IMG/VR virus record: IMGVR_UViG_3300028364_000023
Span: 1-64,000 of that record
DNA length: 64,000 bases
Reading direction: 5' to 3' (one strand)
Source of the DNA: a virus
A program made the position numbers and the translations under genes. A model generated the notes under the pieces. That model did not search any database, was not told the DNA's origin, and saw nothing but the letters and a program-made list of their open reading frames with translations. This document shows positions 1 through 64,000 of the stretch, piece by piece (positions within the stretch are counted from its first letter, which is position 1; each line of letters begins with the position of its first letter).

Positions 1-355
1 CTTGTGTGGATAGACTATTCATATCAAATTCTACTGAGACTCCGCAACCGCATGATGATTTTGCGTTAGGGTTTGTTATTTCGAAATTCGACCCAACAAT
101 AGACCTTTTGTAATCAATTGCGGTGCCTGCTAAAAACATGAGACTAGCTGGACCGATGACTAGATTGCCACCTAAGGCTTTTAACGTGTACGAGCCTGGC
201 TCAACGTCTTCTATTGTGTCCACTGTGTTCCATTCGTATTCAAATCCAGCACACCCGCCACCTTTGAGGTTCAGGCTCACTGCGTAAACCTCATGTTCTT
301 GGCAGATTTGCGTAACTTGTTTATTTGCTTGTTCAGTTAGGCTACAGATATTCAT
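1..355 (-). CDS. IscA/HesB-type Fe-S cluster carrier (C-terminus outside window)
   Basis: A-type iron-sulfur carrier. In this family three cysteines hold a [2Fe-2S]/[4Fe-4S] cluster for delivery to apo-proteins. The frame starts at an ATG at 355 and runs off the left edge. It shows the family Cys at residue 35 in a GGGCAGF stretch and the paired cysteines 102/104 in SCGCG, so all three ligands are present. With the ferredoxin-NADP reductase at 3.5-4.2 kb and the Bfd-like protein at 38.3 kb it forms an Fe-S/redox theme. Family call is firm; its client protein is unknown. Confidence 0.88.
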   Translation of the reverse strand, partial: MNICSLTEQANKQVTQICQEHEVYAVSLNLKGGGCAGFEYEWNTVDTIEDVEPGSYTLKALGGNLVIGPASLMFLAGTAIDYKRSIVGSNFEITNPNAKSSCGCGVSVEFDMNSLSTQ

Positions 356-402
356 GTTTATCCTTTTGTTAGTGTATTTAGTTGTTAATTTTATAATCTT
401 AA

Positions 403-410
403 TGTAAATA
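403..410 (+). promoter_or_regulatory. Late-promoter-like TGTAAATA box
   Basis: TGTAAATA lies five bases before the ATG at 416. It resembles the T4 late promoter TATAAATA, and the same box-to-ATG spacing recurs at several other solitary genes here. Transcripts would be almost leaderless. Inference only. Confidence 0.35.
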
Positions 411-415
411 TAGTT

Positions 416-703
416 ATGTATTTAGGCGAATCAAACGTAAGAAGAAGGTATAAACGAAAATCAAAGTCGGGCATAGAGCACGAGTACTTCCGCGACCTTA
501 CAGTGGTCAAACTTCGCTGTGATAACTGTGGGACTGAGTTTTCAAGGCCGAGGGGAAGCATGAATCCTAATCGACTAAACAACAACTATTTTCATGTATG
601 CAGCAATTGTGACGTTAAACGATTCGCACAGAAGAAGGGAGTCGAGCGCAAGCAGGTATGGAATATGTCTGCTAGCAGCTCTAGGAAAATAGGTCGTTTA
701 TAA
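416..703 (+). CDS. Small zinc-ribbon protein
   Basis: A 95-residue basic protein on the plus strand, against the leftward flow. Two CxxC pairs (CDNC near residue 35, CSNC near residue 62) imply one bound zinc. No catalytic motif is seen. Such zinc knuckles occur in phage homing endonucleases and in stand-alone phage DNA-binding proteins. A TGTAAATA box five bases upstream suggests late transcription. Function unknown. Confidence 0.7.
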   Translation: MYLGESNVRRRYKRKSKSGIEHEYFRDLTVVKLRCDNCGTEFSRPRGSMNPNRLNNNYFHVCSNCDVKRFAQKKGVERKQVWNMSASSSRKIGRL

Positions 704-715
704 GGAGTAAACTAG

Positions 716-1021
716 TTAACCTCTGGGATTATTTTTAAGTTGATCTACTATTGCAGAAAGACGCTGAACATTAGTATCTTGTCTTGCTAGCTTTCTGCTA
801 GTAAGCTGAGTTTCTTCTCGCAGCTTCCGGACCTGATCTTCTAAACTTTTTACATAGCGTTGGGTAGGCACCTCTTTATCAAAGCCATCTTCACCTAGCA
901 TAGTAAAACTGTCTTGTCCTTGTGCTTTAAGACCGCCGCTTACACGATTAGGATTCTTATCTGAGGGTGTAGCGTTTTGGGTACCACTGTTATACATTCT
1001 TTTTAATGGGTTCATGAACAT
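716..1021 (-). CDS. Unknown protein with C-terminal coiled coil
   Basis: About 101 residues. The C-terminal half is a heptad-like charged helix (QRYVKSLEDQVRKLREE) typical of a coiled coil; the N-terminal half is polar and probably disordered. The ATG at 1021 has AAGAG eight bases upstream, placed inside the end of the preceding gene, so translation is probably coupled. A longer frame reaches 1042. No family recognised. Confidence 0.6.
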   Translation of the reverse strand: MFMNPLKRMYNSGTQNATPSDKNPNRVSGGLKAQGQDSFTMLGEDGFDKEVPTQRYVKSLEDQVRKLREETQLTSRKLARQDTNVQRLSAIVDQLKNNPRG

Positions 1022-1023
1022 AT

Positions 1024-1290
1024 TTATTCTCTTAGACACCACATAGTATATTGTTTTGGTTCAAAATAGTAGTTAGATAAATAGGCATAGTGTATCGCGG
1101 TAGTAATAAGACATCCTACCTTAACGCACTTCCTGCCAAACAGTCTCTTATTAGTAACGAAACAACGAGCATTAAAATTAAAGCATCGTCCTTCAGAAGT
1201 TTTCTTGGGACTTAATCTCATCTCCATATTTGCAAACGCCTTTCTTGATACTGAGTCAATGTATTCTGCTCTACTGTCCCCAAAAATCAT
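1024..1290 (-). CDS. Small protein, tandem paralogue family member 1
   Basis: About 89 residues. It shares with the next four upstream genes a core of Cys-aromatic-x-[ST]-x-[KR]-x-Leu-Phe, a basic strand, and a terminal hydrophobic stretch (QYTMWCL here). The ATG at 1290 has GAGGAG eight bases upstream; a GTG at 1314 is less likely. It overlaps the 3' end of its neighbour. Function unknown; the row of relatives suggests duplication. Confidence 0.6.
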   Translation of the reverse strand: MIFGDSRAEYIDSVSRKAFANMEMRLSPKKTSEGRCFNFNARCFVTNKRLFGRKCVKVGCLITTAIHYAYLSNYYFEPKQYTMWCLRE

Positions 1291-1546
1291 AATCTGGCTC
1301 CTCAAGTTTGCCACTTAGTTGCAACAGTGTATATTCCCTAGGAGACACCCAGTAATCGAATAGAACAGGCGATCCCGGGCCGGTAATCACACGAGTTAAC
1401 TTAACGGCCTGCTTCATAAACAATACCCTGTTGGAAATTGTACATCGCCAGAACCACATGCACCGAGCTTCTTTCACTACTAATCGGTGCTTAGTTAGTA
1501 CACGAATTCTCTCTTTTCTAGTTCCGGTTATTTTTTCTACGCTCAT
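1271..1546 (-). CDS. Small protein, tandem paralogue family member 2
   Basis: 91 residues. Family core RCTISNRVLFMKQAV near the middle, then an aromatic W and EYTLLQL near the end. The start overlaps the stop of the upstream paralogue (ATGA), so the two are translationally coupled. A basic N-terminus (KITGTRKERIR) is unique to this copy. Function unknown. Confidence 0.65.
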   Translation of the reverse strand: MSVEKITGTRKERIRVLTKHRLVVKEARCMWFWRCTISNRVLFMKQAVKLTRVITGPGSPVLFDYWVSPREYTLLQLSGKLEEPDYDFWGQ

Positions 1547-1785
1547 TGTTTACCCATTTGGATTAAAAGAAATTCGTTTGCATCTACCCAAAAAAATTGT
1601 TTGATTGTGTAAGAGTCCCCACGCCGGATCTCCCGCTGTACTCGGGTAGCTTGCTTCATAAACAAACTCTTGCCAGTAACAAAGCACTTACGTGGCAGCA
1701 AACTGATTTTTTCTTTAGGACTGTGGCATTGAATAATTACAATCCGACGCATTTGTCTGTCTTTTGGGATTAAGCTCATAAACAT
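1543..1785 (-). CDS. Small protein, tandem paralogue family member 3
   Basis: 80 residues carrying the core KCFVTGKSLFMKQATRV and the terminal pattern W-x5-EFLLIQM. Start could be 1785 or the second Met at 1779; the Shine-Dalgarno is weak, which fits coupling to the gene upstream. Function unknown. Confidence 0.65.
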   Translation of the reverse strand: MFMSLIPKDRQMRRIVIIQCHSPKEKISLLPRKCFVTGKSLFMKQATRVQREIRRGDSYTIKQFFWVDANEFLLIQMGKQ

Positions 1786-1787
1786 AG

Positions 1788-1997
1788 TTACACTGCCATT
1801 AATTGCAGTAATAGATATGCACTAGATGCCATCCAATGTGTGTTAGTATGTACATATCCGTTTTCTGTGTAGTGCTGGGTTGTAATCTTATAAGCATATT
1901 TGCCATGTAGATTACGACCGCTACTTATGCAATGCCGGGGTAGCCAAGACCTGCATAGTGTAGCTTTTATAATCTTACCTCTCAGAGTCAGATCCAT
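1788..1997 (-). CDS. Small protein, tandem paralogue family member 4
   Basis: 69 residues, the most diverged copy (HCISSGRNLHGKYAYKI, then HW and AYLLLQL). A strong AAAGGAGG precedes the start at 1997 and lies in the last codons of the upstream gene. Function unknown. Confidence 0.65.
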   Translation of the reverse strand: MDLTLRGKIIKATLCRSWLPRHCISSGRNLHGKYAYKITTQHYTENGYVHTNTHWMASSAYLLLQLMAV

Positions 1998-2411
1998 TTA
2001 TCCTCCTTTCAATAGCAGTAGTAAATATTCCTTACGGTCTATCCAGACTTCATTGTCTACAAACTTCGAGTAACCAATATTCATCTTTGCACTAACTCTT
2101 ACTGCTTTCTTTAGGAATAATTTTTTGCCTGTTAAGAAACAATGTCGTCCAACCTGTAAGCAACGAGTCTCTTGCAATTTCTCGGCAGTGGCTATCATTC
2201 CTAGTACGCTTTCTCGCCACCAGGGCTCATAAATAGTTAGTTCGTACATCTTACTCAGCGACATTGGGTGGGTACCGCTCCTCAACCAAGCTCTATATGA
2301 TTTAGTGCTGCTCCTTAACCAAGCTCTATATGATCTAGTGCCGCTCCTTAACCAAGCTCTATATGAATAGCTGTCATTTGTTAAATTTACTTTCACTGTG
2401 ATGCCATCCAC
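1998..2411 (-). CDS. Small protein, tandem paralogue family member 5 with decapeptide repeats
   Basis: 137 residues. The C-terminal half is the family domain (HCFLTGKKLFLKKAVRV, then EYLLLLL). The N-terminal third contains three near-identical 11-residue units beginning SYRAWLRS, from a 33-bp DNA repeat. The start at 2411 overlaps the end of uvdE. A second in-frame Met downstream of the repeats (about residue 50) could be the true start, leaving the repeat as a leader. Confidence 0.6.
   Translation of the reverse strand: MDGITVKVNLTNDSYSYRAWLRSGTRSYRAWLRSSTKSYRAWLRSGTHPMSLSKMYELTIYEPWWRESVLGMIATAEKLQETRCLQVGRHCFLTGKKLFLKKAVRVSAKMNIGYSKFVDNEVWIDRKEYLLLLLKGG
2275..2368. repeat. Three tandem copies of a 33-bp unit
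   Basis: Two full units (2275-2307, 2308-2340) and a shorter third (2341 to about 2368), differing at only a few bases, all in frame with the surrounding gene. Likely slipped-strand expansion. Confidence 0.85.
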
Positions 2412-3424
2412 TCTTGGTATAGCTTCTTAGATGCTAAACCTTTCATTTTCGACTCACACATAATATCTGCGGTGTTAAGAAACTGCAATGCCCATTCGTT
2501 AACTACTTGATTCGGGTACCAATCACTGTGTGCCCGTAATTTCTGCTTTTTGTAACCATCTGCTAACAACATATTCATATCGGGAAACTTGTCATTAACA
2601 TGCTCAACATATTCGGCACGGCTGTACGAATAATGTATTGCAGGACGTACACCTCTCCAGCTATCAATTACACGTAGATATCTATCGTCGGTTGGCTGAA
2701 TGTACTCCCCTTCACGAATAAAGTGATGGTGTATATCACAAACAAGGGCACAATCGTCGACAAGTTCGAGGCTGTGTTCAATGCCCCATTTGTTTTCGTC
2801 ATTTTCGATTGTGATGCAGTTTCTTGCTTCTGGAGATAGTCGTTGGATTGACTCTCGTATGCCTTGCGGGCCTCTTCGACCCGATATATGTATGTTGACT
2901 TTAAAATCTTGGAATTGCTGTCCGAAGCCCATCCATCGTACCATATCTGCATGATATTCAAACTCCTCTATACTGCGCTCAACTATATCAGGAGAATCAC
3001 TAGCTAGTACCAGAAATTGTCCTGGATGGAAGCTGAGCCTTACGTCTTTTGATCTAGCAATATCTCCTGCTTCGAGAAAGTGCTGTTCACAATAGTTGCG
3101 TACATCGGATTGTTTCCAGAAGTAGCTCCAATCCTGCTGAGTATACACTGGCAAACAATCACTGCCTAATCTAATCATTCTACGGTTTTTGGGCAGAGTT
3201 GCTATATGCCCAATCAATAGCTTGTATGAATTAATGTTGTGTACCATAATGTCCCACAAGCGCTGCTCAGCAACTTCACGTGTTTGTCTATTAAGCCACT
3301 GTACAGTAGTACTTTTGGTATTGAGAGGGCGCTGTATTTCTTCTAGCACTTTTTTAGGTTGAGTCTGGTCTGCATCCATAAATTTGCATGCCCATCCGAT
3401 TCTTGGTATATTCTGATCAAACAT
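2393..3424 (-). CDS. uvsE: UV-damage endonuclease (UvdE/UvsE family)
   Basis: Metal-dependent UV endonuclease, a TIM-barrel enzyme that nicks 5' of cyclobutane dimers and 6-4 photoproducts to start excision repair. The family motifs are visible: RIGWACK at the N-terminus, LSFHPGQF in the middle, TIENDE, and CDIHHH for metal binding. Length (343 residues) is near the family norm. I start at the ATG at 3424: it begins just before RIGWACK and lies downstream of a consensus promoter at 3456-3483, whereas the longer frame would start upstream of that promoter. The 3' end overlaps the repeat-bearing paralogue. Confidence 0.88.
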   Translation of the reverse strand: MFDQNIPRIGWACKFMDADQTQPKKVLEEIQRPLNTKSTTVQWLNRQTREVAEQRLWDIMVHNINSYKLLIGHIATLPKNRRMIRLGSDCLPVYTQQDWSYFWKQSDVRNYCEQHFLEAGDIARSKDVRLSFHPGQFLVLASDSPDIVERSIEEFEYHADMVRWMGFGQQFQDFKVNIHISGRRGPQGIRESIQRLSPEARNCITIENDENKWGIEHSLELVDDCALVCDIHHHFIREGEYIQPTDDRYLRVIDSWRGVRPAIHYSYSRAEYVEHVNDKFPDMNMLLADGYKKQKLRAHSDWYPNQVVNEWALQFLNTADIMCESKMKGLASKKLYQEWMASQ

Positions 3425-3455
3425 AGTGTGCTCGTGTCTAAGTGAGTGTGTCACT

Positions 3456-3483
3456 ATTATAGCACCTTTAACCAGCGTGTCAA
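3456..3483 (-). promoter_or_regulatory. Sigma70-type promoter for uvsE
   Basis: Minus strand TTGACA, 16 bp, TATAAT: a full consensus match. Start of transcription falls about 25 bases before the uvsE ATG. Confidence 0.85.
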
Positions 3484-3488
3484 CTAGT

Positions 3489-4193
3489 TTATAAAACGAA
3501 CGCCTTTTCTTGTACAAAAGTGCTGGCTGCTTTTCTTGTGCCTTCCTGCCATCCTCGACTAATCAATAGATCCTTAACATCTTTGTTAAACGGCATACTT
3601 CCGCACAGCATTACTTTGTTCTGCTGCGGAGTGCTGTTTGTAAGAATAACACCGTCTGTGATTAGCTGTGTGATGCGTTTCGTCTCCCCAGTGTATACTG
3701 GGTCGCGTGTAACTATAGGGATGTATTGGACGTTGGATTCTTTTAGAAACGCGTCGTAAGCAACTAGTTCCTGTTGAGAACGCACACTCCACGCTAGGTG
3801 GATTTGATCAAACGCATCGTAAGTAGCCGGATCGCGTAACAAGCTAATAAACGGTGCAATCCCCGTGCCAGTTGCTAGCATCCAAAGATCTCCACCTAAT
3901 TCTACATTGGCAAGAGTAAGAGAACCAGTAGACTTTTCGCTTGCTTTAAGTTGATCACCTACTTTAATATGTTGCAGTTTACTAGTCAACAATCCGTTAG
4001 GAACTTTGATCGAGTAAAATTCTAACTCGCTATCATAAGGTCCGCTGGTAATCGAGTATGCTCTTTCTACACTATCGTTAATTCCGATCATTATAAATTC
4101 ACCAGCGGAAAATCTAAACGTCTGAGGCCGATGTGTTCTTATTCTGAAAAGTGTGTCAGTGTAGTGCTCTACTTCAGTTACTGTTAATAGCAT
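3489..4193 (-). CDS. fpr: Ferredoxin/flavodoxin-NADP+ reductase
   Basis: FAD enzyme exchanging electrons between NADPH and ferredoxin or flavodoxin. 234 residues, somewhat shorter than usual bacterial Fpr proteins. The FAD-binding RAYSITS is near residue 44, the NADP-binding GTGIAPF in the middle, CGSMPFN further on, and the C-terminal FVQEKAFV matches the bacterial subclass in which the last residues cover the flavin. The gene is complete with no missing motif. It lies between a QueD-like gene and uvsE, with the IscA-like carrier 3 kb away. A phage Fpr could redirect reducing power to phage ferredoxin or ribonucleotide reduction; that role is inference. Confidence 0.9.
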   Translation of the reverse strand: MLLTVTEVEHYTDTLFRIRTHRPQTFRFSAGEFIMIGINDSVERAYSITSGPYDSELEFYSIKVPNGLLTSKLQHIKVGDQLKASEKSTGSLTLANVELGGDLWMLATGTGIAPFISLLRDPATYDAFDQIHLAWSVRSQQELVAYDAFLKESNVQYIPIVTRDPVYTGETKRITQLITDGVILTNSTPQQNKVMLCGSMPFNKDVKDLLISRGWQEGTRKAASTFVQEKAFVL

Positions 4194-4239
4194 TTATTAC
4201 TTCCAATTATTATTACTGTACTTTAAGCGAACAACATAT

Positions 4240-4743
4240 CTACTCAAACAAGTCTTCGTTCCATTCTCTGTGTCCGATACGATGTGCTTCGTTAGTCTGA
4301 GTCTCTCGCACAGATACCTTAAAGCACCATAGTCTGCCTGCTTCACCTGGCCCCCAGTAGTCCGGAATAAAAACGCCATTTACATACTTATAGAGCATGT
4401 CTGCTAGGCCTTCGCAGCCTAATCTGGGCAGAATGTTTAACTTCATAATTCCGCGACGCTCAGCTTCCTTGTACCAGTCAAGATGGGGGTCGTCTTCACT
4501 GCATATGGTAGTGTGGTCAAACTGGTCTTGCAACACACCTTTTAACTCTTTTAATCCGCCGTAGTCAGCTACCCAATTTCTTGTATCTAGCTCGTTAGTT
4601 CCAAAGTAAAACTTCATAGTAAAACTGTAACCGTGAATAACATTACAATGACTATCTGCTCGCCATTGTCTATAAGCACAAGCAAACTCGTCAACGTATT
4701 CTTTAGTACTGACAAATTTATATGTAACTGGTTCAAAACTCAT
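4240..4743 (-). CDS. 6-pyruvoyl-tetrahydropterin synthase / QueD-like protein
   Basis: T-fold enzyme related to 6-carboxytetrahydropterin synthase of the queuosine/7-deazaguanine pathway. 167 residues with SHCNVIHGYSF (zinc and catalytic Cys region), DYGGLK and FDHTTI, all in family order, and a late RET glutamate. The usual HGH zinc pair reads HGY here, as I recall from other phage versions. No queC, queE or queF is seen in this window, so it may act with host genes or in DNA or tRNA modification. Confidence 0.75.
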   Translation of the reverse strand: MSFEPVTYKFVSTKEYVDEFACAYRQWRADSHCNVIHGYSFTMKFYFGTNELDTRNWVADYGGLKELKGVLQDQFDHTTICSEDDPHLDWYKEAERRGIMKLNILPRLGCEGLADMLYKYVNGVFIPDYWGPGEAGRLWCFKVSVRETQTNEAHRIGHREWNEDLFE

Positions 4744-4848
4744 TTTTATTTCTCGTTAGTGTTTGCATGCAGAGTATTTAAAGTGGGATGAATGAAGTAG
4801 GCCACTTAGTGCAATATACATTCAATTAAAGAAGATGTCAATTCTAAT

Positions 4849-5199
4849 TTATTCTTTGTGTGCTATTGTGTCTTCAATAGCAGTGTGATCTAACTTAATT
4901 TTATTAATTTCTAATTTTATGATCACAAATTCATTATTAACTGCGTCAATACCACTTGCTGCTTGTAACAATGCTTCTAACAGAATTTTAATGTTAATTA
5001 CTGCCCATATCCACCAAACAACAGACGTAACTGCAAATAATAATAATCCTATAAAAACTATTTGATTAAACAGTAATAATTCAAGAGGGACAAGAGCTAT
5101 TACTAAGATTGCAAAGGTAATAACTATTAATTTAGCTACCCACTTCCAAAATCTTAGTTGTTCAGTAATAGTAACAACCTTGTCTCTATAATTTAGCAT
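4849..5199 (-). CDS. Small membrane protein, two transmembrane segments
   Basis: 116 residues. Two hydrophobic helices (about residues 20-45 and 47-70) sit between a charged N-terminus and a polar C-terminal helix. No Shine-Dalgarno is visible. Instead a CATAAATA box ends five bases before the ATG, suggesting a late, nearly leaderless transcript. Function unknown; holin-like roles cannot be excluded. Confidence 0.6.
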   Translation of the reverse strand: MLNYRDKVVTITEQLRFWKWVAKLIVITFAILVIALVPLELLLFNQIVFIGLLLFAVTSVVWWIWAVINIKILLEALLQAASGIDAVNNEFVIIKLEINKIKLDHTAIEDTIAHKE

Positions 5200-5204
5200 A
5201 CTAC

Positions 5205-5212
5205 TATTTATG
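5205..5212 (-). promoter_or_regulatory. Late-promoter-like CATAAATA box
   Basis: CATAAATA then GTAGT then ATG of the membrane protein. Same layout as the homing endonuclease genes further right. Confidence 0.4.
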
Positions 5213-5241
5213 CTGTACTATTACCGGGTATTATGACTAGT

Positions 5242-5604
5242 TTATTTCGCTTCTAACTTAGCATTACTCAGCATGGTGTCAATAAATAACTCTCTGGACA
5301 CAGCCTGCTCCCCCCACTTGAGCAGAAAATAAGTGTGATCGCGAGCTGTCATGTCTGACACTATGCTTAGCCTATACTGCTGCCTGCCTAGATCCTGTGT
5401 TCTAATAATTTCTAAAGACAGGCAATGTTTTTTACACCACTTGCCTGACTCAAATGTATCCTTCCACTGCTCGATGCTGTTTCGAAACATAATATCTATA
5501 GCAGTGTCTAGGAAAATCTCCATACTAACATGGCCTGTGGCTATTACAACCTGCACTATTTCCTCTACTTGATTTTTATCATTAACCTGATAACGTGTTC
5601 TCAT
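5242..5604 (-). CDS. Unknown protein with FLLKW motif
   Basis: 120 residues, soluble, with a hydrophobic strand ending YFLLKWGEQ near residue 94. The same FLLKW-type strand recurs in several small proteins at 46.9-48.7 kb. It overlaps the topoisomerase subunit gene start by four bases at its 5' side neighbour. Function unknown. Confidence 0.6.
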   Translation of the reverse strand: MRTRYQVNDKNQVEEIVQVVIATGHVSMEIFLDTAIDIMFRNSIEQWKDTFESGKWCKKHCLSLEIIRTQDLGRQQYRLSIVSDMTARDHTYFLLKWGEQAVSRELFIDTMLSNAKLEAK

Positions 5605-6938
5605 AGTTTTATTGCTTGCAAGTCATTTACAAGAATCTCTTCAAGCGACAGTTTCTTATATTCAGTAATCGATGCTTTTAGTTCAGACGATTGTTTTTTC
5701 AGTTTAGCAATTTCTTCCTTAGTCAGTGATCGCATAGGTAATGTTAGGAATTTGTCAACTTTACCTACAAGTACCGAGGAGTATGATTCGGCTTGCTTGG
5801 TAATGTTGACTTCTGAATTATTACGTAGCTCAATCTTCTCTTCAATAACACCTTTTATGAATAAAACTTTTGCGTCGGCATGGTCCATATCGTCCTGCAT
5901 CTTTTGAAGTATATATTCTTTGCGCAGTTGATTAAACTCAATGCGCTTGTTATACCATTCGTCTAGCAAGTGTTTGAGACTATCAAAGATTACAATCTTG
6001 TTGTTCTCGTCAATACAAGTAAAGTTCTCGCTCATCTTCCTGATCAGCTTGAGTTTGTTCAAAATCCACTCGTCGTCTTTATCACCAAATGCGCGATCTA
6101 CATGTAGTTCAAATTCAAACTCGTCGTTGTCTGATAGGTCATCGTAGTCCTTAATTACTTTATCGTCAACTAGCTTGTCCAAAACGCTCTGATACTGTTT
6201 GAGTGTATAGCCCACAGGAATTGATGTAACCAGCAAGCGATGCTTTGTCTTGCGTGTAAAGCTGCCTTTAACCAGCCACTGCACAGATGTTTCACCTTGC
6301 TCTACTGTGCACTTCATTCCGTTCCAATAGGGAGTAAGATCAGCAGTTGCTCGTTTGCCTTCTGCACGTTGTCGAACCCACTTGTGCACTTCTTTAGGAC
6401 TACGCGGAAATATCTTTTGTGCAAAGCCGATGCTCACGCCTTCACTACCGTTTATGGCCAGTACAGGTAATGTAGGCACATAGAACCTCGGTTCAATTTT
6501 AGTTCCTTCAAAGCTTTGGCTTACTAGGTTTACAAAGTCTTCCTTAACAAACAGGTTTTTAAGTGCCGGCGCCATTCTAGCAAAAATATAACGTGTAGCA
6601 GCCGCATCGTTAATAAACGCACTACCAAAGTTACCGTCACCTTCCAGCAAGGGTAGGTTGTTACCGTTGCCCACATAGTCAGCAGTCATGTTAACAATAG
6701 TACCTTCAAGGCTGCCATGCAAATACTGTGAAAAATCCTGCACCCTCGGGCCTAGGTTAGACACCTTAACGAAGCTGTTAACGTTCTGTTGCAGCACAGT
6801 GTATACGATCTTACGTCCGCTATTCTTTTGGCCGTCAATGTAGCTAGCCAGCTTGCGCACGTTGTCGTACACACTGAAAGAGATATAATCATTCTTAAAG
6901 AAGTCTTCTAGCTGGACTACAGGAGTTGTTGATGCCAT
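5601..6938 (-). CDS. 52: DNA topoisomerase II medium subunit (T4 gp52-like)
   Basis: Breakage-rejoining subunit of the T4-type type II topoisomerase, equivalent to GyrA/ParC without the C-terminal wrapping domain. 445 residues, matching gp52 size. The catalytic Arg-Tyr is visible as AATRYIFARM with Tyr117. LEGDGNFGS and the tower/coiled-coil region (about 330-400) follow in order. It lies directly after the large subunit with one base between stop and start, so both are co-translated. It relieves supercoiling during phage DNA replication. Confidence 0.93.
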   Translation of the reverse strand: MASTTPVVQLEDFFKNDYISFSVYDNVRKLASYIDGQKNSGRKIVYTVLQQNVNSFVKVSNLGPRVQDFSQYLHGSLEGTIVNMTADYVGNGNNLPLLEGDGNFGSAFINDAAATRYIFARMAPALKNLFVKEDFVNLVSQSFEGTKIEPRFYVPTLPVLAINGSEGVSIGFAQKIFPRSPKEVHKWVRQRAEGKRATADLTPYWNGMKCTVEQGETSVQWLVKGSFTRKTKHRLLVTSIPVGYTLKQYQSVLDKLVDDKVIKDYDDLSDNDEFEFELHVDRAFGDKDDEWILNKLKLIRKMSENFTCIDENNKIVIFDSLKHLLDEWYNKRIEFNQLRKEYILQKMQDDMDHADAKVLFIKGVIEEKIELRNNSEVNITKQAESYSSVLVGKVDKFLTLPMRSLTKEEIAKLKKQSSELKASITEYKKLSLEEILVNDLQAIKL

Positions 6939-6939
6939 A

Positions 6940-8727
6940 TTATATTCTCATTATGTCGAAGGGAGCTGATTGTAGTAGTTGTTGCTTGCGAAAGTCTATT
7001 GTACTACCACTGAACCATTGTGTAAATAGATCAGTATCGGTAATTGACACTACTGGGAGCATTTCTGACAGTGTGTCTGTAGAAATAATATGTTGTAGAT
7101 CTTTCACACTCCAACTGCCTAGTCCTTTTTGGTACTGTACATCTAGACTTTTGCTGATCTTACTCACATCAGCAAACGAGTACGCCCATTCTTTTACGAT
7201 ATTATTTTTTTTGCCAATAGCAATGGGAGTTTGTAATAGTTTCATTTTACCATTGTTCAAGTACTCAGGGAAGTACTTGAACATAAACAAAGATAAGAGA
7301 CCTTGTATACGTGATCCATCTGCGTCAGCGTCAGTAGCAATACAGATTTCAGCATCTGGAAAAGTTGTAATAATACTGTACAATTCGCTCAGCTCTTTGT
7401 TGGCCATAAACTTTTGGTGGCTTACTTCTAACACATTCAATGGCACGCCTTTGAGTGCGTAAAATGCGTTGCCTTTACGCCCGAGACATTTAATGATTCC
7501 TCCGGCCGCCGAATTTCCCTCTACTACGAAAATTCGATGTGTTCCGCCAATGGCTGCTACGTACTTGTCACTTATGATCTTTTTCTTCTTTTCCAGCTTG
7601 TTAAGGTCTTTCTTGGCCAGCAGATCCTCCTGCATCTTGGTATAAGCTGTGATCTCGTCAATTAGGTCAATGTTCTTCATCAGCTTAGCAACAATCTTCT
7701 TGGCATCAACTTCACCAATTGCTTCTCGGCATTCAGCTGACGAATTTGTCACGCGTTCTTTAGTTTGGCTGTCAAACTTGAGCTGTCCAAACCCGTTAAC
7801 TACTGCGTGCACTCGCAGGTGCTGCTTGAGCCTTGCTGCTGTAATGTCGGTCTTCTTACGCCTCTTGAGTACCTCACGGAACTCACTAATTACGTTGCTT
7901 ACAAAGTAGTCAATGTGTGTGCCTGACTTTACGCTCAGTCCGTTAACTAACGAATGTGTTTGGAAACTACCGTCTGACTTAGCAATGCTGAACAGTGCGT
8001 GTTCTGTAGCAAAGGTATCGCACTCACCAAAGTAGTCAGCGTACTTAACCTTTTGCAGCTCACCGTTAAACTTAAACTTAATAGTATCAAACGCTAGTGC
8101 TAATGATTTTACTCGTTCCCCAATCAGCTTGATGTGAGTTGCATCAATGCCGGCCATACCAAAGAAAGCATAGTCGGGTGTAAATTTTATAGTTGTGCCC
8201 TGCCTAGTTGTTTGCTTGGTTGTGATCTGATCTACCTGCCCATTAATACCTATCATCTTTACTTCTTTCTTACCGTCGGCACTTCTAGCTTCAAATTTAG
8301 CTGCGGTTACAAACGTAATCATAGAACCTATGCCGTTCATGCCGATGCTTTCTCGAGTGTCATCGTCAAAATTTGAACCAGCTCTTGCTCTTGTAAACGC
8401 TGCTACCATTTGATACTCTGGACCGTCTGGCGTATCTACTTTATTTGTAGGGATTCCTCGTCCATTGTCGGACACAGAGACAGTGCCGTTAGCATCTACA
8501 GTTACATCAATTTTTGTTGCAAACTCATGTTTGGTACGAACATGCTCATCCACACTGTTGTCAATGATCTCGTTGATCACTTTGAGTAAACCGCCTACTA
8601 CTTTTACTATTTGAAACTCAGCGTCTATAAAAGCAGTTTCCTCTTGCAGGACCTGGCTACCACCGTACATACTAAATCTTTGTATTACGTGGTCTTTATC
8701 GCTTAATAGCTTAAAATTATCTGACAT
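6940..8727 (-). CDS. 39: DNA topoisomerase II large subunit (T4 gp39-like)
   Basis: ATPase and Toprim subunit, equivalent to GyrB/ParE. GHKL ATPase motifs are present: EIIDNSVDEH near residue 50, DNGRGIPT near 90, and GMNGIGS. The Toprim part has VVEGNSAAGG and the metal-binding DADADG. 595 residues, one continuous gene, unlike T4 itself where this subunit is split into genes 39 and 60. Followed immediately by gene 52. Confidence 0.93.
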   Translation of the reverse strand: MSDNFKLLSDKDHVIQRFSMYGGSQVLQEETAFIDAEFQIVKVVGGLLKVINEIIDNSVDEHVRTKHEFATKIDVTVDANGTVSVSDNGRGIPTNKVDTPDGPEYQMVAAFTRARAGSNFDDDTRESIGMNGIGSMITFVTAAKFEARSADGKKEVKMIGINGQVDQITTKQTTRQGTTIKFTPDYAFFGMAGIDATHIKLIGERVKSLALAFDTIKFKFNGELQKVKYADYFGECDTFATEHALFSIAKSDGSFQTHSLVNGLSVKSGTHIDYFVSNVISEFREVLKRRKKTDITAARLKQHLRVHAVVNGFGQLKFDSQTKERVTNSSAECREAIGEVDAKKIVAKLMKNIDLIDEITAYTKMQEDLLAKKDLNKLEKKKKIISDKYVAAIGGTHRIFVVEGNSAAGGIIKCLGRKGNAFYALKGVPLNVLEVSHQKFMANKELSELYSIITTFPDAEICIATDADADGSRIQGLLSLFMFKYFPEYLNNGKMKLLQTPIAIGKKNNIVKEWAYSFADVSKISKSLDVQYQKGLGSWSVKDLQHIISTDTLSEMLPVVSITDTDLFTQWFSGSTIDFRKQQLLQSAPFDIMRI

Positions 8728-8760
8728 GAGTTTCCTTTGTTTGTGCTGTATATAGATGTT

Positions 8761-9081
8761 TTACCAGTATTGCGCCCAAATATGTGGCTTTACTCTGCTA
8801 TGTACGTCTGCCGGTAGACGCTTGTACACTGACTCCCATGAGTCTTTAACTCCAATACCAAATGCGTCTAGGGTGTCTTCCGTGATTTCTATTCCTATTA
8901 CTCCTCCACTGTCAGAGTAGGCAGTGATCAATTGCCAGGACAGTCCATTAGTAATCTCGCTAATGTCATCAGTGTCGAAGTCTTCCTCGGGATTAAAGTA
9001 CTCTTTAACAAACTCCATTCCTTCATCGTGTGATTCGAAGTGTATACCGACCATAACTTTTGCACTTACATCAACACCCAT
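8761..9081 (-). CDS. Conserved phage protein of unknown function
   Basis: 106 residues, acidic, beginning MGVDVSAKVMVG. The ATG at 9081 has a perfect AAGGAG seven to eight bases upstream; a longer frame to 9120 lacks one. The last third is WAQYW-ended. No motif with known function. It sits between ligase and topoisomerase genes. Confidence 0.65.
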   Translation of the reverse strand: MGVDVSAKVMVGIHFESHDEGMEFVKEYFNPEEDFDTDDISEITNGLSWQLITAYSDSGGVIGIEITEDTLDAFGIGVKDSWESVYKRLPADVHSRVKPHIWAQYW

Positions 9082-9091
9082 ATTAATCTCC

Positions 9092-10417
9092 TTACAGTTT
9101 CTCGCCGGCCACATGCCCACGGAATGTTTTGAATCTTGGAAAGCGTAAAGAGTAGCTACCGTCTTGATTCTGCGTTACTGCGTCTGCTCGTACTTCACCC
9201 AGTAGACCTATTGCTTCGTCCTTGTATTTCCAGTAGTCTTCGCGTTGCTTGTCGGAATACCCGCCGCCCACGTTTACGCGGATCAGTTTTCCGTCGTCGA
9301 CGCCTTCAAAAACAAATGCACCCAGTTTGCCTAGGTTTTTGCCTGTGCCTTCTTCTGCACCTACTATAGTTAGTGTAAGTTCAATAAACGGTTTCATCTT
9401 GAGCCAAGCGTGTGATCGTTTACATTCGTAAATAGCGTCTGGGTCTTTGACCATAATACCTTCGAGCCCGAGCTCTAGCGCTGATCTGTTGATGTTAGCA
9501 AACGTAGTTTGTCCTTCTTCGGTATCTAGGTCAACTTCCTCGTGGTCTACTTGCTCTACGTTTTCTAGCATACCCTTACTATAAGCTCGGTCTAGGGTTT
9601 TTGCAAGAGCTTCTGCTCGCTGCCACTGCGGCACTTCGTACTTACCTTGTAGGAAGTCTTTTAGTGGAATCATATCGAACACGCAAAACTTAGCATCATC
9701 TGTTTGTGCGTTGTCCTTGCGGTGGACCTGCTTCATTAGATCCTGAAACGAACCACTCATAACTTCACCGTCAAACACCATTGGTTCTTCTAGCATAGAT
9801 GCATATTCTTCAAACTGCGAAATTAGCTTGGGAAAGTTAGTAAATTCTTTGCCGTTGCGACTAAACGTTTCAGCAGTGCCATTAGGATTAACAATTGCTA
9901 ACATACGGCAACCATCTAACTTTACGTCCAACAGCTTCTTGCCCTTCATCTTTTTTTCGTGGTTAGCTGAGTCGTGTGCTAATTGACAAGAAAATATGGG
10001 AATGCCAAGGTCTTCACGCTTGGCTGCTTTGCATACCTTGTTCACTGTCTTTTCACTCATTCCGCAGCGCAGATCTTTAATCAAAATACGACGGTAGTAT
10101 CCATTCCACTGTTCTTGTGTAGCAGTGTCCATTGACAATAGGATAGCATCACGAGCTGCGTGACCTGTTAGTTCACGGCTGTGTAACTTTTCTGCCAAGT
10201 AAACAAACGCCTCCCACGGAAGTCCTTGTCCGCCTGCTTCTTCTTTAACTGGTACTTTCTTTACGCCAAATGTATACAGCGTATCTAGTGCCATTCGCAG
10301 CCCGTCAAAGAACTCTGTGAGATTCTCTTCTACTGCTTCTTGGATAATTGCTTGCTTGGCTAGCTTGCTAGGGTCTGCTTCTAGCCGAGCGATGATATCT
10401 TGTGGTTGAGTTCTCAT
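9092..10417 (-). CDS. 30: ATP-dependent DNA ligase (T4 gp30-like)
   Basis: Seals nicks during replication, recombination and repair using ATP. 441 residues, slightly shorter than T4 ligase. Motif I is VKLDGCR with adenylated Lys166. FDGEVMSG (motif III region), EGIMVKD (motif IV) and WLKMKP (motif V) follow in order, then an OB domain. The N-terminal helical domain resembles T4 ligase. Confidence 0.93.
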   Translation of the reverse strand: MRTQPQDIIARLEADPSKLAKQAIIQEAVEENLTEFFDGLRMALDTLYTFGVKKVPVKEEAGGQGLPWEAFVYLAEKLHSRELTGHAARDAILLSMDTATQEQWNGYYRRILIKDLRCGMSEKTVNKVCKAAKREDLGIPIFSCQLAHDSANHEKKMKGKKLLDVKLDGCRMLAIVNPNGTAETFSRNGKEFTNFPKLISQFEEYASMLEEPMVFDGEVMSGSFQDLMKQVHRKDNAQTDDAKFCVFDMIPLKDFLQGKYEVPQWQRAEALAKTLDRAYSKGMLENVEQVDHEEVDLDTEEGQTTFANINRSALELGLEGIMVKDPDAIYECKRSHAWLKMKPFIELTLTIVGAEEGTGKNLGKLGAFVFEGVDDGKLIRVNVGGGYSDKQREDYWKYKDEAIGLLGEVRADAVTQNQDGSYSLRFPRFKTFRGHVAGEKL

Positions 10418-10426
10418 TTTATTTCC

Positions 10427-10720
10427 TTATTGTGTAAGTGTATATACTACAGGATATTCACCGCTGCGTATATCCTCTGTACTGACATTAGTTAGTACTG
10501 CGTCACTGTACTTAAGAACAAGCAGTAACTCTTGGTTGTCTAGCACTGTAGTGCACAATATGTGGGATTCCCACACAATCGGCACCTTATCCATGTGCGG
10601 AAACGGTTGATAACTTGAGTATATAATTTCTGCACTATTAACATGCATACTCAGCCATTTTATATCGTTAGCATCTTGTCCTTGCCACTCTAACGACCAC
10701 GTCTTTGTAACAGTATTCAT
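10427..10720 (-). CDS. Unknown small protein
   Basis: 97 residues, tryptophan-rich at the N-terminus, with a late hydrophobic strand ELLLVLKY similar to the FLLKW strand of other small proteins here. Overlaps its upstream neighbour by four bases (ATGA). Function unknown. Confidence 0.6.
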   Translation of the reverse strand: MNTVTKTWSLEWQGQDANDIKWLSMHVNSAEIIYSSYQPFPHMDKVPIVWESHILCTTVLDNQELLLVLKYSDAVLTNVSTEDIRSGEYPVVYTLTQ

Positions 10721-11100
10721 GAGTAGTTTACATGCATTTCACCATGCCATTTATAGTTACCAGCATTTGGCCCTTGTTCGTTCCAAAGATATATAAAGTT
10801 TGTAACTGCTGGCGGAAGTTGGTTACTGTATCTATCCATAAACTCTTGTTCTGGTAGTACTTCAGCACATAGACCTACTAGCCCGTTGAATTGCTCTCGA
10901 AACTCAATCAGCGCAACTTCTTTTTGTGTATGCTTAAGCACACCTGGCGAATACACCATGGTTTCTAGGTCGAAGTCAGGTTCGATAGTGTAGTCCCGCC
11001 CGGTGCGCGGTCTAGCCAGCGTGATCATTGTTGCCACGGTCATACCCTCGCCTGTGGCGAAGTAGTCGCCCGCTATAAAATACAGTTTTGCGGTGCTCAT
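10717..11100 (-). CDS. Unknown protein
   Basis: 127 residues, mixed alpha/beta composition, no recognised motif. Starts and stops in four-base overlaps with both neighbours, so it belongs to one translation-coupled operon started at the promoter at 11905-11933. Confidence 0.6.
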   Translation of the reverse strand: MSTAKLYFIAGDYFATGEGMTVATMITLARPRTGRDYTIEPDFDLETMVYSPGVLKHTQKEVALIEFREQFNGLVGLCAEVLPEQEFMDRYSNQLPPAVTNFIYLWNEQGPNAGNYKWHGEMHVNYS

Positions 11101-11873
11101 ACTTTTGTCTCTATTTTTTCAGCAGCTGAATATCGGAAATGATGTAGGCCGTTGTTGTTACTTGGATTGTAGACCTTGCCTTTAAGTGCGTCCATTACAA
11201 CTACTTTATCGTGTATGTGTGCTATCTCTGGCCAGTCGGCGTCAAAGAAGAATGCTTCGTACCCGAAAACGTTACCACCACCACCCGTTCCAGTATGAAC
11301 TCCAGTGCCTTCAAAGCAGCGGCCGCCGATGCTGCGGCGAATACTGGCTATGCCAGTATCTGGATTAATAATTTTAGTCGTAAATTCAATTCTTCCATAC
11401 CAACCTGGGTACCCCCGCGGCGCACCTTCTGTTCGATCGCACCAGTTTGTAACGCCGTTGTGCGGACAGTTGTGAGTATTTGAGACGTTTGGATTCCAGC
11501 GCAGGCTAAGACCCACAATTTTTATTTCAAGGTTTTCTCGCAGGTAAGCTAGCGTTTTAGCAGTATGTTCGTGGCGCAGAAACGGATCTCTCATAACGTA
11601 AGTATCAAAGAAAAACTCTGGATGCAGTTCAATCCATTCAATTACTTTTTCAAAAGTAGGTTGATTATTGAAGTTTTCTCGAATCTTGTTGTAATGTACG
11701 GTCTTTGCTCTGGCGTGCATACGTGAACCTCTAAGTGCTTTGAGATGAGCAACATATTGCCGCTTGGTTCCGAAGATTTTTTTAGTCCACGGGCACAGAA
11801 ACGCTGTGCTTAGCTTGGCTGTACTAACCGGAATAATTGATCGGTTGCCCTTGTAGGCTTTGATGCGTGGCAT
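11097..11873 (-). CDS. Unknown protein, phage type
   Basis: 258 residues. The N-terminus has a zinc-finger-like stretch (CPW ... H) followed by a basic helix; the middle has a Cys/His-rich segment (HNCPHNG, WCDRT); the end is glycine-rich then aromatic. No catalytic signature I recognise. First gene after the promoter at 11905-11933. Confidence 0.6.
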   Translation of the reverse strand: MPRIKAYKGNRSIIPVSTAKLSTAFLCPWTKKIFGTKRQYVAHLKALRGSRMHARAKTVHYNKIRENFNNQPTFEKVIEWIELHPEFFFDTYVMRDPFLRHEHTAKTLAYLRENLEIKIVGLSLRWNPNVSNTHNCPHNGVTNWCDRTEGAPRGYPGWYGRIEFTTKIINPDTGIASIRRSIGGRCFEGTGVHTGTGGGGNVFGYEAFFFDADWPEIAHIHDKVVVMDALKGKVYNPSNNNGLHHFRYSAAEKIETKV

Positions 11874-11904
11874 AATTCTTTCTCTATGTAATTAATGTAC
11901 TATA

Positions 11905-11933
11905 AGTATATGCTCACATAGAGAAAGTGTCAA
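11905..11933 (-). promoter_or_regulatory. Sigma70-type promoter
   Basis: TTGACA, 17 bp, TATACT on the minus strand, reading into the gene at 11873. The -35 overlaps the end of the upstream gene. Confidence 0.85.
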
Positions 11934-12235
11934 CCGTTTTTGAAACGAACTACTCTGCCCCAGACGCTCAATTCTTCTTGGCGTTTATCGTCGTATCTTG
12001 GCACTCTTGCATCATCAAGGTTCATGTGTAATGCTTCTAGCTCCTCTGAATCATGTCGCCATTCCTCTATTCTGATCCTGCGTTCTGCTTTCTCTAATTT
12101 AAGCTGTGTTCTATGATACTCCTCCTCAACGTGTGTGCGGTAGTTTCCTGACATATTTATAATTCCGCGCTCTTGATACTCGAGCAGTTTGTTGAGACGT
12201 TTGCGTTTTTTAAGCAGTTTCTTTAGCGTAGTCAT
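11930..12235 (-). CDS. Charged coiled-coil protein
   Basis: 101 residues, about half charged, with heptad-like K/R/E/L pattern over most of its length (KKLLKKRKRLNKLLEY onward). Probably a helical or nucleic-acid-associated protein. Function unknown. Confidence 0.6.
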   Translation of the reverse strand: MTTLKKLLKKRKRLNKLLEYQERGIINMSGNYRTHVEEEYHRTQLKLEKAERRIRIEEWRHDSEELEALHMNLDDARVPRYDDKRQEELSVWGRVVRFKNG

Positions 12236-12244
12236 ACTGTGTCC

Positions 12245-12994
12245 TTAGCGTAAGAATTTAAGTGTGTTAAGAGATTGAGCAATGCGTTCATCTTGCTCTT
12301 GTTCGCTAAGCTCCCCATTGCCTGAGCGCTGTGTGTAACTCCAGTTGCATATCCCCTTGATAAGTTTTTCTACTTTTTCAGGGTCACCTACTACTTCAGC
12401 GTTCATCTGGATTGTGTGTAATACATCTTCGTATACTTTCACCTTGTTGCGCAGTTGAGATATCTCACTTTCGTGGTGCTTGTTTGCGTCAATTGCTGCA
12501 CAAAAGTAAACGTAGTCGTCAACTTCTACGCCTAGTACTTCCATCCACTCTCGAAAGTACTGTTCTAACTCTTTTGATCTCGGGTGATCGGGCCAATGAT
12601 AGGTATAAAAGTCTTTACGGTTTTGTACCTTGTCAGCAATCAGCATGTCGTTAACTGCTTGGATAGGACTTAACCGTATTTCGTGGCCGAAGTTTACTTT
12701 GGGGCTAAGATATTCGTTAGCCACGCTGCGATATTCTAAGGCTAGAGCAACTGCGCGAGGACTAGCGATAGCTAGTACTTTGTCAAGGTTTGCTACTAGG
12801 TCCTCGTCTGCTTGTAGCAACGGGTGAAGGCAGAATGCGGTAGCTGCGTGATATTCTGCCTCCATGTCTTCAAGAATAATAATACCTTCGTTAATGTGAT
12901 TGATCAACGGAACCTCTGAGCGACAAGAAATCTTATCACCGTAAAATTCTTTAACCAACATATATTCTGCTGACTGCTTTATAGCACTATACAT
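12245..12994 (-). CDS. HD-phosphohydrolase-like phage protein
   Basis: 249 residues. The segment around residues 28-60 reads VPLINHINEG ... AFCLHPLLQADEDL, with paired His and Asp resembling the HD-domain metal site, and EYRSVANEYLS follows. It resembles a conserved phage family that I cannot name precisely. A metal-dependent phosphohydrolase acting on a nucleotide is possible; confidence in activity is low. It overlaps the L12-like gene by 16 bases. Confidence 0.5.
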   Translation of the reverse strand: MYSAIKQSAEYMLVKEFYGDKISCRSEVPLINHINEGIIILEDMEAEYHAATAFCLHPLLQADEDLVANLDKVLAIASPRAVALALEYRSVANEYLSPKVNFGHEIRLSPIQAVNDMLIADKVQNRKDFYTYHWPDHPRSKELEQYFREWMEVLGVEVDDYVYFCAAIDANKHHESEISQLRNKVKVYEDVLHTIQMNAEVVGDPEKVEKLIKGICNWSYTQRSGNGELSEQEQDERIAQSLNTLKFLR

Positions 12995-13395
12995 CCTGCT
13001 GCCTCTAATTCTTTAATTGCGTCTCGACGCTTATGTGAATCTACTTGAATTTCTGTAGGGAGACCACCTTGGCTGTTGGTACCGTATGCCCTGTCAGCTA
13101 AATCTTTTGCTTCTTTAAGACCTAGTCCTGTAATTGTTCGAATTGCCTTGATTGCGTGAACTAGTCGCCGCTCGCCTCGATAACCTCTAATAACAACCTT
13201 ACCTACAAAGTCGCCGGTAATCATCTTCACTAGTATCTGGCGTTTCACACTGGGGTCAAGAGTAAGTACAATAGTGTCCCACATTTGTTCTCCTTTCTCA
13301 GCACCGTATTCAGCAATCACTGCCTGCATAAAGGCAATAGCCTCAATGATCAATCTGTCTTTAGTATGCTCCGGATCGTCGTATATATGCTGCAT
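12979..13395 (-). CDS. Ribosomal protein L7/L12-like C-terminal domain protein
   Basis: 138 residues. Residues about 78-138 match the bL12 C-terminal domain: VHAIKAIRTITGLGLKEAKD, where GLGLKEAKDL is the hallmark helix that contacts translation factors, then a helix-strand ending EAAGCIVL. The N-terminal half is unlike the L12 dimerisation domain. Viral bL12 homologues are known in aquatic phages. It may modulate translation-factor recruitment; that is inference. Confidence 0.72.
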   Translation of the reverse strand: MQHIYDDPEHTKDRLIIEAIAFMQAVIAEYGAEKGEQMWDTIVLTLDPSVKRQILVKMITGDFVGKVVIRGYRGERRLVHAIKAIRTITGLGLKEAKDLADRAYGTNSQGGLPTEIQVDSHKRRDAIKELEAAGCIVL

Positions 13396-13396
13396 T

Positions 13397-13621
13397 CTAC
13401 TGGTCCTTCATATTGTTAAGAATGTTCATAAATGTTTCGTGCATCCGTTCAGTATATACTTCATGACAGTCAATTGAACTTATAGATACGGTAGTTAATT
13501 TACCGGTTTGAAGATTAACAGCCATAAACTTTACGCCGTTATTTGAATTAAAAGGTTCACTGACAGATTCATAAGGAACAGACCGGCCGCTTGAGCCTTG
13601 CTTAAAAAAGAATATTTTCAT
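13397..13621 (-). CDS. Unknown small protein
   Basis: 74 residues, no motif. Its ATG overlaps the TGA of the gene upstream, which implies coupled translation. Confidence 0.55.
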   Translation of the reverse strand: MKIFFFKQGSSGRSVPYESVSEPFNSNNGVKFMAVNLQTGKLTTVSISSIDCHEVYTERMHETFMNILNNMKDQ

Positions 13622-13794
13622 TCTGTTACCTCAACCAGTTCAGTGTCAACGTCAATAACTTCTTCTCGCGCATTTGCAGCTTTCTCAAGCTTTCGAGCTC
13701 CGGCAGCAGAGTTAGCTACTCCTATAATCTCATGATATTGCTCCGAGTCGTACTTGTACTGCAATGAAGCTATAACTACATAAACCTGGACCAT
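13618..13794 (-). CDS. Unknown 58-residue protein
   Basis: Starts MVQVYVVIAS and ends ELVEVTE; acidic C-terminus. GAGGTAAG lies just before the ATG and the stop overlaps the next start, so the short gene is very probably real. Confidence 0.6.
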   Translation of the reverse strand: MVQVYVVIASLQYKYDSEQYHEIIGVANSAAGARKLEKAANAREEVIDVDTELVEVTE

Positions 13795-13796
13795 AC

Positions 13797-13964
13797 TTAC
13801 CTCGCATTAGTTTCTTTTTTAAACTTGGATTTATTTTTAAGCCCACATACAGGACACTTACCAAAAACTGGACCGTAATACGCGTCGCATCGGTTACACC
13901 AAGCAATCGCCTGTCTTGGCTGCTTAGCTGTTTCTCTATTACTGCGACGATATTCCTCAGTCAT
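13797..13964 (-). CDS. 55-residue zinc-ribbon protein
   Basis: Contains WCNRC and KCPVCG, two CxxC pairs 15 residues apart, so a single zinc ribbon, with a basic C-terminus. Its start overlaps the RNA ligase stop by four bases. Probable nucleic-acid or protein binding; function unknown. Confidence 0.65.
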   Translation of the reverse strand: MTEEYRRSNRETAKQPRQAIAWCNRCDAYYGPVFGKCPVCGLKNKSKFKKETNAR

Positions 13965-14875
13965 TGTGCTTCTAGATATTCTCTTACATATTGTAAACGG
14001 TCCTGCTCACTAAGAACAGTAAACGCATTGATGTTGCCGCGCAAGTGGTCGATTAGCGGATAGTACTCTTCGGATACAATTTGCTTGGCTTTTTGCGTCA
14101 ATAACTTGTCTGTTTTTGGGTTGCGAGACACATATTTTGCAACCAAGTAGTAGGGGCTTTTGATTTTAAAAGATTGCCCGTCCTGTGTATAAGCGACAAA
14201 CCCTTCGTGTTTTACAGTCTTACTAAGTGCCACAAGCTCGCCTACTGTGGTGTCAAACGATTCTGCGTATCCGCAGCTCAAGCAAGTAAGCGCAAACTCT
14301 CTCCAAGTCTTGGCAATTTCGCCGCCATAACCTATTGCTGGGCTATCCCAAGTGTTAGCGCGCCATCCGATCAGATACATGCCTACGTCTTCTGGTACAA
14401 TGTGCGGATCGTTTGGGTGAACACACTCAAACATCATCGTAAACCCTGTGTTCATCTTAATAGCGGCTTGCCACGCTGACCAGCTTTGGTGCTTGAGCAT
14501 AATTTCCTTTGCGTAATCAACAAACGGGCTAGATGTACTGCCGGTAGTTGATACTAAAATATCATCGTCGTGCCATGTCATTGCCACCATAAATCCGTTA
14601 ACTTTGCGGTATGCAGTAACAGGAGTGTCGTCTGCTAATATAGGCGATTTTGCTTCAACTCCGTAGTTGTAAATCTTAGTAAATGGCCGAGATACAACGT
14701 TAAAGTCCTCGTCAACAATAGTGCCGCGACACTCTTCAAGGTACTCATTCCAAGTTCCTTTATAAAATACAGATTTTTTATATTTAAGAATGTAAATCCC
14801 GTCACCGCACGGCTTCATCGAGACCGACTTTGGATTATCTCGGACGTACTCTTTTAATTGTGCCTGAAACGACAT
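13961..14875 (-). CDS. RNA ligase (nucleotidyltransferase superfamily)
   Basis: ATP-dependent RNA ligase that repairs broken RNA, classically tRNAs cut by host anticodon nucleases. 304 residues. Motif I is KVNGF (AMP-accepting Lys near residue 90), motif III MMFECVHP, motif IV EGFVAY, motif V FKIKSPYY, in the expected order. It works with the kinase at 18545-19015. Own promoter at 14908-14935. Confidence 0.85.
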   Translation of the reverse strand: MSFQAQLKEYVRDNPKSVSMKPCGDGIYILKYKKSVFYKGTWNEYLEECRGTIVDEDFNVVSRPFTKIYNYGVEAKSPILADDTPVTAYRKVNGFMVAMTWHDDDILVSTTGSTSSPFVDYAKEIMLKHQSWSAWQAAIKMNTGFTMMFECVHPNDPHIVPEDVGMYLIGWRANTWDSPAIGYGGEIAKTWREFALTCLSCGYAESFDTTVGELVALSKTVKHEGFVAYTQDGQSFKIKSPYYLVAKYVSRNPKTDKLLTQKAKQIVSEEYYPLIDHLRGNINAFTVLSEQDRLQYVREYLEAQ

Positions 14876-14907
14876 ATAGTATCCTCTTTCCTAATTTGTA
14901 TTAATAA

Positions 14908-14935
14908 ATTATAGCATAAATTAGCACTATGTCAA
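14908..14935 (-). promoter_or_regulatory. Sigma70-type promoter for RNA ligase
   Basis: TTGACA, 16 bp, TATAAT on the minus strand. Confidence 0.85.
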
Positions 14936-15480
14936 GAGGATTTTTGTTTATTAGCAGTATAAGATTCAGTGCTTTCGTAATACTTAAACTTTTCACCGTA
15001 TCTTTCAATAAATTGAACAATAGCTCTATCGTTGACCTTGATTCCGTTTGTGATCAAAGAAAGGCCAACAATATATTTTTTAGCATTTGGAATAATTGGT
15101 TTATTGTTGTATAGTCTGTCTTCCATAAAGTCTGGCGCTGTGTGATCTGTTTCGTCGGGTTCGTCAGGATCATGAAACGTGTTGAATGCAGCACCGCTAT
15201 AATTCTGTCCTAGTTTGACCCCAGAAAATTCAACCACAACAAATGCATCATTTCTGGGGTCAAATGCTTCCTCTTCTGCTTCGTTCCCTAAGGAAAGAAG
15301 GTAAGGTATAAATCCGTTTGCCTTGTTTCTGGAGAATGAAATGTAGTATCTATTTCTAGCAGCAGAATCACGGCTTAGCTTAATCTCATTAGACCGCATC
15401 ATTCCGTCAAACCCCTTCAGACTGGTAGCATGAAATAGTACAGGAGAGAGTCCTTCTTTAAGTAAATCTTTAATTTTCAT
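14932..15480 (-). CDS. Unknown phage protein, possible ADP-ribosyltransferase fold
   Basis: 182 residues. LFHATS near residue 15, YYISFSR near 45 and a later EDRL are spaced like the H-Y-E triad of ADP-ribosyltransferase-fold proteins. T4-like phages do carry such enzymes (Alt, Mod) that modify host RNA polymerase. No clear R-S-E signature, so the assignment is a weak structural guess. Confidence 0.4.
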   Translation of the reverse strand: MKIKDLLKEGLSPVLFHATSLKGFDGMMRSNEIKLSRDSAARNRYYISFSRNKANGFIPYLLSLGNEAEEEAFDPRNDAFVVVEFSGVKLGQNYSGAAFNTFHDPDEPDETDHTAPDFMEDRLYNNKPIIPNAKKYIVGLSLITNGIKVNDRAIVQFIERYGEKFKYYESTESYTANKQKSS

Positions 15481-15500
15481 AATATGACCTTAGTATTTTC

Positions 15501-15839
15501 TTAATCAAGCAGTGCAGCAAGTGTTAGGACTTTATCCAGCGCCGATCTTACTCTTGCGTCTGGGTGAGACCTTAGTTGGTCGTATTTTAATGCGCGTTCG
15601 TAAAGTTCGGCAACTGAGCCCAGTCTGTTTTTAATAACGCGATTATCATCAGTTGTGTAAACAAAGTCTGCCATTTTCACTTCTCCTCCGTCACCCGCTT
15701 TTCCGCTGTCCAGTTGAGCAAGCGCCTCTGTGCGATAATACGCCATTGCTGGAGTTGTTCTCTGTTCGGGATTGGATATTGGTCCGTTGTGTATAAACGG
15801 TCGATCAACAGCAATAGCACGCCAATTTGCCTTGCCCAT
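15501..15839 (-). CDS. Unknown protein
   Basis: 112 residues, N-terminus basic (ANWRAIAVDRPF), C-terminal half helical. No motif recognised. Confidence 0.5.
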   Translation of the reverse strand: MGKANWRAIAVDRPFIHNGPISNPEQRTTPAMAYYRTEALAQLDSGKAGDGGEVKMADFVYTTDDNRVIKNRLGSVAELYERALKYDQLRSHPDARVRSALDKVLTLAALLD

Positions 15840-15874
15840 TATCTCTGCCTCTTCAATGAATTATAGTTACCACA

Positions 15875-16168
15875 TCAAATATGTCGTTGCTCAATAATTT
15901 CGTCAGCTAATGTATACGCTGCGTCCACAGCAGCTTTCAATGGGTAAGAGTCCAGTAACCTGTGAACAAACATTAGTGCCAGTTCTTCCCTACTTGCTTG
16001 ATTATTGTTAACAGGGGCGTTGTGTGCTAATAGCTCTAGTACATCATTGACTATGCGCTGGGATAGCATACGGCTCTCGCCCCTGTATAATTTTAGCAGT
16101 TCTTCTACATTGTCATCAAGCATTGCCTGACTGAGCTGATTACCTGACTTATGATAGTGTGCGAACAT
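15875..16168 (-). CDS. Unknown helical protein
   Basis: 97 residues, mostly helical and hydrophilic. No motif recognised. Shine-Dalgarno AAGGAG precedes the start. Confidence 0.55.
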   Translation of the reverse strand: MFAHYHKSGNQLSQAMLDDNVEELLKLYRGESRMLSQRIVNDVLELLAHNAPVNNNQASREELALMFVHRLLDSYPLKAAVDAAYTLADEIIEQRHI

Positions 16169-16178
16169 ATATTTCTCC

Positions 16179-16511
16179 TTAGGCGATTAGCCAAACATAG
16201 GTAGTAAACAGACAAATCATATGAATTGCCTGGTCGGCGCCGATGGTCACAAAGAACCAGTGCCGTTGATCGTTGCTCCAAAAGTGACTAGCAATTCTGC
16301 TAGAGCAGTAGTCTGTGGCAAAGTGCAACACTGCGTTAACCAGTGCGTAGAATACGCCAAACACTAGAAACGGCAGAGCGTAGAGCCCAACATGCTTGGC
16401 TAGTATCCAATTGTTGTGACTTTTATTTATAGCAATCTTGTCCGTTTGAAAGACAAAGTCTGCTATGAAGTGCATGATCACTAGTATTATGAGAATGTGT
16501 AGTTCTATCAT
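16179..16511 (-). CDS. DUF3307-like membrane protein
   Basis: 110 residues with three to four transmembrane helices. HFIADFVFQTD at the N-terminus and NAVLHFATDY in the middle match the conserved His/Asp pattern of DUF3307 membrane proteins. Role unknown in phage or bacteria. Confidence 0.65.
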   Translation of the reverse strand: MIELHILIILVIMHFIADFVFQTDKIAINKSHNNWILAKHVGLYALPFLVFGVFYALVNAVLHFATDYCSSRIASHFWSNDQRHWFFVTIGADQAIHMICLFTTYVWLIA

Positions 16512-16529
16512 TATTGTTGTGTATCCATT

Positions 16530-16748
16530 TTAGTTACCTTTGGTTAATAACCATTTCATTACATCGCCTTTAGATACAATACAAGTTTGGTTTGCTTGTT
16601 TTCTAACTGCTCGAGTTGTTTTTAATTTTTCTACTAGTTCAATTGATATAGAACTGCGCTGACAGGTTTGTTTAACTTCATATAGGCGATTATGAAAGAT
16701 TACATAATCGCCTACTTTAATTTCCCTGCCTAGCAGATCTTTAGCCAA
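16530..16748 (-). CDS. Small KOW-like protein
   Basis: 72 residues; EIKVGDYVIFHNRLYEV reads like a KOW/SH3-type strand set. Basic second half. Function unknown. Promoter at 16793-16821. Confidence 0.5.
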   Translation of the reverse strand: MAKDLLGREIKVGDYVIFHNRLYEVKQTCQRSSISIELVEKLKTTRAVRKQANQTCIVSKGDVMKWLLTKGN

Positions 16749-16784
16749 TCTTTATCGTCTCACTCCGTAATTAGTTACAAGTAC

Positions 16785-16792
16785 TATAAATA
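16785..16792 (+). promoter_or_regulatory. Late-promoter-like TATAAATA box
   Basis: Exact T4 late promoter -10 box on the plus strand, about 95 bases before the GIY-YIG gene; it overlaps the leftward promoter at 16793-16821. Confidence 0.5.
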
Positions 16793-16821
16793 AGTATAGC
16801 ACTAGAAACGATCGGTGTCAA
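16793..16821 (-). promoter_or_regulatory. Sigma70-type promoter
   Basis: TTGACA, 17 bp, TATACT on the minus strand, reading into 16748. Confidence 0.8.
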
Positions 16822-16887
16822 GAGAAAAATGTCCTTCGCGGTACGGAAATATCCAAGGACTCTAACAGTTAATAAGGAACTATCAGC

Positions 16888-17505
16888 ATGACTATTTATT
16901 ATGTGTACGCATACTTGAGAAAAGACGGAACTCCGTATTACATCGGCAAGGGCAATCGGTATCTTGCTAACCACCTAGTCCAAATACCTTCGGACTTGTC
17001 TCGCATTGTCATTATAGAATCAAATTTAACAGACTTAGGTGCGCTGGCGATCGAGCGGCGCGTGATAAGGTGGCACGGGCGAAAAGACATAGGTACTGGA
17101 ATCTTAAGAAATAGGACAGACGGTGGAGAGGGTGCCGCTGGAGCAGTACAGTCACTAGGGAATCGAAAAAAGAAGAGCCAAGCAGCTTATCGACGATGGA
17201 AGGATAATCCGATGCCAGAAGAAACAAAGGCGAAGATACGAGCAAAAAGAGCACTTCAAGTAACATCTGACGATACTCGTGCTAAAATGAGCAAGTCTCG
17301 GACAGGAAGGAAGAACTCTCCGGAAAGCATAGAAAAGACTAGACAAGCTAATTTAGGTAGTAAAAGGAGTGAAGAAACTAAACAAAAACTCATTGAGTCA
17401 CGTAAAAGTTACCCTCGGTGGACTTGCGAACATTGTGGCATAACAGCGGTTACAGTAAACTATAACCGCTGGCATGGTTCCAATTGTAAACACCTGCTTT
17501 CTTAG
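16888..17505 (+). CDS. GIY-YIG homing endonuclease (plus strand)
   Basis: 205 residues. GIY-YIG domain at the N-terminus ([17 protein letters not shown], then RR and a late E in ERRVIRWHG), a basic linker carrying repeated helix elements ([16 protein letters not shown]-like), and a C-terminal CEHCG...C zinc finger. Layout is that of free-standing homing endonucleases. AAGGA precedes the ATG. It meets the phosphoesterase gene tail-to-tail with a four-base overlap. Confidence 0.85.
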
Positions 17506-18047
17506 TGGTGTTCTGGTAGTTTACCGTTAGCAACGCTAGCAATAGCGTCTTCCATTAGCATTGCTATTTGTCCAGTGGCGTCGTAACCTACATCTCGTGC
17601 TCGGTGCCCTTCCAGACCTGACGGACTTCCATGCAAGTGGCCATGAAAGTGAATTGATCCTCGATGCGCTTGATCCCATTCAAAATGGATAGGATAGTGA
17701 AACATCACAATCTTTCGATCAGCGTAACGAATGTCTAGGTACTTGTGAATTTCTTCAAAGCAGGCACGAAAGCTGTTGTCCTTGAGCTGCTTCTGATCGT
17801 GATTTCCTTCTACGAGAATCTTACGGCCGTTCATGCGCTTTAAGAATGTAACTGCCTTAGGTGCTGGCATAAACGCAACATCACCTAAGATGTACACAAG
17901 GTCGTCTGTGTTGATCATAGTGTTCCACTCACGCACCATTTCTTCGTTCATGTTATCTACGTCAGTGTAGTGACCGCGTGTCTTAGGACAAAACTTTTGA
18001 ATATTTCGGTGCCCCAGGTGCAAATCAGACGATATGAATGTACGCAT
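17502..18047 (-). CDS. Calcineurin-like metallophosphoesterase
   Basis: Binuclear metal phosphoesterase. All motifs present: [25 protein letters not shown] and FHGHLHG. About 181 residues from the ATG at 18047; the longer frame to 18080 would begin at the transcription start. Substrate unknown: nucleic acid end, cyclic nucleotide or protein phosphate are all possible. Own promoter at 18087-18115. Confidence 0.87.
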
Positions 18048-18086
18048 TGCTGTATTCTCTGTTGTTTTGTTAGTTTTCATAATACT

Positions 18087-18115
18087 ATTGTATGCTCAGA
18101 ATATTGTACTGTCAA
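18087..18115 (-). promoter_or_regulatory. Sigma70-type promoter
   Basis: TTGACA, 17 bp, TACAAT on the minus strand, reading into the phosphoesterase. Confidence 0.75.
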
Positions 18116-18534
18116 CTGTTTTCCGGAGGTAAATGTATCACAGTTACACCGTTTTCTACTAGATAGTCAACTCCTAGTGTGTTGCGGTAAACATTTTTAT
18201 AGTACACCCGCGTGATGCCAGCGTCACAAATATCTATTGCGCAAAGTTCACACGGCGCATGAGTAACAAACAGCCAAGTTCCCACGCTGCTTTCGTGACT
18301 GCGCATAATCTTTTTAAGAGCGTTTAGCTCAGCGTGTATTACTTGCGGTTTAGTAGTGCCTGTGCCGTCTTCTAAGCTACCTTCCATATGTATAGGCAGT
18401 CCGTTGTAGCCTTCGCCTATTGTACCGCCATTGGACTTGGTTATTACACAACCTACCTTGAGGCGTTCACCTACACTACATTTAGCAAACGCCTCAGCGC
18501 ACTCCATGTACGCTCTTAAATGTTTTTCCTTCAT
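18112..18534 (-). CDS. cd: Deoxycytidylate (dCMP) deaminase
   Basis: Converts dCMP to dUMP for thymidylate supply. Zinc motif HAELNAL with the catalytic Glu and APCELCA with the two zinc Cys. 140 residues, a compact dCMP-deaminase/ComE-type domain. T4 carries the equivalent cd gene. No allosteric insert is obvious. Confidence 0.85.
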   Translation of the reverse strand: MKEKHLRAYMECAEAFAKCSVGERLKVGCVITKSNGGTIGEGYNGLPIHMEGSLEDGTGTTKPQVIHAELNALKKIMRSHESSVGTWLFVTHAPCELCAIDICDAGITRVYYKNVYRNTLGVDYLVENGVTVIHLPPENS

Positions 18535-18544
18535 TGTGCTCCTG

Positions 18545-19015
18545 TTAAAATGTAGTAAACGCTTGTATCTTAGTAAAACCTTCGTCCAGGGTAGGCTTTT
18601 TCAAGTGTTGAATCATACTTTTCATCACACGGACTGGAATCTCTTTGCCCGGGCGATTTGCCAATCTCTCTGCTAAGATATCAGCCGGTGGTGTCTCAAA
18701 GTATAATGCTGTCTTGTTATATTCTGGTAGCATAGCAAGCTTCTTGGCTCGTGACTTAGCTGTTGTGTTGGTCTGGTCCCAAATAATGTCCAGCCTTTTT
18801 TCTCGAGCTCGACGGACTGCTCGCATCATCAAGCGGTCTGCACGTTTAATGGTTAGGCTAAACACCTCATTATAGGTCTTGCCCATTTTCTTAGCAAACT
18901 TCTCAACATAATAATCGGTTGAGATATGTACAAAGTTATGGTCTTGCGCGTCTACAAAGGTGCTCTTGCCTGAGCCAGGCACTCCGATCAGCATATATAA
19001 GTTTGGCTTTAACAT
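18545..19015 (-). CDS. Polynucleotide kinase domain (T4 Pnk N-terminal type)
   Basis: P-loop kinase that phosphorylates 5'-OH ends of RNA or DNA. GVPGSGKST at residues about 11-19, D in STDYY, then RRAREKR and WDQTN. 156 residues, so only the kinase domain; the 3'-phosphatase domain of T4 Pnk is absent. Probably works with the RNA ligase genes in tRNA repair; the phosphoesterase at 17.5 kb might supply the missing end-healing step (inference). Confidence 0.82.
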   Translation of the reverse strand: MLKPNLYMLIGVPGSGKSTFVDAQDHNFVHISTDYYVEKFAKKMGKTYNEVFSLTIKRADRLMMRAVRRAREKRLDIIWDQTNTTAKSRAKKLAMLPEYNKTALYFETPPADILAERLANRPGKEIPVRVMKSMIQHLKKPTLDEGFTKIQAFTTF

Positions 19016-19025
19016 TTCGTCCTTC

Positions 19026-19460
19026 CTATTTGTGTAGTGGCAGGTTTTCTATCCGCTTTAGATCTTCTTGAATTCCTTCAGAAACAAAACACCAGCCGCA
19101 GGTAGTCTCTCTTGTGACTTGCAGCTCTCCATAGAAGTTTTTCCACGGATACGTTGGGTCTATAGTGCTGCCGGAAACGTTATTATACGTTGCTATGTCA
19201 TTAATCACAGCCAAATCAGCTGACAATACAATGGTCCTTCCAAAGGTACCATCTCCGCACCACTCTTCATAATCTGCTATTGTGTTTTTAAACGCAACAC
19301 TACGGTCACAATCGGCGCCGTCATAATCGACTATGTTTTCTTTAGCCCACTCTATGTGAGCGTTGAACTCTGCCTGACTGTGTGCGGCGGCTGCCATTCC
19401 CTTGCCAGGGTTGCAATCGGGCAAGTCTGAACGCATGATAATGTACAGTGTAGGTTCCAT
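19026..19460 (-). CDS. Peptidyl-tRNA hydrolase 2-like protein
   Basis: 145 residues. LYIIMRSDLPDCNPGKGMAAAAHSQAEF resembles the Pth2 signature in which a lysine-rich KG(K/M) turn is followed by AAQ.SHA. The rest is Trp/Asp-rich and longer than Pth2. A peptidyl-tRNA or related hydrolase is possible. Start at ATG 19460 with AAGGA; a TTG two codons earlier is less likely. Confidence 0.55.
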   Translation of the reverse strand: MEPTLYIIMRSDLPDCNPGKGMAAAAHSQAEFNAHIEWAKENIVDYDGADCDRSVAFKNTIADYEEWCGDGTFGRTIVLSADLAVINDIATYNNVSGSTIDPTYPWKNFYGELQVTRETTCGWCFVSEGIQEDLKRIENLPLHK

Positions 19461-19491
19461 TCTCAATTCCTTTTTCTATTTAATTTAACAT

Positions 19492-19520
19492 ATTATAAAC
19501 GAAAAATGCTCCATTGTCAA
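19492..19520 (-). promoter_or_regulatory. Consensus sigma70 promoter nested in a terminator
   Basis: TTGACA, exactly 17 bp, TATAAT. The -35 lies in the loop and inner arm of the 14-bp terminator hairpin at 19503-19538. Confidence 0.85.
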
Positions 19521-19538
19521 CTAACAATGGAGCATTTT
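19503..19538. terminator. Rho-independent terminator, bidirectional
   Basis: Perfect 14-bp stem (aaaatgctccattg with its complement), 8-base loop, T-run on both strands. Ends transcription coming from the right and from the left. Confidence 0.85.
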
Positions 19539-19608
19539 AGTAATTTAGGCAGGAATAAACAAGTAAGTAATGGATGAAACAAAGTACATTAGCACACTAG
19601 CGCAATGC

Positions 19609-19728
19609 TTAGTTAGCTAAAGCAACATACAACGGACAATCTACAACGAACGACTTTTTCCTAGCAGCAACATACAACGTCATATTAGCTAGGAGCACGT
19701 CATTGGAGTCGGCTGTTGAGGCCTCCAT
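19609..19728 (-). CDS. Possible 39-residue peptide in a gene-poor gap
   Basis: In the 435-base gap between the two neighbouring genes one minus-strand frame reads MEASTADSNDVLLANMTLYV and ends CPLYVALAN. A 13-residue frame just upstream, with AGGGG before its ATG, stops where this one starts. A 14-bp direct repeat (19621-19634, 19666-19679) lies inside it. It may instead be untranslated leader. Confidence 0.3.
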   Translation of the reverse strand: MEASTADSNDVLLANMTLYVAARKKSFVVDCPLYVALAN

Positions 19729-19895
19729 TTAGTTTAGGATCTCTCCTAAAGATCCATTCTCGTCTCTCATTTACCCCTGGGTAGTTTACTTACACATTAC
19801 GCAAGCATAACTACCAAAACTGAAATTGTGCCACCTGCGTTTATCGTGATAATCACTTGCCGGCTATCTAAGTCCGGTGGCCCGACGTCGATTCT

Positions 19896-20468
19896 TTACA
19901 GCAAATCTGCTGCGTGTAATACATCTACTTGTTCTTTCGTTAGCTCAACTTCGTTTTTAATGTTGGCTTCTAGTAGCATATCCTGCAGACGAACCTTTTC
20001 TTTCTTTGCAGTTGACAGTGCATGTTTCATCTGATCCAACGCATCTTTATCAAAGATGTTAGTTGAAATACTGTCGCTTCGGTCATATAGTGAACGACCT
20101 GTGTCTGACGGTTGCTCCTTGAGCTTGCCAACTTTTCCGTTGATAACCTCATTAGCTAGTCTCGGACTAAGTTGTTCAGACATTGCATAAAAATTAATAT
20201 CTTTTTCTGCTCGGGCAACGTCTGCTAAGATCTCGTTTACTCCAGCAGCAACGTTTGCCAGTGCTACACTCTTTCGTAGGAGATATAGCGTGTCTAACAG
20301 TTCCTTGCGCAGGTACTCTTCTCTGATGAATTTTTCGATGGCTGCTTCAATAACCGAGCTCGGATGTTCGAATTCGTTCAGCGCAACTTCTTTCGTAAAC
20401 GCTAGCTTGTTTGCAGCTTCGTTTAACGCTGCTTGCAGTGCGTGTGCTTTTCGTAGTGTAATTTTCAT
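19896..20468 (-). CDS. Unknown helical protein
   Basis: 190 residues, almost entirely helical, alternating charged and leucine/alanine-rich (KITLRKAHALQAALNEAANK at the start). Coiled-coil or bundle fold expected. Single-gene unit from promoter 20516-20544 to the terminator at 19.5 kb. Function unknown. Confidence 0.6.
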   Translation of the reverse strand: MKITLRKAHALQAALNEAANKLAFTKEVALNEFEHPSSVIEAAIEKFIREEYLRKELLDTLYLLRKSVALANVAAGVNEILADVARAEKDINFYAMSEQLSPRLANEVINGKVGKLKEQPSDTGRSLYDRSDSISTNIFDKDALDQMKHALSTAKKEKVRLQDMLLEANIKNEVELTKEQVDVLHAADLL

Positions 20469-20515
20469 ATTAGCCTCTTAGCCTGTTTAATGTGTCTTTT
20501 ATTTAATATACAGCT

Positions 20516-20544
20516 AGTATAGCGCAAACTTTACTAGCTGTCAA
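20516..20544 (-). promoter_or_regulatory. Sigma70-type promoter
   Basis: TTGACA, 17 bp, TATACT on the minus strand, reading into 20468. Confidence 0.85.
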
Positions 20545-20573
20545 CTTCTTTTTAACTTTCTTTTAATTAAGGT

Positions 20574-20843
20574 CTACGTCTGTTGACTGTCTGCTTCATT
20601 GTGCAGACGTTGAGCAACACCCTCTATACAGTCTACTTTGACGAACGTTCGGTTGTGCCACAGCGCAATTTCAGAGGCATCAGTTAACGCTTCGATAGCC
20701 TCGGCCTGCTTTCGCTTTATTTCTGCAACGGCCCCAGCCTTTGCTTGATCCGCTATAGCCTTACCAACTGCATAGAAGCAACTATCATGCCGGGTGTTGT
20801 AATCAGCTCTCCGTAATACGTCTCTATAGAAATTGCTGTTCTT
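20574..20843 (-). pseudogene. Coding-like frame without a start codon
   Basis: A 90-codon frame open from 20843 to a TAG at 20574 looks clearly coding (FYAVGKAIADQAKAG, then a charged helix, then LWHNRTFVKVDCIEGVAQR) but contains no ATG, GTG or TTG. It overlaps the 66-residue gene 20753-20953 in the -1 frame. Either a lost start, a frameshift fusion with that gene, or a sequence error. Confidence 0.5.
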
Positions 20844-20953
20844 TCAACCAGTTCGTTTCCGTTGGGCCCTACTATTTTTACGTAAGACTTGCCGACCACG
20901 TACTTGTACAGGATGCCGTCCACATGCACGTTTCGATACTTGCTTTTGCTCAT
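20753..20953 (-). CDS. Unknown 66-residue protein
   Basis: Starts MSKSKYRNVHVDG; basic N-terminus, beta-rich middle. AGGAATAAAA before the ATG. The C-terminus ends abruptly (MQLVRL) in the overlap with the startless frame, so it may be the N-terminal part of a frameshifted gene. Function unknown. Confidence 0.55.
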   Translation of the reverse strand: MSKSKYRNVHVDGILYKYVVGKSYVKIVGPNGNELVERTAISIETYYGELITTPGMIVASMQLVRL

Positions 20954-20955
20954 TT

Positions 20956-22011
20956 TTATTCCTCTTTCAGCAAAAACCTGTTACTGATGACTTTAAAGCT
21001 CTTGTCGCCGTCCTTTAGGTTCTTGAATACAATGCCTTCTGCAAACTTGTGATTAATGCTGGGCCGTTCTGCCATAGCAAGGAACCAATCAACGTTAACT
21101 TGATCTTCAGTAATCAAAAGACCTTCAATTAGCACAGGTACGTGCTCTACAGTGTTGGTGTAATCTGCGACTAGATCAAGCACTGCTCTACGCTCGCCTG
21201 CGTTTAAGTATCTGTCCTCACTAATATTGTAGACGTCAAACACAAAGAATCTAGGCTTGGTAAACTTCTCTCTGTTGTTCTGAATACCAGGGCCCATGAT
21301 CTCTCCCTGGAGAGCAAAGTCAAACCCGACCTTGTCAGCAACAGCAGGCAATGCCTCACTGTAGTTCATTCCCCGCGCAAACGTTACAAGAGTGTTGCCG
21401 TTATTGGCCTCATTGTCCTTGAGGTGAAGATTGCGACTACATACCCCCGCAGTGCCTTCGCGAGTGAACAGTGTCATGCTGCTACCATCCAACTTCATAG
21501 TAACTTCCCACTCTCCCACAAACCAGTCTGGCATACTGATGAGATTCTGAACACGTTCCTGATCAGTTTTGCTCATAAACGCAGGGAACATGCCGTGTAC
21601 TTCACCTGCTAAACAAGCTGGAATCGGTGGATCGTATTTTACAATGCCCAGGTTCTCGCTTAGATCTAATCCTTCGAAATCTGCGCCGCTGCCGTCAATA
21701 AAGTCACTTACTGGAAGCAACAGTCCTTGACTAACTTGTCCTCGCAATTTTACAGTGCGCAGTCGGTTGCCTACAATACCTTCGTATGTTTTAGCTCCGC
21801 CACCTTTGCTAAGAAACGGTGCCAACTGCTCTGGAATCCAAGAATCTATTGAACAATATACAGCAAGATCACCTAGGTTGTATTTTGCTATTTGATCAAC
21901 TACCCACCATCCGCCGACTCGATAAGCACAGATATTGTCTGCGTTAGGTATACTTTTAATTTCTTCAATTTTAGCTATCCATGCCATTACTCGATTTCGA
22001 TCTATATACAT
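20956..22011 (-). CDS. RNA ligase, Rnl5/DraRnl-like
   Basis: 351 residues. The N-terminal part (KIEEIKSIPNADNICAYRV ... GDLAVYCSIDS) is the OB-type domain of Deinococcus-like RNA ligases, followed by a nucleotidyltransferase core with motif I MKLDGSS, a QGEIMGPG motif, EGIVFKN and FKVISNRF. This class seals 3'-OH/5'-PO4 nicks in RNA when the 3' side is RNA. The ATG at 22011 has a perfect AGGTGA seven bases upstream; Met9 fits family starts less well supported by an RBS. Second RNA ligase in the window. Confidence 0.85.
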   Translation of the reverse strand: MYIDRNRVMAWIAKIEEIKSIPNADNICAYRVGGWWVVDQIAKYNLGDLAVYCSIDSWIPEQLAPFLSKGGGAKTYEGIVGNRLRTVKLRGQVSQGLLLPVSDFIDGSGADFEGLDLSENLGIVKYDPPIPACLAGEVHGMFPAFMSKTDQERVQNLISMPDWFVGEWEVTMKLDGSSMTLFTREGTAGVCSRNLHLKDNEANNGNTLVTFARGMNYSEALPAVADKVGFDFALQGEIMGPGIQNNREKFTKPRFFVFDVYNISEDRYLNAGERRAVLDLVADYTNTVEHVPVLIEGLLITEDQVNVDWFLAMAERPSINHKFAEGIVFKNLKDGDKSFKVISNRFLLKEE

Positions 22012-22076
22012 TCGTGTCTCACCTTATGCGTTAGTGCTATATAGCATGCGTTCAAAGCAGTCTGTTGACAACTAGT

Positions 22077-22412
22077 TTATACTAGCTGTTCAAAGTCCGG
22101 AAATGTAAGCACTGATTTGACAACCTCAGTTTCTCCGTTGCGTATTCGTGCCTTCCAGATGTCTCCGTTTTCTTCGCCGAAGCCTTCTACGTCAATCGTA
22201 ACATGAGGAAAATGTACTGACAATTCTTTTAGATCTGTCTGCCATTCGTACCACTTGATGTCATCAGTTTCAAAACTTGCTCGGTTACTAGTAGTGGTTC
22301 CGGCAGCCGCACAATAGTTGGCGGCTCGATTTAACTTGAACAGAAAAAACTCTGCTTCGATTTCTTCTTGGAAGCCTGTTGCTTCAACTTCGTAGCGTGT
22401 TGAATATCCCAT
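22077..22412 (-). CDS. Conserved phage protein of unknown function
   Basis: 111 residues beginning MGYSTRYEVEATG, a start I recognise from many phage hypotheticals. Acidic, alpha/beta. It is the only gene after the structured leader at 22448-22570, so it may be regulated by it. Confidence 0.65.
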   Translation of the reverse strand: MGYSTRYEVEATGFQEEIEAEFFLFKLNRAANYCAAAGTTTSNRASFETDDIKWYEWQTDLKELSVHFPHVTIDVEGFGEENGDIWKARIRNGETEVVKSVLTFPDFEQLV

Positions 22413-22447
22413 AACAATTTCTCTTTTTTGGTTGATTAACTTAGGGT

Positions 22448-22570
22448 AGGGCCCTTTAGTGCAACTGCGAAGCCTGAGAAAGCATTTAACGGTTTTACCA
22501 GCAGCTTCAAAGGAGTTAGACTCCTAAGGCAAGGTTAACTAGAGAATCTCGGTTGTAATCTAGAGGCCCT
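22448..22570 (-). ncRNA. Structured 5' leader RNA candidate
   Basis: About 123 bases between a promoter (22593-22621) and the gene at 22412. The ends pair (AGGGCCT with GGGCCCT, 7 bp), with inner hairpins CTAGA/TCTAG and GGAG/CTCC. The closed multi-branch shape suggests a riboswitch, tRNA-like or attenuator element. No known class recognised. Confidence 0.45.
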
Positions 22571-22592
22571 ATTATTTCTTAACTAAAAATAT

Positions 22593-22621
22593 AGTATACG
22601 TGGTAAAACAGTATGTGTCAA
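22593..22621 (-). promoter_or_regulatory. Sigma70-type promoter
   Basis: TTGACA, 17 bp, TATACT on the minus strand, starting the leader RNA above. Confidence 0.82.
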
Positions 22622-22644
22622 CCTGTTTTTAATCTCTTTGTAAG

Positions 22645-22720
22645 TGGAGACGCGGACCGGATTCGAACCGGCGTTCACGGATTGCTGCAATCCGGTGCAT
22701 AGCCTCTCTGCCACCGCGTC
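22645..22720 (-). tRNA. tRNA-Cys-like with enlarged anticodon loop
   Basis: Acceptor GACGCGG/CCGCGTC, D-arm, T-arm with TTCGAAT and encoded CCA. Discriminator U73 fits tRNA-Cys. The anticodon loop reads TTGCAGCAA between CGGA and TCCG, two bases more than normal, so GCA is offset; an alternative 7-base loop would show CAG without U33. May be inactive; an intact tRNA-Cys lies at 26.3 kb. Confidence 0.7.
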
Positions 22721-23080
22721 TATAACAAGGTGCTGGTTAGGTATCGTCCGGCGTACAAGGAAGGACGGCGACCTTGTACCCTTTACACATCTACGAGCCG
22801 TCATGTTTTAAACTAATGTGCTAACTACTAAAAATGCAGCTGGGTCGCAAACCACTTAGCGGATTTCCACCGTAAACTACCGTATACTGGGTCGGCATAA
22901 TTGCATCCGATCCCTGAATACCCATTGTCAAGACATTTGTGTTTCGGGTACCACGGCCATACTTTGCCTACTTGACTCTCGGCTGACCAGTTGTTAGCTA
23001 TGCTACTCTACTTGTCTACTCTGCATTGTGTATAACACTGTTGCCAATGCTATACACAATGAATTGTGTATCTGGGTATT
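22721..23080. other. Gap with inverted repeats, no gene seen
   Basis: No convincing ORF. Two perfect inverted repeats stand out: 8 bp at 22753-22779 and 11 bp with a 16-base loop at 23024-23061. Probably precursor spacer or structured RNA between tRNAs. Confidence 0.5.
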
Positions 23081-23166
23081 TGGAACCCCTGGGAGGAATC
23101 GAACCTCAAAACCATCCACCTAACTTTAAGACACAGCTTAGGAGGCTGCGGTCAGGAACCAGAGGT
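23081..23166 (-). tRNA. Atypical tRNA, anticodon CCU (Arg)
   Basis: Acceptor ACCTCTG/CAGGGGT pairs fully, CCA is encoded, T-arm has TTCGATT. The anticodon arm GCAGC-CTCCTAA-GCTGT shows CCU. Only ten bases lie between acceptor and anticodon stem, so the D-arm is tiny or missing, and the variable region is about 23 bases. Either a diverged functional tRNA or a decaying one. Confidence 0.5.
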
Positions 23167-23243
23167 ACTTTATGCTTTCTGATCGTTCCTCATTTCTGCG
23201 TGTATTTCTCTATGACAATTTGCACATACTATGTCACATTTAT

Positions 23244-23474
23244 TTAATAAAGATTCTCGCTCTCTTTGACTCCCCATATAGTTGGCATGTGTACACATGT
23301 GTTTTCTAGCTGGTTTTTGAAAGCCTTAGCAGCAGTTAATTGATTGCCAATGAATGGCTGATACCCGCCGTCCTTTCCAAACTCGCCGTTGGTATGGCCG
23401 TCAAGCCAAATACCCATATACCGTCTTTGTAATTTGTACTCATTTGCGTTACGTTGTAGTATTCTTATCTTCAT
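23244..23474 (-). CDS. Unknown 76-residue protein
   Basis: Basic, starts MKIRILQRNANEYK; overlaps the upstream gene by four bases. No motif. Confidence 0.55.
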   Translation of the reverse strand: MKIRILQRNANEYKLQRRYMGIWLDGHTNGEFGKDGGYQPFIGNQLTAAKAFKNQLENTCVHMPTIWGVKESENLY

Positions 23475-23662
23475 GACGTTGCTACCTTTGCTTGTTCAAT
23501 AAATGCGATAAATTCTCGCGCCATTTTGTCAGTTAACACAACGTCTACGTACTGATCGTGGTAAGAAGAGTACAGCGCAATGGCTATGTCCTCAGGGCCT
23601 CTAATGTCTACTTCAAGCGTAGTTAGTGGTTCATTGAGTATTTCCCAGGTTCGAGATATCAT
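23471..23662 (-). CDS. Unknown 63-residue protein
   Basis: Acidic alpha/beta protein (TTLEVDIRGPEDIAIALY); overlaps both neighbours by four bases, so it is part of a coupled three-gene operon from promoter 23925-23953. Confidence 0.55.
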   Translation of the reverse strand: MISRTWEILNEPLTTLEVDIRGPEDIAIALYSSYHDQYVDVVLTDKMAREFIAFIEQAKVATS

Positions 23663-23892
23663 TTCCTGCTCCTAATTCGTTCAGCAAATCCTAGCACAGT
23701 TGAAATGCTAAATTCACTGTGACATCCAGCGCATTGTATGTTGGTAGCCACCCCAGCGCTAGGTCCTACCTTCCAAGTATCGCAAGCGCAGTCCGGACAG
23801 CCGTAACTTTGTAAGTAAGCACACAATCTTTCCTCGTCGTCAGTAGCGAGACTAGGCCACAACCATTCTTTGAAACGTTTAAAAGGGTTCAT
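23659..23892 (-). CDS. 77-residue zinc-ribbon protein
   Basis: CPDCACD near residue 32 and CAGCH near residue 54 form a zinc ribbon. N-terminus WLWPSLATDDEERL. First gene after its promoter. Function unknown. Confidence 0.6.
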   Translation of the reverse strand: MNPFKRFKEWLWPSLATDDEERLCAYLQSYGCPDCACDTWKVGPSAGVATNIQCAGCHSEFSISTVLGFAERIRSRK

Positions 23893-23924
23893 CTCTCTTG
23901 TCTCTTTTTAATTAATATGTACGC

Positions 23925-23953
23925 ACTATACTGTAGTGTAGGAGGTATGTCAA
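23925..23953 (-). promoter_or_regulatory. Sigma70-type promoter
   Basis: TTGACA, 17 bp, TATAGT on the minus strand. Confidence 0.78.
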
Positions 23954-23956
23954 CGG

Positions 23957-24166
23957 CTATTTTGGTCCAGAAGGTTTGTAGCGCCAATGGGTAATGTTGT
24001 TGTAGCCTATACTCTGTGGTTCCGGCATCATCCAATGATCGCCACACCAGTAAGCCAATCCGCTATTTTCAGCAGCAGAACACCATACAATTACCATAGT
24101 CCTAGGTGGCGGCATTTTTAACACACGGATCCATCCGTCACTTTGCTTCTTACTCTTCCGCTTCAA
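23957..24166 (-). CDS. DUF551-like protein
   Basis: The end of this frame, GWIRVLKMPPPRTMVIVWC ... ITHWRY, matches the short DUF551 pattern (W-I-x-V ... MPP ... ITHW). Start is uncertain: I use a TTG at 24166, overlapping the upstream gene by 17 bases; the frame stays open to an ATG at 24295, which would overlap by 146 bases. Confidence 0.55.
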   Translation of the reverse strand: MKRKSKKQSDGWIRVLKMPPPRTMVIVWCSAAENSGLAYWCGDHWMMPEPQSIGYNNITHWRYKPSGPK

Positions 24167-24368
24167 GATATGCCATTTCCCAGTCTGGGTGGAATCTTCC
24201 AACATCCTCGTGTTCGGCGCCGTCGAACGTAATCTTGATATAGGAGCCGCTGCCGCCTGTAATAGTGCCTGTGAACTTACTTCGGTAGCAAACACGTTGA
24301 CCTACGTAAGCCGGTAGTTGATAATACTGACGAATGTACTCTAAACTGTGATCAGTAGTGTTCGTCAT
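24150..24368 (-). CDS. Unknown 72-residue protein
   Basis: Beta-rich with GQRVCYRSKFTGTITGG; looks like a small SH3-like barrel. Overlaps the upstream gene by four bases. Function unknown. Confidence 0.55.
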   Translation of the reverse strand: MTNTTDHSLEYIRQYYQLPAYVGQRVCYRSKFTGTITGGSGSYIKITFDGAEHEDVGRFHPDWEMAYLEAEE

Positions 24369-24607
24369 TGATGATCGCCATGCAGTAGTTTAAGTTTTAG
24401 GCGCAGTCTGTAATCAAGCTTAGCCCATACGCTTTTGGCAGCGTGATTGTGAAATGTCCAGCACAAGATATGAAAGTAGCAGACAGTATGTTCACAATGC
24501 TCAGTCCAGTAGGTATTAAGCATTTCGCAAGCTTTTAAAATATCTGAAGATGTCATTGTATTAATGAACTCTGCAATCGTATTGCTGTCTTGATCAAAAT
24601 CTTTCAT
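24365..24607 (-). CDS. Unknown 80-residue protein
   Basis: His/Cys-rich middle (HCEHTVCYFHILCWTFHNH) that could bind metal, though not in a classic spacing. Basic C-terminus. Function unknown. Confidence 0.55.
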   Translation of the reverse strand: MKDFDQDSNTIAEFINTMTSSDILKACEMLNTYWTEHCEHTVCYFHILCWTFHNHAAKSVWAKLDYRLRLKLKLLHGDHQ

Positions 24608-24637
24608 ACTAGTCCTTGTGCTGGTTGAATTTTTAAG

Positions 24638-24955
24638 TTAACCTTTCTTCTTTCTCAGCAGTGGGTTATAACCACTAGCCGGAGTTGCTTCAGCTGCCAT
24701 GCTGCTTTTGTAACCTTGGTATATACTACGGAGTCGGTCACGGTCAATACCGTAGACTTTCTCAATAACTGCTTGCACAGCTTTCAACTCTTTGTCTCGA
24801 GTTTCGGAGTTTGAATGTTTAAGTTTGTTTACAACAATTTCATAAAGGGTATACAGTTGGCTACTGCTAAGTCCTTTTATCAAGTCCTGCGCTTCTTGTT
24901 TATAGTTGCGAGTGTCTTCGTGACGTGAACTTCTATGATCGTAGTTGTATTTCAT
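24638..24955 (-). CDS. Unknown helical protein
   Basis: 105 residues, hydrophilic and helical; C-terminus basic. First gene after promoter 24989-25017. No motif recognised. Confidence 0.55.
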   Translation of the reverse strand: MKYNYDHRSSRHEDTRNYKQEAQDLIKGLSSSQLYTLYEIVVNKLKHSNSETRDKELKAVQAVIEKVYGIDRDRLRSIYQGYKSSMAAEATPASGYNPLLRKKKG

Positions 24956-24988
24956 AACCTTTACCTTTGTGTGTTTTGCATTTTATTA

Positions 24989-25017
24989 ATAATAACACTG
25001 TGTATAGAAAAAGTCAA
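24989..25017 (-). promoter_or_regulatory. Sigma70-type promoter, weaker
   Basis: TTGACT, 17 bp, TATTAT on the minus strand. Confidence 0.6.
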
Positions 25018-25030
25018 ATATTACTGCTAA

Positions 25031-25594
25031 CTATTTTTCGGGTTTAGCTGTATTTCCAAATTCTTTAGGATCTCGCTCGGGCCCAGCGGCGTCAAACAAG
25101 TGCCAATGTTTAGGGTCAAGGTGGCCATACAATGCACCTTGTGGACGCATCTCGCGTTTCCTTGCACAGTACAGTGTATCGCCTTCGAAGCCTGCGTCAA
25201 TAAACGCTTGCTCTAACTGGGGCAGATCTTCTTCAAGTATCTCCTCGCAGTCTGCGCCACCCCAGAAGAATACGTCATTGCACAGTACCGCAAACTCAAG
25301 TTCTTCATCTGTCCACATTAGACAATCTGCCATGTCGTATCTAGCCACTAGTTTTAAAAGCGCAAATTTCCATTGATCATTGCCTAGCGGCTGATTCTCG
25401 TCGTGTGTTATAACTGCGTGTAACTTTTGTCCTATCATGTTCAGCTGTGATCGATCAGCGTTGACGAAGCATTTACATCCACCATTAGTATGCATGCCGG
25501 CACGTGTGCCGAATACTAGGCAATTTCCATCACTACAACCAGCTAGGTTGCCTATTAGAAACTGTCTCAAGCTTTTGCCTCCCAACTTTATCAT
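25031..25594 (-). CDS. Unknown protein
   Basis: 187 residues with several Cys (GCSDGNC, GGCKCF) in the N-terminal third that could hold a metal, then a helical acidic region. No family recognised. One base separates it from the YqeY-like gene upstream. Confidence 0.55.
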   Translation of the reverse strand: MIKLGGKSLRQFLIGNLAGCSDGNCLVFGTRAGMHTNGGCKCFVNADRSQLNMIGQKLHAVITHDENQPLGNDQWKFALLKLVARYDMADCLMWTDEELEFAVLCNDVFFWGGADCEEILEEDLPQLEQAFIDAGFEGDTLYCARKREMRPQGALYGHLDPKHWHLFDAAGPERDPKEFGNTAKPEK

Positions 25595-25595
25595 G

Positions 25596-26024
25596 TTAAA
25601 TTAACTCCTTAACAATTGCGCTGGCAACCTTGCCGTCGTATTGACCTTTATAGTGTGCGTTTAGCGCACCCATCATTAGGCCCACTTTTTTAGCATCAGG
25701 TACATCACCGCATCCGCCAATAATAGCGGCTACAAAACTGCGTATTTGATCTGGTGTTAGCTGAGTAGGTTGATATTTTTCCAGCAAACCTACCTCCTTT
25801 CTGATGTCACTTTGTGCGGCTATATCGTTAGTAAGCTCTAACAGCTCGTGCAGATTTTTCAGAAACTTCTGAACAACTTTTGCTACCTGCTCATCTGTAA
25901 CGGTATCATTACCGCTAGGGCTTGATTCTCCTAATAGAGTAGTTAGTGCAGATGCTGCAAATGTGTCTTTTGCTTTTCGTGCAGCAACTTGATCTGCACG
26001 AATTAATTCTAGTAATGCGCTCAT
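25596..26024 (-). CDS. YqeY/GatB C-terminal-like protein
   Basis: 142 residues. The helical layout, KYQPTQLTPDQI and the C-terminal MGALNAHYKGQYDGKVAS match the YqeY family, which shares the tail domain of GatB (tRNA amidotransferase subunit B) and is thought to bind tRNA. Fits the tRNA-rich setting. Biochemical role unproven. Confidence 0.78.
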   Translation of the reverse strand: MSALLELIRADQVAARKAKDTFAASALTTLLGESSPSGNDTVTDEQVAKVVQKFLKNLHELLELTNDIAAQSDIRKEVGLLEKYQPTQLTPDQIRSFVAAIIGGCGDVPDAKKVGLMMGALNAHYKGQYDGKVASAIVKELI

Positions 26025-26326
26025 TTTATTACCTTTTGTGTTGAATTAGGAGCAGACGACAGGATTCTAACCTATTCACAAAGATCTATAATCTTTGTTA
26101 AGTCTTATTCCTACGAGCATTTACCGGTATACTCATAGTTTAGACTCAGGACCGCCGTTCGCTCTCCGCCTGCATAATTAGTACCGCCCTAGGTAAAAGC
26201 CTCGAGACAATTACCTAGGACTTCCGGAATTTTTTATAGAGTCCAACTCAGCAGCCATCTTGACCACCACAGGAATCGAACCTGCTTTCCGGCATTTCTT
26301 TCTTTTTTCGTCTCTATTCTAAATTT
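26025..26326 (-). other. Degenerate tRNA-like segments
   Basis: No ORF. About 26050-26130 has a T-arm-like TTAGAAT segment and a 7-bp AAAGA/TCTTT-type hairpin. A 9-bp perfect stem (cctaggtaa) sits at 26188-26219. At 26262-26292 a clear T-arm (AGG TTCGATT CCT) with a following acceptor-like strand lacks the rest of the tRNA. Looks like tRNA genes in decay. Confidence 0.5.
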
Positions 26327-26400
26327 TGGAAGCGGGTACAGGATTCAAACCTGTGTGCGTAGAGTTGCAGTCCACTGCCTAGTCGCTCGGCCAACCCGCC
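26327..26400 (-). tRNA. tRNA-Cys(GCA)
   Basis: All arms pair; loop CTGCAAC gives anticodon GCA; discriminator U73 and encoded CCA. Confidence 0.92.
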
Positions 26401-26403
26401 ATA

Positions 26404-26592
26404 TTACTTTTTGTAAACTACCCAAGCCTCTGGTTTAGTCTTCCAAAAGTCTGTGTTCCATGGCTTATCCGGATAGCGTTCAATTAACTTGTTCATTGTG
26501 TCTGCATGTAATTGTGCAGATGACTCCGAATCATATTCCATTCCGCCGTTGCTGATATTTGGGTCGGACTTAGATCTTGCAATAAATCTCAT
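26404..26592 (-). CDS. Unknown 62-residue protein
   Basis: Basic, Trp-rich C-terminus (WNTDFWKTKPEAWVVYKK). Its stop lies just upstream of tRNA-Cys, so both are probably one transcript from promoter 26620-26648. Confidence 0.55.
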   Translation of the reverse strand: MRFIARSKSDPNISNGGMEYDSESSAQLHADTMNKLIERYPDKPWNTDFWKTKPEAWVVYKK

Positions 26593-26619
26593 TTGTCTTA
26601 CTCCCTTATCTCAGTACAC

Positions 26620-26648
26620 AGTATACTTATGTTTACTGTCTGTGTCAA
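26620..26648 (-). promoter_or_regulatory. Sigma70-type promoter
   Basis: TTGACA, 17 bp, TATACT on the minus strand. Confidence 0.82.
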
Positions 26649-26651
26649 CCT

Positions 26652-27005
26652 CTATTCTTCTGGCGATTGCCTTGGCTGCCACAGAAGACTAGCTACTATT
26701 AGTTCGTTGTCTTCTTCGTACATTTTGCCCACTGTAAATACCTGTGTGAACTGAGCTCCGCGAATTGACGAACGAAATGATTGATCACGTATCGACCTTA
26801 CTGTGGTCTTGCTGACCTTGCATGATATCCACAACCCAGAGTGAGAGCACATAGCTGACTCGGTGTCCATTTTATGGCACATCAGCAATTCATTAAAGAA
26901 GTTTACAGCATCTCCTCGATTTTGTACAACAACAAGGGTTGACCCATGAGCGGAATAAACATCATCAAGCAGCTCACGATTTAGAAACAAGTAATTAGTT
27001 ATCAT
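26652..27005 (-). CDS. Unknown protein
   Basis: 117 residues from the ATG at 27005 (ACGAGG upstream). Mixed alpha/beta, ends LLWQPRQSPEE. No family recognised. It follows the long noncoding region. Confidence 0.55.
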   Translation of the reverse strand: MITNYLFLNRELLDDVYSAHGSTLVVVQNRGDAVNFFNELLMCHKMDTESAMCSHSGLWISCKVSKTTVRSIRDQSFRSSIRGAQFTQVFTVGKMYEEDNELIVASLLWQPRQSPEE

Positions 27006-27484
27006 ATTAACCTCGTGAATTAGTAGTGTGACAACTGGTACTGATCTCCAGCATAGCAACCCGACACAGTTCGCGACCAATATCGGTTCCCCTGTTTGTT
27101 CAAATCTGCCCAGGGTCAGCGCCTCGTCTCATGCTTGGCCGCTAAGCTCAAGCACTGCGTATCAGTCTACGCATCTGTCACATCTTAAAGCACTCTGTGT
27201 CAAAGTGCTTTAAGATGTCCTCTACCCGTAGGCAAAGGACATTAACGCAGTAGCTAGTTCGGTTGCCTAGCAGGTCCCAGCTGTGGCGTTCAAGCAATAC
27301 CAAAGATCACTACGTAACACTTGGCGTTCAACTTGTGTACCTCCGATCCTAGAAGCCGTCGCTTCTTCGCCCGAATAAGGATTCTTCACAGTATGCTCTA
27401 CTGTTTAGTTATACTGCGCCCCTTAGCTTGCGCTAAGAGTACCGTGTGCTCATTTTAATTGTAATGAGCAGACCGAATTATTTA
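27006..27484 (-). ncRNA. Large structured noncoding RNA, downstream part (candidate)
   Basis: Roughly 480 bases without an ORF but full of perfect inverted repeats on the minus-strand transcript: 14 bp at 27181-27217, 8 bp at 27448-27470, 6 bp at 27422-27437, 6 bp with a GACG loop at 27351-27366, and a 10-base direct repeat (27284, 27322). It continues the transcript from the promoter at 27680-27707. A giant phage RNA of the GOLLD or ROOL kind, which occur beside phage tRNAs, is a possible match. Confidence 0.5.
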
Positions 27485-27666
27485 TTTACACTGCCGGGGA
27501 TCGAACCCGGATGTTTCAATTACGTTGCGCTGTTATGAAACGGGTAGTTCTCGCCTGACTCAGTTATACAAGTCTTGAGCGCAAAACGGTGTATTATTAA
27601 TATTTCACCGCCTATCCATATTGGCTTATTCCGCACCCCTGTATACCTATTCCAGCACAGTGTAAA
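27485..27666 (-). ncRNA. Oversized tRNA-like RNA, 182 bases
   Basis: The two ends pair over 9 bp (TTTACACTG with CAGTGTAAA), a perfect T-arm (CCGGG TTCGATC CCCGG) abuts the 3' strand, and the 5' side has a Leu-type D-arm-like segment. About 90 extra bases with their own hairpins replace the normal anticodon region. Either a tRNA with an insertion or the 5' domain of a larger RNA. Confidence 0.5.
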
Positions 27667-27679
27667 TCTTTACTTTATT

Positions 27680-27707
27680 AGTATAGCACCTTTGTAGTGT
27701 TTGTCAA
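27680..27707 (-). promoter_or_regulatory. Sigma70-type promoter for the noncoding region
   Basis: TTGACA, 16 bp, TATACT on the minus strand. Nothing but RNA elements for the next 670 bases. Confidence 0.83.
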
Positions 27708-28604
27708 CTACCATTCTTCCATTTCTGTCTTTCTTTTGTTGATAGTTTCTTGAGTCACTTGTAGTAGCAATTCGTAAGGCTCGTATTCTTGTCCTTGGCT
27801 ACCTTCGTGTCCTCCGGGTAGCCATTGCTTGCGCGTTTCATCAAAGAATAGGTTAAGCATAGCTCCTTTGAGGTATTCTTTGATGAACGCTTCTGCTTGT
27901 TCGATCTCACCTGCTTCAACTAGTGCACGAACAATTCCTTGGCCTCGTAACATTCCACTAAATCGGTGCTCGTTAAAGTTTAGCGTCTTCGCCAGCTTGC
28001 TGCACACTGGGTATTCGGCCATGTTGTTTATAAGCATGAATCCTATTTCGTCATTCTTTTCAACAAGGTCTTTTATTGCCAGGATGTAATCAGTTGCTTC
28101 CTCAACAAGGTCATTGTAACCGTATTTAAAGTAGTTTACCTCATTAGACTCATGGTTATATTTGCAGTCTTCAATTTGCCACTTATTAAGAATTGCGTCC
28201 ACGCAGTCTTTGCGCATCATTGCAAAGTCAATATAGGACTCTTTGCCAAACTTATTTTCAATAATTAAACGCTGTTCGCGAACACTTTCAAAAAACTGTT
28301 CCTCTCCAAAAGAGCTGCGAGTAACAGCAACGTCGTGGCGCTGGTTCTCTCCCACTTCTATTTCCATTTCTATTAAGTTTTCCCTAACTGCGCCTAGCAC
28401 ATACGTTAGCCCCACTCCGCTATTCTCATCGCTTCCGCCGTAGTCATTATAAACACCTTCGAACGGTATCAGAACCGGTGCATAGTGCCCTGTAGCATAG
28501 CACTGATCGTATGTTGCCTTCTTCTCTAATGCAAAGACGTACACTGCGTCGCCGTGGTAGATTGGAAGGTTTGTCAATGAACATGTTTTATTCCAGCATC
28601 CCAT
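27708..28604 (-). CDS. Unknown protein, phage type
   Basis: 298 residues starting MGCWNKTCSLTNLPI, with two N-terminal Cys in a CxxxxxC setting and GVYNDYG further on. This N-terminus recurs in many phage hypotheticals as I recall. Largely acidic and helical after residue 100. Function unknown. Confidence 0.65.
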   Translation of the reverse strand: MGCWNKTCSLTNLPIYHGDAVYVFALEKKATYDQCYATGHYAPVLIPFEGVYNDYGGSDENSGVGLTYVLGAVRENLIEMEIEVGENQRHDVAVTRSSFGEEQFFESVREQRLIIENKFGKESYIDFAMMRKDCVDAILNKWQIEDCKYNHESNEVNYFKYGYNDLVEEATDYILAIKDLVEKNDEIGFMLINNMAEYPVCSKLAKTLNFNEHRFSGMLRGQGIVRALVEAGEIEQAEAFIKEYLKGAMLNLFFDETRKQWLPGGHEGSQGQEYEPYELLLQVTQETINKRKTEMEEW

Positions 28605-28628
28605 AAAATTTACTCCTTGTTAGTTTGG

Positions 28629-28922
28629 TTAGCGACCGTGAAATTGCCACATCACAGCATTGCAGAGTGCGTGTACTGCACCTTCTGTTAGCCCTGAGTC
28701 ATGACAGTGTTGTAAGTGAATTGGATGTTTTAGGAAGAATGGCGGGAACAGTTTCCAGTTTACTTTCTTAGAAGTTACTGACTTAGGCGGCTCTTCGGTC
28801 AGCTGTCGTTCGCAAAACATACAGGCACCGCCCTGCTGTTTAATATACTGTTCTCGAACTACTCGCTTGTCTCTAGACGAAATCTTATCGTACATCACAG
28901 GCAGCGTGTATTTGTCAGTCAT
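28629..28922 (-). CDS. Small His-Me finger (HNH/endonuclease VII-like) protein
   Basis: 97 residues. A CMFC zinc half-site near residue 34, then HPIHLQHCHDSGLTEGAVHALCNA resembles the DHDH...G..RG..C..CN active site of recombination endonuclease VII. Zinc second half is the late Cys plus His. Small size suggests a nicking or structural nuclease. Catalytic status uncertain. Confidence 0.6.
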   Translation of the reverse strand: MTDKYTLPVMYDKISSRDKRVVREQYIKQQGGACMFCERQLTEEPPKSVTSKKVNWKLFPPFFLKHPIHLQHCHDSGLTEGAVHALCNAVMWQFHGR

Positions 28923-28945
28923 AACAACCTACTCGTATATTTAGA

Positions 28946-29260
28946 TTAGCTTTCCATGCCGTATTTTGACATTTTTCCAAAGTCAATGATACAGCCAAGG
29001 GAGTTAACATCACTTCGAATTACCAATGTATAATTGCCGTCATTATCCATGTAGAACAGAGATGTAGTTCCTGCTCGATCAGCCATGCTGGAATTACCCT
29101 CAAGGATAGGCGATTGTCCCTTATCCCGCAGGTGCTGTTCAATTTCTAAGTATACAGTACACACCATCTTAGTGGGCACAGTTACTACTTTTGATGCTAG
29201 CGCAGCAGATGAGCCTGCGAACATTACTGTAATTAGTGCTGCTTGAATTAGTTTTTTCAT
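28946..29260 (-). CDS. Secreted protein with signal peptide
   Basis: 104 residues. Basic start MKKLIQAALITVMFAGSSAALA is a classic Sec signal with an ALA-S cleavage site. The mature part is about 80 residues with no known motif. ATG at 29260 has GGAG upstream; a TTG four codons earlier is not used. Likely periplasmic in the infected cell. Confidence 0.65.
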   Translation of the reverse strand: MKKLIQAALITVMFAGSSAALASKVVTVPTKMVCTVYLEIEQHLRDKGQSPILEGNSSMADRAGTTSLFYMDNDGNYTLVIRSDVNSLGCIIDFGKMSKYGMES

Positions 29261-29275
29261 GTTGTTCTCCAAATA

Positions 29276-29551
29276 TTACCAAGTACAGTCTATAACGTAT
29301 TTACCCGACAACAGTACCCCTGAGCTGCAAAGCTGATTTAGCATCGCGTTGGTACTAAATTGAGCGTTACCGTTTTTGACCTCTAATAAAGCGTCCATGT
29401 CGTATTTGTCAGCTGGTTCAACAGTTATGCACCAGTCTTGGTTACCTAGTTCTTCGAGAGCAACCAACGAATCCTCGTCGAGATTAAAGTAGCTGTTGAT
29501 TAATTCGAGTATTTCTTGTTCGCTTGCGTATGTGGTAATTTCTGTGTGCAT
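29276..29551 (-). CDS. Unknown acidic protein
   Basis: 91 residues, acidic, no motif. Closely spaced with both neighbours. Confidence 0.55.
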   Translation of the reverse strand: MHTEITTYASEQEILELINSYFNLDEDSLVALEELGNQDWCITVEPADKYDMDALLEVKNGNAQFSTNAMLNQLCSSGVLLSGKYVIDCTW

Positions 29552-29553
29552 AG

Positions 29554-29766
29554 TTAGAATCCTCCGCCTACTGTGACAATAGCAATTTTAGTATTTTTAA
29601 AGCCTAGCTTTCTAAGCTGCTTAATGGCATTGTTGATATCTGAGTAATCAAAGGTGTCTGATGAAAGCCCTGTTTGTGTTAAGCTGTCAAATTCTGAAGA
29701 AGTCCAAACTGAATTCAGTATTGGCATATCAAAGTCGCCGTACTCATGTAATGCTACTACTAACAT
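29554..29766 (-). CDS. Unknown 70-residue protein
   Basis: Alpha/beta, ends KIAVVTVGGGF-like; no motif recognised. Last reading frame before the 330-base noncoding stretch. Confidence 0.55.
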   Translation of the reverse strand: MLVVALHEYGDFDMPILNSVWTSSEFDSLTQTGLSSDTFDYSDINNAIKQLRKLGFKNTKIAIVTVGGGF

Positions 29767-29769
29767 ACG

Positions 29770-30020
29770 TCACCTATTAATTATTTACAAAATTAGCTAG
29801 ACAGTTACTATTCCACTGCCAAGTCACCTACACTTTTACCATCTAGTGCTACTACATTTTAGTACGTAGTCAAAGCAATCCGGCGCATTTCAGCTTTCGT
29901 GTATTAGACAAGGTTCTTAATATGGGTACACCGTTTGGTTGTCTAACTTAACTAACGGTATCTTACCAATTCTGGCATATTGCTATGCTTAGTCTAAGGA
30001 CATTATACTGCCCAGTTACT
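29770..30020 (-). ncRNA. Noncoding transcript after a boxB-boxA leader
   Basis: About 250 bases with no ORF and no standard tRNA. A 63-base tRNA-like piece ending AATATG/CATATT lies near 29920-29985, and an 11-base repeat (cagttactatt) marks both ends. Transcribed from promoter 30063-30091. Confidence 0.4.
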
Positions 30021-30052
30021 ATTGTTAAAGAACGTGTTAACGTTTTGCTAAC
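30021..30052 (-). promoter_or_regulatory. boxB-boxA antitermination site
   Basis: On the transcript: hairpin GTTAGC-AAAAC-GTTAAC (boxB-like), then CGTTCTTTAACAAT, which matches the bacterial rRNA-leader boxA bound by NusB/NusE (S10). A close copy lies at 39911-39943. Confidence 0.7.
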
Positions 30053-30062
30053 CTATGTACTA

Positions 30063-30091
30063 ATTATAGTGTCTAACGTTGTTGCTGTCAA
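30063..30091 (-). promoter_or_regulatory. Consensus sigma70 promoter
   Basis: TTGACA, 17 bp, TATAAT on the minus strand, directly ahead of the boxB-boxA site. Confidence 0.88.
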
Positions 30092-30098
30092 CCACTGT

Positions 30099-30587
30099 TT
30101 ACATTTTATTTGCTAAGTCGTTCAGAAGTTCTTGTGCTACATCTAATTGTCCGCCCTTTAGTGCTCGGTCCACTAATGCCAGTTGTTGACTGACTAGGCC
30201 TCGTGTGTGCTCGGCATCTTCTCTAGCAGCCTTGCGTTCTACACGTTCAGCTACTTCTAGCTTGGTTTGATACTCAAATACAAAATACGGATAATAGTCG
30301 TCGGTGTTTTCAGTGCCAAACTTTAACCAAATATGATCATCTGTAGTGTCTCGCAATACGTAGCCGTCAAAGCATCCATTGCACTTTTCTTCTACTGTTA
30401 CAGTTGCAAAGCTGCGACCTAAGAACACTAGCTTTTCGTCCTTGCGAGTTTCTACAGAATCTAAGTAGCTACGATATCCGTCGTCTTCATCCTCTATAGC
30501 CTCAAAGATGTGTTGACCAATCTTAAAGAACGTATCGTGAACACCATAGAACTTAAAAGTCTTGCCAACTACATCATCAAATAACAT
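30099..30587 (-). CDS. Unknown protein
   Basis: 162 residues from the ATG at 30587 with TTGGAGAG upstream. N-terminal half beta-rich (GKTFKFYGVHDTFFKIGQH), C-terminal half a long charged helix. Function unknown. Single gene from promoter 30647-30675. Confidence 0.6.
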   Translation of the reverse strand: MLFDDVVGKTFKFYGVHDTFFKIGQHIFEAIEDEDDGYRSYLDSVETRKDEKLVFLGRSFATVTVEEKCNGCFDGYVLRDTTDDHIWLKFGTENTDDYYPYFVFEYQTKLEVAERVERKAAREDAEHTRGLVSQQLALVDRALKGGQLDVAQELLNDLANKM

Positions 30588-30646
30588 TTTACTCTCCAAA
30601 CTTTGCTTTCAATCTTAGATACTCTGCGTATTTCTAATGTTCTAAC

Positions 30647-30675
30647 AGTATAAGAGAGATTAGATATTCTGTCAA
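30647..30675 (-). promoter_or_regulatory. Sigma70-type promoter
   Basis: TTGACA, 17 bp, TATACT on the minus strand. Confidence 0.84.
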
Positions 30676-30685
30676 CTAGTATTTA

Positions 30686-31618
30686 CTAAGCTGCATCCAA
30701 CCTAGCGAACAAGCCATTCCAAACGTCACATATTCCTCGGTGGCTCATGAACACTCCTATGTGCCCTGCGTCAACTAAGTAGGTTTGTGCGCGGGTGTAG
30801 CGTTGCAGAGCAAGAGATTGTTCACTTGGCGTAATGTCGTCACGCACTCCTGTAACAATGTGTACACCTTTTAAGCTGTTTAGCACAGTAAGGTCCACTT
30901 TGACACCGGCTATTGTGAGTTCGTTCTTACCTAGTAAGTTCTTCTTAAACAACTGTTCTACAGCCCATAGGTACCATTTACCTGCTAGATCCTGTGTATG
31001 ATCGTACCACTTGTAAAAGCGTCGAGCATCGTCGTCTGGATAGACATATCGTTCAAAATAGTGTTTACTTAGATTGCTGCTCTTCCAAGCTGCTAACATA
31101 GTTTGGCCTAGCATAAGACCTCCGCTCATCATTACAATAGCTTTATATAAGACTAAAGGCGTCTTCGTAGCGCGATGTATTACACTGTTACCTACTTTAG
31201 TATCAATAGGAGCTCCTGCTATTACTAGAGACGATACTTGATTTGGATGTAATGCTGCGTAGATTGTGGCTAGCCAGCCGCCTTGACACAACCCTACTAA
31301 TGTTGCTGTTCCGCCGACGTGCGATACACATTGATTAAGCTGTGATAGCAAGTCCTCTATGCCTTCGTTGCGGCGAGTATATGTACAGCTCTTCCACTCT
31401 ATTGTGTAGACACTGCCTGTGTAGTTTTTAGCAGCACTTTGTACTAAACTTTGGTTAGGTGCATAATCTGCTATGTTGCTGTGATGGCCTGCTTGTGGTG
31501 GAATAATTACAGCCGGCGTGCCTGTACCTTGTGAGAATTGTAATAGTTTAATTGCGTTAGTTTCATACACATTTTGGTGTTGTGTTGTCCAAGCGGTATT
31601 ACTTTGGTAATTGTTCAT
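30686..31618 (-). CDS. Polyhydroxyalkanoate synthase-like alpha/beta hydrolase
   Basis: 310 residues. The nucleophile elbow reads GLCQGGW with Cys111 where lipases have Ser; this GxCxG box is the mark of PHA synthase (PhaC). The rest of the triad is in place: GVRDDITP (Asp260 or 261) and AGHIGVF (His286). Size is close to class III/IV PhaC subunits. PHA synthases join hydroxyacyl-CoA into storage polyester; a related acyltransferase or depolymerase is possible. Phage role unknown. It sits between two noncoding/tRNA stretches. Confidence 0.78.
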   Translation of the reverse strand: MNNYQSNTAWTTQHQNVYETNAIKLLQFSQGTGTPAVIIPPQAGHHSNIADYAPNQSLVQSAAKNYTGSVYTIEWKSCTYTRRNEGIEDLLSQLNQCVSHVGGTATLVGLCQGGWLATIYAALHPNQVSSLVIAGAPIDTKVGNSVIHRATKTPLVLYKAIVMMSGGLMLGQTMLAAWKSSNLSKHYFERYVYPDDDARRFYKWYDHTQDLAGKWYLWAVEQLFKKNLLGKNELTIAGVKVDLTVLNSLKGVHIVTGVRDDITPSEQSLALQRYTRAQTYLVDAGHIGVFMSHRGICDVWNGLFARLDAA

Positions 31619-31687
31619 ACGGTTCCTTAGTTTGGATTAACCGTGTACTTATCTGTATATTTGTAGAGTGCTACAAACAAAGAATAT

Positions 31688-31762
31688 TGGCGACCCTACC
31701 TTGATTCGAACAAGGAACAGGAGTTTCGAAGACTCTTATGATATCCATTTCACCATAGGGCC
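31688..31762 (-). tRNA. tRNA-Arg(UCG)
   Basis: Complete cloverleaf; loop CTTCGAA gives UCG; G73 and encoded CCA. Confidence 0.92.
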
Positions 31763-31772
31763 AAATAATTAT

Positions 31773-31800
31773 GTAGCTCTATCCACCGAGCTACAGAGGG
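31773..31800 (-). pseudogene. tRNA 5' half (fragment)
   Basis: Acceptor 5' strand CCCTCTG, TA, and a perfect D-arm (GCTC...GAGC) with nothing after it; runs into tRNA-Arg. No matching 3' half found nearby. Confidence 0.65.
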
Positions 31801-31807
31801 TAATGTA

Positions 31808-32023
31808 TTAGCTTACAGCTTGTTCTCGTACTGCTAGTTCTTTGCGGATGTAACGCATGAACATCATTGCCTTATCCGAACGGTTAAACTGTCCGTCGCC
31901 AGTGTCGGAGATTGGCACTGGAAAAATAAAGCCGCATTCAGTTTCGTAAAAGAGTTCGCCCTTGCGGTAAAACTTAAACTGAACTTGCTTTCTGTCAATT
32001 ACCATATCTTTAATCGTGCTCAT
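31808..32023 (-). CDS. Unknown 71-residue protein
   Basis: Starts MSTIKDMVIDRKQ; ATG at 32023 has AAGGAAAA upstream. A longer frame would run into the tRNA fragment at 32041. Beta-rich middle, basic C-terminal helix. Function unknown. Confidence 0.6.
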   Translation of the reverse strand: MSTIKDMVIDRKQVQFKFYRKGELFYETECGFIFPVPISDTGDGQFNRSDKAMMFMRYIRKELAVREQAVS

Positions 32024-32040
32024 TACGTTTTCCTTTTGTT

Positions 32041-32065
32041 TGGTGCGGACACAGGGATTCGAACC
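32041..32065 (-). pseudogene. tRNA 3' piece (T-arm, acceptor, CCA) of a broken tRNA-Gly
   Basis: GG TTCGAAT CC and TGTCCGC-A-CCA; the acceptor strand is complementary to the tRNA 5' half at 33067-33101, one kilobase away. Confidence 0.6.
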
Positions 32066-32067
32066 GC

Positions 32068-32337
32068 TCATACTACTGTAAATTCAAAAACTAACCCATG
32101 ACCAACATCAAAATAATGAATTTCATTCTGTTGTCCAGCGGACCTTTGGTAATGCTCGGCAGAGTACCTGCAAGAATCAACTACAATAGCTACAACTTCG
32201 TTTTTAGCGTTGTACTCAACTTGTTCTATATCTCCTGATAGAGACGGGCTCCAGTCATTACTATTCTCATCAGTGTAAGGGTTAAATCGTGCTTTTACGC
32301 GGTCGCCTTGCTTGACGTTCATTGGTATTGACTTCAT
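32068..32337 (-). CDS. Unknown 89-residue protein
   Basis: Starts MKSIPMNVKQGDRVKARFN, likely a small beta-barrel (SH3/KOW-like). AAGAGG precedes the ATG. Its last codons read into a tRNA remnant, so the C-terminus may be recent. Function unknown. Confidence 0.6.
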   Translation of the reverse strand: MKSIPMNVKQGDRVKARFNPYTDENSNDWSPSLSGDIEQVEYNAKNEVVAIVVDSCRYSAEHYQRSAGQQNEIHYFDVGHGLVFEFTVV

Positions 32338-32351
32338 AATTACCTCTTATT

Positions 32352-32427
32352 TGGAGCGGATCAGGGGACTTGAACCCCTAACATCTGACTTGGAAGGACA
32401 GTGCTCTACCAATTGAGCTAGATCCGC
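32352..32427 (-). tRNA. tRNA-Gly(UCC)
   Basis: Complete cloverleaf, loop CTTCCAA, U73 and encoded CCA. Its first 10 bases overlap the end of the homing endonuclease upstream, whose stop codon lies inside the tRNA. Confidence 0.93.
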
Positions 32428-33050
32428 AAATTTTTACAGTTATCGAAATGATAACGCTTAAATGCTTGTTCGCCGCCTACTCTTTTACAGTAAGGACATT
32501 GTACTCTGTTCTGTTTCTTGCCTCTCAGACTTTCGGCAATCTTTTTTTTATGTTCTTCGGTTTTTATTCTTCCCGACACTGTCTTAGATATTGCTGCGTT
32601 TCTAGCAGGGTTTTTTGCTCTTATACGATTTGCTTCGGCTCTTTCTTCTCGGCACTCGTCTGTTGGACACCAAGTTCCGTTATCTCTTTTTGTTGCTAGC
32701 ATCTTCTTAATAGACGCTTGCGTATGTTTCCTTCCTTTAAATTTAGCTATACCGCTTTTATTAATGTAGGAAAATCCACCTTTCCCACCAACAATTAAGT
32801 TAAGGCACTGCTTGTCTTTCAAGACCGTTTCATTAACTAGCTCGTTTTCTTTTCTAAACATTTCTTCTTCACTAGTGCAGTCGAACAGAATTTCTTTATA
32901 AAAGCTCTCTTTTCCGTACTTTTTGATAGATTTAGCTAAGCGTGTTCCTGAACCTAAATATGAATCAGTTGGGTTATTAGTAACGTGTGTACCGATGTAA
33001 TATTTTCTGTTAATTATATTTGTTGTCTTGTATACTGTATAATGTTTCAT
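32418..33050 (-). CDS. GIY-YIG homing endonuclease
   Basis: 210 residues from the ATG at 33050. N-terminal GIY-YIG domain (YTVYKTTN ... KYYIGTH, later R and E in SEEEMFRKENELV), then NUMOD-like helices and a terminal zinc finger (CPYCKR...H...C). No Shine-Dalgarno; a CTAAATA box ends five bases before the ATG. It replaces the anticodon region of a tRNA-Gly gene. Confidence 0.85.
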   Translation of the reverse strand: MKHYTVYKTTNIINRKYYIGTHVTNNPTDSYLGSGTRLAKSIKKYGKESFYKEILFDCTSEEEMFRKENELVNETVLKDKQCLNLIVGGKGGFSYINKSGIAKFKGRKHTQASIKKMLATKRDNGTWCPTDECREERAEANRIRAKNPARNAAISKTVSGRIKTEEHKKKIAESLRGKKQNRVQCPYCKRVGGEQAFKRYHFDNCKNLRI

Positions 33051-33055
33051 ACAAT

Positions 33056-33063
33056 TATTTAGC
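33056..33063 (-). promoter_or_regulatory. Late-promoter-like GCTAAATA box
   Basis: Five bases before the GIY-YIG ATG; same layout as other homing genes. Confidence 0.35.
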
Positions 33064-33066
33064 AAT

Positions 33067-33101
33067 GAAGACACTCGTGTTACCCTTCACACCATGTCCG
33101 C
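33067..33101 (-). pseudogene. tRNA 5' half, Gly(UCC)-like, broken at anticodon
   Basis: GCGGACA, TG, D-arm GTG...CAC, anticodon stem AGTGT and loop start CTTC, then cut. Partner acceptor strand is at 32041-32065. Confidence 0.65.
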
Positions 33102-33115
33102 ATAATAGGTTATTA

Positions 33116-33164
33116 GCACAACGCATGGGCGGATGAACTATGTCGTTCCGCTCCTCGGGCAGAG
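33116..33164 (-). ncRNA. Repeated RNA hairpin, copy A
   Basis: 49-base element. Its stem GCGGA/TCCGC becomes GCAAA/TTTGC in copy B, two compensated base pairs, while the loop (ACGACATAGTT) is conserved. Confidence 0.55.
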
Positions 33165-33263
33165 TAAAGGTTCGCAGCCCCGATTAAGCATTCTTTCTGT
33201 TACTAGCCAAGCTAATAAATTTGGCGCTCTCGATAGGAGCTAAGTTCGCATTATAGTTCACTG

Positions 33264-33312
33264 GCACAATGCACGGGCAAATCAACTATGTCGTTTTGCT
33301 CCTCGGGTAGAG
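33264..33312 (-). ncRNA. Repeated RNA hairpin, copy B
   Basis: Second copy, 148 bases from the first, 41 of 49 bases identical. Both lie in a 270-base ORF-free gap between two GIY-YIG genes. Confidence 0.55.
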
Positions 33313-33369
33313 GATAAGAGTAACGATCTCTTTCTCTCGCATTGCAAGGTCTGTCCCATACAGATCCCC

Positions 33370-34020
33370 CTAAAACTTTATTTTTCTACCTTCTAACCAT
33401 CCTTCAGGTAGAGGTTCTTCTTTATTAACTTTTTTAGATTTCTTTAATTCTAAATTATGAATCCATCTTGTACCAAACTGAGAATTACCTTTACCAGTTT
33501 GGTGAATACTATTTGCTTTACCTATTTTCTTTTTTGATTCTTCATTATGGAATTTCCCTTTCCATACTCCTTCTGGGTATAATAGCTTATGAGCTTCCAC
33601 TCCAAGTCTACTGAACTCCTTCATACGTGACAGTTGCGCTGCGCGGAAGACAGGATCATTTTTCCATTTATCAACAAAAACTTTTGAACCAATATGCGGT
33701 TTATAGTCTACAAGACTACGATCAACATTTTCGTTAATCCAATCAAACCCACCTTGACCACCTTCTTTCAAATTATAGTTATCTTTATCTTTAATAAATT
33801 CTTCGTTAACTATCTTTGCTTCAGCAGAGAACATATCTTCTGGGTTGTCGTAAACTTCTAATATTTCTTTAGTGAAGTTTTCAATTCCATTTTTCTTTAT
33901 TGATAGCTTTAGGATCTTACCTGATCCCATATAGTCATCATTGATATCGTGAGTCTTATGGACTCCTACGTATATCTTATTGTTAATAATATTCGTTATC
34001 TTGTATAGTGTGTATAGCAT
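33370..34020 (-). CDS. GIY-YIG homing endonuclease
   Basis: 216 residues. YTLYKITN ... KIYVGVH at the N-terminus and a catalytic E in SAEAKIVNEEF; C-terminal basic NUMOD-type helices and the end RWIHNLELKKSKKV typical of phage SegA-like proteins. No zinc finger at the end. Preceded seven bases upstream by TATAAATA, no Shine-Dalgarno. Confidence 0.85.
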   Translation of the reverse strand: MLYTLYKITNIINNKIYVGVHKTHDINDDYMGSGKILKLSIKKNGIENFTKEILEVYDNPEDMFSAEAKIVNEEFIKDKDNYNLKEGGQGGFDWINENVDRSLVDYKPHIGSKVFVDKWKNDPVFRAAQLSRMKEFSRLGVEAHKLLYPEGVWKGKFHNEESKKKIGKANSIHQTGKGNSQFGTRWIHNLELKKSKKVNKEEPLPEGWLEGRKIKF

Positions 34021-34027
34021 ATACTAC

Positions 34028-34035
34028 TATTTATA
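34028..34035 (-). promoter_or_regulatory. Late-promoter-like TATAAATA box
   Basis: Exact T4 late -10 box seven bases before the GIY-YIG ATG. Confidence 0.5.
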
Positions 34036-34068
34036 CAAGTTCGATATTTATTGAACTATTCCTAAAAC

Positions 34069-34144
34069 TGGTCTCTCTGTGAGATTTTGAACCCCAGATT
34101 CTACGTCTCAAACGTAGGGTGTTACTAGACTACACTACAGAGAG
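34069..34144 (-). tRNA. tRNA with anticodon UGA, short variable loop
   Basis: Acceptor CTCTCTG/CAGAGAG, stem CTACG/CGTAG with loop TTTGAGA (UGA, Ser), A73 and CCA. The 4-base variable loop and Glu/Gln-like D-arm are wrong for Ser, so its charging identity is doubtful. A proper class II tRNA-Ser(UGA) lies at 39.8 kb. Confidence 0.65.
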
Positions 34145-34336
34145 ATAAATCTTTATTCACACGGCTTACAACTTATCGTCTGCGTTATGTTTGGTATCAC
34201 ATAGGGGTATCGATACCCTGTCTTCACCTTAAAAGGGTGCTGATCTGCCATTTAAAATGGCGAGATTCGAACCTACCTGTATCCTGCTAACCTTTCAACG
34301 ATTTCGTAGACCGAGGGTATACAGGCGCATTAAACT
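34145..34336 (-). other. Degenerate RNA region
   Basis: No ORF. Contains palindromes gggtatcgataccc (34205-34218) and GCCATTTTAAATGGC (34247-34261), a T-arm-like TTCGAAT and a CCTGTAT/ATACAGG pair around it. Probably decayed tRNAs. Confidence 0.4.
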
Positions 34337-34615
34337 TTAAAATGTTGTTGCCATCTCAGGAATAACATCAATCCTGGGATTCGCTTTTTCTTTCTCTGCT
34401 AACTCTTTCAAACTTGTTAACGGATAACACTTTCGTATTCCTTTGACACTAATACGAAAGAACGGTTCTTTCATGTAGTTAAAATGATTAGGCCGTAGCA
34501 ACTTCATAGGCTTTAGTATGCCGTCTATCTTGATCGAGTACAGTGTCTCGTTCTCAGTGTTGAAAAAGTAGCCTCTATGCTTGGTTGCGATATACTGTTC
34601 TGGTAAGCGTACCAT
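34337..34615 (-). CDS. Unknown 92-residue phage protein
   Basis: Starts MVRLPEQYIATKHRGYFFN; GYFFNTENETLYSIKIDG and later RISVKG resemble a small phage family I recall only as hypothetical. Possible DNA-binding beta sheet. Single gene from promoter 34659-34686. Confidence 0.6.
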   Translation of the reverse strand: MVRLPEQYIATKHRGYFFNTENETLYSIKIDGILKPMKLLRPNHFNYMKEPFFRISVKGIRKCYPLTSLKELAEKEKANPRIDVIPEMATTF

Positions 34616-34658
34616 GTTTCTTACTCTTTATTAACGTGTGTTTGTTTACTATGTACAA

Positions 34659-34686
34659 AGTATAGCATCAATAAGCGCTGTGTCAA
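34659..34686 (-). promoter_or_regulatory. Sigma70-type promoter
   Basis: TTGACA, 16 bp, TATACT on the minus strand. Confidence 0.82.
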
Positions 34687-34783
34687 CTACTTGTTTGGTG
34701 GAATGTACGGGACTGCGTAGTTACCCGTTCTCGGCTCTGAAATTATACCGAGCGCATTGGTCGTTAGCTAACACCCCATTGCT

Positions 34784-34859
34784 TGGTAGTACCACCTGGT
34801 GTCGATCCAGGACCTCTCGGTTATCAGCCGAGTGTACAGAGCCGCTATACTATGGTACT
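34784..34859 (-). tRNA. tRNA-Ile(GAU)
   Basis: Full cloverleaf; acceptor AGTACCA/TGGTACT, loop CTGATAA, A73, CCA. Confidence 0.9.
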
Positions 34860-34865
34860 ATAAAA

Positions 34866-34903
34866 TGGTCTCCTAGAGGGGTATCGATCCCCTTGCTCTT
34901 GGG
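34866..34903 (-). pseudogene. tRNA-Ile(UAU) 3' half
   Basis: Anticodon 3' stem CCAAG, T-arm AGGGG-ATCGATA-CCCCT, acceptor CTAGGAG, A73, CCA. Pairs with the 5' half at 35915-35950. Confidence 0.75.
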
Positions 34904-34911
34904 TGACTTTA

Positions 34912-34919
34912 CATAAATA
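34912..34919 (+). promoter_or_regulatory. Late-promoter-like CATAAATA box
   Basis: 46 bases before the plus-strand homing gene. Confidence 0.45.
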
Positions 34920-34964
34920 CATTGTGAATTAACCGCACTATTAGATAAAAACGGAGTTACTAAC

Positions 34965-35822
34965 TTGCATATTTATAAATCACCTATATGTTCTTGTATC
35001 ATATGCGGCAAACAGTTATCCGCCAAAGGCATAGCTGGACATCATCGACTTTCTCATGATGCTGCTCAAAGAGTTGCACATCAGCAGCGAATGAAATTTG
35101 TGGCTCCACAAATTTCAAGTAAACTAAAACAAAACACAATTAATCAGTTTAAGGAAACAGCTGATAAGTTTTGTAAGTCGTGCACCCTAGCTCTTCCATT
35201 TGAAAAACGGCACAGCACTTTTTGTTCAAAATCTTGTTCAACGACATTTACAAATACTAAACGGAAAGTAAAGGAGAGCACCAAGAAGAAACTTTCGTTG
35301 TATGCTAAAAATAATCCTTCCGGATTTGTTACTAATAGGCCGACTTTTCAACGTAAAGGAACGTATAAAACTTGCTCTTCTGAAACTTGCCAAAATAAAT
35401 TTTATGCCTATCCTTGTGAAGAAAGTAAAAAATACTGTTCATTTAGCTGCTTTATACCGTATTCTGGTGGCGAACGTAAAGGATCCGGAAATAGTAAAGG
35501 TGGATATTATAAAGGTTTTTATTTAGCATCTACATACGAACTGTGTTACTATATTTTTTGTGTTGATCACCAAATCTGCATTGAACGTAATAAAGAATCT
35601 TGGAAATATTATTACAACGGTAAGCACAGAAAGTATTATCCAGATTTTCGTGTCAACGGGCGTCTTGTTGAGATCAAAGGTTATTACACCCATGTTGTTG
35701 ACTTAAAATTACAGTCAGTGTCGGAACCTATTGATATACTGTATAAAAAGGATCTAAAATTTGTATTTGATTATGTTACTGATTTCTATTTTGTTACCGA
35801 CTATAAAGTTCTATACGATTAA
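34965..35822 (+). CDS. Homing endonuclease, PD-(D/E)xK-like with zinc fingers
   Basis: 285 residues, TTG start with ACGGAG eight bases upstream. N-terminal CIICG...H...H finger, then CKSC/CSKSC and a later CSS/CSFSC finger, then a nuclease-like end: FYLASTYELCYY (E), YYPDF (PD) and VEIKG (ExK), the order of a PD-(D/E)xK core. AT-rich. It sits, with tRNA-Glu, inside a split tRNA-Ile. No GIY-YIG or HNH motif. Confidence 0.72.
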   Translation: MHIYKSPICSCIICGKQLSAKGIAGHHRLSHDAAQRVAHQQRMKFVAPQISSKLKQNTINQFKETADKFCKSCTLALPFEKRHSTFCSKSCSTTFTNTKRKVKESTKKKLSLYAKNNPSGFVTNRPTFQRKGTYKTCSSETCQNKFYAYPCEESKKYCSFSCFIPYSGGERKGSGNSKGGYYKGFYLASTYELCYYIFCVDHQICIERNKESWKYYYNGKHRKYYPDFRVNGRLVEIKGYYTHVVDLKLQSVSEPIDILYKKDLKFVFDYVTDFYFVTDYKVLYD

Positions 35823-35824
35823 GT

Positions 35825-35900
35825 TGGTGCTCTTAGTGGGACTCGAACCCAACATTACTGGAGTGAAAGTCCAGTGTCCTAACCTTTAGACGATAAGAGC
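35825..35900 (-). tRNA. tRNA-Glu(UUC)
   Basis: Full cloverleaf; loop CTTTCAC, acceptor GCTCTTA/TAAGAGC, A73, CCA. Confidence 0.92.
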
Positions 35901-35914
35901 GTATAGTTTTAAAA

Positions 35915-35950
35915 ATAAGCCAAGTGATTTAGCCACTAATCGACTAGGAG
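35915..35950 (-). pseudogene. tRNA-Ile(UAU) 5' half
   Basis: CTCCTAG, TC, D-arm GATT/AATC, anticodon stem CTTGG and loop CTTAT, cut after position 36. Its acceptor strand holds the stop codon of the gene at 35944. Confidence 0.75.
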
Positions 35951-36396
35951 TTATTCTGTTGCGCATTGTTATGGCACTGTTCAACAAATTCTAACAATCT
36001 GCTGTACGCTGCTGCTAACATTGCGTCCTGTTTATGATGCCTGTGTGTGTCGCACATTACTTCAATCTTTGAGCCTTTGTAATGATTCTTGCGAAGTCCG
36101 TCACTAAGCAATAAAAATTCTATATCAGTTTCAGTGTCCTTAAAGTGCCAAACGTGCGGCGAACTTTCAAACGCAGGTACTGAATTGTTAGGTTTTGGCA
36201 ACGTGCGTATGACCTCAGGCCAATGATACGATGCATTGTTTCCTCTAGTCCTAACTCGTTCTTCGTACTCTCGATCAATTACTTGTGTAACCAACGGAAA
36301 GTTGGTAGTGTAAGCAAAGTTTATCATAGCACAACTGTTGTTCTCTTCTTTTAAAAACCACTTGTAGGAGCGATGTCCTGGAACTTGTACTATCAT
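35944..36396 (-). CDS. Unknown protein
   Basis: 150 residues, His-rich near the end (CDTHRHHKQD), possibly metal-binding. Stop lies in a tRNA fragment. Function unknown. Promoter at 36428-36455. Confidence 0.6.
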   Translation of the reverse strand: MIVQVPGHRSYKWFLKEENNSCAMINFAYTTNFPLVTQVIDREYEERVRTRGNNASYHWPEVIRTLPKPNNSVPAFESSPHVWHFKDTETDIEFLLLSDGLRKNHYKGSKIEVMCDTHRHHKQDAMLAAAYSRLLEFVEQCHNNAQQNNS

Positions 36397-36427
36397 ACCG
36401 CTTACCTTTTATCTAACTGTTATACAC

Positions 36428-36455
36428 AGTATACAGTCTTTTACAGTTTTGTCAA
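36428..36455 (-). promoter_or_regulatory. Sigma70-type promoter
   Basis: TTGACA, 16 bp, TATACT on the minus strand. Confidence 0.8.
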
Positions 36456-36464
36456 CTGTTTGTT

Positions 36465-36540
36465 TGGCAGCCCCGGTAGGGTATGATCCTACAACCTCCT
36501 GAGTCAAAGTCAGGCGCTCTGCCAATTGAGCTACGAGGCA
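36465..36540 (-). tRNA. tRNA-Gln(UUG)
   Basis: Loop CTTTGAC; T-arm GTAGG/CCTAC; G73 and CCA. Only U1-U72 is unpaired, as is common in Gln tRNAs where 1-72 is weak. Confidence 0.88.
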
Positions 36541-36547
36541 ATAAAAA

Positions 36548-36654
36548 TGGAGCAGGGTTGGGGATTCTAACCCCTGGTGGATGCTGTGGATAACCCCTAA
36601 CACCTCTTATGGATTCATACCAGAAAGCACTGGACTTACCCTGCATAAATTGGT
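36548..36654 (-). tRNA. Oversized tRNA-like element, anticodon unclear
   Basis: Acceptor GCAGGGT/ACCCTGC, T-arm GGGG-TTAGAAT-CCCC, U73 and CCA are intact, but 104 bases separate the ends and no 5-bp/7-base anticodon arm fits. Hairpin CCAG/CTGG near the 5' side. Insertion-bearing or decayed tRNA. Confidence 0.45.
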
Positions 36655-36749
36655 GGAACGTGCTGGCGACCGAGGACGGACCAGGATCTACCATTATAGG
36701 ACTCAAACTTGTTCCTCTACGTCTGTTGTGAACCTATGTCCTAAATGTT
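36655..36749 (-). other. tRNA-like debris downstream of a homing gene
   Basis: No ORF. TTAGGAC/GTCCTATAA pairing and a TTTGAGT T-loop-like segment; an ACGTTCCACCA end-like piece beside it. Confidence 0.35.
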
Positions 36750-37388
36750 TTACTGTAACGTCTTGTTTACTACTCGGCCTCTTCTGTACCCTTCTGGTAT
36801 AAGTTCAGTCTTCTTAATCTTCTTTGATTCTACTTCGTTTGTAATCCACATCGTACCAAACTGCGAATTTCGTTTTCCTTTACTATGAATTTTAGCCTTT
36901 TCACTAATTAGTTGTTTAGTTGCGTCAGTATGTTTTTTTCCTAAAAAAGTTCTAAGGGCCAATGCTGCTAAGGAAGTGCTAATGCGTTTGTTGGTCTCTT
37001 CTGTATGACTTCTGCCGTAAAAAGTACCGTTTGGATACTTTGATATTCTAGCTTTACACATTTTATTCATATGTTCTTTTGAATGCGAAGAATTGTTTTT
37101 GTTAACATAGTCCCATCCACCAAATCCACCTACTTTTAAATTATAAGTGTTAGCTTCTGTCAAAAATTCTTCATTTACTAATTCTGCTTCTTTTGCGTAC
37201 ATTAGCTCAGGAGTATCAAAAATAAACAATATTTCTTTCACAAAATTATCAATTCCGTGTTTTTCTAATGCTCGCTTCAAATACTTACCTGAGCCCATAT
37301 AGCCGTCATTAAGATTAGGGGTCTTATGAGATCCGATATAGATCTTGCCGTTCATCTTATTTGTAACTTTGTATATAGTATAGTTCAT
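36750..37388 (-). CDS. GIY-YIG homing endonuclease
   Basis: 212 residues from the ATG at 37388. YTIYKVTN ... KIYIGSH, catalytic E in AKEAELVNEEF, NUMOD helices and an MWITNEVESKKIKK end much like the gene at 33370. TATAAATA ends four bases before the ATG; no Shine-Dalgarno. A 10-bp hairpin (GAGTCTTAAC) lies just upstream. Confidence 0.85.
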   Translation of the reverse strand: MNYTIYKVTNKMNGKIYIGSHKTPNLNDGYMGSGKYLKRALEKHGIDNFVKEILFIFDTPELMYAKEAELVNEEFLTEANTYNLKVGGFGGWDYVNKNNSSHSKEHMNKMCKARISKYPNGTFYGRSHTEETNKRISTSLAALALRTFLGKKHTDATKQLISEKAKIHSKGKRNSQFGTMWITNEVESKKIKKTELIPEGYRRGRVVNKTLQ

Positions 37389-37392
37389 ACTG

Positions 37393-37400
37393 TATTTATA
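37393..37400 (-). promoter_or_regulatory. Late-promoter-like TATAAATA box
   Basis: Four bases before the GIY-YIG start at 37388. Confidence 0.5.
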
Positions 37401-37438
37401 CAAAGTTCGAGTCTTAACACTAAGTTAAGACTCAAATG

Positions 37439-37521
37439 CTCCCCGGGTAGGCTTCGAACCTACAGCTCCTTGCGGAACCGGATTAACAGTCCGGCGACTT
37501 TACCATTTTGTCTACCGAGGA
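37439..37521 (-). tRNA. tRNA-Asn(GUU)-like with long variable arm
   Basis: Acceptor TCCTCGG/CCGGGGA, stem CCGGA/TCCGG, loop CTGTTAA. The 14-base variable region forms TCC-GCAA-GGA, a class II feature unusual for Asn. G73; CCA not encoded. Confidence 0.8.
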
Positions 37522-37544
37522 ATAAATTCTAAAAATGTTATTTG

Positions 37545-37617
37545 CTCCTAAGGCCGGGCACGATCCAGCGACATTCGGTTTAACAGACCGACGCTCTACC
37601 AACTGAGCTACTTAGGA
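37545..37617 (-). tRNA. tRNA-Asn(GUU) with extended acceptor stem
   Basis: Normal class I cloverleaf, loop CTGTTAA, G73, no CCA. The pairing of the ends continues nine bases beyond the 7-bp acceptor (16 bp in all, 37537-37552 with 37611-37626). Confidence 0.88.
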
Positions 37618-37651
37618 GCAAATAACACTTATCTTGCTTTAATGTATAACT

Positions 37652-37679
37652 ATAATAACATCTGTGTTGTGTTTGTCAA
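37652..37679 (-). promoter_or_regulatory. Sigma70-type promoter for tRNA-Asn pair
   Basis: TTGACA, 16 bp, TATTAT on the minus strand. Confidence 0.7.
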
Positions 37680-37683
37680 TCCC

Positions 37684-38145
37684 TTATTTCTGATACTGTA
37701 AAGTTACTTCTCGTCCGTTCTCAACAAATTTCACAATACTGTAATCATATTGCTGCTGATACGACGTAGAGTACGTGGTACTGTTAAAACAACGTTGCTC
37801 CTGTCTATAGCCTACTACTACTGTGGAGGTAGAACCTGAGTGTCCTCTAGCGCCACCAATCAATGCACCTGCCGCAGTGGCTGCATCACGTCCACTTCCT
37901 CCGCCAAACTGCCTTCCTACTGCTGCACCTATTACTGCACCTATCAGAGTGTCTGATGTGCTGCCCTGCTGTCGAACTGTACCGTAGACCGGAACCTGTT
38001 CGACACCACACTGCTGGCTCACATGAGGTGTCTGTACTGCTACATCTCGGTAGTGATGAACTACTTGTGCGTTAACTCGCTGTCCTGCAACTAAAGGAGC
38101 AGATAGAGCAATTGCAAGTACGCCTGCTAACAGTTTGACCTTCAT
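37684..38145 (-). CDS. Outer-membrane-type protein with glycine zipper
   Basis: About 153 residues. Signal peptide MKVKLLAGVLAIALSAPLVAG, then a glycine-zipper double segment (LIGAVIGAAVGRQFGGGSG ... AAGALIGGARG) as in the 17-kDa surface antigen/SlyB-like family. Two Cys flank it. Met at 38151 is an alternative start with poorer RBS spacing. Probably inserted in the host envelope; superinfection exclusion is a guess. Confidence 0.72.
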   Translation of the reverse strand: MKVKLLAGVLAIALSAPLVAGQRVNAQVVHHYRDVAVQTPHVSQQCGVEQVPVYGTVRQQGSTSDTLIGAVIGAAVGRQFGGGSGRDAATAAGALIGGARGHSGSTSTVVVGYRQEQRCFNSTTYSTSYQQQYDYSIVKFVENGREVTLQYQK

Positions 38146-38177
38146 GTTCATTATCCTCTTTACTTTAATGTTTAACT

Positions 38178-38206
38178 ACAATAGCAATGTATTTACTATC
38201 TGTCAA
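38178..38206 (-). promoter_or_regulatory. Sigma70-type promoter
   Basis: TTGACA, 17 bp, TATTGT on the minus strand. Confidence 0.72.
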
Positions 38207-38276
38207 CTCCTCATTTACAATATGTGGAGTGTAGCAGCACCGCCCTGCTCAGTTATTGGACTAGGTCCTCACTATG

Positions 38277-38450
38277 CTAGCCTAATCTAGACACCCCGTA
38301 GTTGGCTGTACTATTTACTGCTCTTTCTGTTCGTTTATAATAAACTTGACACTTACCGCATACAGCGTCATCCTGCATAATACGCAGTTTAAGAGCCTCT
38401 AGCGTGTCGTAGCTGCTGTCTTTAATGTTTCTGCATACACACGCTATCAT
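38277..38450 (-). CDS. Bfd-like [2Fe-2S] protein
   Basis: 57 residues from the ATG at 38450 (AGAGGAAG upstream). CVC near the N-terminus and CGKC about 30 residues later is the four-Cys pattern of bacterioferritin-associated ferredoxin. Bfd reduces iron in bacterioferritin using Fpr, and an Fpr-like gene is present at 3.5 kb. Release of stored iron during infection is a reasonable hypothesis. Confidence 0.68.
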   Translation of the reverse strand: MIACVCRNIKDSSYDTLEALKLRIMQDDAVCGKCQVYYKRTERAVNSTANYGVSRLG

Positions 38451-38466
38451 AACACTTCCTCTAAAT

Positions 38467-38537
38467 TGGCGCGTCGACGAGGTTACGATCCTCACAAGAT
38501 CGGTTTTGGAGACCAATCAGTACCCAGTACCCGACGC
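38467..38537 (-). tRNA. tRNA-Trp(CCA), short D-arm
   Basis: Acceptor GCGTCGG/TCGACGC, stem TTGGT/ACCGA with loop CTCCAAA, T-arm GAGG-ATCGTAA-CCTC, G73 and CCA. D-arm only GTAC-TGG-GTAC. Its first 21 bases overlap the 3' end of the HNH gene. Confidence 0.82.
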
Positions 38538-39212
38538 ATATAAAACTTCTTTAGCCCACTTGCCTACCCCGGACTTTAACGAATATGAATTGCCATATCC
38601 CATTTTGTCGAGTGCTGTCGAGAAGGCATAACCTTCTTCTATTAGGCTAATAAACTTGTCTTTTCTTTTCAAAAATTCTAATTCGTTTTTTGTTACACGA
38701 CTTAGCTGTAATTTAGTAAGGCATCCTTGACAATATTTTGCATGCTGTGAAGTAATTTTAACCAGACAACCAGTACAATGCTTCTGTGTTGATTTTCTCC
38801 CTTTAATCCAGCCTATTGGAACATTTTCTTTAAGAAACTTCCCGTTTTCTAAAGTCTCAGGATTATAATACCAGGGCTTCCCGTACGACGAGTTTTCACT
38901 TCCTTTTCGTTTTCTACACTCGCTAATGTAACGTTTCTTTATCCATCCGTACTGTTTATTACTACGCAAATTCTTTCTACTACTAACAGTCATCATATTA
39001 GCAGCGTATACCAACTTATGTTCCTTTGGGTGCATCTTAACTAGTAACTGATGTGCTACATAGTGCTCTTCAGGAGTTAATGCTACTATATTCTCTCTGT
39101 CATCTGTGCCGCCTAAGCATCTAGGAACAATATGATGTTTCTCAGTGTAACCGTCAAATACTCGTGTTTTTGCTCGTTCAATCAATGTCGCATAATGTTT
39201 GTTATAGTTCAT
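38517..39212 (-). CDS. HNH homing endonuclease
   Basis: 231 residues from the ATG at 39212. HNH core EKHHIVPRCLGGTDDRENIV ... HYVAHQLLVKMHP near residues 20-55, then a CTGC...CQGC zinc ribbon and a helical C-terminus. GATAAATA lies five bases before the ATG. The frame ends inside tRNA-Trp, and the upstream flank (39229-39282) is a truncated second tRNA-Trp copy. Confidence 0.87.
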   Translation of the reverse strand: MNYNKHYATLIERAKTRVFDGYTEKHHIVPRCLGGTDDRENIVALTPEEHYVAHQLLVKMHPKEHKLVYAANMMTVSSRKNLRSNKQYGWIKKRYISECRKRKGSENSSYGKPWYYNPETLENGKFLKENVPIGWIKGRKSTQKHCTGCLVKITSQHAKYCQGCLTKLQLSRVTKNELEFLKRKDKFISLIEEGYAFSTALDKMGYGNSYSLKSGVGKWAKEVLYASGTGY

Positions 39213-39217
39213 ACGAC

Positions 39218-39225
39218 TATTTATC
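39218..39225 (-). promoter_or_regulatory. Late-promoter-like GATAAATA box
   Basis: Five bases before the HNH gene start. Confidence 0.4.
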
Positions 39226-39228
39226 ATT

Positions 39229-39282
39229 TTGCGAACCCCGCTTACTGGTTTTGGAGACCAATCCGTACCCTGTACCTGAGGC
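39229..39282 (-). pseudogene. tRNA-Trp fragment, cut in the T-loop
   Basis: Same D-arm and anticodon arm as the intact tRNA-Trp (a shared run through CTCCAAAACC), then GGGG-TTCG and a break into the HNH promoter region. Confidence 0.7.
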
Positions 39283-39290
39283 ATAAACTT

Positions 39291-39392
39291 TTACTTTATT
39301 TCTACAATAAAAAACTCTTGTTTGGATTCTGAGTCTTCACAAAAACTTTTCCAACTTTCTGCTGCTCCACGGTCTATTATTGTCCTAGACAT
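39291..39392 (-). CDS. Short peptide or remnant of a larger gene
   Basis: 33 residues from an ATG (MSRTIIDRGAAESWKSFC), in a frame that looks coding and is open about 16 codons further upstream with no start. Could be the tail of a lost gene. Rest of the 39283-39498 gap shows nothing clear. Confidence 0.3.
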   Translation of the reverse strand: MSRTIIDRGAAESWKSFCEDSESKQEFFIVEIK

Positions 39393-39498
39393 CACTTTCC
39401 GCAGTTCGTTCTCATTACGTAAAATCCTGGATATGGATACATTATATTTCCTTGATTTACATTAAAATAGCGGAGAGCCCGGGGGTTGTCCTCCTAAA

Positions 39499-39589
39499 TG
39501 GCAGTAGATGAAGGATTCAAACCTTCGAGCCCACAATGTGAACTTTTCCGTTAGCAGCGGAACGCCTTAGATCACTCAGCCAATCTACT
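39499..39589 (-). tRNA. tRNA-Ser(GCU)
   Basis: Class II cloverleaf; loop CTGCTAA, acceptor AGTAGAT/ATCTACT, G73, CCA. Confidence 0.92.
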
Positions 39590-39596
39590 ATAAACT

Positions 39597-39679
39597 TTAT
39601 AGTAAAGCATACTATTGGGTGTAGGACCTAGTCAAACACGTTAAAAGTGTCTGTCATGCCTTAGTATGCTTTACTATAA
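39597..39679 (-). ncRNA. tRNA-like element with 18-bp terminal stem
   Basis: Perfect 18-bp pairing of its ends (39597-39614 with 39662-39679). Inside, a GACAC/GTGTT arm with loop TTTTAAC. Left arm is 20/23 identical to the next element, with compensating changes on the right arm. Confidence 0.5.
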
Positions 39680-39799
39680 ACTTTAAAGTAAAACACACTA
39701 CCTGGTTTCGAAACCAGGATTTACCATTACAGGTCTCGAACCTGTCTTCCCCACGTCTGGAGTGACATCCACGTCTTAGTGTGTTTTACTTTAAAGTTT
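39678..39799 (-). ncRNA. tRNA-like element with 23-bp terminal stem
   Basis: Perfect 23-bp pairing (39678-39700 with 39777-39799), a T-arm-like CCTGG-TTTCGAA-ACCAGG next to the stem, a class-II-like hairpin ACAGGT/ACCTGT. Anticodon arm not clear. Confidence 0.5.
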
Positions 39800-39800
39800 G

Positions 39801-39896
39801 AGGAAGGTGGAGGAATCGAACCCCTACCTGTTTTGCAAATACCCTGGAGTTCAAATCCAGTTGCCATCCAATTAGCGGCACCTTCCGATAAACTTT
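39801..39896 (-). tRNA. tRNA-Ser(UGA)
   Basis: Acceptor GGAAGGT/ACCTTCC, stem CTGGA/TCCAG, loop TTTGAAC, long variable arm, TTCGATT. CCA not encoded. Confidence 0.85.
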
Positions 39897-39910
39897 TGTT
39901 TTTACTTTCT

Positions 39911-39943
39911 ATTGTTAAAGAGCGTGTTAGCTGTTTTGCTAAC
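39911..39943 (-). promoter_or_regulatory. boxB-boxA antitermination site
   Basis: Hairpin GTTAGC-AAAACA-GCTAAC then CGCTCTTTAACAAT, a near-perfect bacterial rrn boxA. Leads the tRNA-Ser operon. Confidence 0.75.
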
Positions 39944-39953
39944 CTATGCACTA

Positions 39954-39982
39954 AGTATATGGCCTGTGCACTTGCCTGTCAA
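39954..39982 (-). promoter_or_regulatory. Sigma70-type promoter for tRNA-Ser operon
   Basis: TTGACA, 17 bp, TATACT on the minus strand. Confidence 0.84.
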
Positions 39983-40690
39983 CTACTTTTTAAAATTAAT
40001 TAAACTATCTGCAAAGCGGTGATTGGTGTCTCGATGACCCACTTCGTCCATTCTGACCACTATAATGACATCGCGCAAAGTCGCATCGACGGGCAATTTC
40101 CAATAGTCAATTGCAATCTGCGGCGCGGCCACGTTTTCCAAACGGCCGCTGTCCACCTCAGCCAGGTATTCGCTATAGCTGTAAACCGCCTCTTCTTCAA
40201 AATAACCCACTAGCCGATGTGCGGTGCGGCCCGAAACAACATAGAGAAACAGAAAGCTGGTGAAGAAAATTCCCTGCGCCAACAAAATCAACACCCGTTC
40301 CAGAAAGCTGGGCTGAGCAATTTGCACAAACGTCATCAGGTGCATGCGCTCGTTTTCAGCCTCTTCCAGCAGCGTGTGAATCCATTCCCGATTGTCCTCC
40401 ATCCGACGGAGGGAGCGCATGTGCCCCAGCATTCCTCCGACCATTCCCGGTACTGCGGCTACGGTTTCCAATACTACCGCACGATGGCCATAGCGTTTGG
40501 CAAAAAATAGGTCTGCAAAAAACCGCAACAGCCTGGTTAAGCGAAAGGCCACGCGGTCAGAAAACCCCGACGGAGTATGATGCTTGCTCAGCGGATCACT
40601 ATGTTTGTCCAAGTTCATTTTACATAGTCTAGCATGAGCAGACTCTTTGCTATCATCTTTAAATTTCTTTCCACAGTGTACACATTTCAT
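39983..40690 (-). CDS. aox: Alternative oxidase (AOX) with N-terminal zinc finger
   Basis: Membrane-bound di-iron quinol oxidase that passes electrons from ubiquinol to oxygen without pumping protons. 235 residues. Di-iron ligands are all visible: LETVAAVPG (Glu75), NERMH (Glu114, His117), YFEEEA (Glu165-167) and DEVGHRD (Glu216, His219), with RYGHRAVVLET before. Residues 1-24 are foreign to AOX: MKCVHCGKKF...H..LC is a zinc finger in AT-rich phage-like DNA, while from Met25 (40618) the gene is distinctly GC-richer. It could also start at Met25. Probably a recent bacterial acquisition; cyanophages carry the related PTOX. Confidence 0.92.
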   Translation of the reverse strand: MKCVHCGKKFKDDSKESAHARLCKMNLDKHSDPLSKHHTPSGFSDRVAFRLTRLLRFFADLFFAKRYGHRAVVLETVAAVPGMVGGMLGHMRSLRRMEDNREWIHTLLEEAENERMHLMTFVQIAQPSFLERVLILLAQGIFFTSFLFLYVVSGRTAHRLVGYFEEEAVYSYSEYLAEVDSGRLENVAAPQIAIDYWKLPVDATLRDVIIVVRMDEVGHRDTNHRFADSLINFKK

Positions 40691-40753
40691 ATTTATCAGC
40701 TCAGAATTGATAGTTGTTATTTTCAATACTAGTAATGCTACAAATTTCTTACA

Positions 40754-40786
40754 CAAAAAAAGCCCAGTGCGTGTGCAGTGGGCTTG
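40754..40786 (-). terminator. Rho-independent terminator
   Basis: AGCCCA stem with TGGGCT, one mismatch, CACACG loop, seven T on the minus strand. Ends leftward transcripts before the AOX gene. Confidence 0.82.
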
Positions 40787-40811
40787 TAAAGTGTCGAACT
40801 GTTCTTTCGCT

Positions 40812-40892
40812 CTACACCAAACCCACCATAACACTATTACTCGAATTATTCCAAGTAGTTGTTAGTGATGACAGCAGTGTAGTAAGTTTCAT
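40812..40892 (-). CDS. Possible 26-residue peptide
   Basis: MKLTTLLSSLTTTWNN... between the WYL_2-like gene and the terminator; AAAGGAA 13 bases upstream and a GATAAATA box at 40922-40929. Weak support. Confidence 0.3.
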   Translation of the reverse strand: MKLTTLLSSLTTTWNNSSNSVMVGLV

Positions 40893-40959
40893 TAAAAGCG
40901 TTAGTTCCTTTGTTATACGTTTATTTATCTCTTTGCAGACTTTTTAACCTGCTAATGGT

Positions 40960-41271
40960 TTAATTTTGTCTATTTTCTAATGATACTACTTTTACGCGAT
41001 TATAGTAAAAACTGCGCCATCCTTGTGCTGTGGTGTCCCACACGTTGATTAGTCCTTCCTTGGCAGCCTTAGTGTTGCCAGGGTGATTTTCTGTTGGTAT
41101 CACAGCAAGACTCTTGGTACAGGTCATAACTCTCTCTGCGCCGTCCTTCTTGTCAAATGTAACTACCAATACGGTCTGTTCTAATTGATCAACCAATGCA
41201 GCATGTGTAGGGACTTCTTTTGACACAGCCGGGTTATCCTGTAGATTGGTTTCTTCAGTCGTATATTTCAT
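40960..41271 (-). CDS. WYL_2 (Sm-like SH3) family protein
   Basis: 103 residues from the ATG at 41271 (GGAGAA upstream). VLVVTFDKKDGAERVMTCT ... INVWDTTAQGWRSFYYNRV matches the DUF2693/WYL_2 pattern common in phages. Possible ligand- or nucleic-acid-binding beta-barrel. Confidence 0.7.
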   Translation of the reverse strand: MKYTTEETNLQDNPAVSKEVPTHAALVDQLEQTVLVVTFDKKDGAERVMTCTKSLAVIPTENHPGNTKAAKEGLINVWDTTAQGWRSFYYNRVKVVSLENRQN

Positions 41272-42016
41272 AGTGTTCTCCAATTATTTTCGCTAGTTTA
41301 AAATCGTGACCCGCAGTTATTCCAGTTAGTAGGTCTCCCTTAATCTTTATTTTTCCTTTTTTGGATATGTACTGCCATACTGCCTGCTCTGATTGTTTCA
41401 CTTTTTTTGAGATTAGGTACTGGTCAACACTGAGCCAATAGTAGGTAGTATACACAGAATCTTTAGCTTTTCTATCCACAGACCCGATAAATGTTATTTC
41501 ACCTTGTGGATTATAGAATTCAAGCCTTTGCGGAAGGGGTTTGGCTTTCTTAAAAATCTCTTCACTTGCTTTGTCCTCTAGATAGAAGTCATAAAGTTTG
41601 CAGAATGCTGCCACGTTGCTGCTGTGTATTACTAATGGCTGCTCTAACATTTTTTCTACGTCAACTTGAAATTGAGTAAGCAGCTTGGCATGCAGCCTAA
41701 TTAACATAAATTTATTTTTGAAATGGTTGCGCACTGCTTGTGCAACAGCATAGTGTTTTTCGCTAACTCGTTTAAAAGCATCAGCAGCTATATACGGGCC
41801 GTCGGGGGTGTTGACAATAGTTTGAAATATGTTGGGCGTAACATGCCCTAACTCTCTTAAGTTAATATATTCTGCTAATGGATCCTTATCGTAATACAAA
41901 GTCAATAATTCCTCGTCAAGACTGATCCAGTCCAGCGAGAATATGTCCTGCATCCTATCCTGTGCTGGAGCTCGATCAATGTCTGACACTCGGTTAATCT
42001 CACAAAGTAGAGCCAT
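41255..42016 (-). CDS. Unknown protein
   Basis: 253 residues from the ATG at 42016. Helical with several aromatic segments (YYDKDPLAEYINLRELGHV; VYTTYYWLSVDQYLI). No motif recognised. 17-base overlap with the WYL_2-like gene. Confidence 0.58.
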   Translation of the reverse strand: MALLCEINRVSDIDRAPAQDRMQDIFSLDWISLDEELLTLYYDKDPLAEYINLRELGHVTPNIFQTIVNTPDGPYIAADAFKRVSEKHYAVAQAVRNHFKNKFMLIRLHAKLLTQFQVDVEKMLEQPLVIHSSNVAAFCKLYDFYLEDKASEEIFKKAKPLPQRLEFYNPQGEITFIGSVDRKAKDSVYTTYYWLSVDQYLISKKVKQSEQAVWQYISKKGKIKIKGDLLTGITAGHDFKLAKIIGEHYEIYD

Positions 42017-42020
42017 TTTA

Positions 42021-42665
42021 CTAATCCCAAAGTGAAGTAAAATAGGTTCCAAAAAGCCTAAATCCGTTTTGGACCCTAGCACCGTATACCTTCATTCCTT
42101 CAAAGTCTATCTTGTAGGTGTTGTTGGGGCCTTCTTCCCAACGAAACAGATCAGCGTCTTTTTCGTCCACGATGTCTCCGGCAAAGTTGATAGGAATATC
42201 CAGCATGTGATGCACACCACTAGTAAACTCAGATTCCCACTCGTTGTAGATACTTTCAAACGCAAAGATCATTTCATCCAACACCCAATCCCAACGTTCA
42301 AAATGCGTATCGTCAGTGCTGCCATCTAAACCAGCTTCAACTGTGGGACGAAGGTGCAGGGGCACGTCCTCTGGCTCTACATAAGGTGCTCCGTGCTTGG
42401 TAGTTTTTAGCTGGCGCAGCATGGGCAGCACGATATGTCCTAGCGTGTGATCCATGCTCCAAGTATCCCAAGGTGAGATTTTAACTTGAACTTTCTGATC
42501 ACCATGATGCTTGTAGTACCACTGTGCTAGAGTATCAACCCAGGTTTCACCTAGCCACTCGCCTACTTTGTCGTAAGTGTCTTCTTTAACACCCACGTAC
42601 TTGAGCAGTCCTGCAATTTGGTATGGACCCCAAAATGTTTTGTACTTGCCTGTTATAAACTTCAT
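42021..42665 (-). CDS. Conserved phage protein
   Basis: 214 residues from the ATG at 42665 (AAGGTAAG upstream). Starts MKFITGKYKTFWGPYQIA; the end NNTYKIDFEGMKVYGARV resembles a phage hypothetical I recall. Trp-rich and acidic. Function unknown. Confidence 0.65.
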   Translation of the reverse strand: MKFITGKYKTFWGPYQIAGLLKYVGVKEDTYDKVGEWLGETWVDTLAQWYYKHHGDQKVQVKISPWDTWSMDHTLGHIVLPMLRQLKTTKHGAPYVEPEDVPLHLRPTVEAGLDGSTDDTHFERWDWVLDEMIFAFESIYNEWESEFTSGVHHMLDIPINFAGDIVDEKDADLFRWEEGPNNTYKIDFEGMKVYGARVQNGFRLFGTYFTSLWD

Positions 42666-42666
42666 G

Positions 42667-42840
42667 CTACTTACCTTTTTTAAATTTAGTTTTGCAGTTT
42701 CCACTCATGCACATTGTACAATAGTGTTCTCGGTCTTGATGTTCAAATCCACGTGCTATAATAATTGAGCAGCCATTACACAACAGAGCACCGTTGCCGT
42801 TATCAAACTTTACAATAGCCTTTGTGTAGTTGTGCTGCAT
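42667..42840 (-). CDS. 57-residue zinc-ribbon protein
   Basis: LLCNGC and YCTMC, CxxC pairs 29 residues apart, then a basic tail. Its stop abuts the next start. Function unknown. Confidence 0.65.
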   Translation of the reverse strand: MQHNYTKAIVKFDNGNGALLCNGCSIIIARGFEHQDREHYCTMCMSGNCKTKFKKGK

Positions 42841-42849
42841 GCGGTTTCC

Positions 42850-43089
42850 TTATTTTAATGCGTCAAATGTTTTGTGATAGTCTTCTTTCCAACTACGTAA
42901 CCACGGACTACGATCGCACTCTTTAACGTGCTGCATTACTCCTTTTCTGCCTGCGTTCTCTATAATTTCTCCTACAAACATACGCATTGCTGGTGCCTCA
43001 TTAGCATCACGTGCTGCTTTAGTAAGCCATATGCCTACCATCATAGGTTCGTCTGGCATTACGTCCCATACCATGTCATGATTTCGCAT
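42850..43089 (-). CDS. Unknown 79-residue protein
   Basis: Ends SWKEDYHKTFDALK; no motif. Directly followed by the upstream gene without a gap. Confidence 0.52.
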   Translation of the reverse strand: MRNHDMVWDVMPDEPMMVGIWLTKAARDANEAPAMRMFVGEIIENAGRKGVMQHVKECDRSPWLRSWKEDYHKTFDALK

Positions 43090-43275
43090 CTAGTCTCCAA
43101 CTGAGTTTAGCAAGCGTAACATAGCATCGTGCTTGGTGTCAGCAGTTTGTTTTTGCCGAGTAGATTGTACTACAAGGCCGTAGAAGTATTGTCCATTCAG
43201 CGTTGAGGTCACCCACCCAATAAGAGTGTTGTTGAGGTATAATGCTGTGCCGCCGATTGTATGTAACCAATGCAT
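43090..43275 (-). CDS. Unknown 61-residue protein
   Basis: Beta-rich; GWVTSTLNGQYFYGLVV. No motif. One-base spacing to the next gene. Confidence 0.52.
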   Translation of the reverse strand: MHWLHTIGGTALYLNNTLIGWVTSTLNGQYFYGLVVQSTRQKQTADTKHDAMLRLLNSVGD

Positions 43276-43302
43276 ATTTTCACCTGTTCGTAGCTAGTTG
43301 TT

Positions 43303-43650
43303 TTATTCTAAGTCTTGAAAATCCGCAATTGCGTTTTGTACAGCAGCTACCCAATTTAGAGCAGCTTGTTCTTTTAGCAGTATACCGTGTTCCTGGGTGT
43401 CAACCCCTTTGACTAGGATATTATAAGCTTTTTTAATACGCTGCCACATGCCGTCTGCGCTCAAGCTGTAAGGAGTCCATGTTTTAACATAGAAAGTCAC
43501 GTTGACTCCAAAGTCAGGCTCTGCATCAGCCTCTATCCAAGTATCAACAGCATGATCTTCACAAGTGCAGTCACACTCGATATGATAAATCTTTCCGTTA
43601 TCCCAACTGCTTGATTCCGAAATACCTTTTGCTGGCGTCTGAGCTTTCAT
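43303..43650 (-). CDS. Unknown acidic protein
   Basis: 115 residues; a short Cys-x-Cys (ECDCTCED) near residue 29. No family recognised. Promoter at 43683-43711. Confidence 0.55.
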   Translation of the reverse strand: MKAQTPAKGISESSSWDNGKIYHIECDCTCEDHAVDTWIEADAEPDFGVNVTFYVKTWTPYSLSADGMWQRIKKAYNILVKGVDTQEHGILLKEQAALNWVAAVQNAIADFQDLE

Positions 43651-43682
43651 TTACAACTACCTTAAGTGTTTAAGTTTTAACT

Positions 43683-43711
43683 AGTATAGTTTCGTACCCT
43701 GCAAGTGTCAA
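43683..43711 (-). promoter_or_regulatory. Sigma70-type promoter
   Basis: TTGACA, 17 bp, TATACT on the minus strand. Confidence 0.85.
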
Positions 43712-44049
43712 CCTATTTTTAATATATGTCCTTGGTAGAAACCACCCAGCTTGTGAGCTTTTTCGCTAGCCAGGTCCACAACATCTCTGCACCTATAAGC
43801 ATCACTAATTGCAACTAGAACTTCGTGTACATCTGCTAGTTCATTTTCTATAGCATCCTGATTTCCGTGCCCTAGCGCTTCGTCCAGTTCAGCAACTTCT
43901 TCTTTAAGTTTACGATTAAGCAGCATCAAATATGCACTTTTGTCTAGTACACGTTCACAGGGTCGAAGTGGTTCGCTATTAGATAATCTATCAGATTTTA
44001 CTAAAGCAGGAATTTTATCTCTAACTAATTTATATTTGTCATAATTCAT
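43708..44049 (-). CDS. MazG-like nucleotide pyrophosphohydrolase
   Basis: 113 residues. YKLVRDKIPALV at the N-terminus, KLKEEVAELDEA and ELADVHEVLVA supply the ExxE...ExxD metal site of MazG/phosphoribosyl-ATP pyrophosphohydrolase-like enzymes. Would hydrolyse NTP-type substrates; phage MazG is proposed to tune ppGpp or nucleotide pools. Confidence 0.78.
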   Translation of the reverse strand: MNYDKYKLVRDKIPALVKSDRLSNSEPLRPCERVLDKSAYLMLLNRKLKEEVAELDEALGHGNQDAIENELADVHEVLVAISDAYRCRDVVDLASEKAHKLGGFYQGHILKIG

Positions 44050-44624
44050 AATTTTAATCCTGATGAGTGAGTCAGAGCATCACCAAACGCTCTATGTACT
44101 TATAGACTTTATAATAGTATACCGTTGACTAAGTCAACGTACTCGTTGCTAACGCATCTCGTGTTTTATTAGAATGAATAATTGTTGTTAGTTTAAATAC
44201 TTTATATAGATTATACTAAAGTGAATAATTATTATTAGTTAGTAGATGATTCATGTAGATTGCAGAGCCATGAGTCACCTTACGCTAATAAGATGACAAA
44301 GGTTTCATGTGAGTTGTTCTCGCGCACGAATGTCAGCGGGCTTATATAGCTAGTCCTTGGGCTCTGTACCTAACCCTGCCGCTACGATTTTTAAGAATGC
44401 TTTCAGGTGACGATTACATTTCATAGGACTTAAACGCTATTGGAATTTTTATTCTAACAACAAACTAGACATTACTCTAATCAGCAGCCCGTGAGGGTTA
44501 GTGTTGATAGTCTGACAGCAGACAGCCAGTTCTAATGCATCGATCGCGCAAGCGGCAACATTACATAGCACAATTATATTCGGCGTGCAAACCTTTATAC
44601 TCTGCTTAGGAAGCTAACTGATAG
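44050..44624. other. 575-base noncoding region with repeats
   Basis: No convincing ORF. A 17-bp palindrome cgttgactaagtcaacg (44123-44139), two AT-rich copies of a TGAATAATT-x-TT-x-TTAGTT unit (about 44171-44194 and 44221-44242) and a GC-richer second half. Could be an origin, a recombination site or an RNA gene. Confidence 0.5.
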
Positions 44625-44945
44625 TTAGACCGGAAGTTCGCCTGTGTCTACAAAGTGCTGAAGGACAGGAATAATTTGTTTTACTTGTTCTTGTGTAAGG
44701 TGCATACGAGTAGTGAGCAATACGTCTTCTGGAATTTTATAAGGTTGCCAACCACAGTTGTTTTGAGCTGGCACTCCGTTGCGTGCAGCGTTATTACACA
44801 TAATCTTAGGATCTGCGTCATTCACGCCAAACCAGATACAATCCTCGAATGCCAAGCTGCTTTTTTGAATGCTACACCTTGCACCGTATCTGTCTTCGAA
44901 ACTGGAGTGTGCAAATCCGCGATGTGTTAGAGTGTTATCAATCAT
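44625..44945 (-). CDS. Conserved phage protein
   Basis: 106 residues; FEDRYGARCSIQKSSLA ... DCIWFGV is a pattern I recall from phage hypotheticals. Its ATG overlaps the preceding stop region; an ATG at 44957 is possible. Confidence 0.65.
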   Translation of the reverse strand: MIDNTLTHRGFAHSSFEDRYGARCSIQKSSLAFEDCIWFGVNDADPKIMCNNAARNGVPAQNNCGWQPYKIPEDVLLTTRMHLTQEQVKQIIPVLQHFVDTGELPV

Positions 44946-45240
44946 AGTCATTGCCATTTACAATTGCATTGTGTATATCTAAGTATCCACAGTCCATTGC
45001 TCGCCCATACATATCTGGACCAAATCCAAACACACCGTATATTGACCCGCGAAAGCTGCGTTGCTCCTTGAGATCGGCGGTGTGTATGCGTTGTGAGACG
45101 GCATAAAACGCACGTTCGCGGTCTTCCTGCGACAGTGCGTCCCACCATTGATCAACTTCTTTTTGGTGTTTAGCTGTTGCCTCTGCCATCCCCTGTGCAA
45201 TGCCCCGCAGTGCTTGATTGAGATCTTCGTTGTTTTCCAT
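44938..45240 (-). CDS. Unknown helical protein
   Basis: 100 residues, charged, Gln/Glu-rich. ATG overlaps the upstream stop by one base. No motif. Confidence 0.55.
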   Translation of the reverse strand: MENNEDLNQALRGIAQGMAEATAKHQKEVDQWWDALSQEDRERAFYAVSQRIHTADLKEQRSFRGSIYGVFGFGPDMYGRAMDCGYLDIHNAIVNGNDYD

Positions 45241-45626
45241 TAGCTTAGCCCCGCAAGTATTTTATAATTCTCCCACGCCTTTTTAACAGCAGGATTCTTT
45301 TCAACATCTTCTTCAGGGGCAAGGGTCTCTAACCAATGGTACATTATCCTTGGAGGATGTGCACCGTACTGCCTTGGTTGATGCAGCTTGCCAGTTTTGT
45401 GTAGGTTTAATATAATTTGACGAAACTCTACTTCGTAAGCTGAGTGAAACCCCCAGATACCGAGGTAGCTTCCCTGATTAGCGTATCCCTGCCAGATAGA
45501 TTTCCATTGCTCGTCGTTCTCTGGGTCAAAATCAGTGCGACTCACAATCACTATGACATCAGATTTGTCAACCTTTTTCAAGAAGATATCAAGCACACAC
45601 AGGCTTAGGCTAAGTCCAATTTTCAT
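45240..45626 (-). CDS. Unknown protein
   Basis: 128 residues; hydrophobic first 15 residues then soluble. No motif recognised. Confidence 0.55.
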   Translation of the reverse strand: MKIGLSLSLCVLDIFLKKVDKSDVIVIVSRTDFDPENDEQWKSIWQGYANQGSYLGIWGFHSAYEVEFRQIILNLHKTGKLHQPRQYGAHPPRIMYHWLETLAPEEDVEKNPAVKKAWENYKILAGLS

Positions 45627-45635
45627 TTCTGATCC

Positions 45636-45857
45636 TTAATGTAGGTTTGTTGATATAACCATAGGTGTTTGTCCGTTAGGATTAATTCCGTAGTTCATCA
45701 TGCAAAGTTGCGCAAGTGCTTCGGGTACTGGATCGTCATACAAATGATCTGGAACCCAAATTCCTTTAAGCTCTCCTTCTTCGCCGATAATTAGTCCGTA
45801 GTCGTTGTTTTCAAGTGCTTTTTCAAATTTTAAACTATGATTTTTGCTGTTGCTCAT
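45636..45857 (-). CDS. Unknown 73-residue protein
   Basis: Basic start, neutral remainder, no motif. Four-base overlap with the gene upstream. Confidence 0.52.
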   Translation of the reverse strand: MSNSKNHSLKFEKALENNDYGLIIGEEGELKGIWVPDHLYDDPVPEALAQLCMMNYGINPNGQTPMVISTNLH

Positions 45858-46279
45858 GGTATCTCCTTTGATATAAATTCACCGTCTTTAACTTCAAAGA
45901 ACTCATAACCCCAACCACGAGCATATTGCCGACCACCATCAATGTGTTTATGATTGCCAGCACTGTCTGTGTGCATAATATTTTCGTGGTTGTAACGAGA
46001 GTAGATCCACTCACCGTCTACATCAATCATGCCAAATTCTAAATCTTCGATCTTGTCAGCATCAGTGATCATAATTGTGTCGGTGCCCGGCTTAAGAAAA
46101 ATAGCAAAGTATTTGTTCCCAAACTCTGGGTGCGGAGTCTCACGATAGAAAATGTCCATAGGAACATCTCTGTTTACAAGTTCGCTCGTACACACGTACT
46201 TAACCAAAACGCCATCTTTTTTACTGTAAATTTCTTCAAGTTTTTTGATATTAAAAATCGGGGCGTGTTTGATGTTCAT
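45854..46279 (-). CDS. Unknown protein
   Basis: 141 residues, His-rich late segment (HENIMHTDSAGNHKHIDGG). First gene after the consensus promoter at 46309-46337. Function unknown. Confidence 0.55.
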   Translation of the reverse strand: MNIKHAPIFNIKKLEEIYSKKDGVLVKYVCTSELVNRDVPMDIFYRETPHPEFGNKYFAIFLKPGTDTIMITDADKIEDLEFGMIDVDGEWIYSRYNHENIMHTDSAGNHKHIDGGRQYARGWGYEFFEVKDGEFISKEIP

Positions 46280-46308
46280 ATTGTGACTCTTTTCGTTAGT
46301 GTTATTAA

Positions 46309-46337
46309 ATTATACGCTCAGAGTTGCAGAGTGTCAA
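46309..46337 (-). promoter_or_regulatory. Consensus sigma70 promoter
   Basis: TTGACA, 17 bp, TATAAT on the minus strand. Confidence 0.88.
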
Positions 46338-46666
46338 TAGGATTCGATGTCTAAAATATAACCTACTTTTTCTTCACGGTCCACTCTACTCCTCAGCAAC
46401 GGAGTAACAGTAGTGCCTTTCATCCTAATTAGAGTGACGTGCTTGGGTTTTAGCCATCTTACTTCGTCTAGTAATGTGACTGTACCGTACATACTGCCAA
46501 GGCCAAGTTTGTAGTAATATGGGGGCATTGGCAGTTCTTCTATTACTGATTTATATAAACGATAAAGACTGTAGCCTGACCTCTTCAGTTGACGGGTATT
46601 CCTTGCATTAGCACTCTGTGCTAACTTCTGACTAAATGTAGGATTCCAATATGATGAACGTTTCAT
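46334..46666 (-). CDS. Unknown basic protein
   Basis: 110 residues from the ATG at 46666, four-base overlap with the gene upstream. Basic, ends in an acidic tail. No motif. Confidence 0.55.
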   Translation of the reverse strand: MKRSSYWNPTFSQKLAQSANARNTRQLKRSGYSLYRLYKSVIEELPMPPYYYKLGLGSMYGTVTLLDEVRWLKPKHVTLIRMKGTTVTPLLRSRVDREEKVGYILDIESY

Positions 46667-46989
46667 GATATAACCTGTTTGATTGGAGTATTTTCCCACA
46701 AACAATGTCCGTTCTCTCGAATTAGATCAACTAGTGCCTGTGGCTGTTCGTCCTTGATCTCTTGTAGAGTTGCGTCATCTACGGTGCTAGTAAAAATCCA
46801 AATTTCTGGCCTGCGCTGCGGGTTGTATCGCGCTCGCATCATCATAGAATTAAAGTTAAGATCGTCTTTGTACTCTTCGCCCTTTAGCGTGGTTATTAAC
46901 CAGTCCTTTTCTCGCTTAGTAATGTCAATGAGACACTCAAAACCTTCGCAGTCGAACATGGTTAGAAACTTATATAACTTTGCTTTCAT
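46663..46989 (-). CDS. Unknown protein
   Basis: 108 residues, alpha/beta; overlaps both neighbours by four bases. No motif. Confidence 0.52.
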   Translation of the reverse strand: MKAKLYKFLTMFDCEGFECLIDITKREKDWLITTLKGEEYKDDLNFNSMMMRARYNPQRRPEIWIFTSTVDDATLQEIKDEQPQALVDLIRENGHCLWENTPIKQVIS

Positions 46990-47366
46990 TTACTACTCCA
47001 TTTTAGTTGTAGAATAGATGCCCACTTTGCCTTGCGTTTGTGTAGCCTAATCTCTAGTACTGCGTGATCTACATCATATGTGCCTAGTTCTGCGGCTTCT
47101 TTTGTGCCGGGGTGTACCTTCCACATCCAGTCCTTTCCAAACTTGCCAACGTTCTTATCTAAAAACGGCCGATAGTGCCAATTCGGATCGTCGGTGTCTC
47201 TTGTAAGTGTTACAGCGCCACCGTAGTCTACCCACGCTAGGTCATTGTGGTCTACAGTAACTTCGCTCCACTCTGGCCAGGCTGCTATTACACAACTGCC
47301 CTTGAGCAGGTGCCACTTAACTGCGTTCACTATACCAAAGTGGCTCATTAATTCTAAATCAGACAT
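46986..47366 (-). CDS. Unknown protein with terminal LxLKW strand
   Basis: 126 residues ending ASILQLKWSSK, one of several small proteins in this operon ending in such a strand. Trp-rich. Function unknown. Confidence 0.55.
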   Translation of the reverse strand: MSDLELMSHFGIVNAVKWHLLKGSCVIAAWPEWSEVTVDHNDLAWVDYGGAVTLTRDTDDPNWHYRPFLDKNVGKFGKDWMWKVHPGTKEAAELGTYDVDHAVLEIRLHKRKAKWASILQLKWSSK

Positions 47367-47640
47367 TTTCTAGCTCGTTAATGAAATCTGAATATTTAAG
47401 CAAGAACCAAGTGTATTTTTTCTCACTGTAAAAGTCTAGCCTGACGCTGTAGTATGCTCTAGTAATGTCGTTACCGTGTTTATCTTTCTGATTCTCAATT
47501 ATTCGATGTTTTCGGGGGACAAATCCTAGAACTCGTTTCATCTTACTGCGTATCATAAACACGCTACGAGGGTTTTCTTCTTCTAACTTTGCTCTAAGAA
47601 TATTCCATTCGTGTTGTGACAGACTAATGGCTTTAGTCAT
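47359..47640 (-). CDS. Unknown protein with FLLKY strand
   Basis: 93 residues; basic middle and YTWFLLKYSDFI near the end. Overlaps both neighbours. Function unknown. Confidence 0.55.
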   Translation of the reverse strand: MTKAISLSQHEWNILRAKLEEENPRSVFMIRSKMKRVLGFVPRKHRIIENQKDKHGNDITRAYYSVRLDFYSEKKYTWFLLKYSDFINELENV

Positions 47641-48013
47641 AGTTTCCTCGTACTAATTCTAGCAAGTTTTTGTATTTGTCGTATGCTATCTTAACTGCTG
47701 GCACTTGTTCACGTGTAATTAACTCGTTAAGAAAAGTATCCCAAAAATAGTCTATAGGGTGTTTATTTGCTGTGCTGTGTTGCTTGAACATTTGCTCAAG
47801 CATACGCTCTTTTTCCATCATCGCCCGATATCTATCTTCTGGCATTTCGATCTGTACGATATTAACAGTTGTTGACATAACATCGCCAGGGTATCCGTCG
47901 GGTATATACCTAGATTCGGTAGTGTGCCGGTATATGCGTTGATTGGTGATGTTTACTTTTGCTTGATATTTTTTACAAAAAACTAGTTCTTGTTTATTCA
48001 CGCTGTATCCCAC
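47633..48013 (-). CDS. Unknown protein
   Basis: 126 residues, helical second half. Its start lies inside the end of the frameshifted gene upstream. No motif. Confidence 0.55.
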   Translation of the reverse strand: MGYSVNKQELVFCKKYQAKVNITNQRIYRHTTESRYIPDGYPGDVMSTTVNIVQIEMPEDRYRAMMEKERMLEQMFKQHSTANKHPIDYFWDTFLNELITREQVPAVKIAYDKYKNLLELVRGNYD

Positions 48014-48434
48014 TTTAACAAAAATATCAGGTAGTCACGCTCGTCCTGAAAGGCTATAAAGGCACTACCTTCTCCAAATGTGTTTATGTCCCAATCTACA
48101 AGTTTGGTTCCGTCGTTATATAGATGTTCAAAACGGATAGTGTGGGCGATCGTTGCTCTAGCTTTGCCTCTGCATTCTGTAGATAACCATCCTCTGAGAT
48201 GCAGGATCCCGCTTCCCAGTTATCACATGTATTAGTTAATAACGCACTGACATCGTCTATCTCTGCAATAAACGGATAACCGTGAAACAATGTTCTTATG
48301 GTATTTGCTCGTTTATTGTAGTCACGATCAAACTTTAGGTTGTATTCGGACCATGTAGATACGTTATGCTTCTTAAACAGCCGTGCAGTTTTCATATCTT
48401 GATATGCTGTTTTGACATTGCTAAGTATGCTCAC
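47998..48434 (-). pseudogene. Frameshifted small gene with FLLKW end
   Basis: Translation from a GTG at 48434 (overlapping the upstream TGA) runs to a TAG at 48096. From about 48150 a second frame continues as IRFEHLYNDGTKLVDWD... and ends YLIFLLKWDTA at 47998, overlapping the next start as normal neighbours do here. One missing T in a TTTT run near 48133-48136 explains the break. Confidence 0.6.
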
Positions 48435-48709
48435 TCTGCACCCCACTTTAGTGAAAATAGAAGTCTGTGCTTTTCACTAGGTACTTTCCAAACCAGTTGC
48501 ATAGTTGTGTCGTTATCGAGCATATGAGCACCTAACAGATCTGCTTCGATGTTAGCGTCTGCGCACCAGGCGTGTATCTCGTTTCCTAGTGCTGCTACTG
48601 GAGTTTCACCGGGTTTTTTGTAATCAGTTACTGGAACGACAAGTACTTGGTCTGCCTCTAACATAGGCACGACGTAGTATTGGGCGAGTCCCCAATTCTT
48701 ATTTTTCAT
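48431..48709 (-). CDS. Unknown protein with terminal LFSLKW strand
   Basis: 92 residues from the ATG at 48709, ending RLLFSLKWGAE. Alpha/beta. Overlaps the end of the membrane protein upstream. Function unknown. Confidence 0.58.
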   Translation of the reverse strand: MKNKNWGLAQYYVVPMLEADQVLVVPVTDYKKPGETPVAALGNEIHAWCADANIEADLLGAHMLDNDTTMQLVWKVPSEKHRLLFSLKWGAE

Positions 48710-48887
48710 CGTGTTTGAGGATTTCAGTGTTGCCGTCGTCTTTAACACGAGTCTTAAGATACCCGCGTTCGATTAGTGAATCGATTGTATGACCGACTGT
48801 TTCTTCAGTTGATGATTGCATACCAAACCACCAACCTACGCCAGTAAATATTACAGCAGTAATTGCGAACATTGCTTCGATAGGCAT
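48699..48887 (-). CDS. Small membrane-anchored protein
   Basis: 62 residues. One N-terminal transmembrane helix (AMFAITAVIFTGVGWWFGM) then a cytoplasmic helix HTIDSLIERGYLK as in small T4-like phage proteins. Function unknown. Promoter at 48928-48956. Confidence 0.6.
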   Translation of the reverse strand: MPIEAMFAITAVIFTGVGWWFGMQSSTEETVGHTIDSLIERGYLKTRVKDDGNTEILKHDEK

Positions 48888-48927
48888 ATTAAGTACTCTT
48901 TTTAATAAGTTAATTTAGTGTAAGTAC

Positions 48928-48956
48928 AGTGTAAAGTCAGTTGATGTCCTTGTCAA
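48928..48956 (-). promoter_or_regulatory. Sigma70-type promoter
   Basis: TTGACA, 17 bp, TACACT on the minus strand. Confidence 0.75.
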
Positions 48957-49432
48957 CTGTTTTCTTTTCCGAGGCGCTTCTCTAGATCACCGTAATATTG
49001 TCGTTGGGTGGGTACTCCTGCTTGCTCTAACAAAGTGTAGAACACCCACAAGTTATGTCCTGCGTAAGTGTCTAAGTATACGTCATTTAGTCCGTAATAC
49101 TCGTTAGCAAACTTAGCAACAGCACCACTTCGTGAAATTCCAGCAAAGCAATGTACTATCACGTCTTTTTTCTTCCTAAAGGATTGCTCTAAGAAGTTGC
49201 AGATAGTTTCGGCTTTTTTAGAATCAAATCCGCTGCTACTGTCGTCCATATCTGCAAACCGAAGAAACACAGCGGCGTTCGCGTGTTTTTTATTAGCTAG
49301 CCACAACTCCTTCATCTGTTCAGCTTCTTTATGGGTATCTGAAATACTAACTAAGTCGCAATCGGCGTCAGCGAAGTGATTTTTGCTGATGTACTTTTTG
49401 GCATCTCCTCGACTTACAAATTTAACGTTCAT
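48953..49432 (-). CDS. Dual-specificity/tyrosine-type protein phosphatase
   Basis: 159 residues. The P-loop HCFAGISRSG supplies the Cys-x5-Arg active site; an upstream FADMDD stretch may give the general acid Asp. Size fits a compact dual-specificity phosphatase. Substrate unknown; RNA 5'-triphosphate or host signalling protein possible. Confidence 0.85.
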   Translation of the reverse strand: MNVKFVSRGDAKKYISKNHFADADCDLVSISDTHKEAEQMKELWLANKKHANAAVFLRFADMDDSSSGFDSKKAETICNFLEQSFRKKKDVIVHCFAGISRSGAVAKFANEYYGLNDVYLDTYAGHNLWVFYTLLEQAGVPTQRQYYGDLEKRLGKENS

Positions 49433-49435
49433 ATT

Positions 49436-49906
49436 TTATTCCTTAATATTTGTTAGTTTGTTAGCAAGTTCACTAACATGGTCGTTGTTAAACATATTAT
49501 ATACAGTAATTCCAAAATCAGCAGCAATGCGCAGAGCTTGCCCTGTCCCACCACTTGCTTTTCCGTCTCTAGTCCAGCAAATTATAAAGTCAACGGGAGT
49601 GTCACCGTCTCGTCCTAGTATCTGCATTGCATTGCGGTTCATCAACATCCACGCCTTATCTGACAACGCACTAGGATTAGGATGAAAATGTTGAGTAAAC
49701 ACTAGTGTCCATGCAGGCGAATCTGCCCGAGGAAGAAATATTTCTGCTCGGTTTTTGGCTCCGTTTTCAAACGCACGATCTGCGCCAAGTGCTCCTCCAC
49801 TGCGCAATATATACCCGTTGTCTGCTAATATACTAGCAATGTTGGTCATGTCGGTCTGTATATTATCAGGAGTTACCCGAGAGCCGATTCCGGCATAGTA
49901 TTTCAT
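49436..49906 (-). CDS. SLOG/DprA-like Rossmann protein
   Basis: 156 residues. YAGIGSRVTP at the N-terminus and LRSGGALGADRAFENGA match the DprA/LOG nucleotide-binding fold, and GGTGQALRIA gives the later glycine loop. SLOG proteins bind nucleotide-derived ligands including NAD derivatives. Its place near an NAD-related operon is suggestive only. Confidence 0.72.
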   Translation of the reverse strand: MKYYAGIGSRVTPDNIQTDMTNIASILADNGYILRSGGALGADRAFENGAKNRAEIFLPRADSPAWTLVFTQHFHPNPSALSDKAWMLMNRNAMQILGRDGDTPVDFIICWTRDGKASGGTGQALRIAADFGITVYNMFNNDHVSELANKLTNIKE

Positions 49907-50238
49907 TATTTGTTCCAGTCATGCTCCTTGCCGAATCCGCAACTATCTTCGCCTTGGGGCGGAATCTCTAGTTCGTAGTAAGAGTTTCCGCAAGGCCTGT
50001 CCTCGCATTCGAATTCCATTCTAAACCCGCGACTATTAAACAAATCGACAATCTCGGCAGGAACTTTGCCAGCAAACAGTGGGTTAATGATAAACACCGC
50101 AGTTGTTAGTTTAATCTTATTTTTTTGCGCTTTCTCAAATCGAGGAATAATAATTTGCTCTAGAAATCCGTCTAGCGCAGTATTGTCTACTTCACCTGCC
50201 TTAATCATCCGATTGTAAACATCGCCTGCTGTGATCAT
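49906..50238 (-). CDS. Unknown protein
   Basis: 110 residues, helix-rich N-terminus then alpha/beta, ending HDWNK. Overlaps the SLOG-like gene by one base. No motif. Confidence 0.55.
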   Translation of the reverse strand: MITAGDVYNRMIKAGEVDNTALDGFLEQIIIPRFEKAQKNKIKLTTAVFIINPLFAGKVPAEIVDLFNSRGFRMEFECEDRPCGNSYYELEIPPQGEDSCGFGKEHDWNK

Positions 50239-50249
50239 TTTATTCTCCT

Positions 50250-50299
50250 AAAAAAAAGCGTGTTGTGTATTATACTCTAAGTATATACTACAACACGCT
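50250..50299 (-). terminator. Rho-independent terminator with promoter in its loop
   Basis: 10-bp stem (agcgtgttgt, 50257-50266 with 50290-50299) and seven-plus T on the minus strand. Ends the NadV transcript. The -10 of the next promoter lies in the loop. Confidence 0.85.
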
Positions 50300-50308
50300 G
50301 ATTGTCAA
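50280..50308 (-). promoter_or_regulatory. Sigma70-type promoter nested in terminator
   Basis: TTGACA, 17 bp, TATACT; start falls inside the terminator loop, so its own RNA lacks the full hairpin. Confidence 0.8.
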
Positions 50309-50317
50309 CCTCTAAGA

Positions 50318-51127
50318 TTAACCCTGTATACGCTGCCTGATCTCACCCAAGCTGGTTTGGTTGTAGAGCTTGCTGTCCTTAAACACAGTCTTTAGCTCAC
50401 CGCCTGCTTCTTCAGCCCACGTTACTTGGTCTTGCATTACGTATTCTCCGTCTACTAGATCAACACGTAACAAACCTTTAGCACTCTTCTTTGTGCCGCT
50501 GTCTGTTGCTGGGTCTTTAAAGATTTCACGTCCTACTCCGTTGACCTCACCATAGGTTGCCTTCATTGCAAACCCCATGCTGTCGCGTGTGTTGTACTGG
50601 TAAGTGTATGACCCCACTCCAAGAACAACGTTGCTGCTAGCAAAGCCTTTGTCTGCCAGTCTGCGTAGAATTGCGTGTGCGCGTTCTAGCGTAATGCTAT
50701 CGCCATAGATTAAGCCAATATGCTCGTCTAATTCTCTATAACCACAGTCGGTTAGCGTACCACCAAAAGTGTCCCACAGGCATTCGATAGCGCCTTTGAC
50801 TTCTGCAGGAGACAGTGTGATACCGTCCTTGTAGCTAATGAGCTCACCGTCTTCTTCGATGTAATATTCGTCTTCAGTGTAGCCTGTGATGATCTTTACA
50901 GGGTCTCCGCTGTCTGGACGCAACACTACCTTGTTAAGGCCAATGGCGTTTGGTTGGCGAGCCATAATAACGTCTTTGAGCGCAGGAATATACTCAGTAA
51001 CCACAGTCCAAAAGTCCCACGTGTCACTAACAATAGATACAAGCCCTGTTGGATACAGGTCTTCGACCAAGTGCCGAAACAGTTCCTGCTCGCAGTAGTT
51101 CATGATTTCTTTTTCGGTATACGACAT
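50318..51127 (-). CDS. nadV: Nicotinamide phosphoribosyltransferase, C-terminal half
   Basis: 269 residues from the ATG at 51127, which has AAAGGAA upstream. It carries the C-terminal NAMPT motifs: PTGLVSIVSDTWDFW, VVLRPDSGDP (catalytic Asp), LIYGDSIT, NVVLGVGSY, KATYGEVNG and GREIFKDP. Fused in thought to the N-terminal half at 51810, the total is about 517 residues, right for phage NadV. A longer frame to 51259 exists but lies outside the homologous part. The product makes NMN from nicotinamide and PRPP, or the equivalent ADP-ribosyl product if this is the Namat type. Confidence 0.9.
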   Translation of the reverse strand: MSYTEKEIMNYCEQELFRHLVEDLYPTGLVSIVSDTWDFWTVVTEYIPALKDVIMARQPNAIGLNKVVLRPDSGDPVKIITGYTEDEYYIEEDGELISYKDGITLSPAEVKGAIECLWDTFGGTLTDCGYRELDEHIGLIYGDSITLERAHAILRRLADKGFASSNVVLGVGSYTYQYNTRDSMGFAMKATYGEVNGVGREIFKDPATDSGTKKSAKGLLRVDLVDGEYVMQDQVTWAEEAGGELKTVFKDSKLYNQTSLGEIRQRIQG

Positions 51128-51143
51128 AAAATTTCCTTTTTTG

Positions 51144-51151
51144 TATAAATA
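51144..51151 (+). promoter_or_regulatory. Late-promoter-like TATAAATA box
   Basis: Exact box 21 bases before the HNH gene, with ACGGAG between. Confidence 0.5.
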
Positions 51152-51172
51152 CACATAACGGAGTGTAAAATA

Positions 51173-51898
51173 ATGAATTACATAAAAACTTATAACGCTA
51201 TAATAGCACAGTTTGGGCAACGTGTCAAGCCAAAAGACGTTTATTCTGAAAGGCACCATATTGTTCCTAAGTCGATCGGCGGAACCAACTGTTCTACTAA
51301 TTTAGTATACTTGTCTGCTCGTGTACATTTTATATGTCACAGGATGCTTTGTAAGATATATCCAGAATCTGATAAACTAAAATTTGCTTTCTGGGCAATG
51401 AACAATCAACTTAACGGTGATGTTCAACGATACTACAAAATTACTTCTCGAACATTTCAGACTGCTAAAGAGCAATTTGCTATTGCTAATTCTAACTTAC
51501 ATTCTGGAAAAACACTATCGCCTGAGCACATTAATATTATTAGACAACTTATTAAAACTAACAACCCTCATAAAGGTGGTAAAGAATCTCACTTATATAA
51601 CATACCAAGAACACCTGACGTTGTCGACAAGATAAGAAATACAAAACTTGCGCATCCTGAAAGGAATGCTAACTTTAAGGGGCACTATGTAACCCCTAAA
51701 GGAACTTTCGGGTCTGCTCCGCAAGCAGCCCGAAGCACTCCTTATACCGCCGGAACAGTGCGCAACTTTTGCTCAAATCCTGACAGGATTGTTACTAAGC
51801 AAATGTTAACTAACCCTTGGCTATCTGAAGAACACGTCGGTGCGCGTCTTCGAGACTTAGGTTGGGATTTTCTTCCAGCTGCTCGCCGATTAACTTAG
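51173..51898 (+). CDS. HNH homing endonuclease inserted in nadV
   Basis: 241 residues on the plus strand. HNH core ERHHIVPKSIGGTNCSTNLV ... HFICHRML near residues 26-60, NUMOD-like middle and basic C-terminal helix. Own late-type promoter and Shine-Dalgarno. It lies antisense between the two halves of nadV and its end overlaps the N-terminal half by 89 bases. Confidence 0.88.
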   Translation: MNYIKTYNAIIAQFGQRVKPKDVYSERHHIVPKSIGGTNCSTNLVYLSARVHFICHRMLCKIYPESDKLKFAFWAMNNQLNGDVQRYYKITSRTFQTAKEQFAIANSNLHSGKTLSPEHINIIRQLIKTNNPHKGGKESHLYNIPRTPDVVDKIRNTKLAHPERNANFKGHYVTPKGTFGSAPQAARSTPYTAGTVRNFCSNPDRIVTKQMLTNPWLSEEHVGARLRDLGWDFLPAARRLT

Positions 51899-52661
51899 AT
51901 AAGTTTCCTACGTTACAGCTCATGACCGAATGTTCGGTTGCAGGAATGCTACACCCAATCATTTCTTTAGCTGGATCTGCGTTGTAGTACTCTTCTAAAT
52001 AGTCAATTGATGGAACACCGTCTGTGCCCACAAAGGACAGCAAGTGCCCGGCCCCTGAGCTTGCGGAATCGTGTAGTCCACTCATTCCCCGGAAGCTAAA
52101 GTCGTGACACTGAATAGGAACGCCATCGAGTGATGCGCCAGTTAGATTAGCATACTTTGTAAGTATTTCGCGATACTCTTTTGCGAGCGTAGCAACTACG
52201 CTTGGCTTCCACAGCTCTGAGCTCATCACGCTTTCAATGTAGTTAACCAGCCAGTAAAACTCTGGTACTGTATTCTTGACTGTAAGAACAGCTACTTTTT
52301 CCGGCACACTTACGCCTTCTGGCAGACCTTTAATCTCTAAAGGCAAATAGCCCAAGTCGTGTAATGCTTCGACGTGATCCATTGGCACAGCGCCGTCACC
52401 TAAGCTAGAGTCAAGTCTTCTTTGATACTTGGCTACAACTTCTGCCTTTGGCTTGTTGAAGAAAGTTTCGTTCCACATATCAATGAGGAACCATTTGCAG
52501 AATCCCTGTAGTCCGAACACTACAGTCTCAGTAGCGTTGCCTTTGTACAGGCGCATACTGCGTGGTGTAAAGTTGCTGTAGACTAGCTCAGTACCTTCTG
52601 GGTACTGGCGTCTGTGATCTGCTTTGTAAAAGTCGATTGCTGAAAGGGCGTCTAATCTCAT
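51810..52661 (-). CDS. nadV: Nicotinamide phosphoribosyltransferase, N-terminal half
   Basis: 283 residues, of which 1-248 match NAMPT: YKADHRRQYP, YSNFTPRS, HDFSFRGMSG, and SIPATEHSVM with the phosphorylated catalytic His244. The last 35 residues are not NAMPT and are read antisense through the HNH gene tail. The split lies right after the catalytic His motif. The halves could reassemble as two subunits. Confidence 0.9.
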   Translation of the reverse strand: MRLDALSAIDFYKADHRRQYPEGTELVYSNFTPRSMRLYKGNATETVVFGLQGFCKWFLIDMWNETFFNKPKAEVVAKYQRRLDSSLGDGAVPMDHVEALHDLGYLPLEIKGLPEGVSVPEKVAVLTVKNTVPEFYWLVNYIESVMSSELWKPSVVATLAKEYREILTKYANLTGASLDGVPIQCHDFSFRGMSGLHDSASSGAGHLLSFVGTDGVPSIDYLEEYYNADPAKEMIGCSIPATEHSVMSCNVGNLSKLIGEQLEENPNLSLEDAHRRVLQIAKG

Positions 52662-52674
52662 ATGTTTCTCCTAG

Positions 52675-53025
52675 TTATTTTTCGTCTGTAATTGATTTAA
52701 AGTGATGTGACATTGACTGCCAGCTAGTGAGTTCTTCGTATTTTAGACTCTGCTTCTGATTGCATTTAGGACAATTCCACATAATTCCGTCTCGATCCCA
52801 ATAGTCTCCTCCAGTGCATCCGTGTGGTTCTACGTAGTAATTTTTTTGTATAGCATCAGTATCGCGCAGTGTTGAGAACTTTTTACATTCAGGACACTTG
52901 TACTTTAGCTTGCCCTGATTTACTTTGATCTTTAAACGAAGCTTATCAATCTCAGTTTCAGCAGAGTCCATCTCGTCGATTAGTGTTCGATTTGATTTAT
53001 AGTCTCTTAAACTCTCAGGTATCAT
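52675..53025 (-). CDS. Zinc-binding protein between NAD genes
   Basis: 116 residues. Helical N-terminus then CPEC...GCTGG...CPKC, a zinc ribbon with an insert. Four genes of this operon overlap or abut. Function unknown. Confidence 0.62.
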   Translation of the reverse strand: MIPESLRDYKSNRTLIDEMDSAETEIDKLRLKIKVNQGKLKYKCPECKKFSTLRDTDAIQKNYYVEPHGCTGGDYWDRDGIMWNCPKCNQKQSLKYEELTSWQSMSHHFKSITDEK

Positions 53026-53545
53026 CGCTGTCTCCGTTAAAACATACTACTGTAAGATCACTAAAGTTCATACTAGCAATAATGCTTTCTATTGTGGTCC
53101 AGTCTCCGTTTGCTGCTCCGCTTCCTATCATTGGAATGCCAATTCGCACAGGAGCCATTGGATTCATATCGTACAACAGTTTAATCTGCTTAAACACTTG
53201 TGATACAGCTTCGTAGTTAACATATATTGAGTGGTCGTAGCCGTAGTGATCCTGTGTGTATGCATTGAGTAGCGTAAACGAGTATCGGTATTGATATAAG
53301 CCACGACTTCCCTTTTCGGGTGGAAACATAGAGGTACCGTCAATGTTTGCTTGCGTGAAGCACCCTAGTTTGTCGCTGTCGCCTTTCTGTGTTAGCTGAT
53401 CTGCCATATATGCTTTCGGGTAGCGATCACGAATTTGTTTAGCAATACCACTTTCCATTCTATTCTGGCAGCTACAACCGTGTACAATAATATCGAATTT
53501 GCCTTGCTCTGCTATGTCTAACAAATTGCCGTCTACGTATTTCAT
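53015..53545 (-). CDS. Macrodomain protein
   Basis: 176 residues from the ATG at 53545 (AAGGG upstream). IIVHGCSCQNRMESGIAKQI at the front and IGIPMIGSGAANGDW later are the two ADP-ribose-binding loops of macrodomains. Such proteins bind or hydrolyse ADP-ribose, ADP-ribose-1''-phosphate or protein-linked ADP-ribose. In an NAD operon it could remove ADP-ribose marks or recycle NAD breakdown products. Confidence 0.85.
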   Translation of the reverse strand: MKYVDGNLLDIAEQGKFDIIVHGCSCQNRMESGIAKQIRDRYPKAYMADQLTQKGDSDKLGCFTQANIDGTSMFPPEKGSRGLYQYRYSFTLLNAYTQDHYGYDHSIYVNYEAVSQVFKQIKLLYDMNPMAPVRIGIPMIGSGAANGDWTTIESIIASMNFSDLTVVCFNGDSDDT

Positions 53546-53546
53546 A

Positions 53547-54431
53547 TTACGCCCTTGTAATGTCGAACACACTAACAGGAATGCTGGTGTGTTCTGGAAT
53601 GTTATCTTTAAAAATATTGGTTGTAATCACTTGATCAATAACTTTAGCAATTTCAGTAAATCCTTTGCTGAAGATACCGTGCGGCACAGCTAGGATTACT
53701 TTACTAGCACCCTTTTCGCGTAGTGCTTCTGCCAGCTTAATAAACGTAAATCCACCGTCGCAGATGTCATCGTAAATGAGGCAAACTTTGCCTACAAGCT
53801 CTGGACCTGCGTGTACTGCTGTGCTAGTGATCTGTCCTGTGACCACATCACGCACCTTATCTGCCATTACAACGTCCACTTGCGGCAGGCGATGGTGTTT
53901 TGTAGTATTAAGCATTTGGGCAAACCCAAGCGTTCGTTTCATTGCGCCTGCATCTGGCGATACAATAATGAGATCATTTTTCAAATCTCTTGGAATAGAG
54001 TCTGGAATAAAAAGATTCCAGTTTGAAGTATACAGGTTTTCGTCACAGTTGTTAAGCAATGCTGGAGCAACTTCACTGTGAGGCATTAGTACGTGTACGC
54101 GATCGAATTGCATAGCGTTGATTATATCACAGAACACACGAATGCCGAGCGCTTCTCCTTCGACGCATACACGGTCTTGACGAGCGTAGGGAATGTAAGG
54201 CATTTTTAGTGTGATCTTTACATTGTCTGCGTGTCTACGGATTGCGTCAGTGACCATAGCCAATTTGATAATCTCAGCTGAGCTGGTAAGGATAGCAGTA
54301 ATATGCACATCCCACGCTGCGTGTCGCCTAGGACCACTAAATCGAATGTGCTCTTCACCGCCACTAAACGTAAACGATTCGTATGGAACGTTGTGTTTGC
54401 CGTTAGTATATGATGTCACTGTGATTGTCAT
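53547..54431 (-). CDS. prs: Ribose-phosphate pyrophosphokinase-like enzyme
   Basis: 294 residues. MPYIPYARQDR, VSPDAGAMKR and the PRPP-loop VCLIYDDICDGGFTF are in the expected order of PRPP synthetase. ATG at 54431; a longer frame lacks support. Together with NadV it could make PRPP then NMN. Alternatively it is of the Adps type, which pyrophosphorylates ADP-ribose in the NARP1 route to NAD rebuilding. Cannot be separated by eye. Confidence 0.9.
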   Translation of the reverse strand: MTITVTSYTNGKHNVPYESFTFSGGEEHIRFSGPRRHAAWDVHITAILTSSAEIIKLAMVTDAIRRHADNVKITLKMPYIPYARQDRVCVEGEALGIRVFCDIINAMQFDRVHVLMPHSEVAPALLNNCDENLYTSNWNLFIPDSIPRDLKNDLIIVSPDAGAMKRTLGFAQMLNTTKHHRLPQVDVVMADKVRDVVTGQITSTAVHAGPELVGKVCLIYDDICDGGFTFIKLAEALREKGASKVILAVPHGIFSKGFTEIAKVIDQVITTNIFKDNIPEHTSIPVSVFDITRA

Positions 54432-54432
54432 A

Positions 54433-54591
54433 CTATTTGCCTTCTTTGTTGTACATTTCGTAGGTACAGCAAGCTGCAAAGAATGCAAAGCCAACGACCC
54501 ATCCGGTACCTTGGGTGAAGTATGCTACTGCTGCCACTGCTCCCCAGATAGCAATGTTGCTAATGCCTTTGCCTAGTCCTTCAGTATCCAT
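54433..54591 (-). CDS. 52-residue membrane protein
   Basis: One or two hydrophobic helices (IAIWGAVAAVAYF; GWVVGFAFFAACC). One base separates its stop from the prs-like start, and it follows the promoter at 54624-54652. Confidence 0.65.
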   Translation of the reverse strand: MDTEGLGKGISNIAIWGAVAAVAYFTQGTGWVVGFAFFAACCTYEMYNKEGK

Positions 54592-54623
54592 TGTAACTTA
54601 CCTTTTTAATTTAGTGTGTATAC

Positions 54624-54652
54624 AGTATAAGCTCAGTTGACGTCCTTGTCAA
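54624..54652 (-). promoter_or_regulatory. Sigma70-type promoter for the NAD operon
   Basis: TTGACA, 17 bp, TATACT on the minus strand. Confidence 0.85.
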
Positions 54653-54662
54653 CTTGTTTTGT

Positions 54663-55193
54663 CTATTTTCTAAACTTGTTGAGCGTAGGAAGCTCGTCGA
54701 CGCTGTTAAAGATATAATCCAAGTGCGCCATTTCAAGTTCTTTATGATACGCTGTGCCCACAGTGAAAGGTTTGCCTCCTACTGTGACTTCTACTTTATC
54801 AATGGGGCACTGTCTTGCCCAAAATTCTACGTTACTGCCATCTGCTATTACATCGTTTAATCGTACTCGAATGTCCCAGTCAGTGTCTCCGTATGTTCCT
54901 ACACGATAGTCGCCGGATCGGTAACGACCCAGCCGTCCGCGTGTTCCGGTTAACGGTTGTGTTGCTTCTGGGTTCTTTGCACGAATGCCTAACGGGTTTC
55001 CTGTTTCGCCTACCTTCCAAACTTCTTCATCAACTACAATAAAATAGATCCATGATCTGTGATCTGCAAACATTAGGTCTGGATTAATATCAGTATAAAA
55101 CCATTTATTGTCTACAGAATTGTCAGAAGTTACTGAGCAGACTTTTTGAAAGCCGTCACCAATATATGAATTGATATTTAGTGAAGCATGCAT
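54663..55193 (-). CDS. Unknown protein, possible GIY-YIG-like fold
   Basis: 176 residues. SWIYFIVVDEEVWKVGETG is arranged like a diverged GIY-YIG strand pair, followed by R and GRYRSGD. No YIG and no clear zinc finger, so the assignment is weak; it is not a typical homing gene. Promoter at 55227-55255. Confidence 0.5.
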   Translation of the reverse strand: MHASLNINSYIGDGFQKVCSVTSDNSVDNKWFYTDINPDLMFADHRSWIYFIVVDEEVWKVGETGNPLGIRAKNPEATQPLTGTRGRLGRYRSGDYRVGTYGDTDWDIRVRLNDVIADGSNVEFWARQCPIDKVEVTVGGKPFTVGTAYHKELEMAHLDYIFNSVDELPTLNKFRK

Positions 55194-55226
55194 ATTGATC
55201 TCTTGTTGTGTTGTTAGTGTGTATAG

Positions 55227-55255
55227 AGTGTATGACAGATTGTCAACCCTGTCAA
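55227..55255 (-). promoter_or_regulatory. Sigma70-type promoter
   Basis: TTGACA, 17 bp, TACACT; a second TTGACA lies within the spacer. Confidence 0.72.
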
Positions 55256-55261
55256 CTTGTA

Positions 55262-55552
55262 TTAATTATTCCAGGTGTTTTCGAAGGTGTTGTTATAGGT
55301 GTCACTGGGCGCTGGGTTACTAGTAGCTGAGTTACTATTGCAACTAATTCCGCGCCCGTCTTCACCGATAATTTGTGTAGGAGTGTTAGCTGTTGTAAAC
55401 TTAACACCGTTGATACATTGTGTGTACTTTTGTTCTGATGTCGTGGGGTTGTTATGCTCTTGATAAGCCGGAATAGCAATTGCTGCTAAGATAAGAATAA
55501 TAGCAACAACAATCATTAACTCGATTAGTGTAAAACCCTGGTGCTTGTTCAT
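55262..55552 (-). CDS. Type IV pilin-like protein
   Basis: 96 residues. A prepilin leader and N-terminal helix [19 protein letters not shown] with cleavage expected after Gly6, Glu5 of the mature protein in place, and two Cys later that could form a disulfide. This is a complete class III signal as read by host prepilin peptidase. Could be exported into host pili. Rare in a phage. Confidence 0.8.
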
Positions 55553-55917
55553 TTTACGCCCTTGGTGTAGCTGGAGTTATCTTTCCATTCTTCATCCGTT
55601 ACTGTGTAATCTTTGCGTGTTCGATCTTCAATAACTAGGTCAGTGCGTTCTTGTTCTTGCTGCTTGATTAGTTCGATTTGATAGCTTTCCTGGTCTGCAT
55701 CAAACGTCTGGTGCTTGTACGAAATACTAGTACTGGACGCAGTCATTACAAGTGCTATTAGCAAAAAAACACCAAGGTACCAGCTATTGTTTTTGTAGAC
55801 TGGCTTACCCTTAAACTCTTTAAACTGCTTCATTACTGCGCTGATTGCAACCCAAGCAAATAAACCAAACAACATTTTAGGCACAAATGTTTGCGCGAAG
55901 GCAATTACGTATTCCAT
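55549..55917 (-). CDS. Unknown membrane protein
   Basis: 122 residues; helices at about 8-30 and 48-68 and a charged C-terminal tail. Overlaps the pilin-like gene by four bases, so the two are coupled. Could help pilin assembly; no motif. Confidence 0.6.
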
Positions 55918-55975
55918 TTTATAATCCTTATTAACAAAGAGTATGCTAGGGGAGCAAGTCCCCTAGCAGTTAAGT

Positions 55976-56866
55976 TTACTTGCCTAGTTGCATTTGTCCT
56001 GCTACTGTGCTAAGCATCTCTGCTGGCATAAACACCTTGTTACTGGAGCTAGCCATTGATTCCATTACTTGGAAGCTTTTGTACACCTTGTACTCTGGTG
56101 TCATTGACTCGCCCATGATCTTGTTGACTTGTGCTTCGGCCTCAGCTTTTTCAACGTCGATTTTTCGCTGCATGGTCTGTTCCTGTAGCTTACGATCAAG
56201 TTGTACCTTGCTGATTTCAAGCTGTGCAGCTTCTTGGTTAATCATCTCACGACGCTCTGCCGCATTTTCTTGCGCTTTCACAATAATTGTTGGGTATGCA
56301 AGGTCTGCAATGCCAATATATCGCACCATAAACGGAGTTCGTTCTGCGATGCTCTTAGATAGGCGTTCTGATAGCTGTGCGTTAATGGCCTCACGTGAGC
56401 TTGCAATTTCTGCAATAGTGTACTGTGATAGGAACTCCCGTGCCTCGGCTCGGATGATATCTCGAGCGTAGGTCATATATACTTTTTCTAGCGGAATCAT
56501 ATACATACGCTCGCTATCGCCCATTGGTGCCGGCTGTACTTTATTAAACACCTGCTCAAAGTCTTTAGACGCAAGTGACATAGTTGCCCGGATCTCGAAC
56601 GTCATTAACAGCTTGTCTTGCGGCATAAACAGGTCCATGCTTTCTTTAAAGCTGCGGTCACTGGCATCAAGTACAACTAGCTTGTCACAATATGCATAAC
56701 ACATATCAAGTCGGAACTTGGAAGTTGGAATAATATTTGCTTTATATCCCGATTGAGACATAACCTTTGCAACTTGAGCAGGCCCTACCTCTACAACTTG
56801 GCCGCAGCCAACCATTGCAAGTGTAACTGCCATTACGGCAAATAGTTTCAGCATTGTCTTTTTCAT
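55976..56866 (-). CDS. SPFH/band-7 lipoprotein
   Basis: 296 residues. Signal with lipobox LAMVGC (lipid Cys about 21), then an SPFH domain (EIRATMSL ... YARDIIRAEAREFLS) and a long charged helix (AAERREMINQEAAQLEISKV) as in prohibitin/flotillin/HflK-C. Periplasmic-side membrane scaffold expected. T4-like phages use other membrane proteins to steer proteases. Confidence 0.78.
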   Translation of the reverse strand: MKKTMLKLFAVMAVTLAMVGCGQVVEVGPAQVAKVMSQSGYKANIIPTSKFRLDMCYAYCDKLVVLDASDRSFKESMDLFMPQDKLLMTFEIRATMSLASKDFEQVFNKVQPAPMGDSERMYMIPLEKVYMTYARDIIRAEAREFLSQYTIAEIASSREAINAQLSERLSKSIAERTPFMVRYIGIADLAYPTIIVKAQENAAERREMINQEAAQLEISKVQLDRKLQEQTMQRKIDVEKAEAEAQVNKIMGESMTPEYKVYKSFQVMESMASSSNKVFMPAEMLSTVAGQMQLGK

Positions 56867-56937
56867 TGTATTACCTTTGGGTTCATTTTAGTTTAAGTTT
56901 AAGTTTTTAAAAGTAGCTTCTTGCTACAACAAGTACT

Positions 56938-56965
56938 ACTTTACAGCCTTTTAGCTTAGCGTCAA
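56938..56965 (-). promoter_or_regulatory. Possible sigma70 promoter
   Basis: TTGACG, 16 bp, TAAAGT on the minus strand; overlaps a weak hairpin (AAAGTAG/CTACTTT) with T-run just downstream that may end the transcript above. Confidence 0.45.
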
Positions 56966-56968
56966 CCA

Positions 56969-57985
56969 CTATTTTGCAGTTAACGATTCTTTATGCTCAG
57001 TGTAGTCATAGAATCCGTCGTAAACGTTTACAATAAACTGTTCCCAGTACTTGCGATTGACAGTTTCAGGTAGTACCACAATGGCTGCCAGCCGTTCAAC
57101 TTTTGCAATTACGTCCTCTAACGCAGGTTGCACAGTAGCAGTAAAGTCTAATTTACCTTGCTTGACAGCAAGAACGAACTCACGATACTTTAACGGGTAT
57201 TTTAGATCGCCAGTTTCGTAGATTTCTAGTAACTGGTACCCTGCCCGCAAACTATGAGAAATGGCCTTCCAGTCAATATTTTCGTTGTTTTTGGCCAATT
57301 GCGCACGATGACCGTATGCGTCATATTTTTTCTGTAGTGAGTCCACAACATATGATATTTTAGTAGTAAAGTCATACTTGGCGTCACACACTTCTACAAT
57401 TTTCTTGTTAACGAATCTACTGCCTTTATAGAACCCGTCCTTAATAGTGACCTTTCCTGGGTGAGCTGCTTCGACAGCAAGCAACTGTGTTTCTGTGCTG
57501 GTAGACTCGTCCATTCTGGCTTCGGGGTTAACAAGTAATGCGCTGTGTAGCACTGTTAACACATCTTCCATGGACTTGAGCCTTGAACCTTTTACACCGT
57601 ACTTTGACGCTTGCTTGCGACAGTAGCCTAAAAACGCCTTCATGTTCTTGGTGTAGAACAAGTGACGATTTGCTACAATTGCCTCCCATACAGGGCTGCT
57701 TGAGATAAGATGGGCATTGTCACAGTGAATCATGTCTATCGCCACCGTGTCTCCGTCACAAGCCATTTTGATAAATTTTTGTAGACTAAAGAATACAGTG
57801 TCTACGTCTTCACTTGAGTTTTTTTGGTGTGCATCGCCTGTACTGTGTCGGATTTCGTGGCTGGCTGTCATTGTGACCATTTCGTCCAACGTGGGCAAGA
57901 ACACACCTTTGTAGTCCATATCACTGTTCTCGGTGTTTAAACCGTATAGGTGACTGCCGTGTACCATTTCACATAGCTTGTTCAT
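56969..57985 (-). CDS. Nucleotidyltransferase (Pol-beta superfamily, COG3541-like)
   Basis: 338 residues. MVHGSHLYGLNTENSDMDYKG has the GS...DxD nucleotidyltransferase signature with G-S and D-x-D. An extended C-terminal helical part follows. T4-like phages often carry such predicted nucleotidyltransferases; the substrate is not established. Confidence 0.8.
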   Translation of the reverse strand: MNKLCEMVHGSHLYGLNTENSDMDYKGVFLPTLDEMVTMTASHEIRHSTGDAHQKNSSEDVDTVFFSLQKFIKMACDGDTVAIDMIHCDNAHLISSSPVWEAIVANRHLFYTKNMKAFLGYCRKQASKYGVKGSRLKSMEDVLTVLHSALLVNPEARMDESTSTETQLLAVEAAHPGKVTIKDGFYKGSRFVNKKIVEVCDAKYDFTTKISYVVDSLQKKYDAYGHRAQLAKNNENIDWKAISHSLRAGYQLLEIYETGDLKYPLKYREFVLAVKQGKLDFTATVQPALEDVIAKVERLAAIVVLPETVNRKYWEQFIVNVYDGFYDYTEHKESLTAK

Positions 57986-58178
57986 TGTTTCTCCTCTTGG
58001 GGACGCATTTGTTAATCTCAGAGCAAGTGAAAACTTCTTTGCCCACGTAAAATTTTCCTAGCTTGTGGCACTCTCTTGCCACTTCTGAGTGCGCATCGAT
58101 TGTGCCCTTGTGGTGCCCGCTTGAAAACCCGAGCATATAGCCTGCTATCAAAGCAAACATCATTAAAAAGAATTCCAT
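57969..58178 (-). CDS. 69-residue membrane protein
   Basis: One N-terminal helix (FFLMMFALIAGYMLGF) and a short soluble tail with two Cys. Overlaps the nucleotidyltransferase start by 17 bases. Confidence 0.55.
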   Translation of the reverse strand: MEFFLMMFALIAGYMLGFSSGHHKGTIDAHSEVARECHKLGKFYVGKEVFTCSEINKCVPKRRNNEQAM

Positions 58179-58185
58179 ATTGTTC

Positions 58186-58527
58186 TCACTGTGGAAAAAT
58201 TCGTGTTCCCCACTCGTCGCCGTAAACTGAATTTACTATTGCGCGACAAGCTGCTATTTCTGGCGTGTGTCCTGTACTAATCCCGTAGGGCTGCCAGCAT
58301 TGCGACTGCCACATGCCGTCTGCTGTTGGTGATAGTTCTACCCTACGACTAGTAATATAACGCCATAACTTGGTTATGTCAACCGACGGTCGAAAAGGAT
58401 GCCATTCGTCCGCCGGCCCTTCCTGTATCACTCCCTGCATAGAAGAGTACCTAACGTCAATATTAAGTGCCGAACAAAATGCAACATCTAACTGAGTGCC
58501 TGTTAACTCATCTGTTGGTGTTTTCAT
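58186..58527 (-). CDS. Unknown protein
   Basis: 113 residues; Trp-rich second half (GMWQSQCWQPYGI) reminiscent of small phage proteins. No family recognised. Confidence 0.55.
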   Translation of the reverse strand: MKTPTDELTGTQLDVAFCSALNIDVRYSSMQGVIQEGPADEWHPFRPSVDITKLWRYITSRRVELSPTADGMWQSQCWQPYGISTGHTPEIAACRAIVNSVYGDEWGTRIFPQ

Positions 58528-58533
58528 ATTAGT

Positions 58534-58746
58534 TTACTCTTTTAGAAAGTAAGCGCCGCGGTAATATTCGCAGTGCTCTTTTACGAATGGAAGAAACGGT
58601 TCGTCGGGCAGTATAACAATGCGGCCAGTAGAATGGTCTACTCCGTGGCTAACAACCACGCTGCCAGCCCTCTCAACAATATTGTTGTTTTCGTCATACT
58701 CGTCTTCGGGGATTCTATAGGAAATAACTTCTACGTTAGTGTGCAT
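58534..58746 (-). CDS. Unknown 70-residue protein
   Basis: Start at ATG 58746 with AAAGAG upstream; a longer frame begins above the transcription start from promoter 58775-58803. Ends EYYRGAYFLKE. No motif. Confidence 0.58.
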   Translation of the reverse strand: MHTNVEVISYRIPEDEYDENNNIVERAGSVVVSHGVDHSTGRIVILPDEPFLPFVKEHCEYYRGAYFLKE

Positions 58747-58774
58747 AAACTGCTCTTTAGTTTTGTAATTACAC

Positions 58775-58803
58775 ATTATGTAGTCAACGGACCTAGATGT
58801 CAA
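58775..58803 (-). promoter_or_regulatory. Sigma70-type promoter
   Basis: TTGACA, 17 bp, CATAAT on the minus strand. Confidence 0.72.
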
Positions 58804-58839
58804 GAGGAATGTCTTTTTATGTTGCGAATATTCAACTGG

Positions 58840-60030
58840 TTAACTTGTTTCATGATTAAGTATTGTAAGTTTATACAACCGCTTAATATTTTCGTCACTA
58901 GTCATAGCAGCTTCACCTGCAGGGAATCTTCCGCCAATTACATTCTGTGCGTATTCTAAAGATATGTCTGGATCTTTTGCAATAGCTGCCTCGCCCGGTG
59001 GCCACGTACCGTCGACTACGTGAAGTGCATACGCAAGGGACAAATAGCTTTTGCTAGCTATATAAGCAAGCGCTTCTTTGGTAAGGTCTTGTAAATCCCC
59101 GAATATTTCGTAGTTGGGTCCATCTTCATCTTCATCTTCGTCTTCATTATTTTGTTCTAGTTGTTTAATTGTCTTTGCAGTGACACCTTTCAAATATTTA
59201 ATAGATCCCGTTACATTTGTAGCAACTAGAGTTTGTAGTTGTTGATCTAATTCGACTAGACCGTTGGCTTGATATAGTATTATTAAATATCTTTTTATTG
59301 ACTTTGCGTCCTTAACCCTCAACAGCATTGTTTCAATTTTTGCACTGCGCCGCGGAGCATCCATTTGTACTAATTTTTCAATAAGACTTTTTAGATTCTC
59401 TAAGTCGGCTTTCATTACGTCTCGACTAGCAGTGGCTTGTTGGCCAACCTCAGTTTCTCCTCCGACTAGTTCGGCGTACTTGTTGCTGTCTAGTCCTGTT
59501 TGTTGATTGAATTCTTCCATAGATAATGATGTATCTTGCTGGTCAAAATACTCTGGCCCTTTCTTTGTACTAACTGTCATGGCCCACATAGCACCATCTG
59601 ACTGACGAAAGAAATAGATTAATGTAACGCTGAAGTCACGAAAGTATTGTTCAAAATGGTTTTGAGTGGGTTTGGTTGTGCACCAATCACTGTTCTTGCC
59701 GTGAAAGCAACTGGCGTCCTTGTCCAATGGTACTACAATTAGCCACTCGTCAGTTTCTTCTAATACGTAGCTATTTCCTTTTTTAGTGCGAGCTTTTTGT
59801 TCTGAAGAGCTAGGGCGTTCGTCAATGGCTGTTACGTATTCAGTAAATGCAGACCATCCCTGTTTGCCCCACCAATCAATATTTCTTTCTTGACCTGAGA
59901 TGCGATTGGCACTTACTAATTTTTTGAAGATATCAAAAGCACTTGCTACCTCTGTAGGATCCGCCTCCTGGCTAAACTTCTGTTGTACTTCCTTGTAACC
60001 TTCGGTTAATTTAAACTCGTTATATCTCAT
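58840..60030 (-). CDS. Repeat protein, tandem paralogue 1
   Basis: 396 residues. N-terminal domain (residues about 1-190) shared with the next two genes: VQQKFSQEADPTEVASAFD, IDWWGKQGW, then VVPLDKDASCFHGKNSDWCTT and a late YFFRQSDGAMWAM. A short C-terminal stretch of the repeat follows (WPPGEAAIA, RFPAGEAAM). An acidic DEDEDEDG run interrupts the middle. AAGGACC precedes the ATG. Function unknown. Confidence 0.75.
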   Translation of the reverse strand: MRYNEFKLTEGYKEVQQKFSQEADPTEVASAFDIFKKLVSANRISGQERNIDWWGKQGWSAFTEYVTAIDERPSSSEQKARTKKGNSYVLEETDEWLIVVPLDKDASCFHGKNSDWCTTKPTQNHFEQYFRDFSVTLIYFFRQSDGAMWAMTVSTKKGPEYFDQQDTSLSMEEFNQQTGLDSNKYAELVGGETEVGQQATASRDVMKADLENLKSLIEKLVQMDAPRRSAKIETMLLRVKDAKSIKRYLIILYQANGLVELDQQLQTLVATNVTGSIKYLKGVTAKTIKQLEQNNEDEDEDEDGPNYEIFGDLQDLTKEALAYIASKSYLSLAYALHVVDGTWPPGEAAIAKDPDISLEYAQNVIGGRFPAGEAAMTSDENIKRLYKLTILNHETS

Positions 60031-60056
60031 ACTGGTCCTTTATTTTTGTATGCCTA

Positions 60057-61367
60057 TTAACCGATGCCAAACCGTTTTTTGTATGCATTCCACGCCGATT
60101 GTGCTTTACGTATTGCATTCTCTCCTTTTAAAAATCGATCTTCTAGTACTTCTGTAGCATATCGAAAAGAGTAATTAGTGTGCGTGGCAATTGCAGCTTC
60201 TCCAGGAGGCCATGCTTTGTTGAGTACTGCATGTGCATACATAAATGAACCGGAGCTATTGTTGGCAATAGCAGATTCGGCTTCGGGCCACTCGCGTTTT
60301 AATATATCTCGGGCGTATAACGCTGCATAATAACCATCTTGTGCAATTACAACTTCGCCCAGAGGCCATCTACCCTTTATTACTATAGCAGCATAAGCAA
60401 CAGCCAATGCTCCTCTACTAGCTATATAAGCAAGTACTTGTTTAGTAGGATTTCGGACATTATTTATTACTTCACCAGGCGTAGCATTTCTTTCCATTAT
60501 TTTAACTGTCTTTATACTAACGTCTTGTAAATATCTAACAGCATCAGTAGAAATATTAGCAACAAGAGTTTGCAGTTGTTGATCTATTTCCACTGGCCCA
60601 CTTTGCTTGTGTAATATTTTAAAATATTCTTCTATTAATCTTGGATCCTTAACCTGTAACATCATTGTTTCTATTTTTGCACTTCGTTGCGGAGCATCCA
60701 TTTGTTCTAATTTTTTAAGAAAGTCCTTTAGATTTTTTAAACTAGCTCGCATTTCTTTACGACTAGCAGCAGTTTTTTTACCTATCTCTGTTTTACCGCC
60801 TACCATCTCAATGTACTTGTTGCTGTCTAGACCTGTCTGCTTGTTGAATTCAATTACATCAAGCGATTGGTCTTTTTGATTAAAGTATTCTGCTCCTTTA
60901 TTTGGAGCAACAGCCATAGCCCACATGGCGCCATCTGACTGACGGAAGAAATAGATCAGTGTAATAGCTTTGCCACGGAAGTACGATTCGAAGTGTGCTT
61001 GCGTTGGCTTGGTGGTACACCAGCTACTTTTTTTGCCGTAGAAACAACTGGCGTCTTTGTCTAGTGGCACTACAATGAACCAGTCAGCAGATTCCTCTAT
61101 TACGTGACTCGTGCCTTTGTTTTTTCGCATCTTTTGTTCAGAAGAACTAGGTCTTTCATCAATTGCAGTCACGTACTCACTAAATGCGGACCACCCCTGT
61201 TTGCCCCACCAATCAATATTTCGTTCTTGGCCTGAGATGCGATTGTCACTGACCAACTTTTTGAACACGTCGAAAGCAGACGCTACCTCAGTAGGATCTG
61301 CTTCCTGACTAAACTTCAGTTGTACTTCCTTGAAGCCCTCGTTTAGTTTAAATTCGTTATATCTCAT
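60057..61367 (-). CDS. Repeat protein, tandem paralogue 2
   Basis: 436 residues, same N-terminal domain with CFYGKKSSWCTT, then about five repeat units built on [RK][WF]P-x-[GA]E-x-x-I and YA. Ends ENAIRKAQSAWNAYKKRFGIG, the same end as the partial fourth gene. Function unknown; the repeats look like a solenoid. Confidence 0.78.
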   Translation of the reverse strand: MRYNEFKLNEGFKEVQLKFSQEADPTEVASAFDVFKKLVSDNRISGQERNIDWWGKQGWSAFSEYVTAIDERPSSSEQKMRKNKGTSHVIEESADWFIVVPLDKDASCFYGKKSSWCTTKPTQAHFESYFRGKAITLIYFFRQSDGAMWAMAVAPNKGAEYFNQKDQSLDVIEFNKQTGLDSNKYIEMVGGKTEIGKKTAASRKEMRASLKNLKDFLKKLEQMDAPQRSAKIETMMLQVKDPRLIEEYFKILHKQSGPVEIDQQLQTLVANISTDAVRYLQDVSIKTVKIMERNATPGEVINNVRNPTKQVLAYIASRGALAVAYAAIVIKGRWPLGEVVIAQDGYYAALYARDILKREWPEAESAIANNSSGSFMYAHAVLNKAWPPGEAAIATHTNYSFRYATEVLEDRFLKGENAIRKAQSAWNAYKKRFGIG

Positions 61368-61378
61368 AATAGATCCTG

Positions 61379-63142
61379 TTAATTGTTACGAATCGGATTT
61401 AAAAAGCTTGAATACGCCCTTCTAAAATCATAATCTTTATCAATAGCAGCTTCACCTGGAGGCCATTTGCCTTTTATCACATCCTTTGCATAGGCATACG
61501 CAGTTGCAGCCTCTGCGGCAATAACAGCCTCACCTTGTGGCCATCTGCCTCTTATGACATTTCTTGCGTAGTCAATAGAAGTATATGCGTCTGTAAGAAT
61601 AGCAGCTTCACCTTCTGGAAACCTTCCTTTAATTATCAGGTCAGCATATTTATAAGCTGTTTCGGCATCTTGGGCAATAGCAGCTTCTCCTTCTGGAAAC
61701 CTTCCTTTAATTATCTCGCGAGCATACTTATAGGCCGTATCTGCATCTGAGGCAATAGCAGCCTCACCTTGTGGCCATCTGCCTCTTACGACATTTCTTG
61801 CGTAGTCAATAGAAGTATATGCGTCTTGTGCAATAGCAGCTTCACCAGGCGGCCACCTAACACGATCGTTGCCAAAGGTACTTCTGTTGATTACTGCGCT
61901 GGCATATCTATAGGCTGATTGTGTATCGGTAACAATAGCAGCTTCTCCCGGGGGCCAGGGGCCTTTAATTATCTGGTCAGCATACATATAGGCTGCTTCT
62001 GCATTTGTGGCAATAGCAGCTTCGCCGGGCGGCCACCTAACTTTCTCGTCCCAAGGCCCACCACCGTCGTTGATTACTTCTCTAGCATAGCTGAACGCTG
62101 ATTGTGCATCTGCGGCAATAGCAGCTTCGCCTAGAGGCCACTGACCCTCGATCACATATCTTGCGTATGCGACTGCTAGTCTACCTGTGTCGGTAATGTA
62201 TTCCATCGCTTCTTTAGAAGGGTGCCGCAAGTTTTTCATCATATGCCTGAGATCTTCTTGCCTTCCTAGTATTTTAACTGTCTTTACACTAACATTGTTC
62301 AAAAATCTAATACCAACCGCCCCATCACCGCCAGCAACTAGACTTTGTAGTTGTTGATCTACCTCCACTGGTCCGCTATAATTATATAGTGTCCTTAAAT
62401 AATCTTTTATTAGTCTAGAGTCTTTAACTTTCAACAGTAAGGTTTCAATCTTTGCACTTCGGCGTGGGTTACTCATTTGTTCTAATTTTTTAATGTAACC
62501 TGTTAAGGTGTTAAAGTCGGTCTTCATGATGTCTCGATTAATAGTGGCCTTTTGTCCAACATCAGTTTTACCGCCAACTAGCTCGGTGTATTTGTTGGGA
62601 TCCAGACCTGTTTGCTTCTCGAATTCTTCATCATCAAGCGAATCATCCTGCTGATCAAAATACTCTGCTTTTTTATTGGGATAAACTGCCATAGCCCACA
62701 TGGCTCCATCTGACTGACGAAAGAAGTAGATCAGTGTAACGTCATAGTCGCGAAAGTAAGATTCGAAATGGCCTTGTGTTGGCTTAGTTGTGCACCAATC
62801 GCTTTTTTTACCGTGAAAGCAACTGGCGTCCTTGTCCAGTGGGACGACAATAAACCACTCGGCAGTTTCTTCTAGTACATGACTTTCACCTTTGCCTTTT
62901 CGAGCTTTTTGTTCGGCCTCGCTAGGTCGTTCATCAATGGCGGTCACGTATTCAATAAACGCAGGCCACCCCTGTTTGCCCCACCAATCAATATTGCGTT
63001 CGTTGCCTTTGATGCGATTAGCACTTACTAGTTTTTTGAACACGTCAAAAGCACTTGCTACTTCAGTAGGATCTGCTTCTTGACTGAACTTCTGTTGTAC
63101 TTCCTTGTATCCCTCGTTTAGCTTAAACTCTTGATATCTCAT
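61379..63142 (-). CDS. Repeat protein, tandem paralogue 3 (longest complete)
   Basis: 587 residues. N-terminal domain as above (CFHGKKSDWCTT), followed by about ten to eleven units of roughly 26 residues (GRWPxGEAAIA ... YAxxVI). A three-unit block around DAYTSIDYARNV appears twice, a recent higher-order duplication. GGTCC-type spacing before the ATG is weak but AAGGACC is present. Function unknown. Confidence 0.8.
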   Translation of the reverse strand: MRYQEFKLNEGYKEVQQKFSQEADPTEVASAFDVFKKLVSANRIKGNERNIDWWGKQGWPAFIEYVTAIDERPSEAEQKARKGKGESHVLEETAEWFIVVPLDKDASCFHGKKSDWCTTKPTQGHFESYFRDYDVTLIYFFRQSDGAMWAMAVYPNKKAEYFDQQDDSLDDEEFEKQTGLDPNKYTELVGGKTDVGQKATINRDIMKTDFNTLTGYIKKLEQMSNPRRSAKIETLLLKVKDSRLIKDYLRTLYNYSGPVEVDQQLQSLVAGGDGAVGIRFLNNVSVKTVKILGRQEDLRHMMKNLRHPSKEAMEYITDTGRLAVAYARYVIEGQWPLGEAAIAADAQSAFSYAREVINDGGGPWDEKVRWPPGEAAIATNAEAAYMYADQIIKGPWPPGEAAIVTDTQSAYRYASAVINRSTFGNDRVRWPPGEAAIAQDAYTSIDYARNVVRGRWPQGEAAIASDADTAYKYAREIIKGRFPEGEAAIAQDAETAYKYADLIIKGRFPEGEAAILTDAYTSIDYARNVIRGRWPQGEAVIAAEAATAYAYAKDVIKGKWPPGEAAIDKDYDFRRAYSSFLNPIRNN

Positions 63143-63168
63143 AATGGTCCTTTATTTTTGTATTCCTA

Positions 63169-64000
63169 TTAACCGATGCCAAACCGTCGTTTATACTTCG
63201 GCCATAAGAACGTGTCGGCACGTATTGCATCTTCACCTTCTAGGAATTGATCTTCTAGTACGTCTATGGCATACTCGTATGCTGCATCAGATAAAGTTGC
63301 CATAGCAGCTTCTCCTTCGGGCCATTCTCCTTCGATTATTCCGCGAGCGTATACTAATGCACCGTAAGCGTCCTGAGAAATAACAGATTCGGCTGCTGGC
63401 CACTCACGTTCTAATATTTCAGTAGCATACATTGCAGCGTTGTACCCATCCAGCGCAATAGCATCTTCACCGGGTTTCCAACGTCCTCTTATTACCATTC
63501 TTGCGTACTGATAAGCCGCAAATGATTCAGTAGCAATAGCATCTTCACCAGGAAGCCATCTTTCTTTTTTATTTTTTCCTTGATTAAGCACTTCAATAGC
63601 ATACCTACTGGATGTAGAAGGGTCTTGTGCAATAGTCTCCTCACCTGCTGGCCACTTGCCTTTAATTATCTCGCGAGCATATTCTAGAGATGTTTCGGCA
63701 TCTTTTGCAATAGCAGCTTCACCTGGCGGCCATGGCTTGTTAAGTACATCACGTGCGTATATTAATGATCCTCTAGGGCTTTGTGCAATAGCTGCCTCAC
63801 CTGGTGGCCACCTAACTGGTTGTTCTTTGTCTTTGTTAATGACATCCAGTGCATAAATTGCTGCTCCTAGGCCGTCTTCCGCAATAGCAGCTTCGGCTTC
63901 GGGCCACGGACCTTTTATTATTCGACGTGCATACGCAGCAGCCAATGCTCCTTTACTAGCTATATAAGCAAGTGCTTGTTCAGTAGGGTGTAGCATATTG
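63169..64000 (-). CDS. Repeat protein, tandem paralogue 4 (5' end outside window)
   Basis: The frame is open to the right edge; about 277 residues of C-terminal repeat region are visible, with units WPEAEAAIAE, WPPGEAAIAQ, WKPGEDAIAL and others, and the end KYKRRFGIG. By comparison with its neighbours it should have the CFHG/WCTT domain further right. Confidence 0.8.
   Translation of the reverse strand, partial: NMLHPTEQALAYIASKGALAAAYARRIIKGPWPEAEAAIAEDGLGAAIYALDVINKDKEQPVRWPPGEAAIAQSPRGSLIYARDVLNKPWPPGEAAIAKDAETSLEYAREIIKGKWPAGEETIAQDPSTSSRYAIEVLNQGKNKKERWLPGEDAIATESFAAYQYARMVIRGRWKPGEDAIALDGYNAAMYATEILEREWPAAESVISQDAYGALVYARGIIEGEWPEGEAAMATLSDAAYEYAIDVLEDQFLEGEDAIRADTFLWPKYKRRFGIG

Follow-up and report, generated by a model that had tools for sequence, protein, structure and literature searches.

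Some of the described RNAs with which the locus studied here can be compared come from phages. GOLLD and ROOL are located near tRNA islands and form cages, their function is unknown, and the linkers of GOLLD sometimes hold tRNAs (PMC12286853). In ICP1, the most abundant transcript is about 800 nt long and contains no ORF (PMC7567579). The stable RNAs C and D of phage T4 (species 1 and 2) are 119-139 nt long and lie in a tRNA cluster; RNA C has a T arm.

The present locus was found in a 64,000-nt stretch of viral DNA (the window), which corresponds to bases 1-64,000 of a record of 101,423 bases, and it is comparable with GOLLD, ROOL and the ICP1 RNA in setting and size. An earlier note on this DNA had described it as one RNA region of about 670 bases that would fit giant ornate RNAs such as GOLLD or ROOL. 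In the following, the region is divided into domain A, domain B and a variable 3' part (Table 1).

Results

Locus, promoter and transcription unit

Nearly all genes of the record are directed along the minus strand, and the 13 tRNA genes of the phage are scattered over 22.6-39.9 kb. The RNA locus extends from 27707 to 27006 on the minus strand, flanked by the genes of a 298-aa protein (28604-27708) and a 117-aa protein (ATG at 27005). The downstream gene shares the transcription unit with the RNA, and its ATG is a start also in L029, the diverged relative described below. No Pfam family was matched by the two flanking proteins. A YqeY-like phage protein (PF09424, 63 bits) is encoded just downstream of the RNA genes, at 25596-26024 (minus strand).

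The promoter scored 11/12 and has a TG preceding the -10 element; transcription is predicted to start at about 27672. In L029 the promoter occupies the same position and reads TTGACA...AAGGTGCTATACT. The spacer differs from that of the window, whereas the -35, the extended -10 and AAGGTGCTATACT are conserved. The 101-kb record contains 25 near-consensus promoters (TTGACA-15/18-TATAHT), every one of them on the minus strand, while shuffled genomes gave 0.3 each; therefore, the promoter is considered a real phage feature. The 25 promoters form a regular array of transcription units.

On the minus strand of the locus, no stop-free run is longer than 49 codons. The fold of the whole 667 nt reached -224.9 kcal/mol with a z of -4.8 against shuffles; the 3' 470 nt alone and the first 193 nt resulted in z values of -5.0 and -2.3, respectively. 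The earlier note had claimed a large, ORF-free and highly paired phage RNA beside tRNA genes, with its own strong promoter and an enlarged tRNA-like start, and all of this was borne out, including the start, where the acceptor partner of the T arm lies 154 nt upstream. The region of about 670 bases was thus seen correctly, but not its unity: the first 185 nt and the remainder are distributed differently, which makes the locus a composite of two domains.

Table 1. Positions of the structured features of the RNA locus, in window coordinates.
Feature	Position	Strand	Remarks
Sigma-70-type promoter TTGACA-16-TATACT	27680-27707	-	kept in L029
Domain A, tRNA-like pseudoknot RNA	27482-27666	-	span of models R1/R3; covariance-model matches in 12 other genomes; covariation
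Acceptor-like stem, 5' strand ATTTACACTG	27658-27667	-	10 bp in total, 7 bp in tRNA
D arm CTG-GAATAGGTATA-CAG, G-G in loop	27639-27655	-	covariation
Module replacing the anticodon arm	27542-27638	-	helices P2 and P3, hairpin P4, small hairpin
P2	27638-27632 with 27547-27542	-	about 6 bp with a bulge, family-wide
P3	27625-27623 with 27555-27553	-	3 bp
P4 hairpin	27613-27584	-	
Pseudoknot strand 1, TGCGCT	27578-27583	-	partner 27531-27526; directly after P4
Small hairpin	27574-27557	-	only in the window, L029 and L061
Variable-arm-like hairpin carrying the pseudoknot loop	27514-27540	-	helix 7; two-sided change in 5/5 pairs
Pseudoknot strand 2, AGCGCA	27526-27531	-	loop of variable-arm hairpin, motif AACAG-N3-AACGTAA
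T arm CCGGG-TTCGATC-CCCGG	27494-27510	-	
Acceptor-like stem, 3' strand CAGTGTAAAT	27484-27493	-	no CCA after the stem
Domain B core, multi-helix junction	27180-27440	-	49 pairs, 0 broken, 13 two-sided changes (window vs L029)
Domain B GNRA-capped hairpin	27439-27420	-	
Domain B closing helix	27419-27412 with 27252-27245	-	
Domain B inner hairpins	27382-27346, 27318-27306, 27271-27253	-	
Domain B hairpins	27242-27215 and 27218-27180	-	overlap by a few bases
Variable 3' part	27006-27179	-	no alignment to L029, where two repeated hairpins and an intrinsic terminator are found instead

Comparison with the relative L029

Through the flanking genes, two other IMG/VR records were reached whose DNA is identical. 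The downstream gene led to a diverged copy in a third record, 3300035702_000144 (L029), where the order gene-promoter-RNA-gene is as in the window. Identity between the RNAs of the window and L029 amounts to 76% in the first 200 nt and 68% in the middle part. Their consensus fold contains 98 pairs, none of which is broken, with 21 two-sided changes; when the partners were slid by 1-3 columns, pairing dropped to 29-46%. These counts by themselves show a conserved RNA structure in both domains. The 3' end of the L029 RNA is an intrinsic terminator, AGCCGTT...AACGGCT TTTATTTTT. At about 5790-5955 of L029, two similar tandem hairpins (TGAGTG...CGTTAAAAGCGG...ATTCAG) are present at the RNA 3' end, which are absent from the window.

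Members of the domain A family

R1 (domain A) and R2 (domain B) were the first covariance models, and R3 was built from nine domain A sequences; the scans covered the loci and records gathered in this analysis. R1 matched three further phage contigs, L061, L054 and L044 (111-135 bits), which had been located with 15 bases of the loop, and two others, L098 and L100, from a search that left the pseudoknot bases free. By BLAST, domain A was located at 4074-4234 of Pseudomonas phage GP100 (LT986460) and at 135450-135607 of Synechococcus phage S-CRM01 (NC_015569), in both of which it is unannotated. BLAST also led to Variovorax phage V45v66, whose genome record is wholly unannotated and whose domain A scores 103 bits with R3. 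The contigs G011 (136 bits) and G014 (132 bits), 96% identical to each other, were found by R3 alone. In Xanthomonas phage XacN1 a domain-A-like match of 57 bits with R3 was obtained at two places in the record, and this element is probably a family member.

Domain A was thereby found in 12 genomes beyond the window. The R3 scores of 12 members ranged from 103 to 170 bits and that of XacN1 was 57, whereas the tRNA-sized matches did not exceed 43 bits, and tRNAs were scored by R1 and R3 at about 15-43 bits. Domain A gives full-length matches clearly above tRNAs and has a covarying pseudoknot. Salicola phage SCTP-2 (39 bits), Aeromonas phage 65 and contig G009 were excluded, as their scores are not above those of tRNAs. 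Three bacterial matches to ATAACAGCGCAACGTAAT from a scan of genome contigs are not family members. In L024, a phage contig of 322 kb, an enlarged tRNA-like structure with a long extended anticodon arm lies within a tRNA cluster (7380-7529); it is only weakly similar to domain A and was set aside as a different type.

R3 had no matches in T4, KVP40, S-PM2, GAP32, BUCT-ZZ01 and other phages, therefore domain A is not generally needed. The 0 matches of R3 at E<=1e-12 over 398 genomes of one phylum (reached via a Methylorubrum genome) are a weak result, as the scan had no positive control. No literature on the domain A RNA was found in a search that left preprints and most subscription journals outside. 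Sequence and covariation show that domain A belongs to a family of phage RNAs that is undescribed, patchy in its spread and carried by very different genomes. Most members have tRNA genes in the neighbourhood, and domain A is often free-standing with a coding gene close downstream, for example in GP100.

Several observations were made at the loci of the members. In L061, a 518-kb phage contig, about 700 ORF-free bases follow domain A (6145-6890; z -3.7, apparently with their own promoter), of which 81 bases share 83% identity with a stretch of Synechococcus phage BUCT-ZZ01 that carries no annotation. Near the domain A gene of L044, at 2750-2866, a YrlA-like match stayed below the threshold (32 bits, E 0.002). 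The XacN1 element, which recurs at 355.9 kb, is directly followed by a permuted tmRNA (RF04321, 123 bits; L124 1667-1966, about 37.2-37.5 kb), unannotated in the record and with a plausible tag ending ...DYALAA.

Anatomy, covariation and pseudoknot of domain A

Members of the family are 156-185 nt long with a mean pairwise identity of 61% over 13 sequences. Each of the 13 has the acceptor-like stem, the D arm, the T arm and a hairpin at the place of the class II variable arm, and P2, P3 and P4 stand where a tRNA has its anticodon arm. In alignment A8, which was fitted to R3 and consequently favours the nested helices but not the pseudoknot, 95.9% of the 559 pair cells of the 13 sequences pair, and two-sided changes occur in 35/44 pairs (155 cells). 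The covariation score over these sequences was 0.790, compared to 0.234 (sd 0.019) after shuffling and at most 0.172 when the partners were slid. Weak conservation had been named in the earlier note as grounds against such an RNA; the opposite, strong conservation with covariation, was found.

The elbow corresponds to that of canonical tRNAs (G-G in the D loop, T loop TTCRA): GGTA is present in 13/13 sequences, and the T loop is TTCGA, or TTCAA in L132 and L133. The D-arm stems of different phages are CTG/CAG, CCG/CGG, CCC/GGG and GCG/CGC, and the terminal stem varies from 4 to 16 bp among the members, with 6-7 bp in some. The conserved bases concentrate in the elbow and the pseudoknot module (GGTGTGG..AAGCCAATATGGATGGG, CTCATGG, AACAG...ACGTAA), not in an anticodon loop. 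CCA is encoded by 10/13 tRNA genes of the phage and is absent after the domain A stem.

The pseudoknot was proposed from the window and L029, which are identical there, and was left out of R1 and R3. Since the models do not contain it, the genomes found later serve as an independent test. Seven different helices, TGCGCT/AGCGCA, CGCAC/GTGCG, TAGGCT/AGCCTA, TTAGCT/AGCTAA, CTAGCT/AGCTAG, CTGGCT/AGCCAG and TCGTG/CACGA, were observed among the finds with nearly all pairs kept. In XacN1 the pseudoknot loop was misplaced by the model alignment; TGCTGC and GCAGCA are present where expected. We regard the structure of domain A as nearly certain.

Domain B

The covariation of domain B is based on two sequences, those of the window and L029. 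R2 matched nothing beyond this phage, its copies and the 76%-identical L029, and the other carriers of domain A are without domain B. It is also absent near distant relatives of the 298-aa protein (31-38% identity). Domain B is a separate predicted junction, known from this lineage only.

Searches against known RNAs

With the Rfam 15 families, at gathering scores and at E<=10, only tRNAs and chance matches were obtained in the RNA region and L029. For GOLLD (RF02032), both window 25590-28700 and L029 were without a match at E<=10, and for ROOL likewise no family of Rfam 15 was matched; the positive control covers GOLLD and not ROOL. Membership of GOLLD or ROOL, as suggested by the earlier note, was not supported by these models: neither the region nor L029 produced a match at the gathering score or a meaningful one at E<=10, yet the same library finds GOLLD in L054 (163 bits). 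The latter, with an embedded tRNA-Glu, is situated at 4887-5350 (minus strand), on the same contig as a domain A gene but at a separate locus.

A canonical tRNA was rejected, as ARAGORN with default settings and the Rfam tRNA model miss domain A, whose 7-nt anticodon loop is replaced. No Rfam tmRNA match was found in the region and no tmRNA by ARAGORN in the window, whereas Rfam finds one in XacN1. A conserved tag reading frame was not detected: in the window, the only shared ATG frame is closed by a stop after four codons.

Other structured elements in the window

A second enlarged tRNA-like cloverleaf was noticed at 26172-26050 (minus strand), with the acceptor GCAGGCG/CGTCTGC, an extended anticodon arm containing an inner hairpin, the variable arm ACAAAGAT/ATCTTTGT and a weak T arm. 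It lies inside the region 26326-26041 (fold z -5.0), where a free T-arm-like hairpin, GCAGGTTCGATTCCTGT, precedes the cloverleaf. At 39799-39591 (minus strand) two long near-perfect hairpins are located between tRNA-Ser genes (z -8.3). The first of them encloses the T-arm-like hairpin ACAGGTTCGAGACCTGT, and part of the region recurs at 36680-36761.

Discussion

The explanation that we favour, and consider somewhat probable, is that the region is one promoter-driven non-coding transcript with two structured domains, of which domain A would be a non-decoding tRNA mimic acting on the tRNA-binding machinery. Domain A keeps the tRNA elbow and an acceptor-like stem, and the anticodon arm is replaced by a branched module locked by the pseudoknot to the variable-arm hairpin. 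Due to the absence of an anticodon loop and an encoded CCA and the variable length of the acceptor stem, we infer that it does not decode. Non-decoding mimicry taken by itself is reasonably probable. As a stable mimic of tRNA, domain A would be gripped at its elbow by host or phage tRNA-binding machinery, the candidates being the ribosome, EF-Tu, RNase P, enzymes of tRNA maturation or modification, defence enzymes that target tRNAs, and defence proteins that read the elbow; any one specific target is doubtful. As there is no anticodon loop, a role as decoy of anticodon nucleases is less probable. The pseudoknot module may occupy the decoding side or recruit a partner. Domain B probably serves as cargo or scaffold and would either stay tethered to domain A or be released by RNase P, RNase Z or RNase III. 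Against this explanation stand the sparse occurrence of the family and the stems of 6-7 bp in some members, which may mature to a chargeable molecule. The neighbourhoods agree with a role in translation: tRNA genes are near most carriers, and in XacN1 the permuted tmRNA comes directly after the element.

Size, phage origin, the tRNA context and a compact junction core with a GNRA loop would also suit a giant ornate RNA, in which the whole 670 nt would be an analogue of GOLLD or ROOL, a self-assembling scaffold or cage with a built-in tRNA module. The tRNAs that sometimes occur in GOLLD linkers (PMC12286853), the GOLLD about 2 kb from the domain A gene of L054 and the well-folded ORF-free sequence of about 700 nt after domain A of L061, apparently with its own promoter, point in the same direction. 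However, no Rfam family was matched, domain A often stands alone, as in GP100, and other carriers are without domain B; we consider this reading unlikely. Slightly less likely is a processing or stability module, whose tRNA-like fold would recruit RNase P or RNase Z (RNase III on longer stems) and thus free and protect the downstream RNA or mRNA. An elbow plus an acceptor stem is the usual signal of RNase P and RNase Z. Both are present here, the stem reaches up to 16 bp in several phages, and a gene follows within the same transcription unit, but the near-invariant AACAG...AACGTAA loop, the P2/P3/P4 joints and the pseudoknot would be left unexplained, as a processing signal needs none of them.

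When introns were allowed, ARAGORN fitted a tRNA with a 91-nt insert in the window, as would suit a class II tRNA whose anticodon loop contains an intron and which is later spliced to a working tRNA. The fitted tRNA is Met(cat) with an insert of 91 nt in the window but Gly(acc) with one of 81 nt in L029 (at a lowered threshold), and the placement differs. Furthermore, conservation is highest in the supposed insert, which pairs with the variable arm, no group I intron was matched, and CCA is not encoded. This reading is highly improbable and was rejected, since the anticodon and the position of the insert differ between the two closest relatives. Even less credit is given to a well-folded leader or antisense region devoid of RNA function: the location directly upstream of the small gene (ATG at 27005) is in agreement with it, but the conservation of domain A in unrelated contexts, with 155 cells of two-sided change over 35 pairs, refutes it for this domain.

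The non-decoding mimic of tRNA may, tentatively, be extended to a new class of viral RNA: a mimic with a pseudoknotted effector that would enter the ribosome or a tRNA enzyme, redirecting host translation or blunting a tRNA-targeting defence, and that would here be tethered to domain B. It would be notable that a family of 156-185 nt with strong covariation was missed by Rfam and the tRNA finder, yet is present in sequenced isolates (S-CRM01, GP100); two of the clear members come from isolates with public genomes. As a tool that imitates tRNA, domain A is probably widespread among phages. The combination of a tRNA-like fold and a conserved pseudoknot offers a testable handle on a long-standing question, the purpose of the stable RNAs that phages keep near tRNA genes, such as T4 RNA C/D, GOLLD and ROOL.

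In comparison with known systems, the RNA of this locus resembles GOLLD and ROOL as a large phage non-coding RNA in a tRNA neighbourhood. It differs from them in having no covariance-model match and in that the widely conserved unit is 160-185 nt and tRNA-shaped. With class II tRNAs (Leu, Ser, Tyr), domain A shares a GAAYTGGTA-type D loop, the T arm and a variable-arm hairpin; in contrast to them, it is without an anticodon arm or encoded CCA, is 156-185 nt long and has the pseudoknot. YrlA (bacterial Y RNA, RF02553) is also non-coding with a tRNA-like module, but was rejected, as RF02553 gave no match at domain A in the scanned members and domain A ends within its acceptor-like stem. The tRNA-like domain of tmRNA, including the permuted form (RF04321), has an elbow, an acceptor stem, a longer helix in place of the anticodon arm and pseudoknots, as does domain A; in the latter, however, CCA is absent and the pseudoknot joins the variable arm to the module that stands in for the anticodon arm. 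Homology with T4 RNAs C and D was rejected, as the R1 alignment to RNA C was limited to the T arm and bases close to it (22 bits, no more than ordinary tRNAs score) and R3 found nothing in T4. In setting, these two stable RNAs of T4 are the nearest to domain A.

Follow-up and report, generated by a model that had tools for sequence, protein, structure and literature searches.

A conserved leader precedes a region without protein genes

The window (the whole 64-kb stretch of viral DNA analyzed here) contains, on its minus strand, a leader of the kind found in bacterial rRNA operons, and this raises the question of which RNA such a leader would serve in a phage. The preliminary description placed a boxB-like hairpin and then boxA directly behind a perfect sigma70 promoter, and both the order and the coordinates were confirmed. 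Read along the minus strand from 30091 to 30021, the arrangement is promoter, ten bases, hairpin, two bases, and GTTCTTTAACAAT. The features are as follows.

30063..30091, minus strand: sigma70 promoter, copy 1, TTGACA-17-TATAAT (12/12 match to consensus)
30091-30086, minus strand: TTGACA box, copy 1 (read directly)
30068-30063, minus strand: TATAAT box, copy 1 (read directly, 17 nt after TTGACA)
30036..30052, minus strand: boxB-like hairpin, copy 1, GTTAGC-AAAAC-GTTAAC (six pairs, one of them G.U)
30023..30033, minus strand: boxA, copy 1, GTTCTTTAACA (exact match to GYTCTTTAANA)
29554..29766, minus strand: 70-aa ORF, the first protein gene 3' of the leader (same place in relative L192)

Judging from the promoter position, the transcript would start near 30057, with boxA predicted to lie approximately 24 to 34 nt into the RNA. 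BoxA matches exactly the gammaproteobacterial consensus, GYTCTTTAANA (PMC5725501). This motif occurs three times in the 64-kb window (0.48 expected), and the combined promoter and boxA arrangement occurs twice (copies 1 and 2), compared with 0.00 times in 100 shuffles. The leader of Escherichia coli rrnB P2 (K-12 record) is likewise built from a promoter, a short start, a hairpin, 2 to 4 nt, and GCTCTTTAACAAT; the similarity to rrnB extends past the copy 1 boxA through AAT to 30021, and in the phage, too, an untranslated structured RNA lies downstream. The phage-borne leader differs in its shorter, AT-rich hairpin and in its clients, which are GOLLD and RNA X (see below) or tRNAs. The exact leader was absent from the bacterial genomes searched, and therefore no donor rrn operon was found. 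The exact consensus boxA, the rrnB P2 layout, the presence of two copies, and conservation in relatives together give good support to the view that the leader is rRNA-style. It also proved correct that about 250 bases without a protein follow it: past the leader, the minus strand has no ORF of 40 aa or longer until the one at 29766 is reached, and approximately 257 nt separate boxA from that first ORF. Near-perfect TTGACA-17-TATAAT promoters are frequent in the window generally (20, compared with 0.6 expected), and 19 of the 20 are on the minus strand.

Close relatives carry a GOLLD RNA that the window lacks

A search with a neighboring protein recovered a close relative, L192 (neighboring protein 95% identical), whose contig starts within the 3' arm of the leader hairpin. 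BoxA comes next, and GOLLD begins about 42 nt behind it; the part matching Rfam model RF02032, of which the leader is not a component, spans 421 to 882 (160.7 bits). This GOLLD has a tRNA inside and is followed by a hairpin with a T-rich tract, a trailer stretch that we designate RNA X, and the 70-aa ORF. Bases 1 to 65 of L192 align with window positions 30039 to 29975 (97% identical) and bases 943 to 1152 with 29974 to 29766 (89 to 94% identical). The intervening 877 nt (66 to 942), which comprise GOLLD and the terminator-like hairpin, have no counterpart in the window. The alignment defines the following features.

29974..29975, minus strand: deletion junction, at which L192 bases 66 to 942 are absent
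29975..29988, minus strand: remnant of the GOLLD 5' end (first hairpin), GCATA-GCAA-TATGC, aligned with L192; variants occur in L004 and G022
29790..29974, minus strand: RNA X, a conserved structured noncoding RNA, 3' of GOLLD in relatives (from comparison and fold)

No long direct repeat was found at the junction. In a more distant relative, L004, the leader is 93.7% identical to that of the window and is followed by a 119-aa ORF, a GOLLD with an internal tRNA (168.5 bits; RF02032 cutoff, 150), and a stretch 80% identical to window positions 29973 to 29791. Over 14.8 kb, a separate record (L003) has the same sequence as the window. No GOLLD (RF02032, >150 bits) was detected in the window or in the whole 101-kb record; that record is a fragment, and a GOLLD may lie elsewhere in the phage genome. 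As the more distant L004 has GOLLD at the same place, the simplest reading of the alignments is that GOLLD was lost in the window's lineage. The 119-aa ORF (L004 10466 to 10825), which lies between boxA and GOLLD and by eye resembles a GIY-YIG nuclease, is absent from L192 and so is probably an insertion. In another GOLLD-bearing contig (L185, 214 kb), the tRNA within GOLLD (3133 to 3206) has the anticodon TTA and would read the stop codon UAA.

RNA X is 93% identical in L192 (943 to 1130) and 80% identical in L004. It is predicted to fold with a closing helix, and 7 of 39 pairs are compensated (two sequences). The consensus fold of three sequences scored −37.0, compared with −21.5 ± 3.8 for column shuffles (0/300). 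The covariation term of that run, as computed, was not favorable, and when the whole transcript was folded from one sequence the result was not unusual (z, −0.8), so that support for the proposed structure comes from the consensus fold together with the compensated pairs. RNA X matched no Rfam family, and a search of named phages and further viral contigs returned nothing beyond L003 and L004. On these alignments RNA X appears to have survived the loss of GOLLD. The link between leader and noncoding RNA made in the preliminary description is thus strongly supported by comparison, but the GOLLD client and its deletion had been missed: what was described as a noncoding transcript reads, by alignment, as the deletion scar of a giant noncoding RNA plus a conserved trailer RNA and is more than empty sequence.

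The leader is common at GOLLD loci

Phages encode GOLLD in the neighborhood of tRNAs. Its level increases during lysis, and the RNA forms 14-mer cages, to which no function is assigned (PMC12286853). A single GOLLD-specific sequence pattern returned 87 viral stretches, and of 38 records tested, 35 were GOLLD by Rfam; this set comes from one pattern and partly related contigs. The boxA motif was present upstream in 24 of the 35 GOLLD loci whose upstream sequence was long enough, compared with a mean of 0.22 for column-permuted motifs (0 of 2,000 permutations reached 24). Within 70 nt of a promoter, boxA was found at 23 of 37 GOLLD promoters but at 3 of the 111 other promoters of those contigs (Fisher's P = 2e-14), and the reversed motif was found at none of the 37.

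Most GOLLD leaders consist of promoter, hairpin, and boxA, as in AAGACGA-GAAA-TCGTCTT AG CTCTTTGAAAATTG and GCTGA-GAAA-TCAGC AACG TTCTTTAAAAA. A stem of at least 4 pairs precedes boxA in 15 of 17 nonredundant leaders, and the loop is GNRA in 10 of the 17 (combined P = 2.5e-12). The stem sequence varies between phages, and the pairing is kept. The boxA motif as written was absent from 11 of the 35 loci, two of which (L271 and L287) have ATCTTTAA.A leaders. Many GOLLD leaders carry TCTTTGAAA or TCTTTAAAA, which we take to be the boxA of other phyla. Searches of draft host genomes for TCTTTGAAAA.TG gave chance matches only.

Two further candidates for a leader-bearing RNA, the giant abundant noncoding RNA of ICP1 and the ROOL RNA of L. 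salivarius plasmid pMP118, have no boxA. ROOL (RF03087) was not detected in 50 leader-bearing records, including that of the window, with a search that does detect the known ROOL plasmid. In GTDB genomes the GOLLD pattern gave 95 matches; no match carried more than one GOLLD 3' signature, and the five inspected looked like chance. The window also encodes three tandem paralogues of 396 to 587 aa (58840 to 63142, minus strand; phrog_17056; function not assigned); for the one that was compared, the only match among named phages was Salicola jumbo phage SCTP-2, and this phage has no such leader.

No link between GOLLD and boxA was found in the papers searched, although an earlier mention elsewhere is possible. 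The ICP1 transcriptome was the only searched text to mention both "GOLLD" and "antitermination," and it contains no boxA. The published survey of boxA left out noncoding RNAs by its own statement (PMC5725501). The leader described here would represent an established regulatory element with a new type of client, one that the alignments indicate was deleted in the window phage.

A second copy of the leader opens a tRNA array

The second copy (39982 to 39911) opens a tRNA array, 24 nt before the first tRNA-Ser.

39954..39982, minus strand: promoter, copy 2, TTGACA-17-TATACT (promoter scan)
39926..39943, minus strand: boxB-like hairpin, copy 2, GTTAGC-AAAACA-GCTAAC (from the sequence)
39913..39923, minus strand: boxA, copy 2, GCTCTTTAACA (GYTCTTTAANA match)
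39800..39886, minus strand: tRNA-Ser, first gene behind copy 2 (tRNA call)

Hairpin, spacing, and boxA are common to both copies, and the G.U pair of the copy 1 stem is G-C in copy 2 and in L004. In the boxA region, copy 2 and E. coli rrnB are identical over 13 nt, GCTCTTTAACAAT.

In viral contigs, a unit of promoter plus TCTTTAACAA occurred in at least 119 stretches, compared with 59 for reversed boxA. Among the matches listed, a tRNA lay within 1 kb of the unit in 18 of 52 dereplicated cases, compared with 1 of 27 for reversed boxA (P = 0.002), and the first tRNA was often 13 to 17 nt away. Promoter-plus-boxA units are enriched before phage tRNA arrays; since the set was chosen for boxA, the 18 of 52 indicates association and not the frequency of the leader among tRNA arrays. 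The unselected comparison, within the same GOLLD contigs, is weaker, with boxA found within 70 nt at 5 of 49 tRNA promoters compared with 3 of 111 other promoters (Fisher's P = 0.06). One part of the scan, in which TCTTTAACAAAGG stands before ATGACTCAAGAG, was set aside: its members form a single redundant family, have a start codon a short way downstream, and are unlikely to represent boxA.

Two small pieces of the array that were not called as tRNAs (39799 to 39678 and 39680 to 39596, minus strand) each lie between the arms of a perfect inverted repeat (23 and 19 bp, respectively), which recalls the stems at which RNase III processes rRNA. At 38502 to 39298 (minus strand), a 52-nt stretch overlapping a tRNA-Trp gene is duplicated (81%) and flanks a 255-aa ORF that by eye has the look of a homing nuclease, as if inserted at the tRNA.

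Proposed function of the leader and alternative explanations

We consider it probable that copy 1 is an antitermination leader of the rRNA type and belongs to a phage unit for noncoding RNA. Transcription by the host RNA polymerase would start at the consensus sigma70 promoter, and within the first 35 nt or so of RNA the boxB-like hairpin would fold and boxA become exposed. BoxA is necessary and sufficient to recruit the rrn antitermination factors, and the resulting complex blocks Rho and may also act as a folding chaperone (PMC10250234). By analogy, the phage boxA would recruit NusB-NusE and then NusA, NusG, and SuhB; no NusB or NusG homologue was found in the 101-kb record, which makes the host factors the likely partners. 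The modified polymerase would resist Rho across the long untranslated RNA, as the preliminary description had proposed from known rrn biology, and may aid its folding, a role also proposed for rRNA. The unit in relatives consists of leader, GOLLD, terminator-like hairpin, and RNA X. In the window phage the leader would drive the GOLLD scar and RNA X and, since the terminator-like hairpin is deleted, would probably carry transcription past RNA X to the small genes from 29766 onward. Copy 2 would serve the tRNA array likewise.

There is perhaps an even chance that the arrangement is general, such that phages across several host groups use rRNA-type Nus antitermination for GOLLD and for tRNA arrays, with the rRNA transcription machinery of the host making and possibly folding or assembling GOLLD, and that natural GOLLD deletions leave the leader and RNA X. 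An rRNA operon-type leader would tell how GOLLD RNAs are made and extend boxA control to a class of phage noncoding RNAs and to tRNA arrays; its sharing suggests that GOLLD needs the Nus machinery for completion or folding. BoxA point mutants would offer a clean handle to lower GOLLD in a phage, and the GOLLD-less window phage and the near-identical, GOLLD-bearing L192 form a natural comparison pair.

The loop of lambda boxB is GNRA-like. GNRA-type loops are also common in GOLLD leaders, and lambdoid nut sites likewise place boxA and a hairpin in a phage leader and use host Nus factors, so that the hairpin could in principle be a true boxB, bound by a phage N-like protein as in lambda, in a complex that overrides intrinsic terminators too. 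We consider this very unlikely. The window has the rrn order, with the hairpin preceding boxA, whereas boxA precedes boxB in lambda nut, and on this ground the leader was rejected as a lambda-type nut site; moreover, the window loop is AAAAC and not GNRA, the hairpin sequence varies freely among phages, the window clients are noncoding, and L192 keeps a terminator-like hairpin directly 3' of GOLLD. Still less probable is that the hairpin, which lies near the 5' end and has conserved stems, shields the RNA from RNase E and that the resemblance to boxA is accidental: no part of the leader is as constant as boxA, which stands right after the stem and is nearly absent at other promoters of the same contigs. 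BoxA does act outside rRNA operons in E. coli, where it represses the coding gene suhB (PMC5725501). That the phage boxA similarly controls a nearby coding gene, through Rho termination or translation, is nevertheless extremely improbable, as the first ORF is approximately 257 nt past boxA and either a full GOLLD (L192) or a tRNA (copy 2) follows boxA instead.

Two other explanations concern what the Nus complex would do and whether copy 1 still does it. The complex recruited by boxA might act mainly as a cotranscriptional chaperone for GOLLD assembly, with Rho resistance secondary. A contribution to rRNA folding has been proposed for the rrn complex (rrnTAC), and loss of boxA lowers 30S quality (PMC10250234); GOLLD, in turn, is large and builds a 14-mer cage, but T7 transcripts of it form cages in vitro (PMC12286853), and the leader also stands before simple tRNA arrays. 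We regard a primarily folding role as possible but doubtful. It is somewhat less likely that copy 1, with GOLLD deleted in the window, is a functionless and decaying relic, since its promoter, hairpin, and boxA are all intact and the RNA X behind it is still about 93% identical to that of L192.

Follow-up and report, generated by a model that had tools for sequence, protein, structure and literature searches.

A large uncultured tailed phage carries an intact gene for a cysteine hydrolase that belongs neither to the polyhydroxyalkanoate (PHA) synthases (PhaC) nor to the known intracellular PHA depolymerases (PhaZ). The protein, P0001, sits on sequence grounds in a sister clade of PhaC, PhaZ and the DUF3141 proteins, here called the GLCQGGW clade. 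Our confidence is high that it functions as a Cys enzyme within the PHA superfamily. Its role is a matter of lesser certainty: with slightly less than even confidence, we regard it as the product of a phage auxiliary metabolic gene that mobilises PHA or 3-hydroxyacyl units, working in the breakdown direction. That phages may carry PHA genes has been suggested before: from PHA-producing mixed cultures, phaC was reported, by annotation, among the auxiliary genes that phages transcribe (PMC12013262). In the part of the literature that we covered, what appears to be new is the GLCQGGW clade itself, how far it lies from PhaC and from PhaZ alike, and its occurrence in several different phages.

The gene and its phage setting

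The window, 64,000 nucleotides long, makes up the opening 64 kb of a virus record of 101,423 bases. The record encodes topoisomerase II subunits, DNA and RNA ligases, NrdA, a head maturation protease and NAD-salvage genes, and the window holds 13 phage tRNA genes, the majority in a stretch where homing endonuclease genes lie among them. Judged by this gene content, which is T4-like, the record is that of a large tailed phage and not a bacterial chromosome. The gene for P0001 is set between these virus genes, and the original prediction was right in calling it a phage gene. The 310-residue frame described there is also real and intact, although its strand had not been given: the minus strand of 30686-31618 has a single uninterrupted ORF with an ATG start and a TAG stop, and the plus strand has many stop codons. 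The features of the gene are collected in Table 1. The strong promoter-like sequence just past the stop codon probably serves the next gene (30099-30599).

Table 1. Features of the P0001 gene and its immediate surroundings
Feature	Position	Strand	Basis
310-aa Cys alpha/beta hydrolase ORF (P0001), PhaC/PhaZ superfamily, GLCQGGW-clade member	30686..31618	-	Open frame, profiles, AlphaFold model, PhaC fold match
Nucleophile elbow GLCQGGW, residues 109-115; Cys111 codon 31286-31288	31274..31294	-	Sequence; Cys invariant in all compared groups
Acid motif D260-D261-I-T-P-x-x-Q267; His replaces D261 in PhaC	30818..30841	-	Residue table
Catalytic His motif G285-H286-I-G288	30755..30766	-	Residue alignment
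AAGGA ribosome-binding-like sequence 5' of the ATG	31624..31628	-	Sequence
tRNA-Arg(tcg) directly upstream of the P0001 gene, within the phage tRNA run	31688..31762	-	ARAGORN; Rfam
Sigma-70-like promoter TTGACA-17-TATACT, just past the P0001 stop	30647..30675	-	Consensus scan, in itself no proof of function

Between P0001 and its viral relative L003 (64% identity), differences at codon positions 1, 2 and 3 number 92, 76 and 207. This third-position excess points to purifying selection, by which the protein sequence has been kept; dS is saturated for the pair, and no selection ratio is therefore given. As for possible partners, neither a phasin nor PTB was found in the phage record, with working controls in both cases. 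PhaE (PF09712) was not found in the 101-kb record either, but for this search the control was silent and the record may be incomplete.

Other features of the window deserve mention. Between the tRNAs of a tRNA-rich stretch at 32418-39284 lie several ORFs that resemble GIY-YIG/NUMOD3 and HNH homing endonucleases. An alternative oxidase gene lies at 39983-40834 on the minus strand (Pfam AOX, E 1.3e-82). Among cultured phages it has one matching record, Kyanoviridae phage C48C1, where the product is called a 'hypothetical protein'. As a gene that might travel together with that of P0001 it was set aside: none was found in the six relative records, most of which are fragments and in which the control was silent. 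The nicotinamide phosphoribosyltransferase gene (50318-52661, minus strand) is split into an N-terminal half at 51810-52661 and a C-terminal half at 50318-51259. An opposite-strand ORF with an HNH-like ERHHIVPKS motif (51173-51898, plus strand) lies between the halves, and no Rfam intron was found. A PRPP synthetase gene is located nearby (53547-54494), and relatives of the NAD-salvage ORFs are held by L008, one of the viral contigs described below. Finally, at least four paralogous ORFs of differing length (five by tally) are found on the minus strand at 58840-63142 and at L006:13230-14645. They have in common an N-terminal region of ~220 residues (phrog_17056), and Salicola phage SCTP-2 has six such places.

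Profiles and predicted structure

The best-scoring named profile for P0001 is that of class III PhaC (TIGR01836, E 8.7e-26), which is covered along most of its length at 90.7 bits, as against a curated cut-off of 365.3. The PhaZ profile (TIGR01849, E 3e-17) gives 62.4 bits and is likewise below its curated cut-off, 300.75. Two Pfam cut-offs are exceeded: that of PHB_depo_C (PF06850; E 1.4e-10, 41.4 bits, cut-off 27) and that of DUF3141 (PF11339; E 9e-12, 44.8 bits, cut-off 29.7), the latter matching at model positions 69-344 of 582 only.

The AlphaFold model of P0001, built with 60 sequences, has a mean pLDDT of 92.8. Among solved structures, class I PHA synthases come nearest to it (best Z 32.5, rmsd 3.0, 292 residues), and the cap region is kept and aligned with PhaC across those 292 residues. 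Structural Z scores are about 29-32.5 for PhaC and 24.5 for gastric lipase, the next other fold. We found no solved structure that is sequence-related to PhaZ (TIGR01849) or DUF3141. PhaC matches would thus be expected for the whole superfamily, and the fold cannot decide between a synthase and a depolymerase. The structure prediction and comparison proposed with the original prediction have delivered a confident model with PhaC as its best match; as a model, it supports a place in the PHA enzyme superfamily without choosing among the branches.

Ordinary serine hydrolases and homoserine acyltransferases had been named at the outset as the homologues that would tell against a PHA-type enzyme. 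Both were rejected, together with proline iminopeptidase and enzymes of that sort: their profiles score far below those of the PHA families, and their structural Z is 24.5 or less.

A mosaic of PhaC-like and PhaZ-like residues

Cys111, Asp260 and His286 are invariant among the 26 aligned proteins, which comprise viral, bacterial GLCQGGW-clade, PhaC, PhaZ and DUF3141 sequences. The full triad read earlier from the Cys nucleophile, a downstream Asp and the AGHIG motif is thus present, and as a predicted triad it lies far above chance. Intracellular depolymerases of the Ralstonia eutropha type likewise use Cys-His-Asp (PMC2666664), so that having a Cys triad does not identify an enzyme as a synthase.

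The residues around the triad point in two directions. The GxCxGG elbow (G113, G114), W204, N227, D51 and S57 follow PhaC and, for the most part, differ from PhaZ. In the residue table, P41, G44, Q267 and F290 agree with PhaZ and DUF3141 and not with PhaC; D261 agrees with PhaZ, and DUF3141 has N or D at this position. Immediately following the catalytic Asp, 10 of 10 PhaC proteins have His, and 22 of 22 GLCQGGW-clade members have Asp or Asn. That His is listed as conserved near the CoA site of PhaC (Cn H481, Cs H448, Ap H311; PMC10215190). P0001 is therefore best described as a mosaic, belonging to neither PhaC nor PhaZ. A signature for the GLCQGGW clade can be written as the GLCQGGW elbow, W204-Y205, G257-x-x-D260-[DN]-I-[TS], Q267 and G285-H286. 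P0001 has every element, and the columns hold in the 22 tabulated members, one viral member having T for W115.

Phylogeny and distribution

In a maximum-likelihood tree under a mixture model, P0001 and its relatives from the viral contigs L003, L008, L135 and L004 form an all-viral clade (support 100/99), and the clade of class I and III PhaC excludes P0001 with the same support, 100/99. PhaZ and DUF3141 each form a separate clade, DUF3141 on a very long branch. Groupings were compared by AU tests. Uniting the five viral proteins in one clade with class III PhaC (p 0.0009) or with PhaZ (p 0.015) was rejected; a clade with all PhaC was borderline and not quite rejected (p 0.06). One clade with DUF3141 was not seen in the tree and was not rejected (p 0.28). 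The proteins of L005 and L009 have their own long branch apart from the other five and possibly reflect a second transfer; a single group of all seven viral proteins, with support 73/29, is neither shown nor rejected.

Scans of IMG/VR returned seven contigs with a relative, of which one (L002) carries a copy identical to P0001 and the others six further proteins. Identities to P0001 are 64% for L003, 47% for L135, 46% for L008, 38% for L004 and 31% for both L005 and L009. All seven distinct viral proteins are full-length with an intact triad. Where checked, the neighbours of the viral relatives are phage-like (helicases, a DnaB-like protein, DNA methylases), and they differ from phage to phage. 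On the bacterial side, relatives are encoded in 400 stretches, with identity reaching 43%, mainly from Deltaproteobacteria, Burkholderiales, Rhodobacterales and other Proteobacteria.

Among 50,697 cultured-phage records, P0001 had no match, and neither PhaZ nor the L009 protein found one in the cultured-phage collection. A class III PhaC query matched only contigs of 'Acinetobacter phage MD-2021a' (75-306 kb; phbC_1, phbC_2), and a bacterial GLCQGGW-clade query only two of these contigs. They look like mislabelled bacterial contigs, and no credible cultured phage in the searched collection carries such a gene.

Bacterial neighbourhoods

Within ~4 kb of the GLCQGGW-clade gene, 17 of 80 bacterial loci have a phosphate acetyl/butyryltransferase, 13 an acetate/propionate kinase and 18 a proton-efflux P-type ATPase. 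These loci are related, many being from Burkholderia, and the counts are not independent. Such neighbours were nonetheless seen in Burkholderia, Rhodanobacteraceae, Xanthobacteraceae, Novosphingobium, Oricola, Methylopila and Thioclava, and thus span several alpha-, beta- and gammaproteobacterial families. A ptb-ack-gene arrangement is seen repeatedly, in Burkholderia, Xanthobacteraceae, Novosphingobium and Thioclava. A transferase and kinase pair of this kind converts acyl-CoA to the acid and ATP, the ATP being made at the kinase step. Two precedents are at hand: Ptb-Buk converts 3HB-CoA to 3HB, and PhaZa1 with a phasin frees 3HB-CoA from PHB granules in the presence of CoA (PMC7147478).

Eight genomes with a GLCQGGW-clade gene were searched for companion PHA enzymes. 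Class III PhaC is present as a separate gene in the three deltaproteobacterial genomes, and a PhaZ, class I PhaC or DUF3141 gene occurs separately in others of the eight; the host synthase thus need not come from the clade. In these eight genomes the clade is an addition to the known PHA enzymes and not a replacement for them.

On Burkholderia and Paraburkholderia plasmids, GLCQGGW-clade proteins are annotated as 'PHB de-polymerase domain protein' or 'alpha/beta fold hydrolase'. Two Burkholderiaceae plasmids (L091 and L092) have a common island with FtsH, a GLCQGGW-clade member, a UbiB-like kinase, a metal P-type ATPase and DUF3141 in the same order. An ORF at L076:4783-7140 that seemed to recur in 51 loci was discarded as an antisense artefact overlapping the query gene.

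Proposed function and alternatives

In the mechanism that we propose, P0001 would be a soluble, single-domain alpha/beta hydrolase in which His286 and Asp260 activate Cys111, so that a 3-hydroxyacyl group becomes bound to it as an acyl-thioester. (R)-3-hydroxyacyl units would in this way be moved from host PHA, or from oligomers, to CoA (thiolysis) or to water, and the released units could provide carbon and energy for the phage during infection. Breakdown is favoured over synthesis because the bacterial relatives adjoin genes that lead from acyl-CoA to ATP, with Ptb plus kinase and PhaZa1 as precedents. The residues that agree with PhaZ (D261, Q267, P41, G44 and F290), the separate clade and the companion PhaC and PhaZ genes of the bacterial genomes count on the same side. 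Homology, triad, fold, phage location, separate clade and bacterial neighbours are established here; the substrate (PHA or a 3-hydroxyacyl compound), the direction and the benefit to the phage we infer, and it is by analogy that we pass from the neighbours of bacterial proteins with ~40% identity to the substrate of the phage protein. Against a mobilising enzyme stand the PhaC-like elbow, W204, N227, D51 and S57, the top rank of the class III PhaC profile, the rejection of a grouping with PhaZ, the borderline result for a clade with all PhaC, and the searches of the phage record that yielded no PTB, phasin or PhaE. A more specific version, which we put forward only tentatively, is that the phage proteins make up a viral offshoot of a third type of Cys PHA enzyme, neither a synthase nor a known depolymerase, that taps granules and frees 3-hydroxyacyl-CoA for ATP. 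To our knowledge, no cultured phage has been shown to tap the carbon-storage granules of its host through release of 3-hydroxyacyl-CoA.

Other readings of P0001 have to be weighed against mobilisation. A soluble acyl-CoA or acyl-ACP thioesterase, transacylase or esterase, applying the same Cys chemistry to small acyl groups and unrelated to PHA granules, would for example trim acyl-CoA pools or lipids in the infected cell. We consider this rather unlikely, but it has several points in its favour: we know of no characterised or assayed member of the GLCQGGW clade, the bacterial neighbours handle short acyl-CoA and acyl-phosphates, the phage record yielded no phasin, and the AU test is compatible with one clade with DUF3141, a family whose function is unassigned. 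It is opposed by the match to the PhaC profile mostly from end to end, the PHB_depo_C match and the PhaC-aligned cap region.

The original prediction was of a PHA-synthase-like enzyme. What stands of it is membership of the PHA enzyme superfamily as an alpha/beta hydrolase with a Cys-Asp-His triad; class III PhaC is its top named profile, class I PhaC gives its top structural matches, and the elbow, W204, N227, D51 and S57 are shared with PhaC. The synthase name itself is not established, for P0001 reaches 90.7 of 365 bits, falls outside the clade of class I and III PhaC, is rejected as a grouping with class III, and has Asp in place of the conserved CoA-site His. Class III PhaC was accordingly dropped as the identity of the protein, as was PhaZ, which fails on its cut-off, the tree and the elbow motif. 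That P0001 is nevertheless a minimal PhaC, polymerising 3-hydroxyacyl-CoA and diverting host carbon into PHA or short oligomers, seems to us improbable. The transcribed phage phaC of mixed cultures (PMC12013262) would be a parallel, but the PhaC structural match is expected superfamily-wide, PhaE was not found in the record (its control being silent), and bacterial genomes with the clade own a separate PhaC or PhaZ. Lastly, the gene could be a non-adaptive passenger, a host gene acquired by chance and unused. Its rarity in viral collections (seven contigs, one identical) and the different neighbours in each phage would fit, but we give this very little credence in view of the intact triads and full lengths, the third-position excess between P0001 and L003, and the deep, well-supported all-viral clade.

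If the mobilising function holds, phages would be able to tap the plastic-like carbon store of their hosts. A function for the GLCQGGW clade would moreover cover enzymes that occur widely among Proteobacteria, often in connection with ATP generation from acyl-phosphates, and it would clarify the relationship between PHA synthases and depolymerases.

Comparison with known PHA enzymes

With class III PhaC, P0001 has in common the GxCxGG elbow, the Cys-Asp-His triad, a single catalytic domain, W204 and N227, at ~26% identity over the full length; it differs in lacking the His after the catalytic Asp, where it has D261, and in having Q267. The no-lipase-box PhaZ of the R. eutropha PhaZa1 type (TIGR01849) resembles it in the Cys triad, the DDI motif, Q267 and the PHB_depo_C match. 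Unlike P0001, however, PhaZ has the elbow [AS][VI]CQP instead of GLCQGG, a Glu at the position of W204 and an N-terminus that is ~100 residues longer. DUF3141 proteins share a GxCQ[AG]GW elbow and the D-[DN]-I-T-P-x-x-Q motif, but the C-terminal half of the 582-position model has no counterpart in P0001. The bacterial members of the GLCQGGW clade have the same motifs throughout and a core of equal length, with identity of up to 43%. They are mostly longer (~330-370 aa) and often adjoin ptb-ack or a proton ATPase, whereas the phage copies stand alone.
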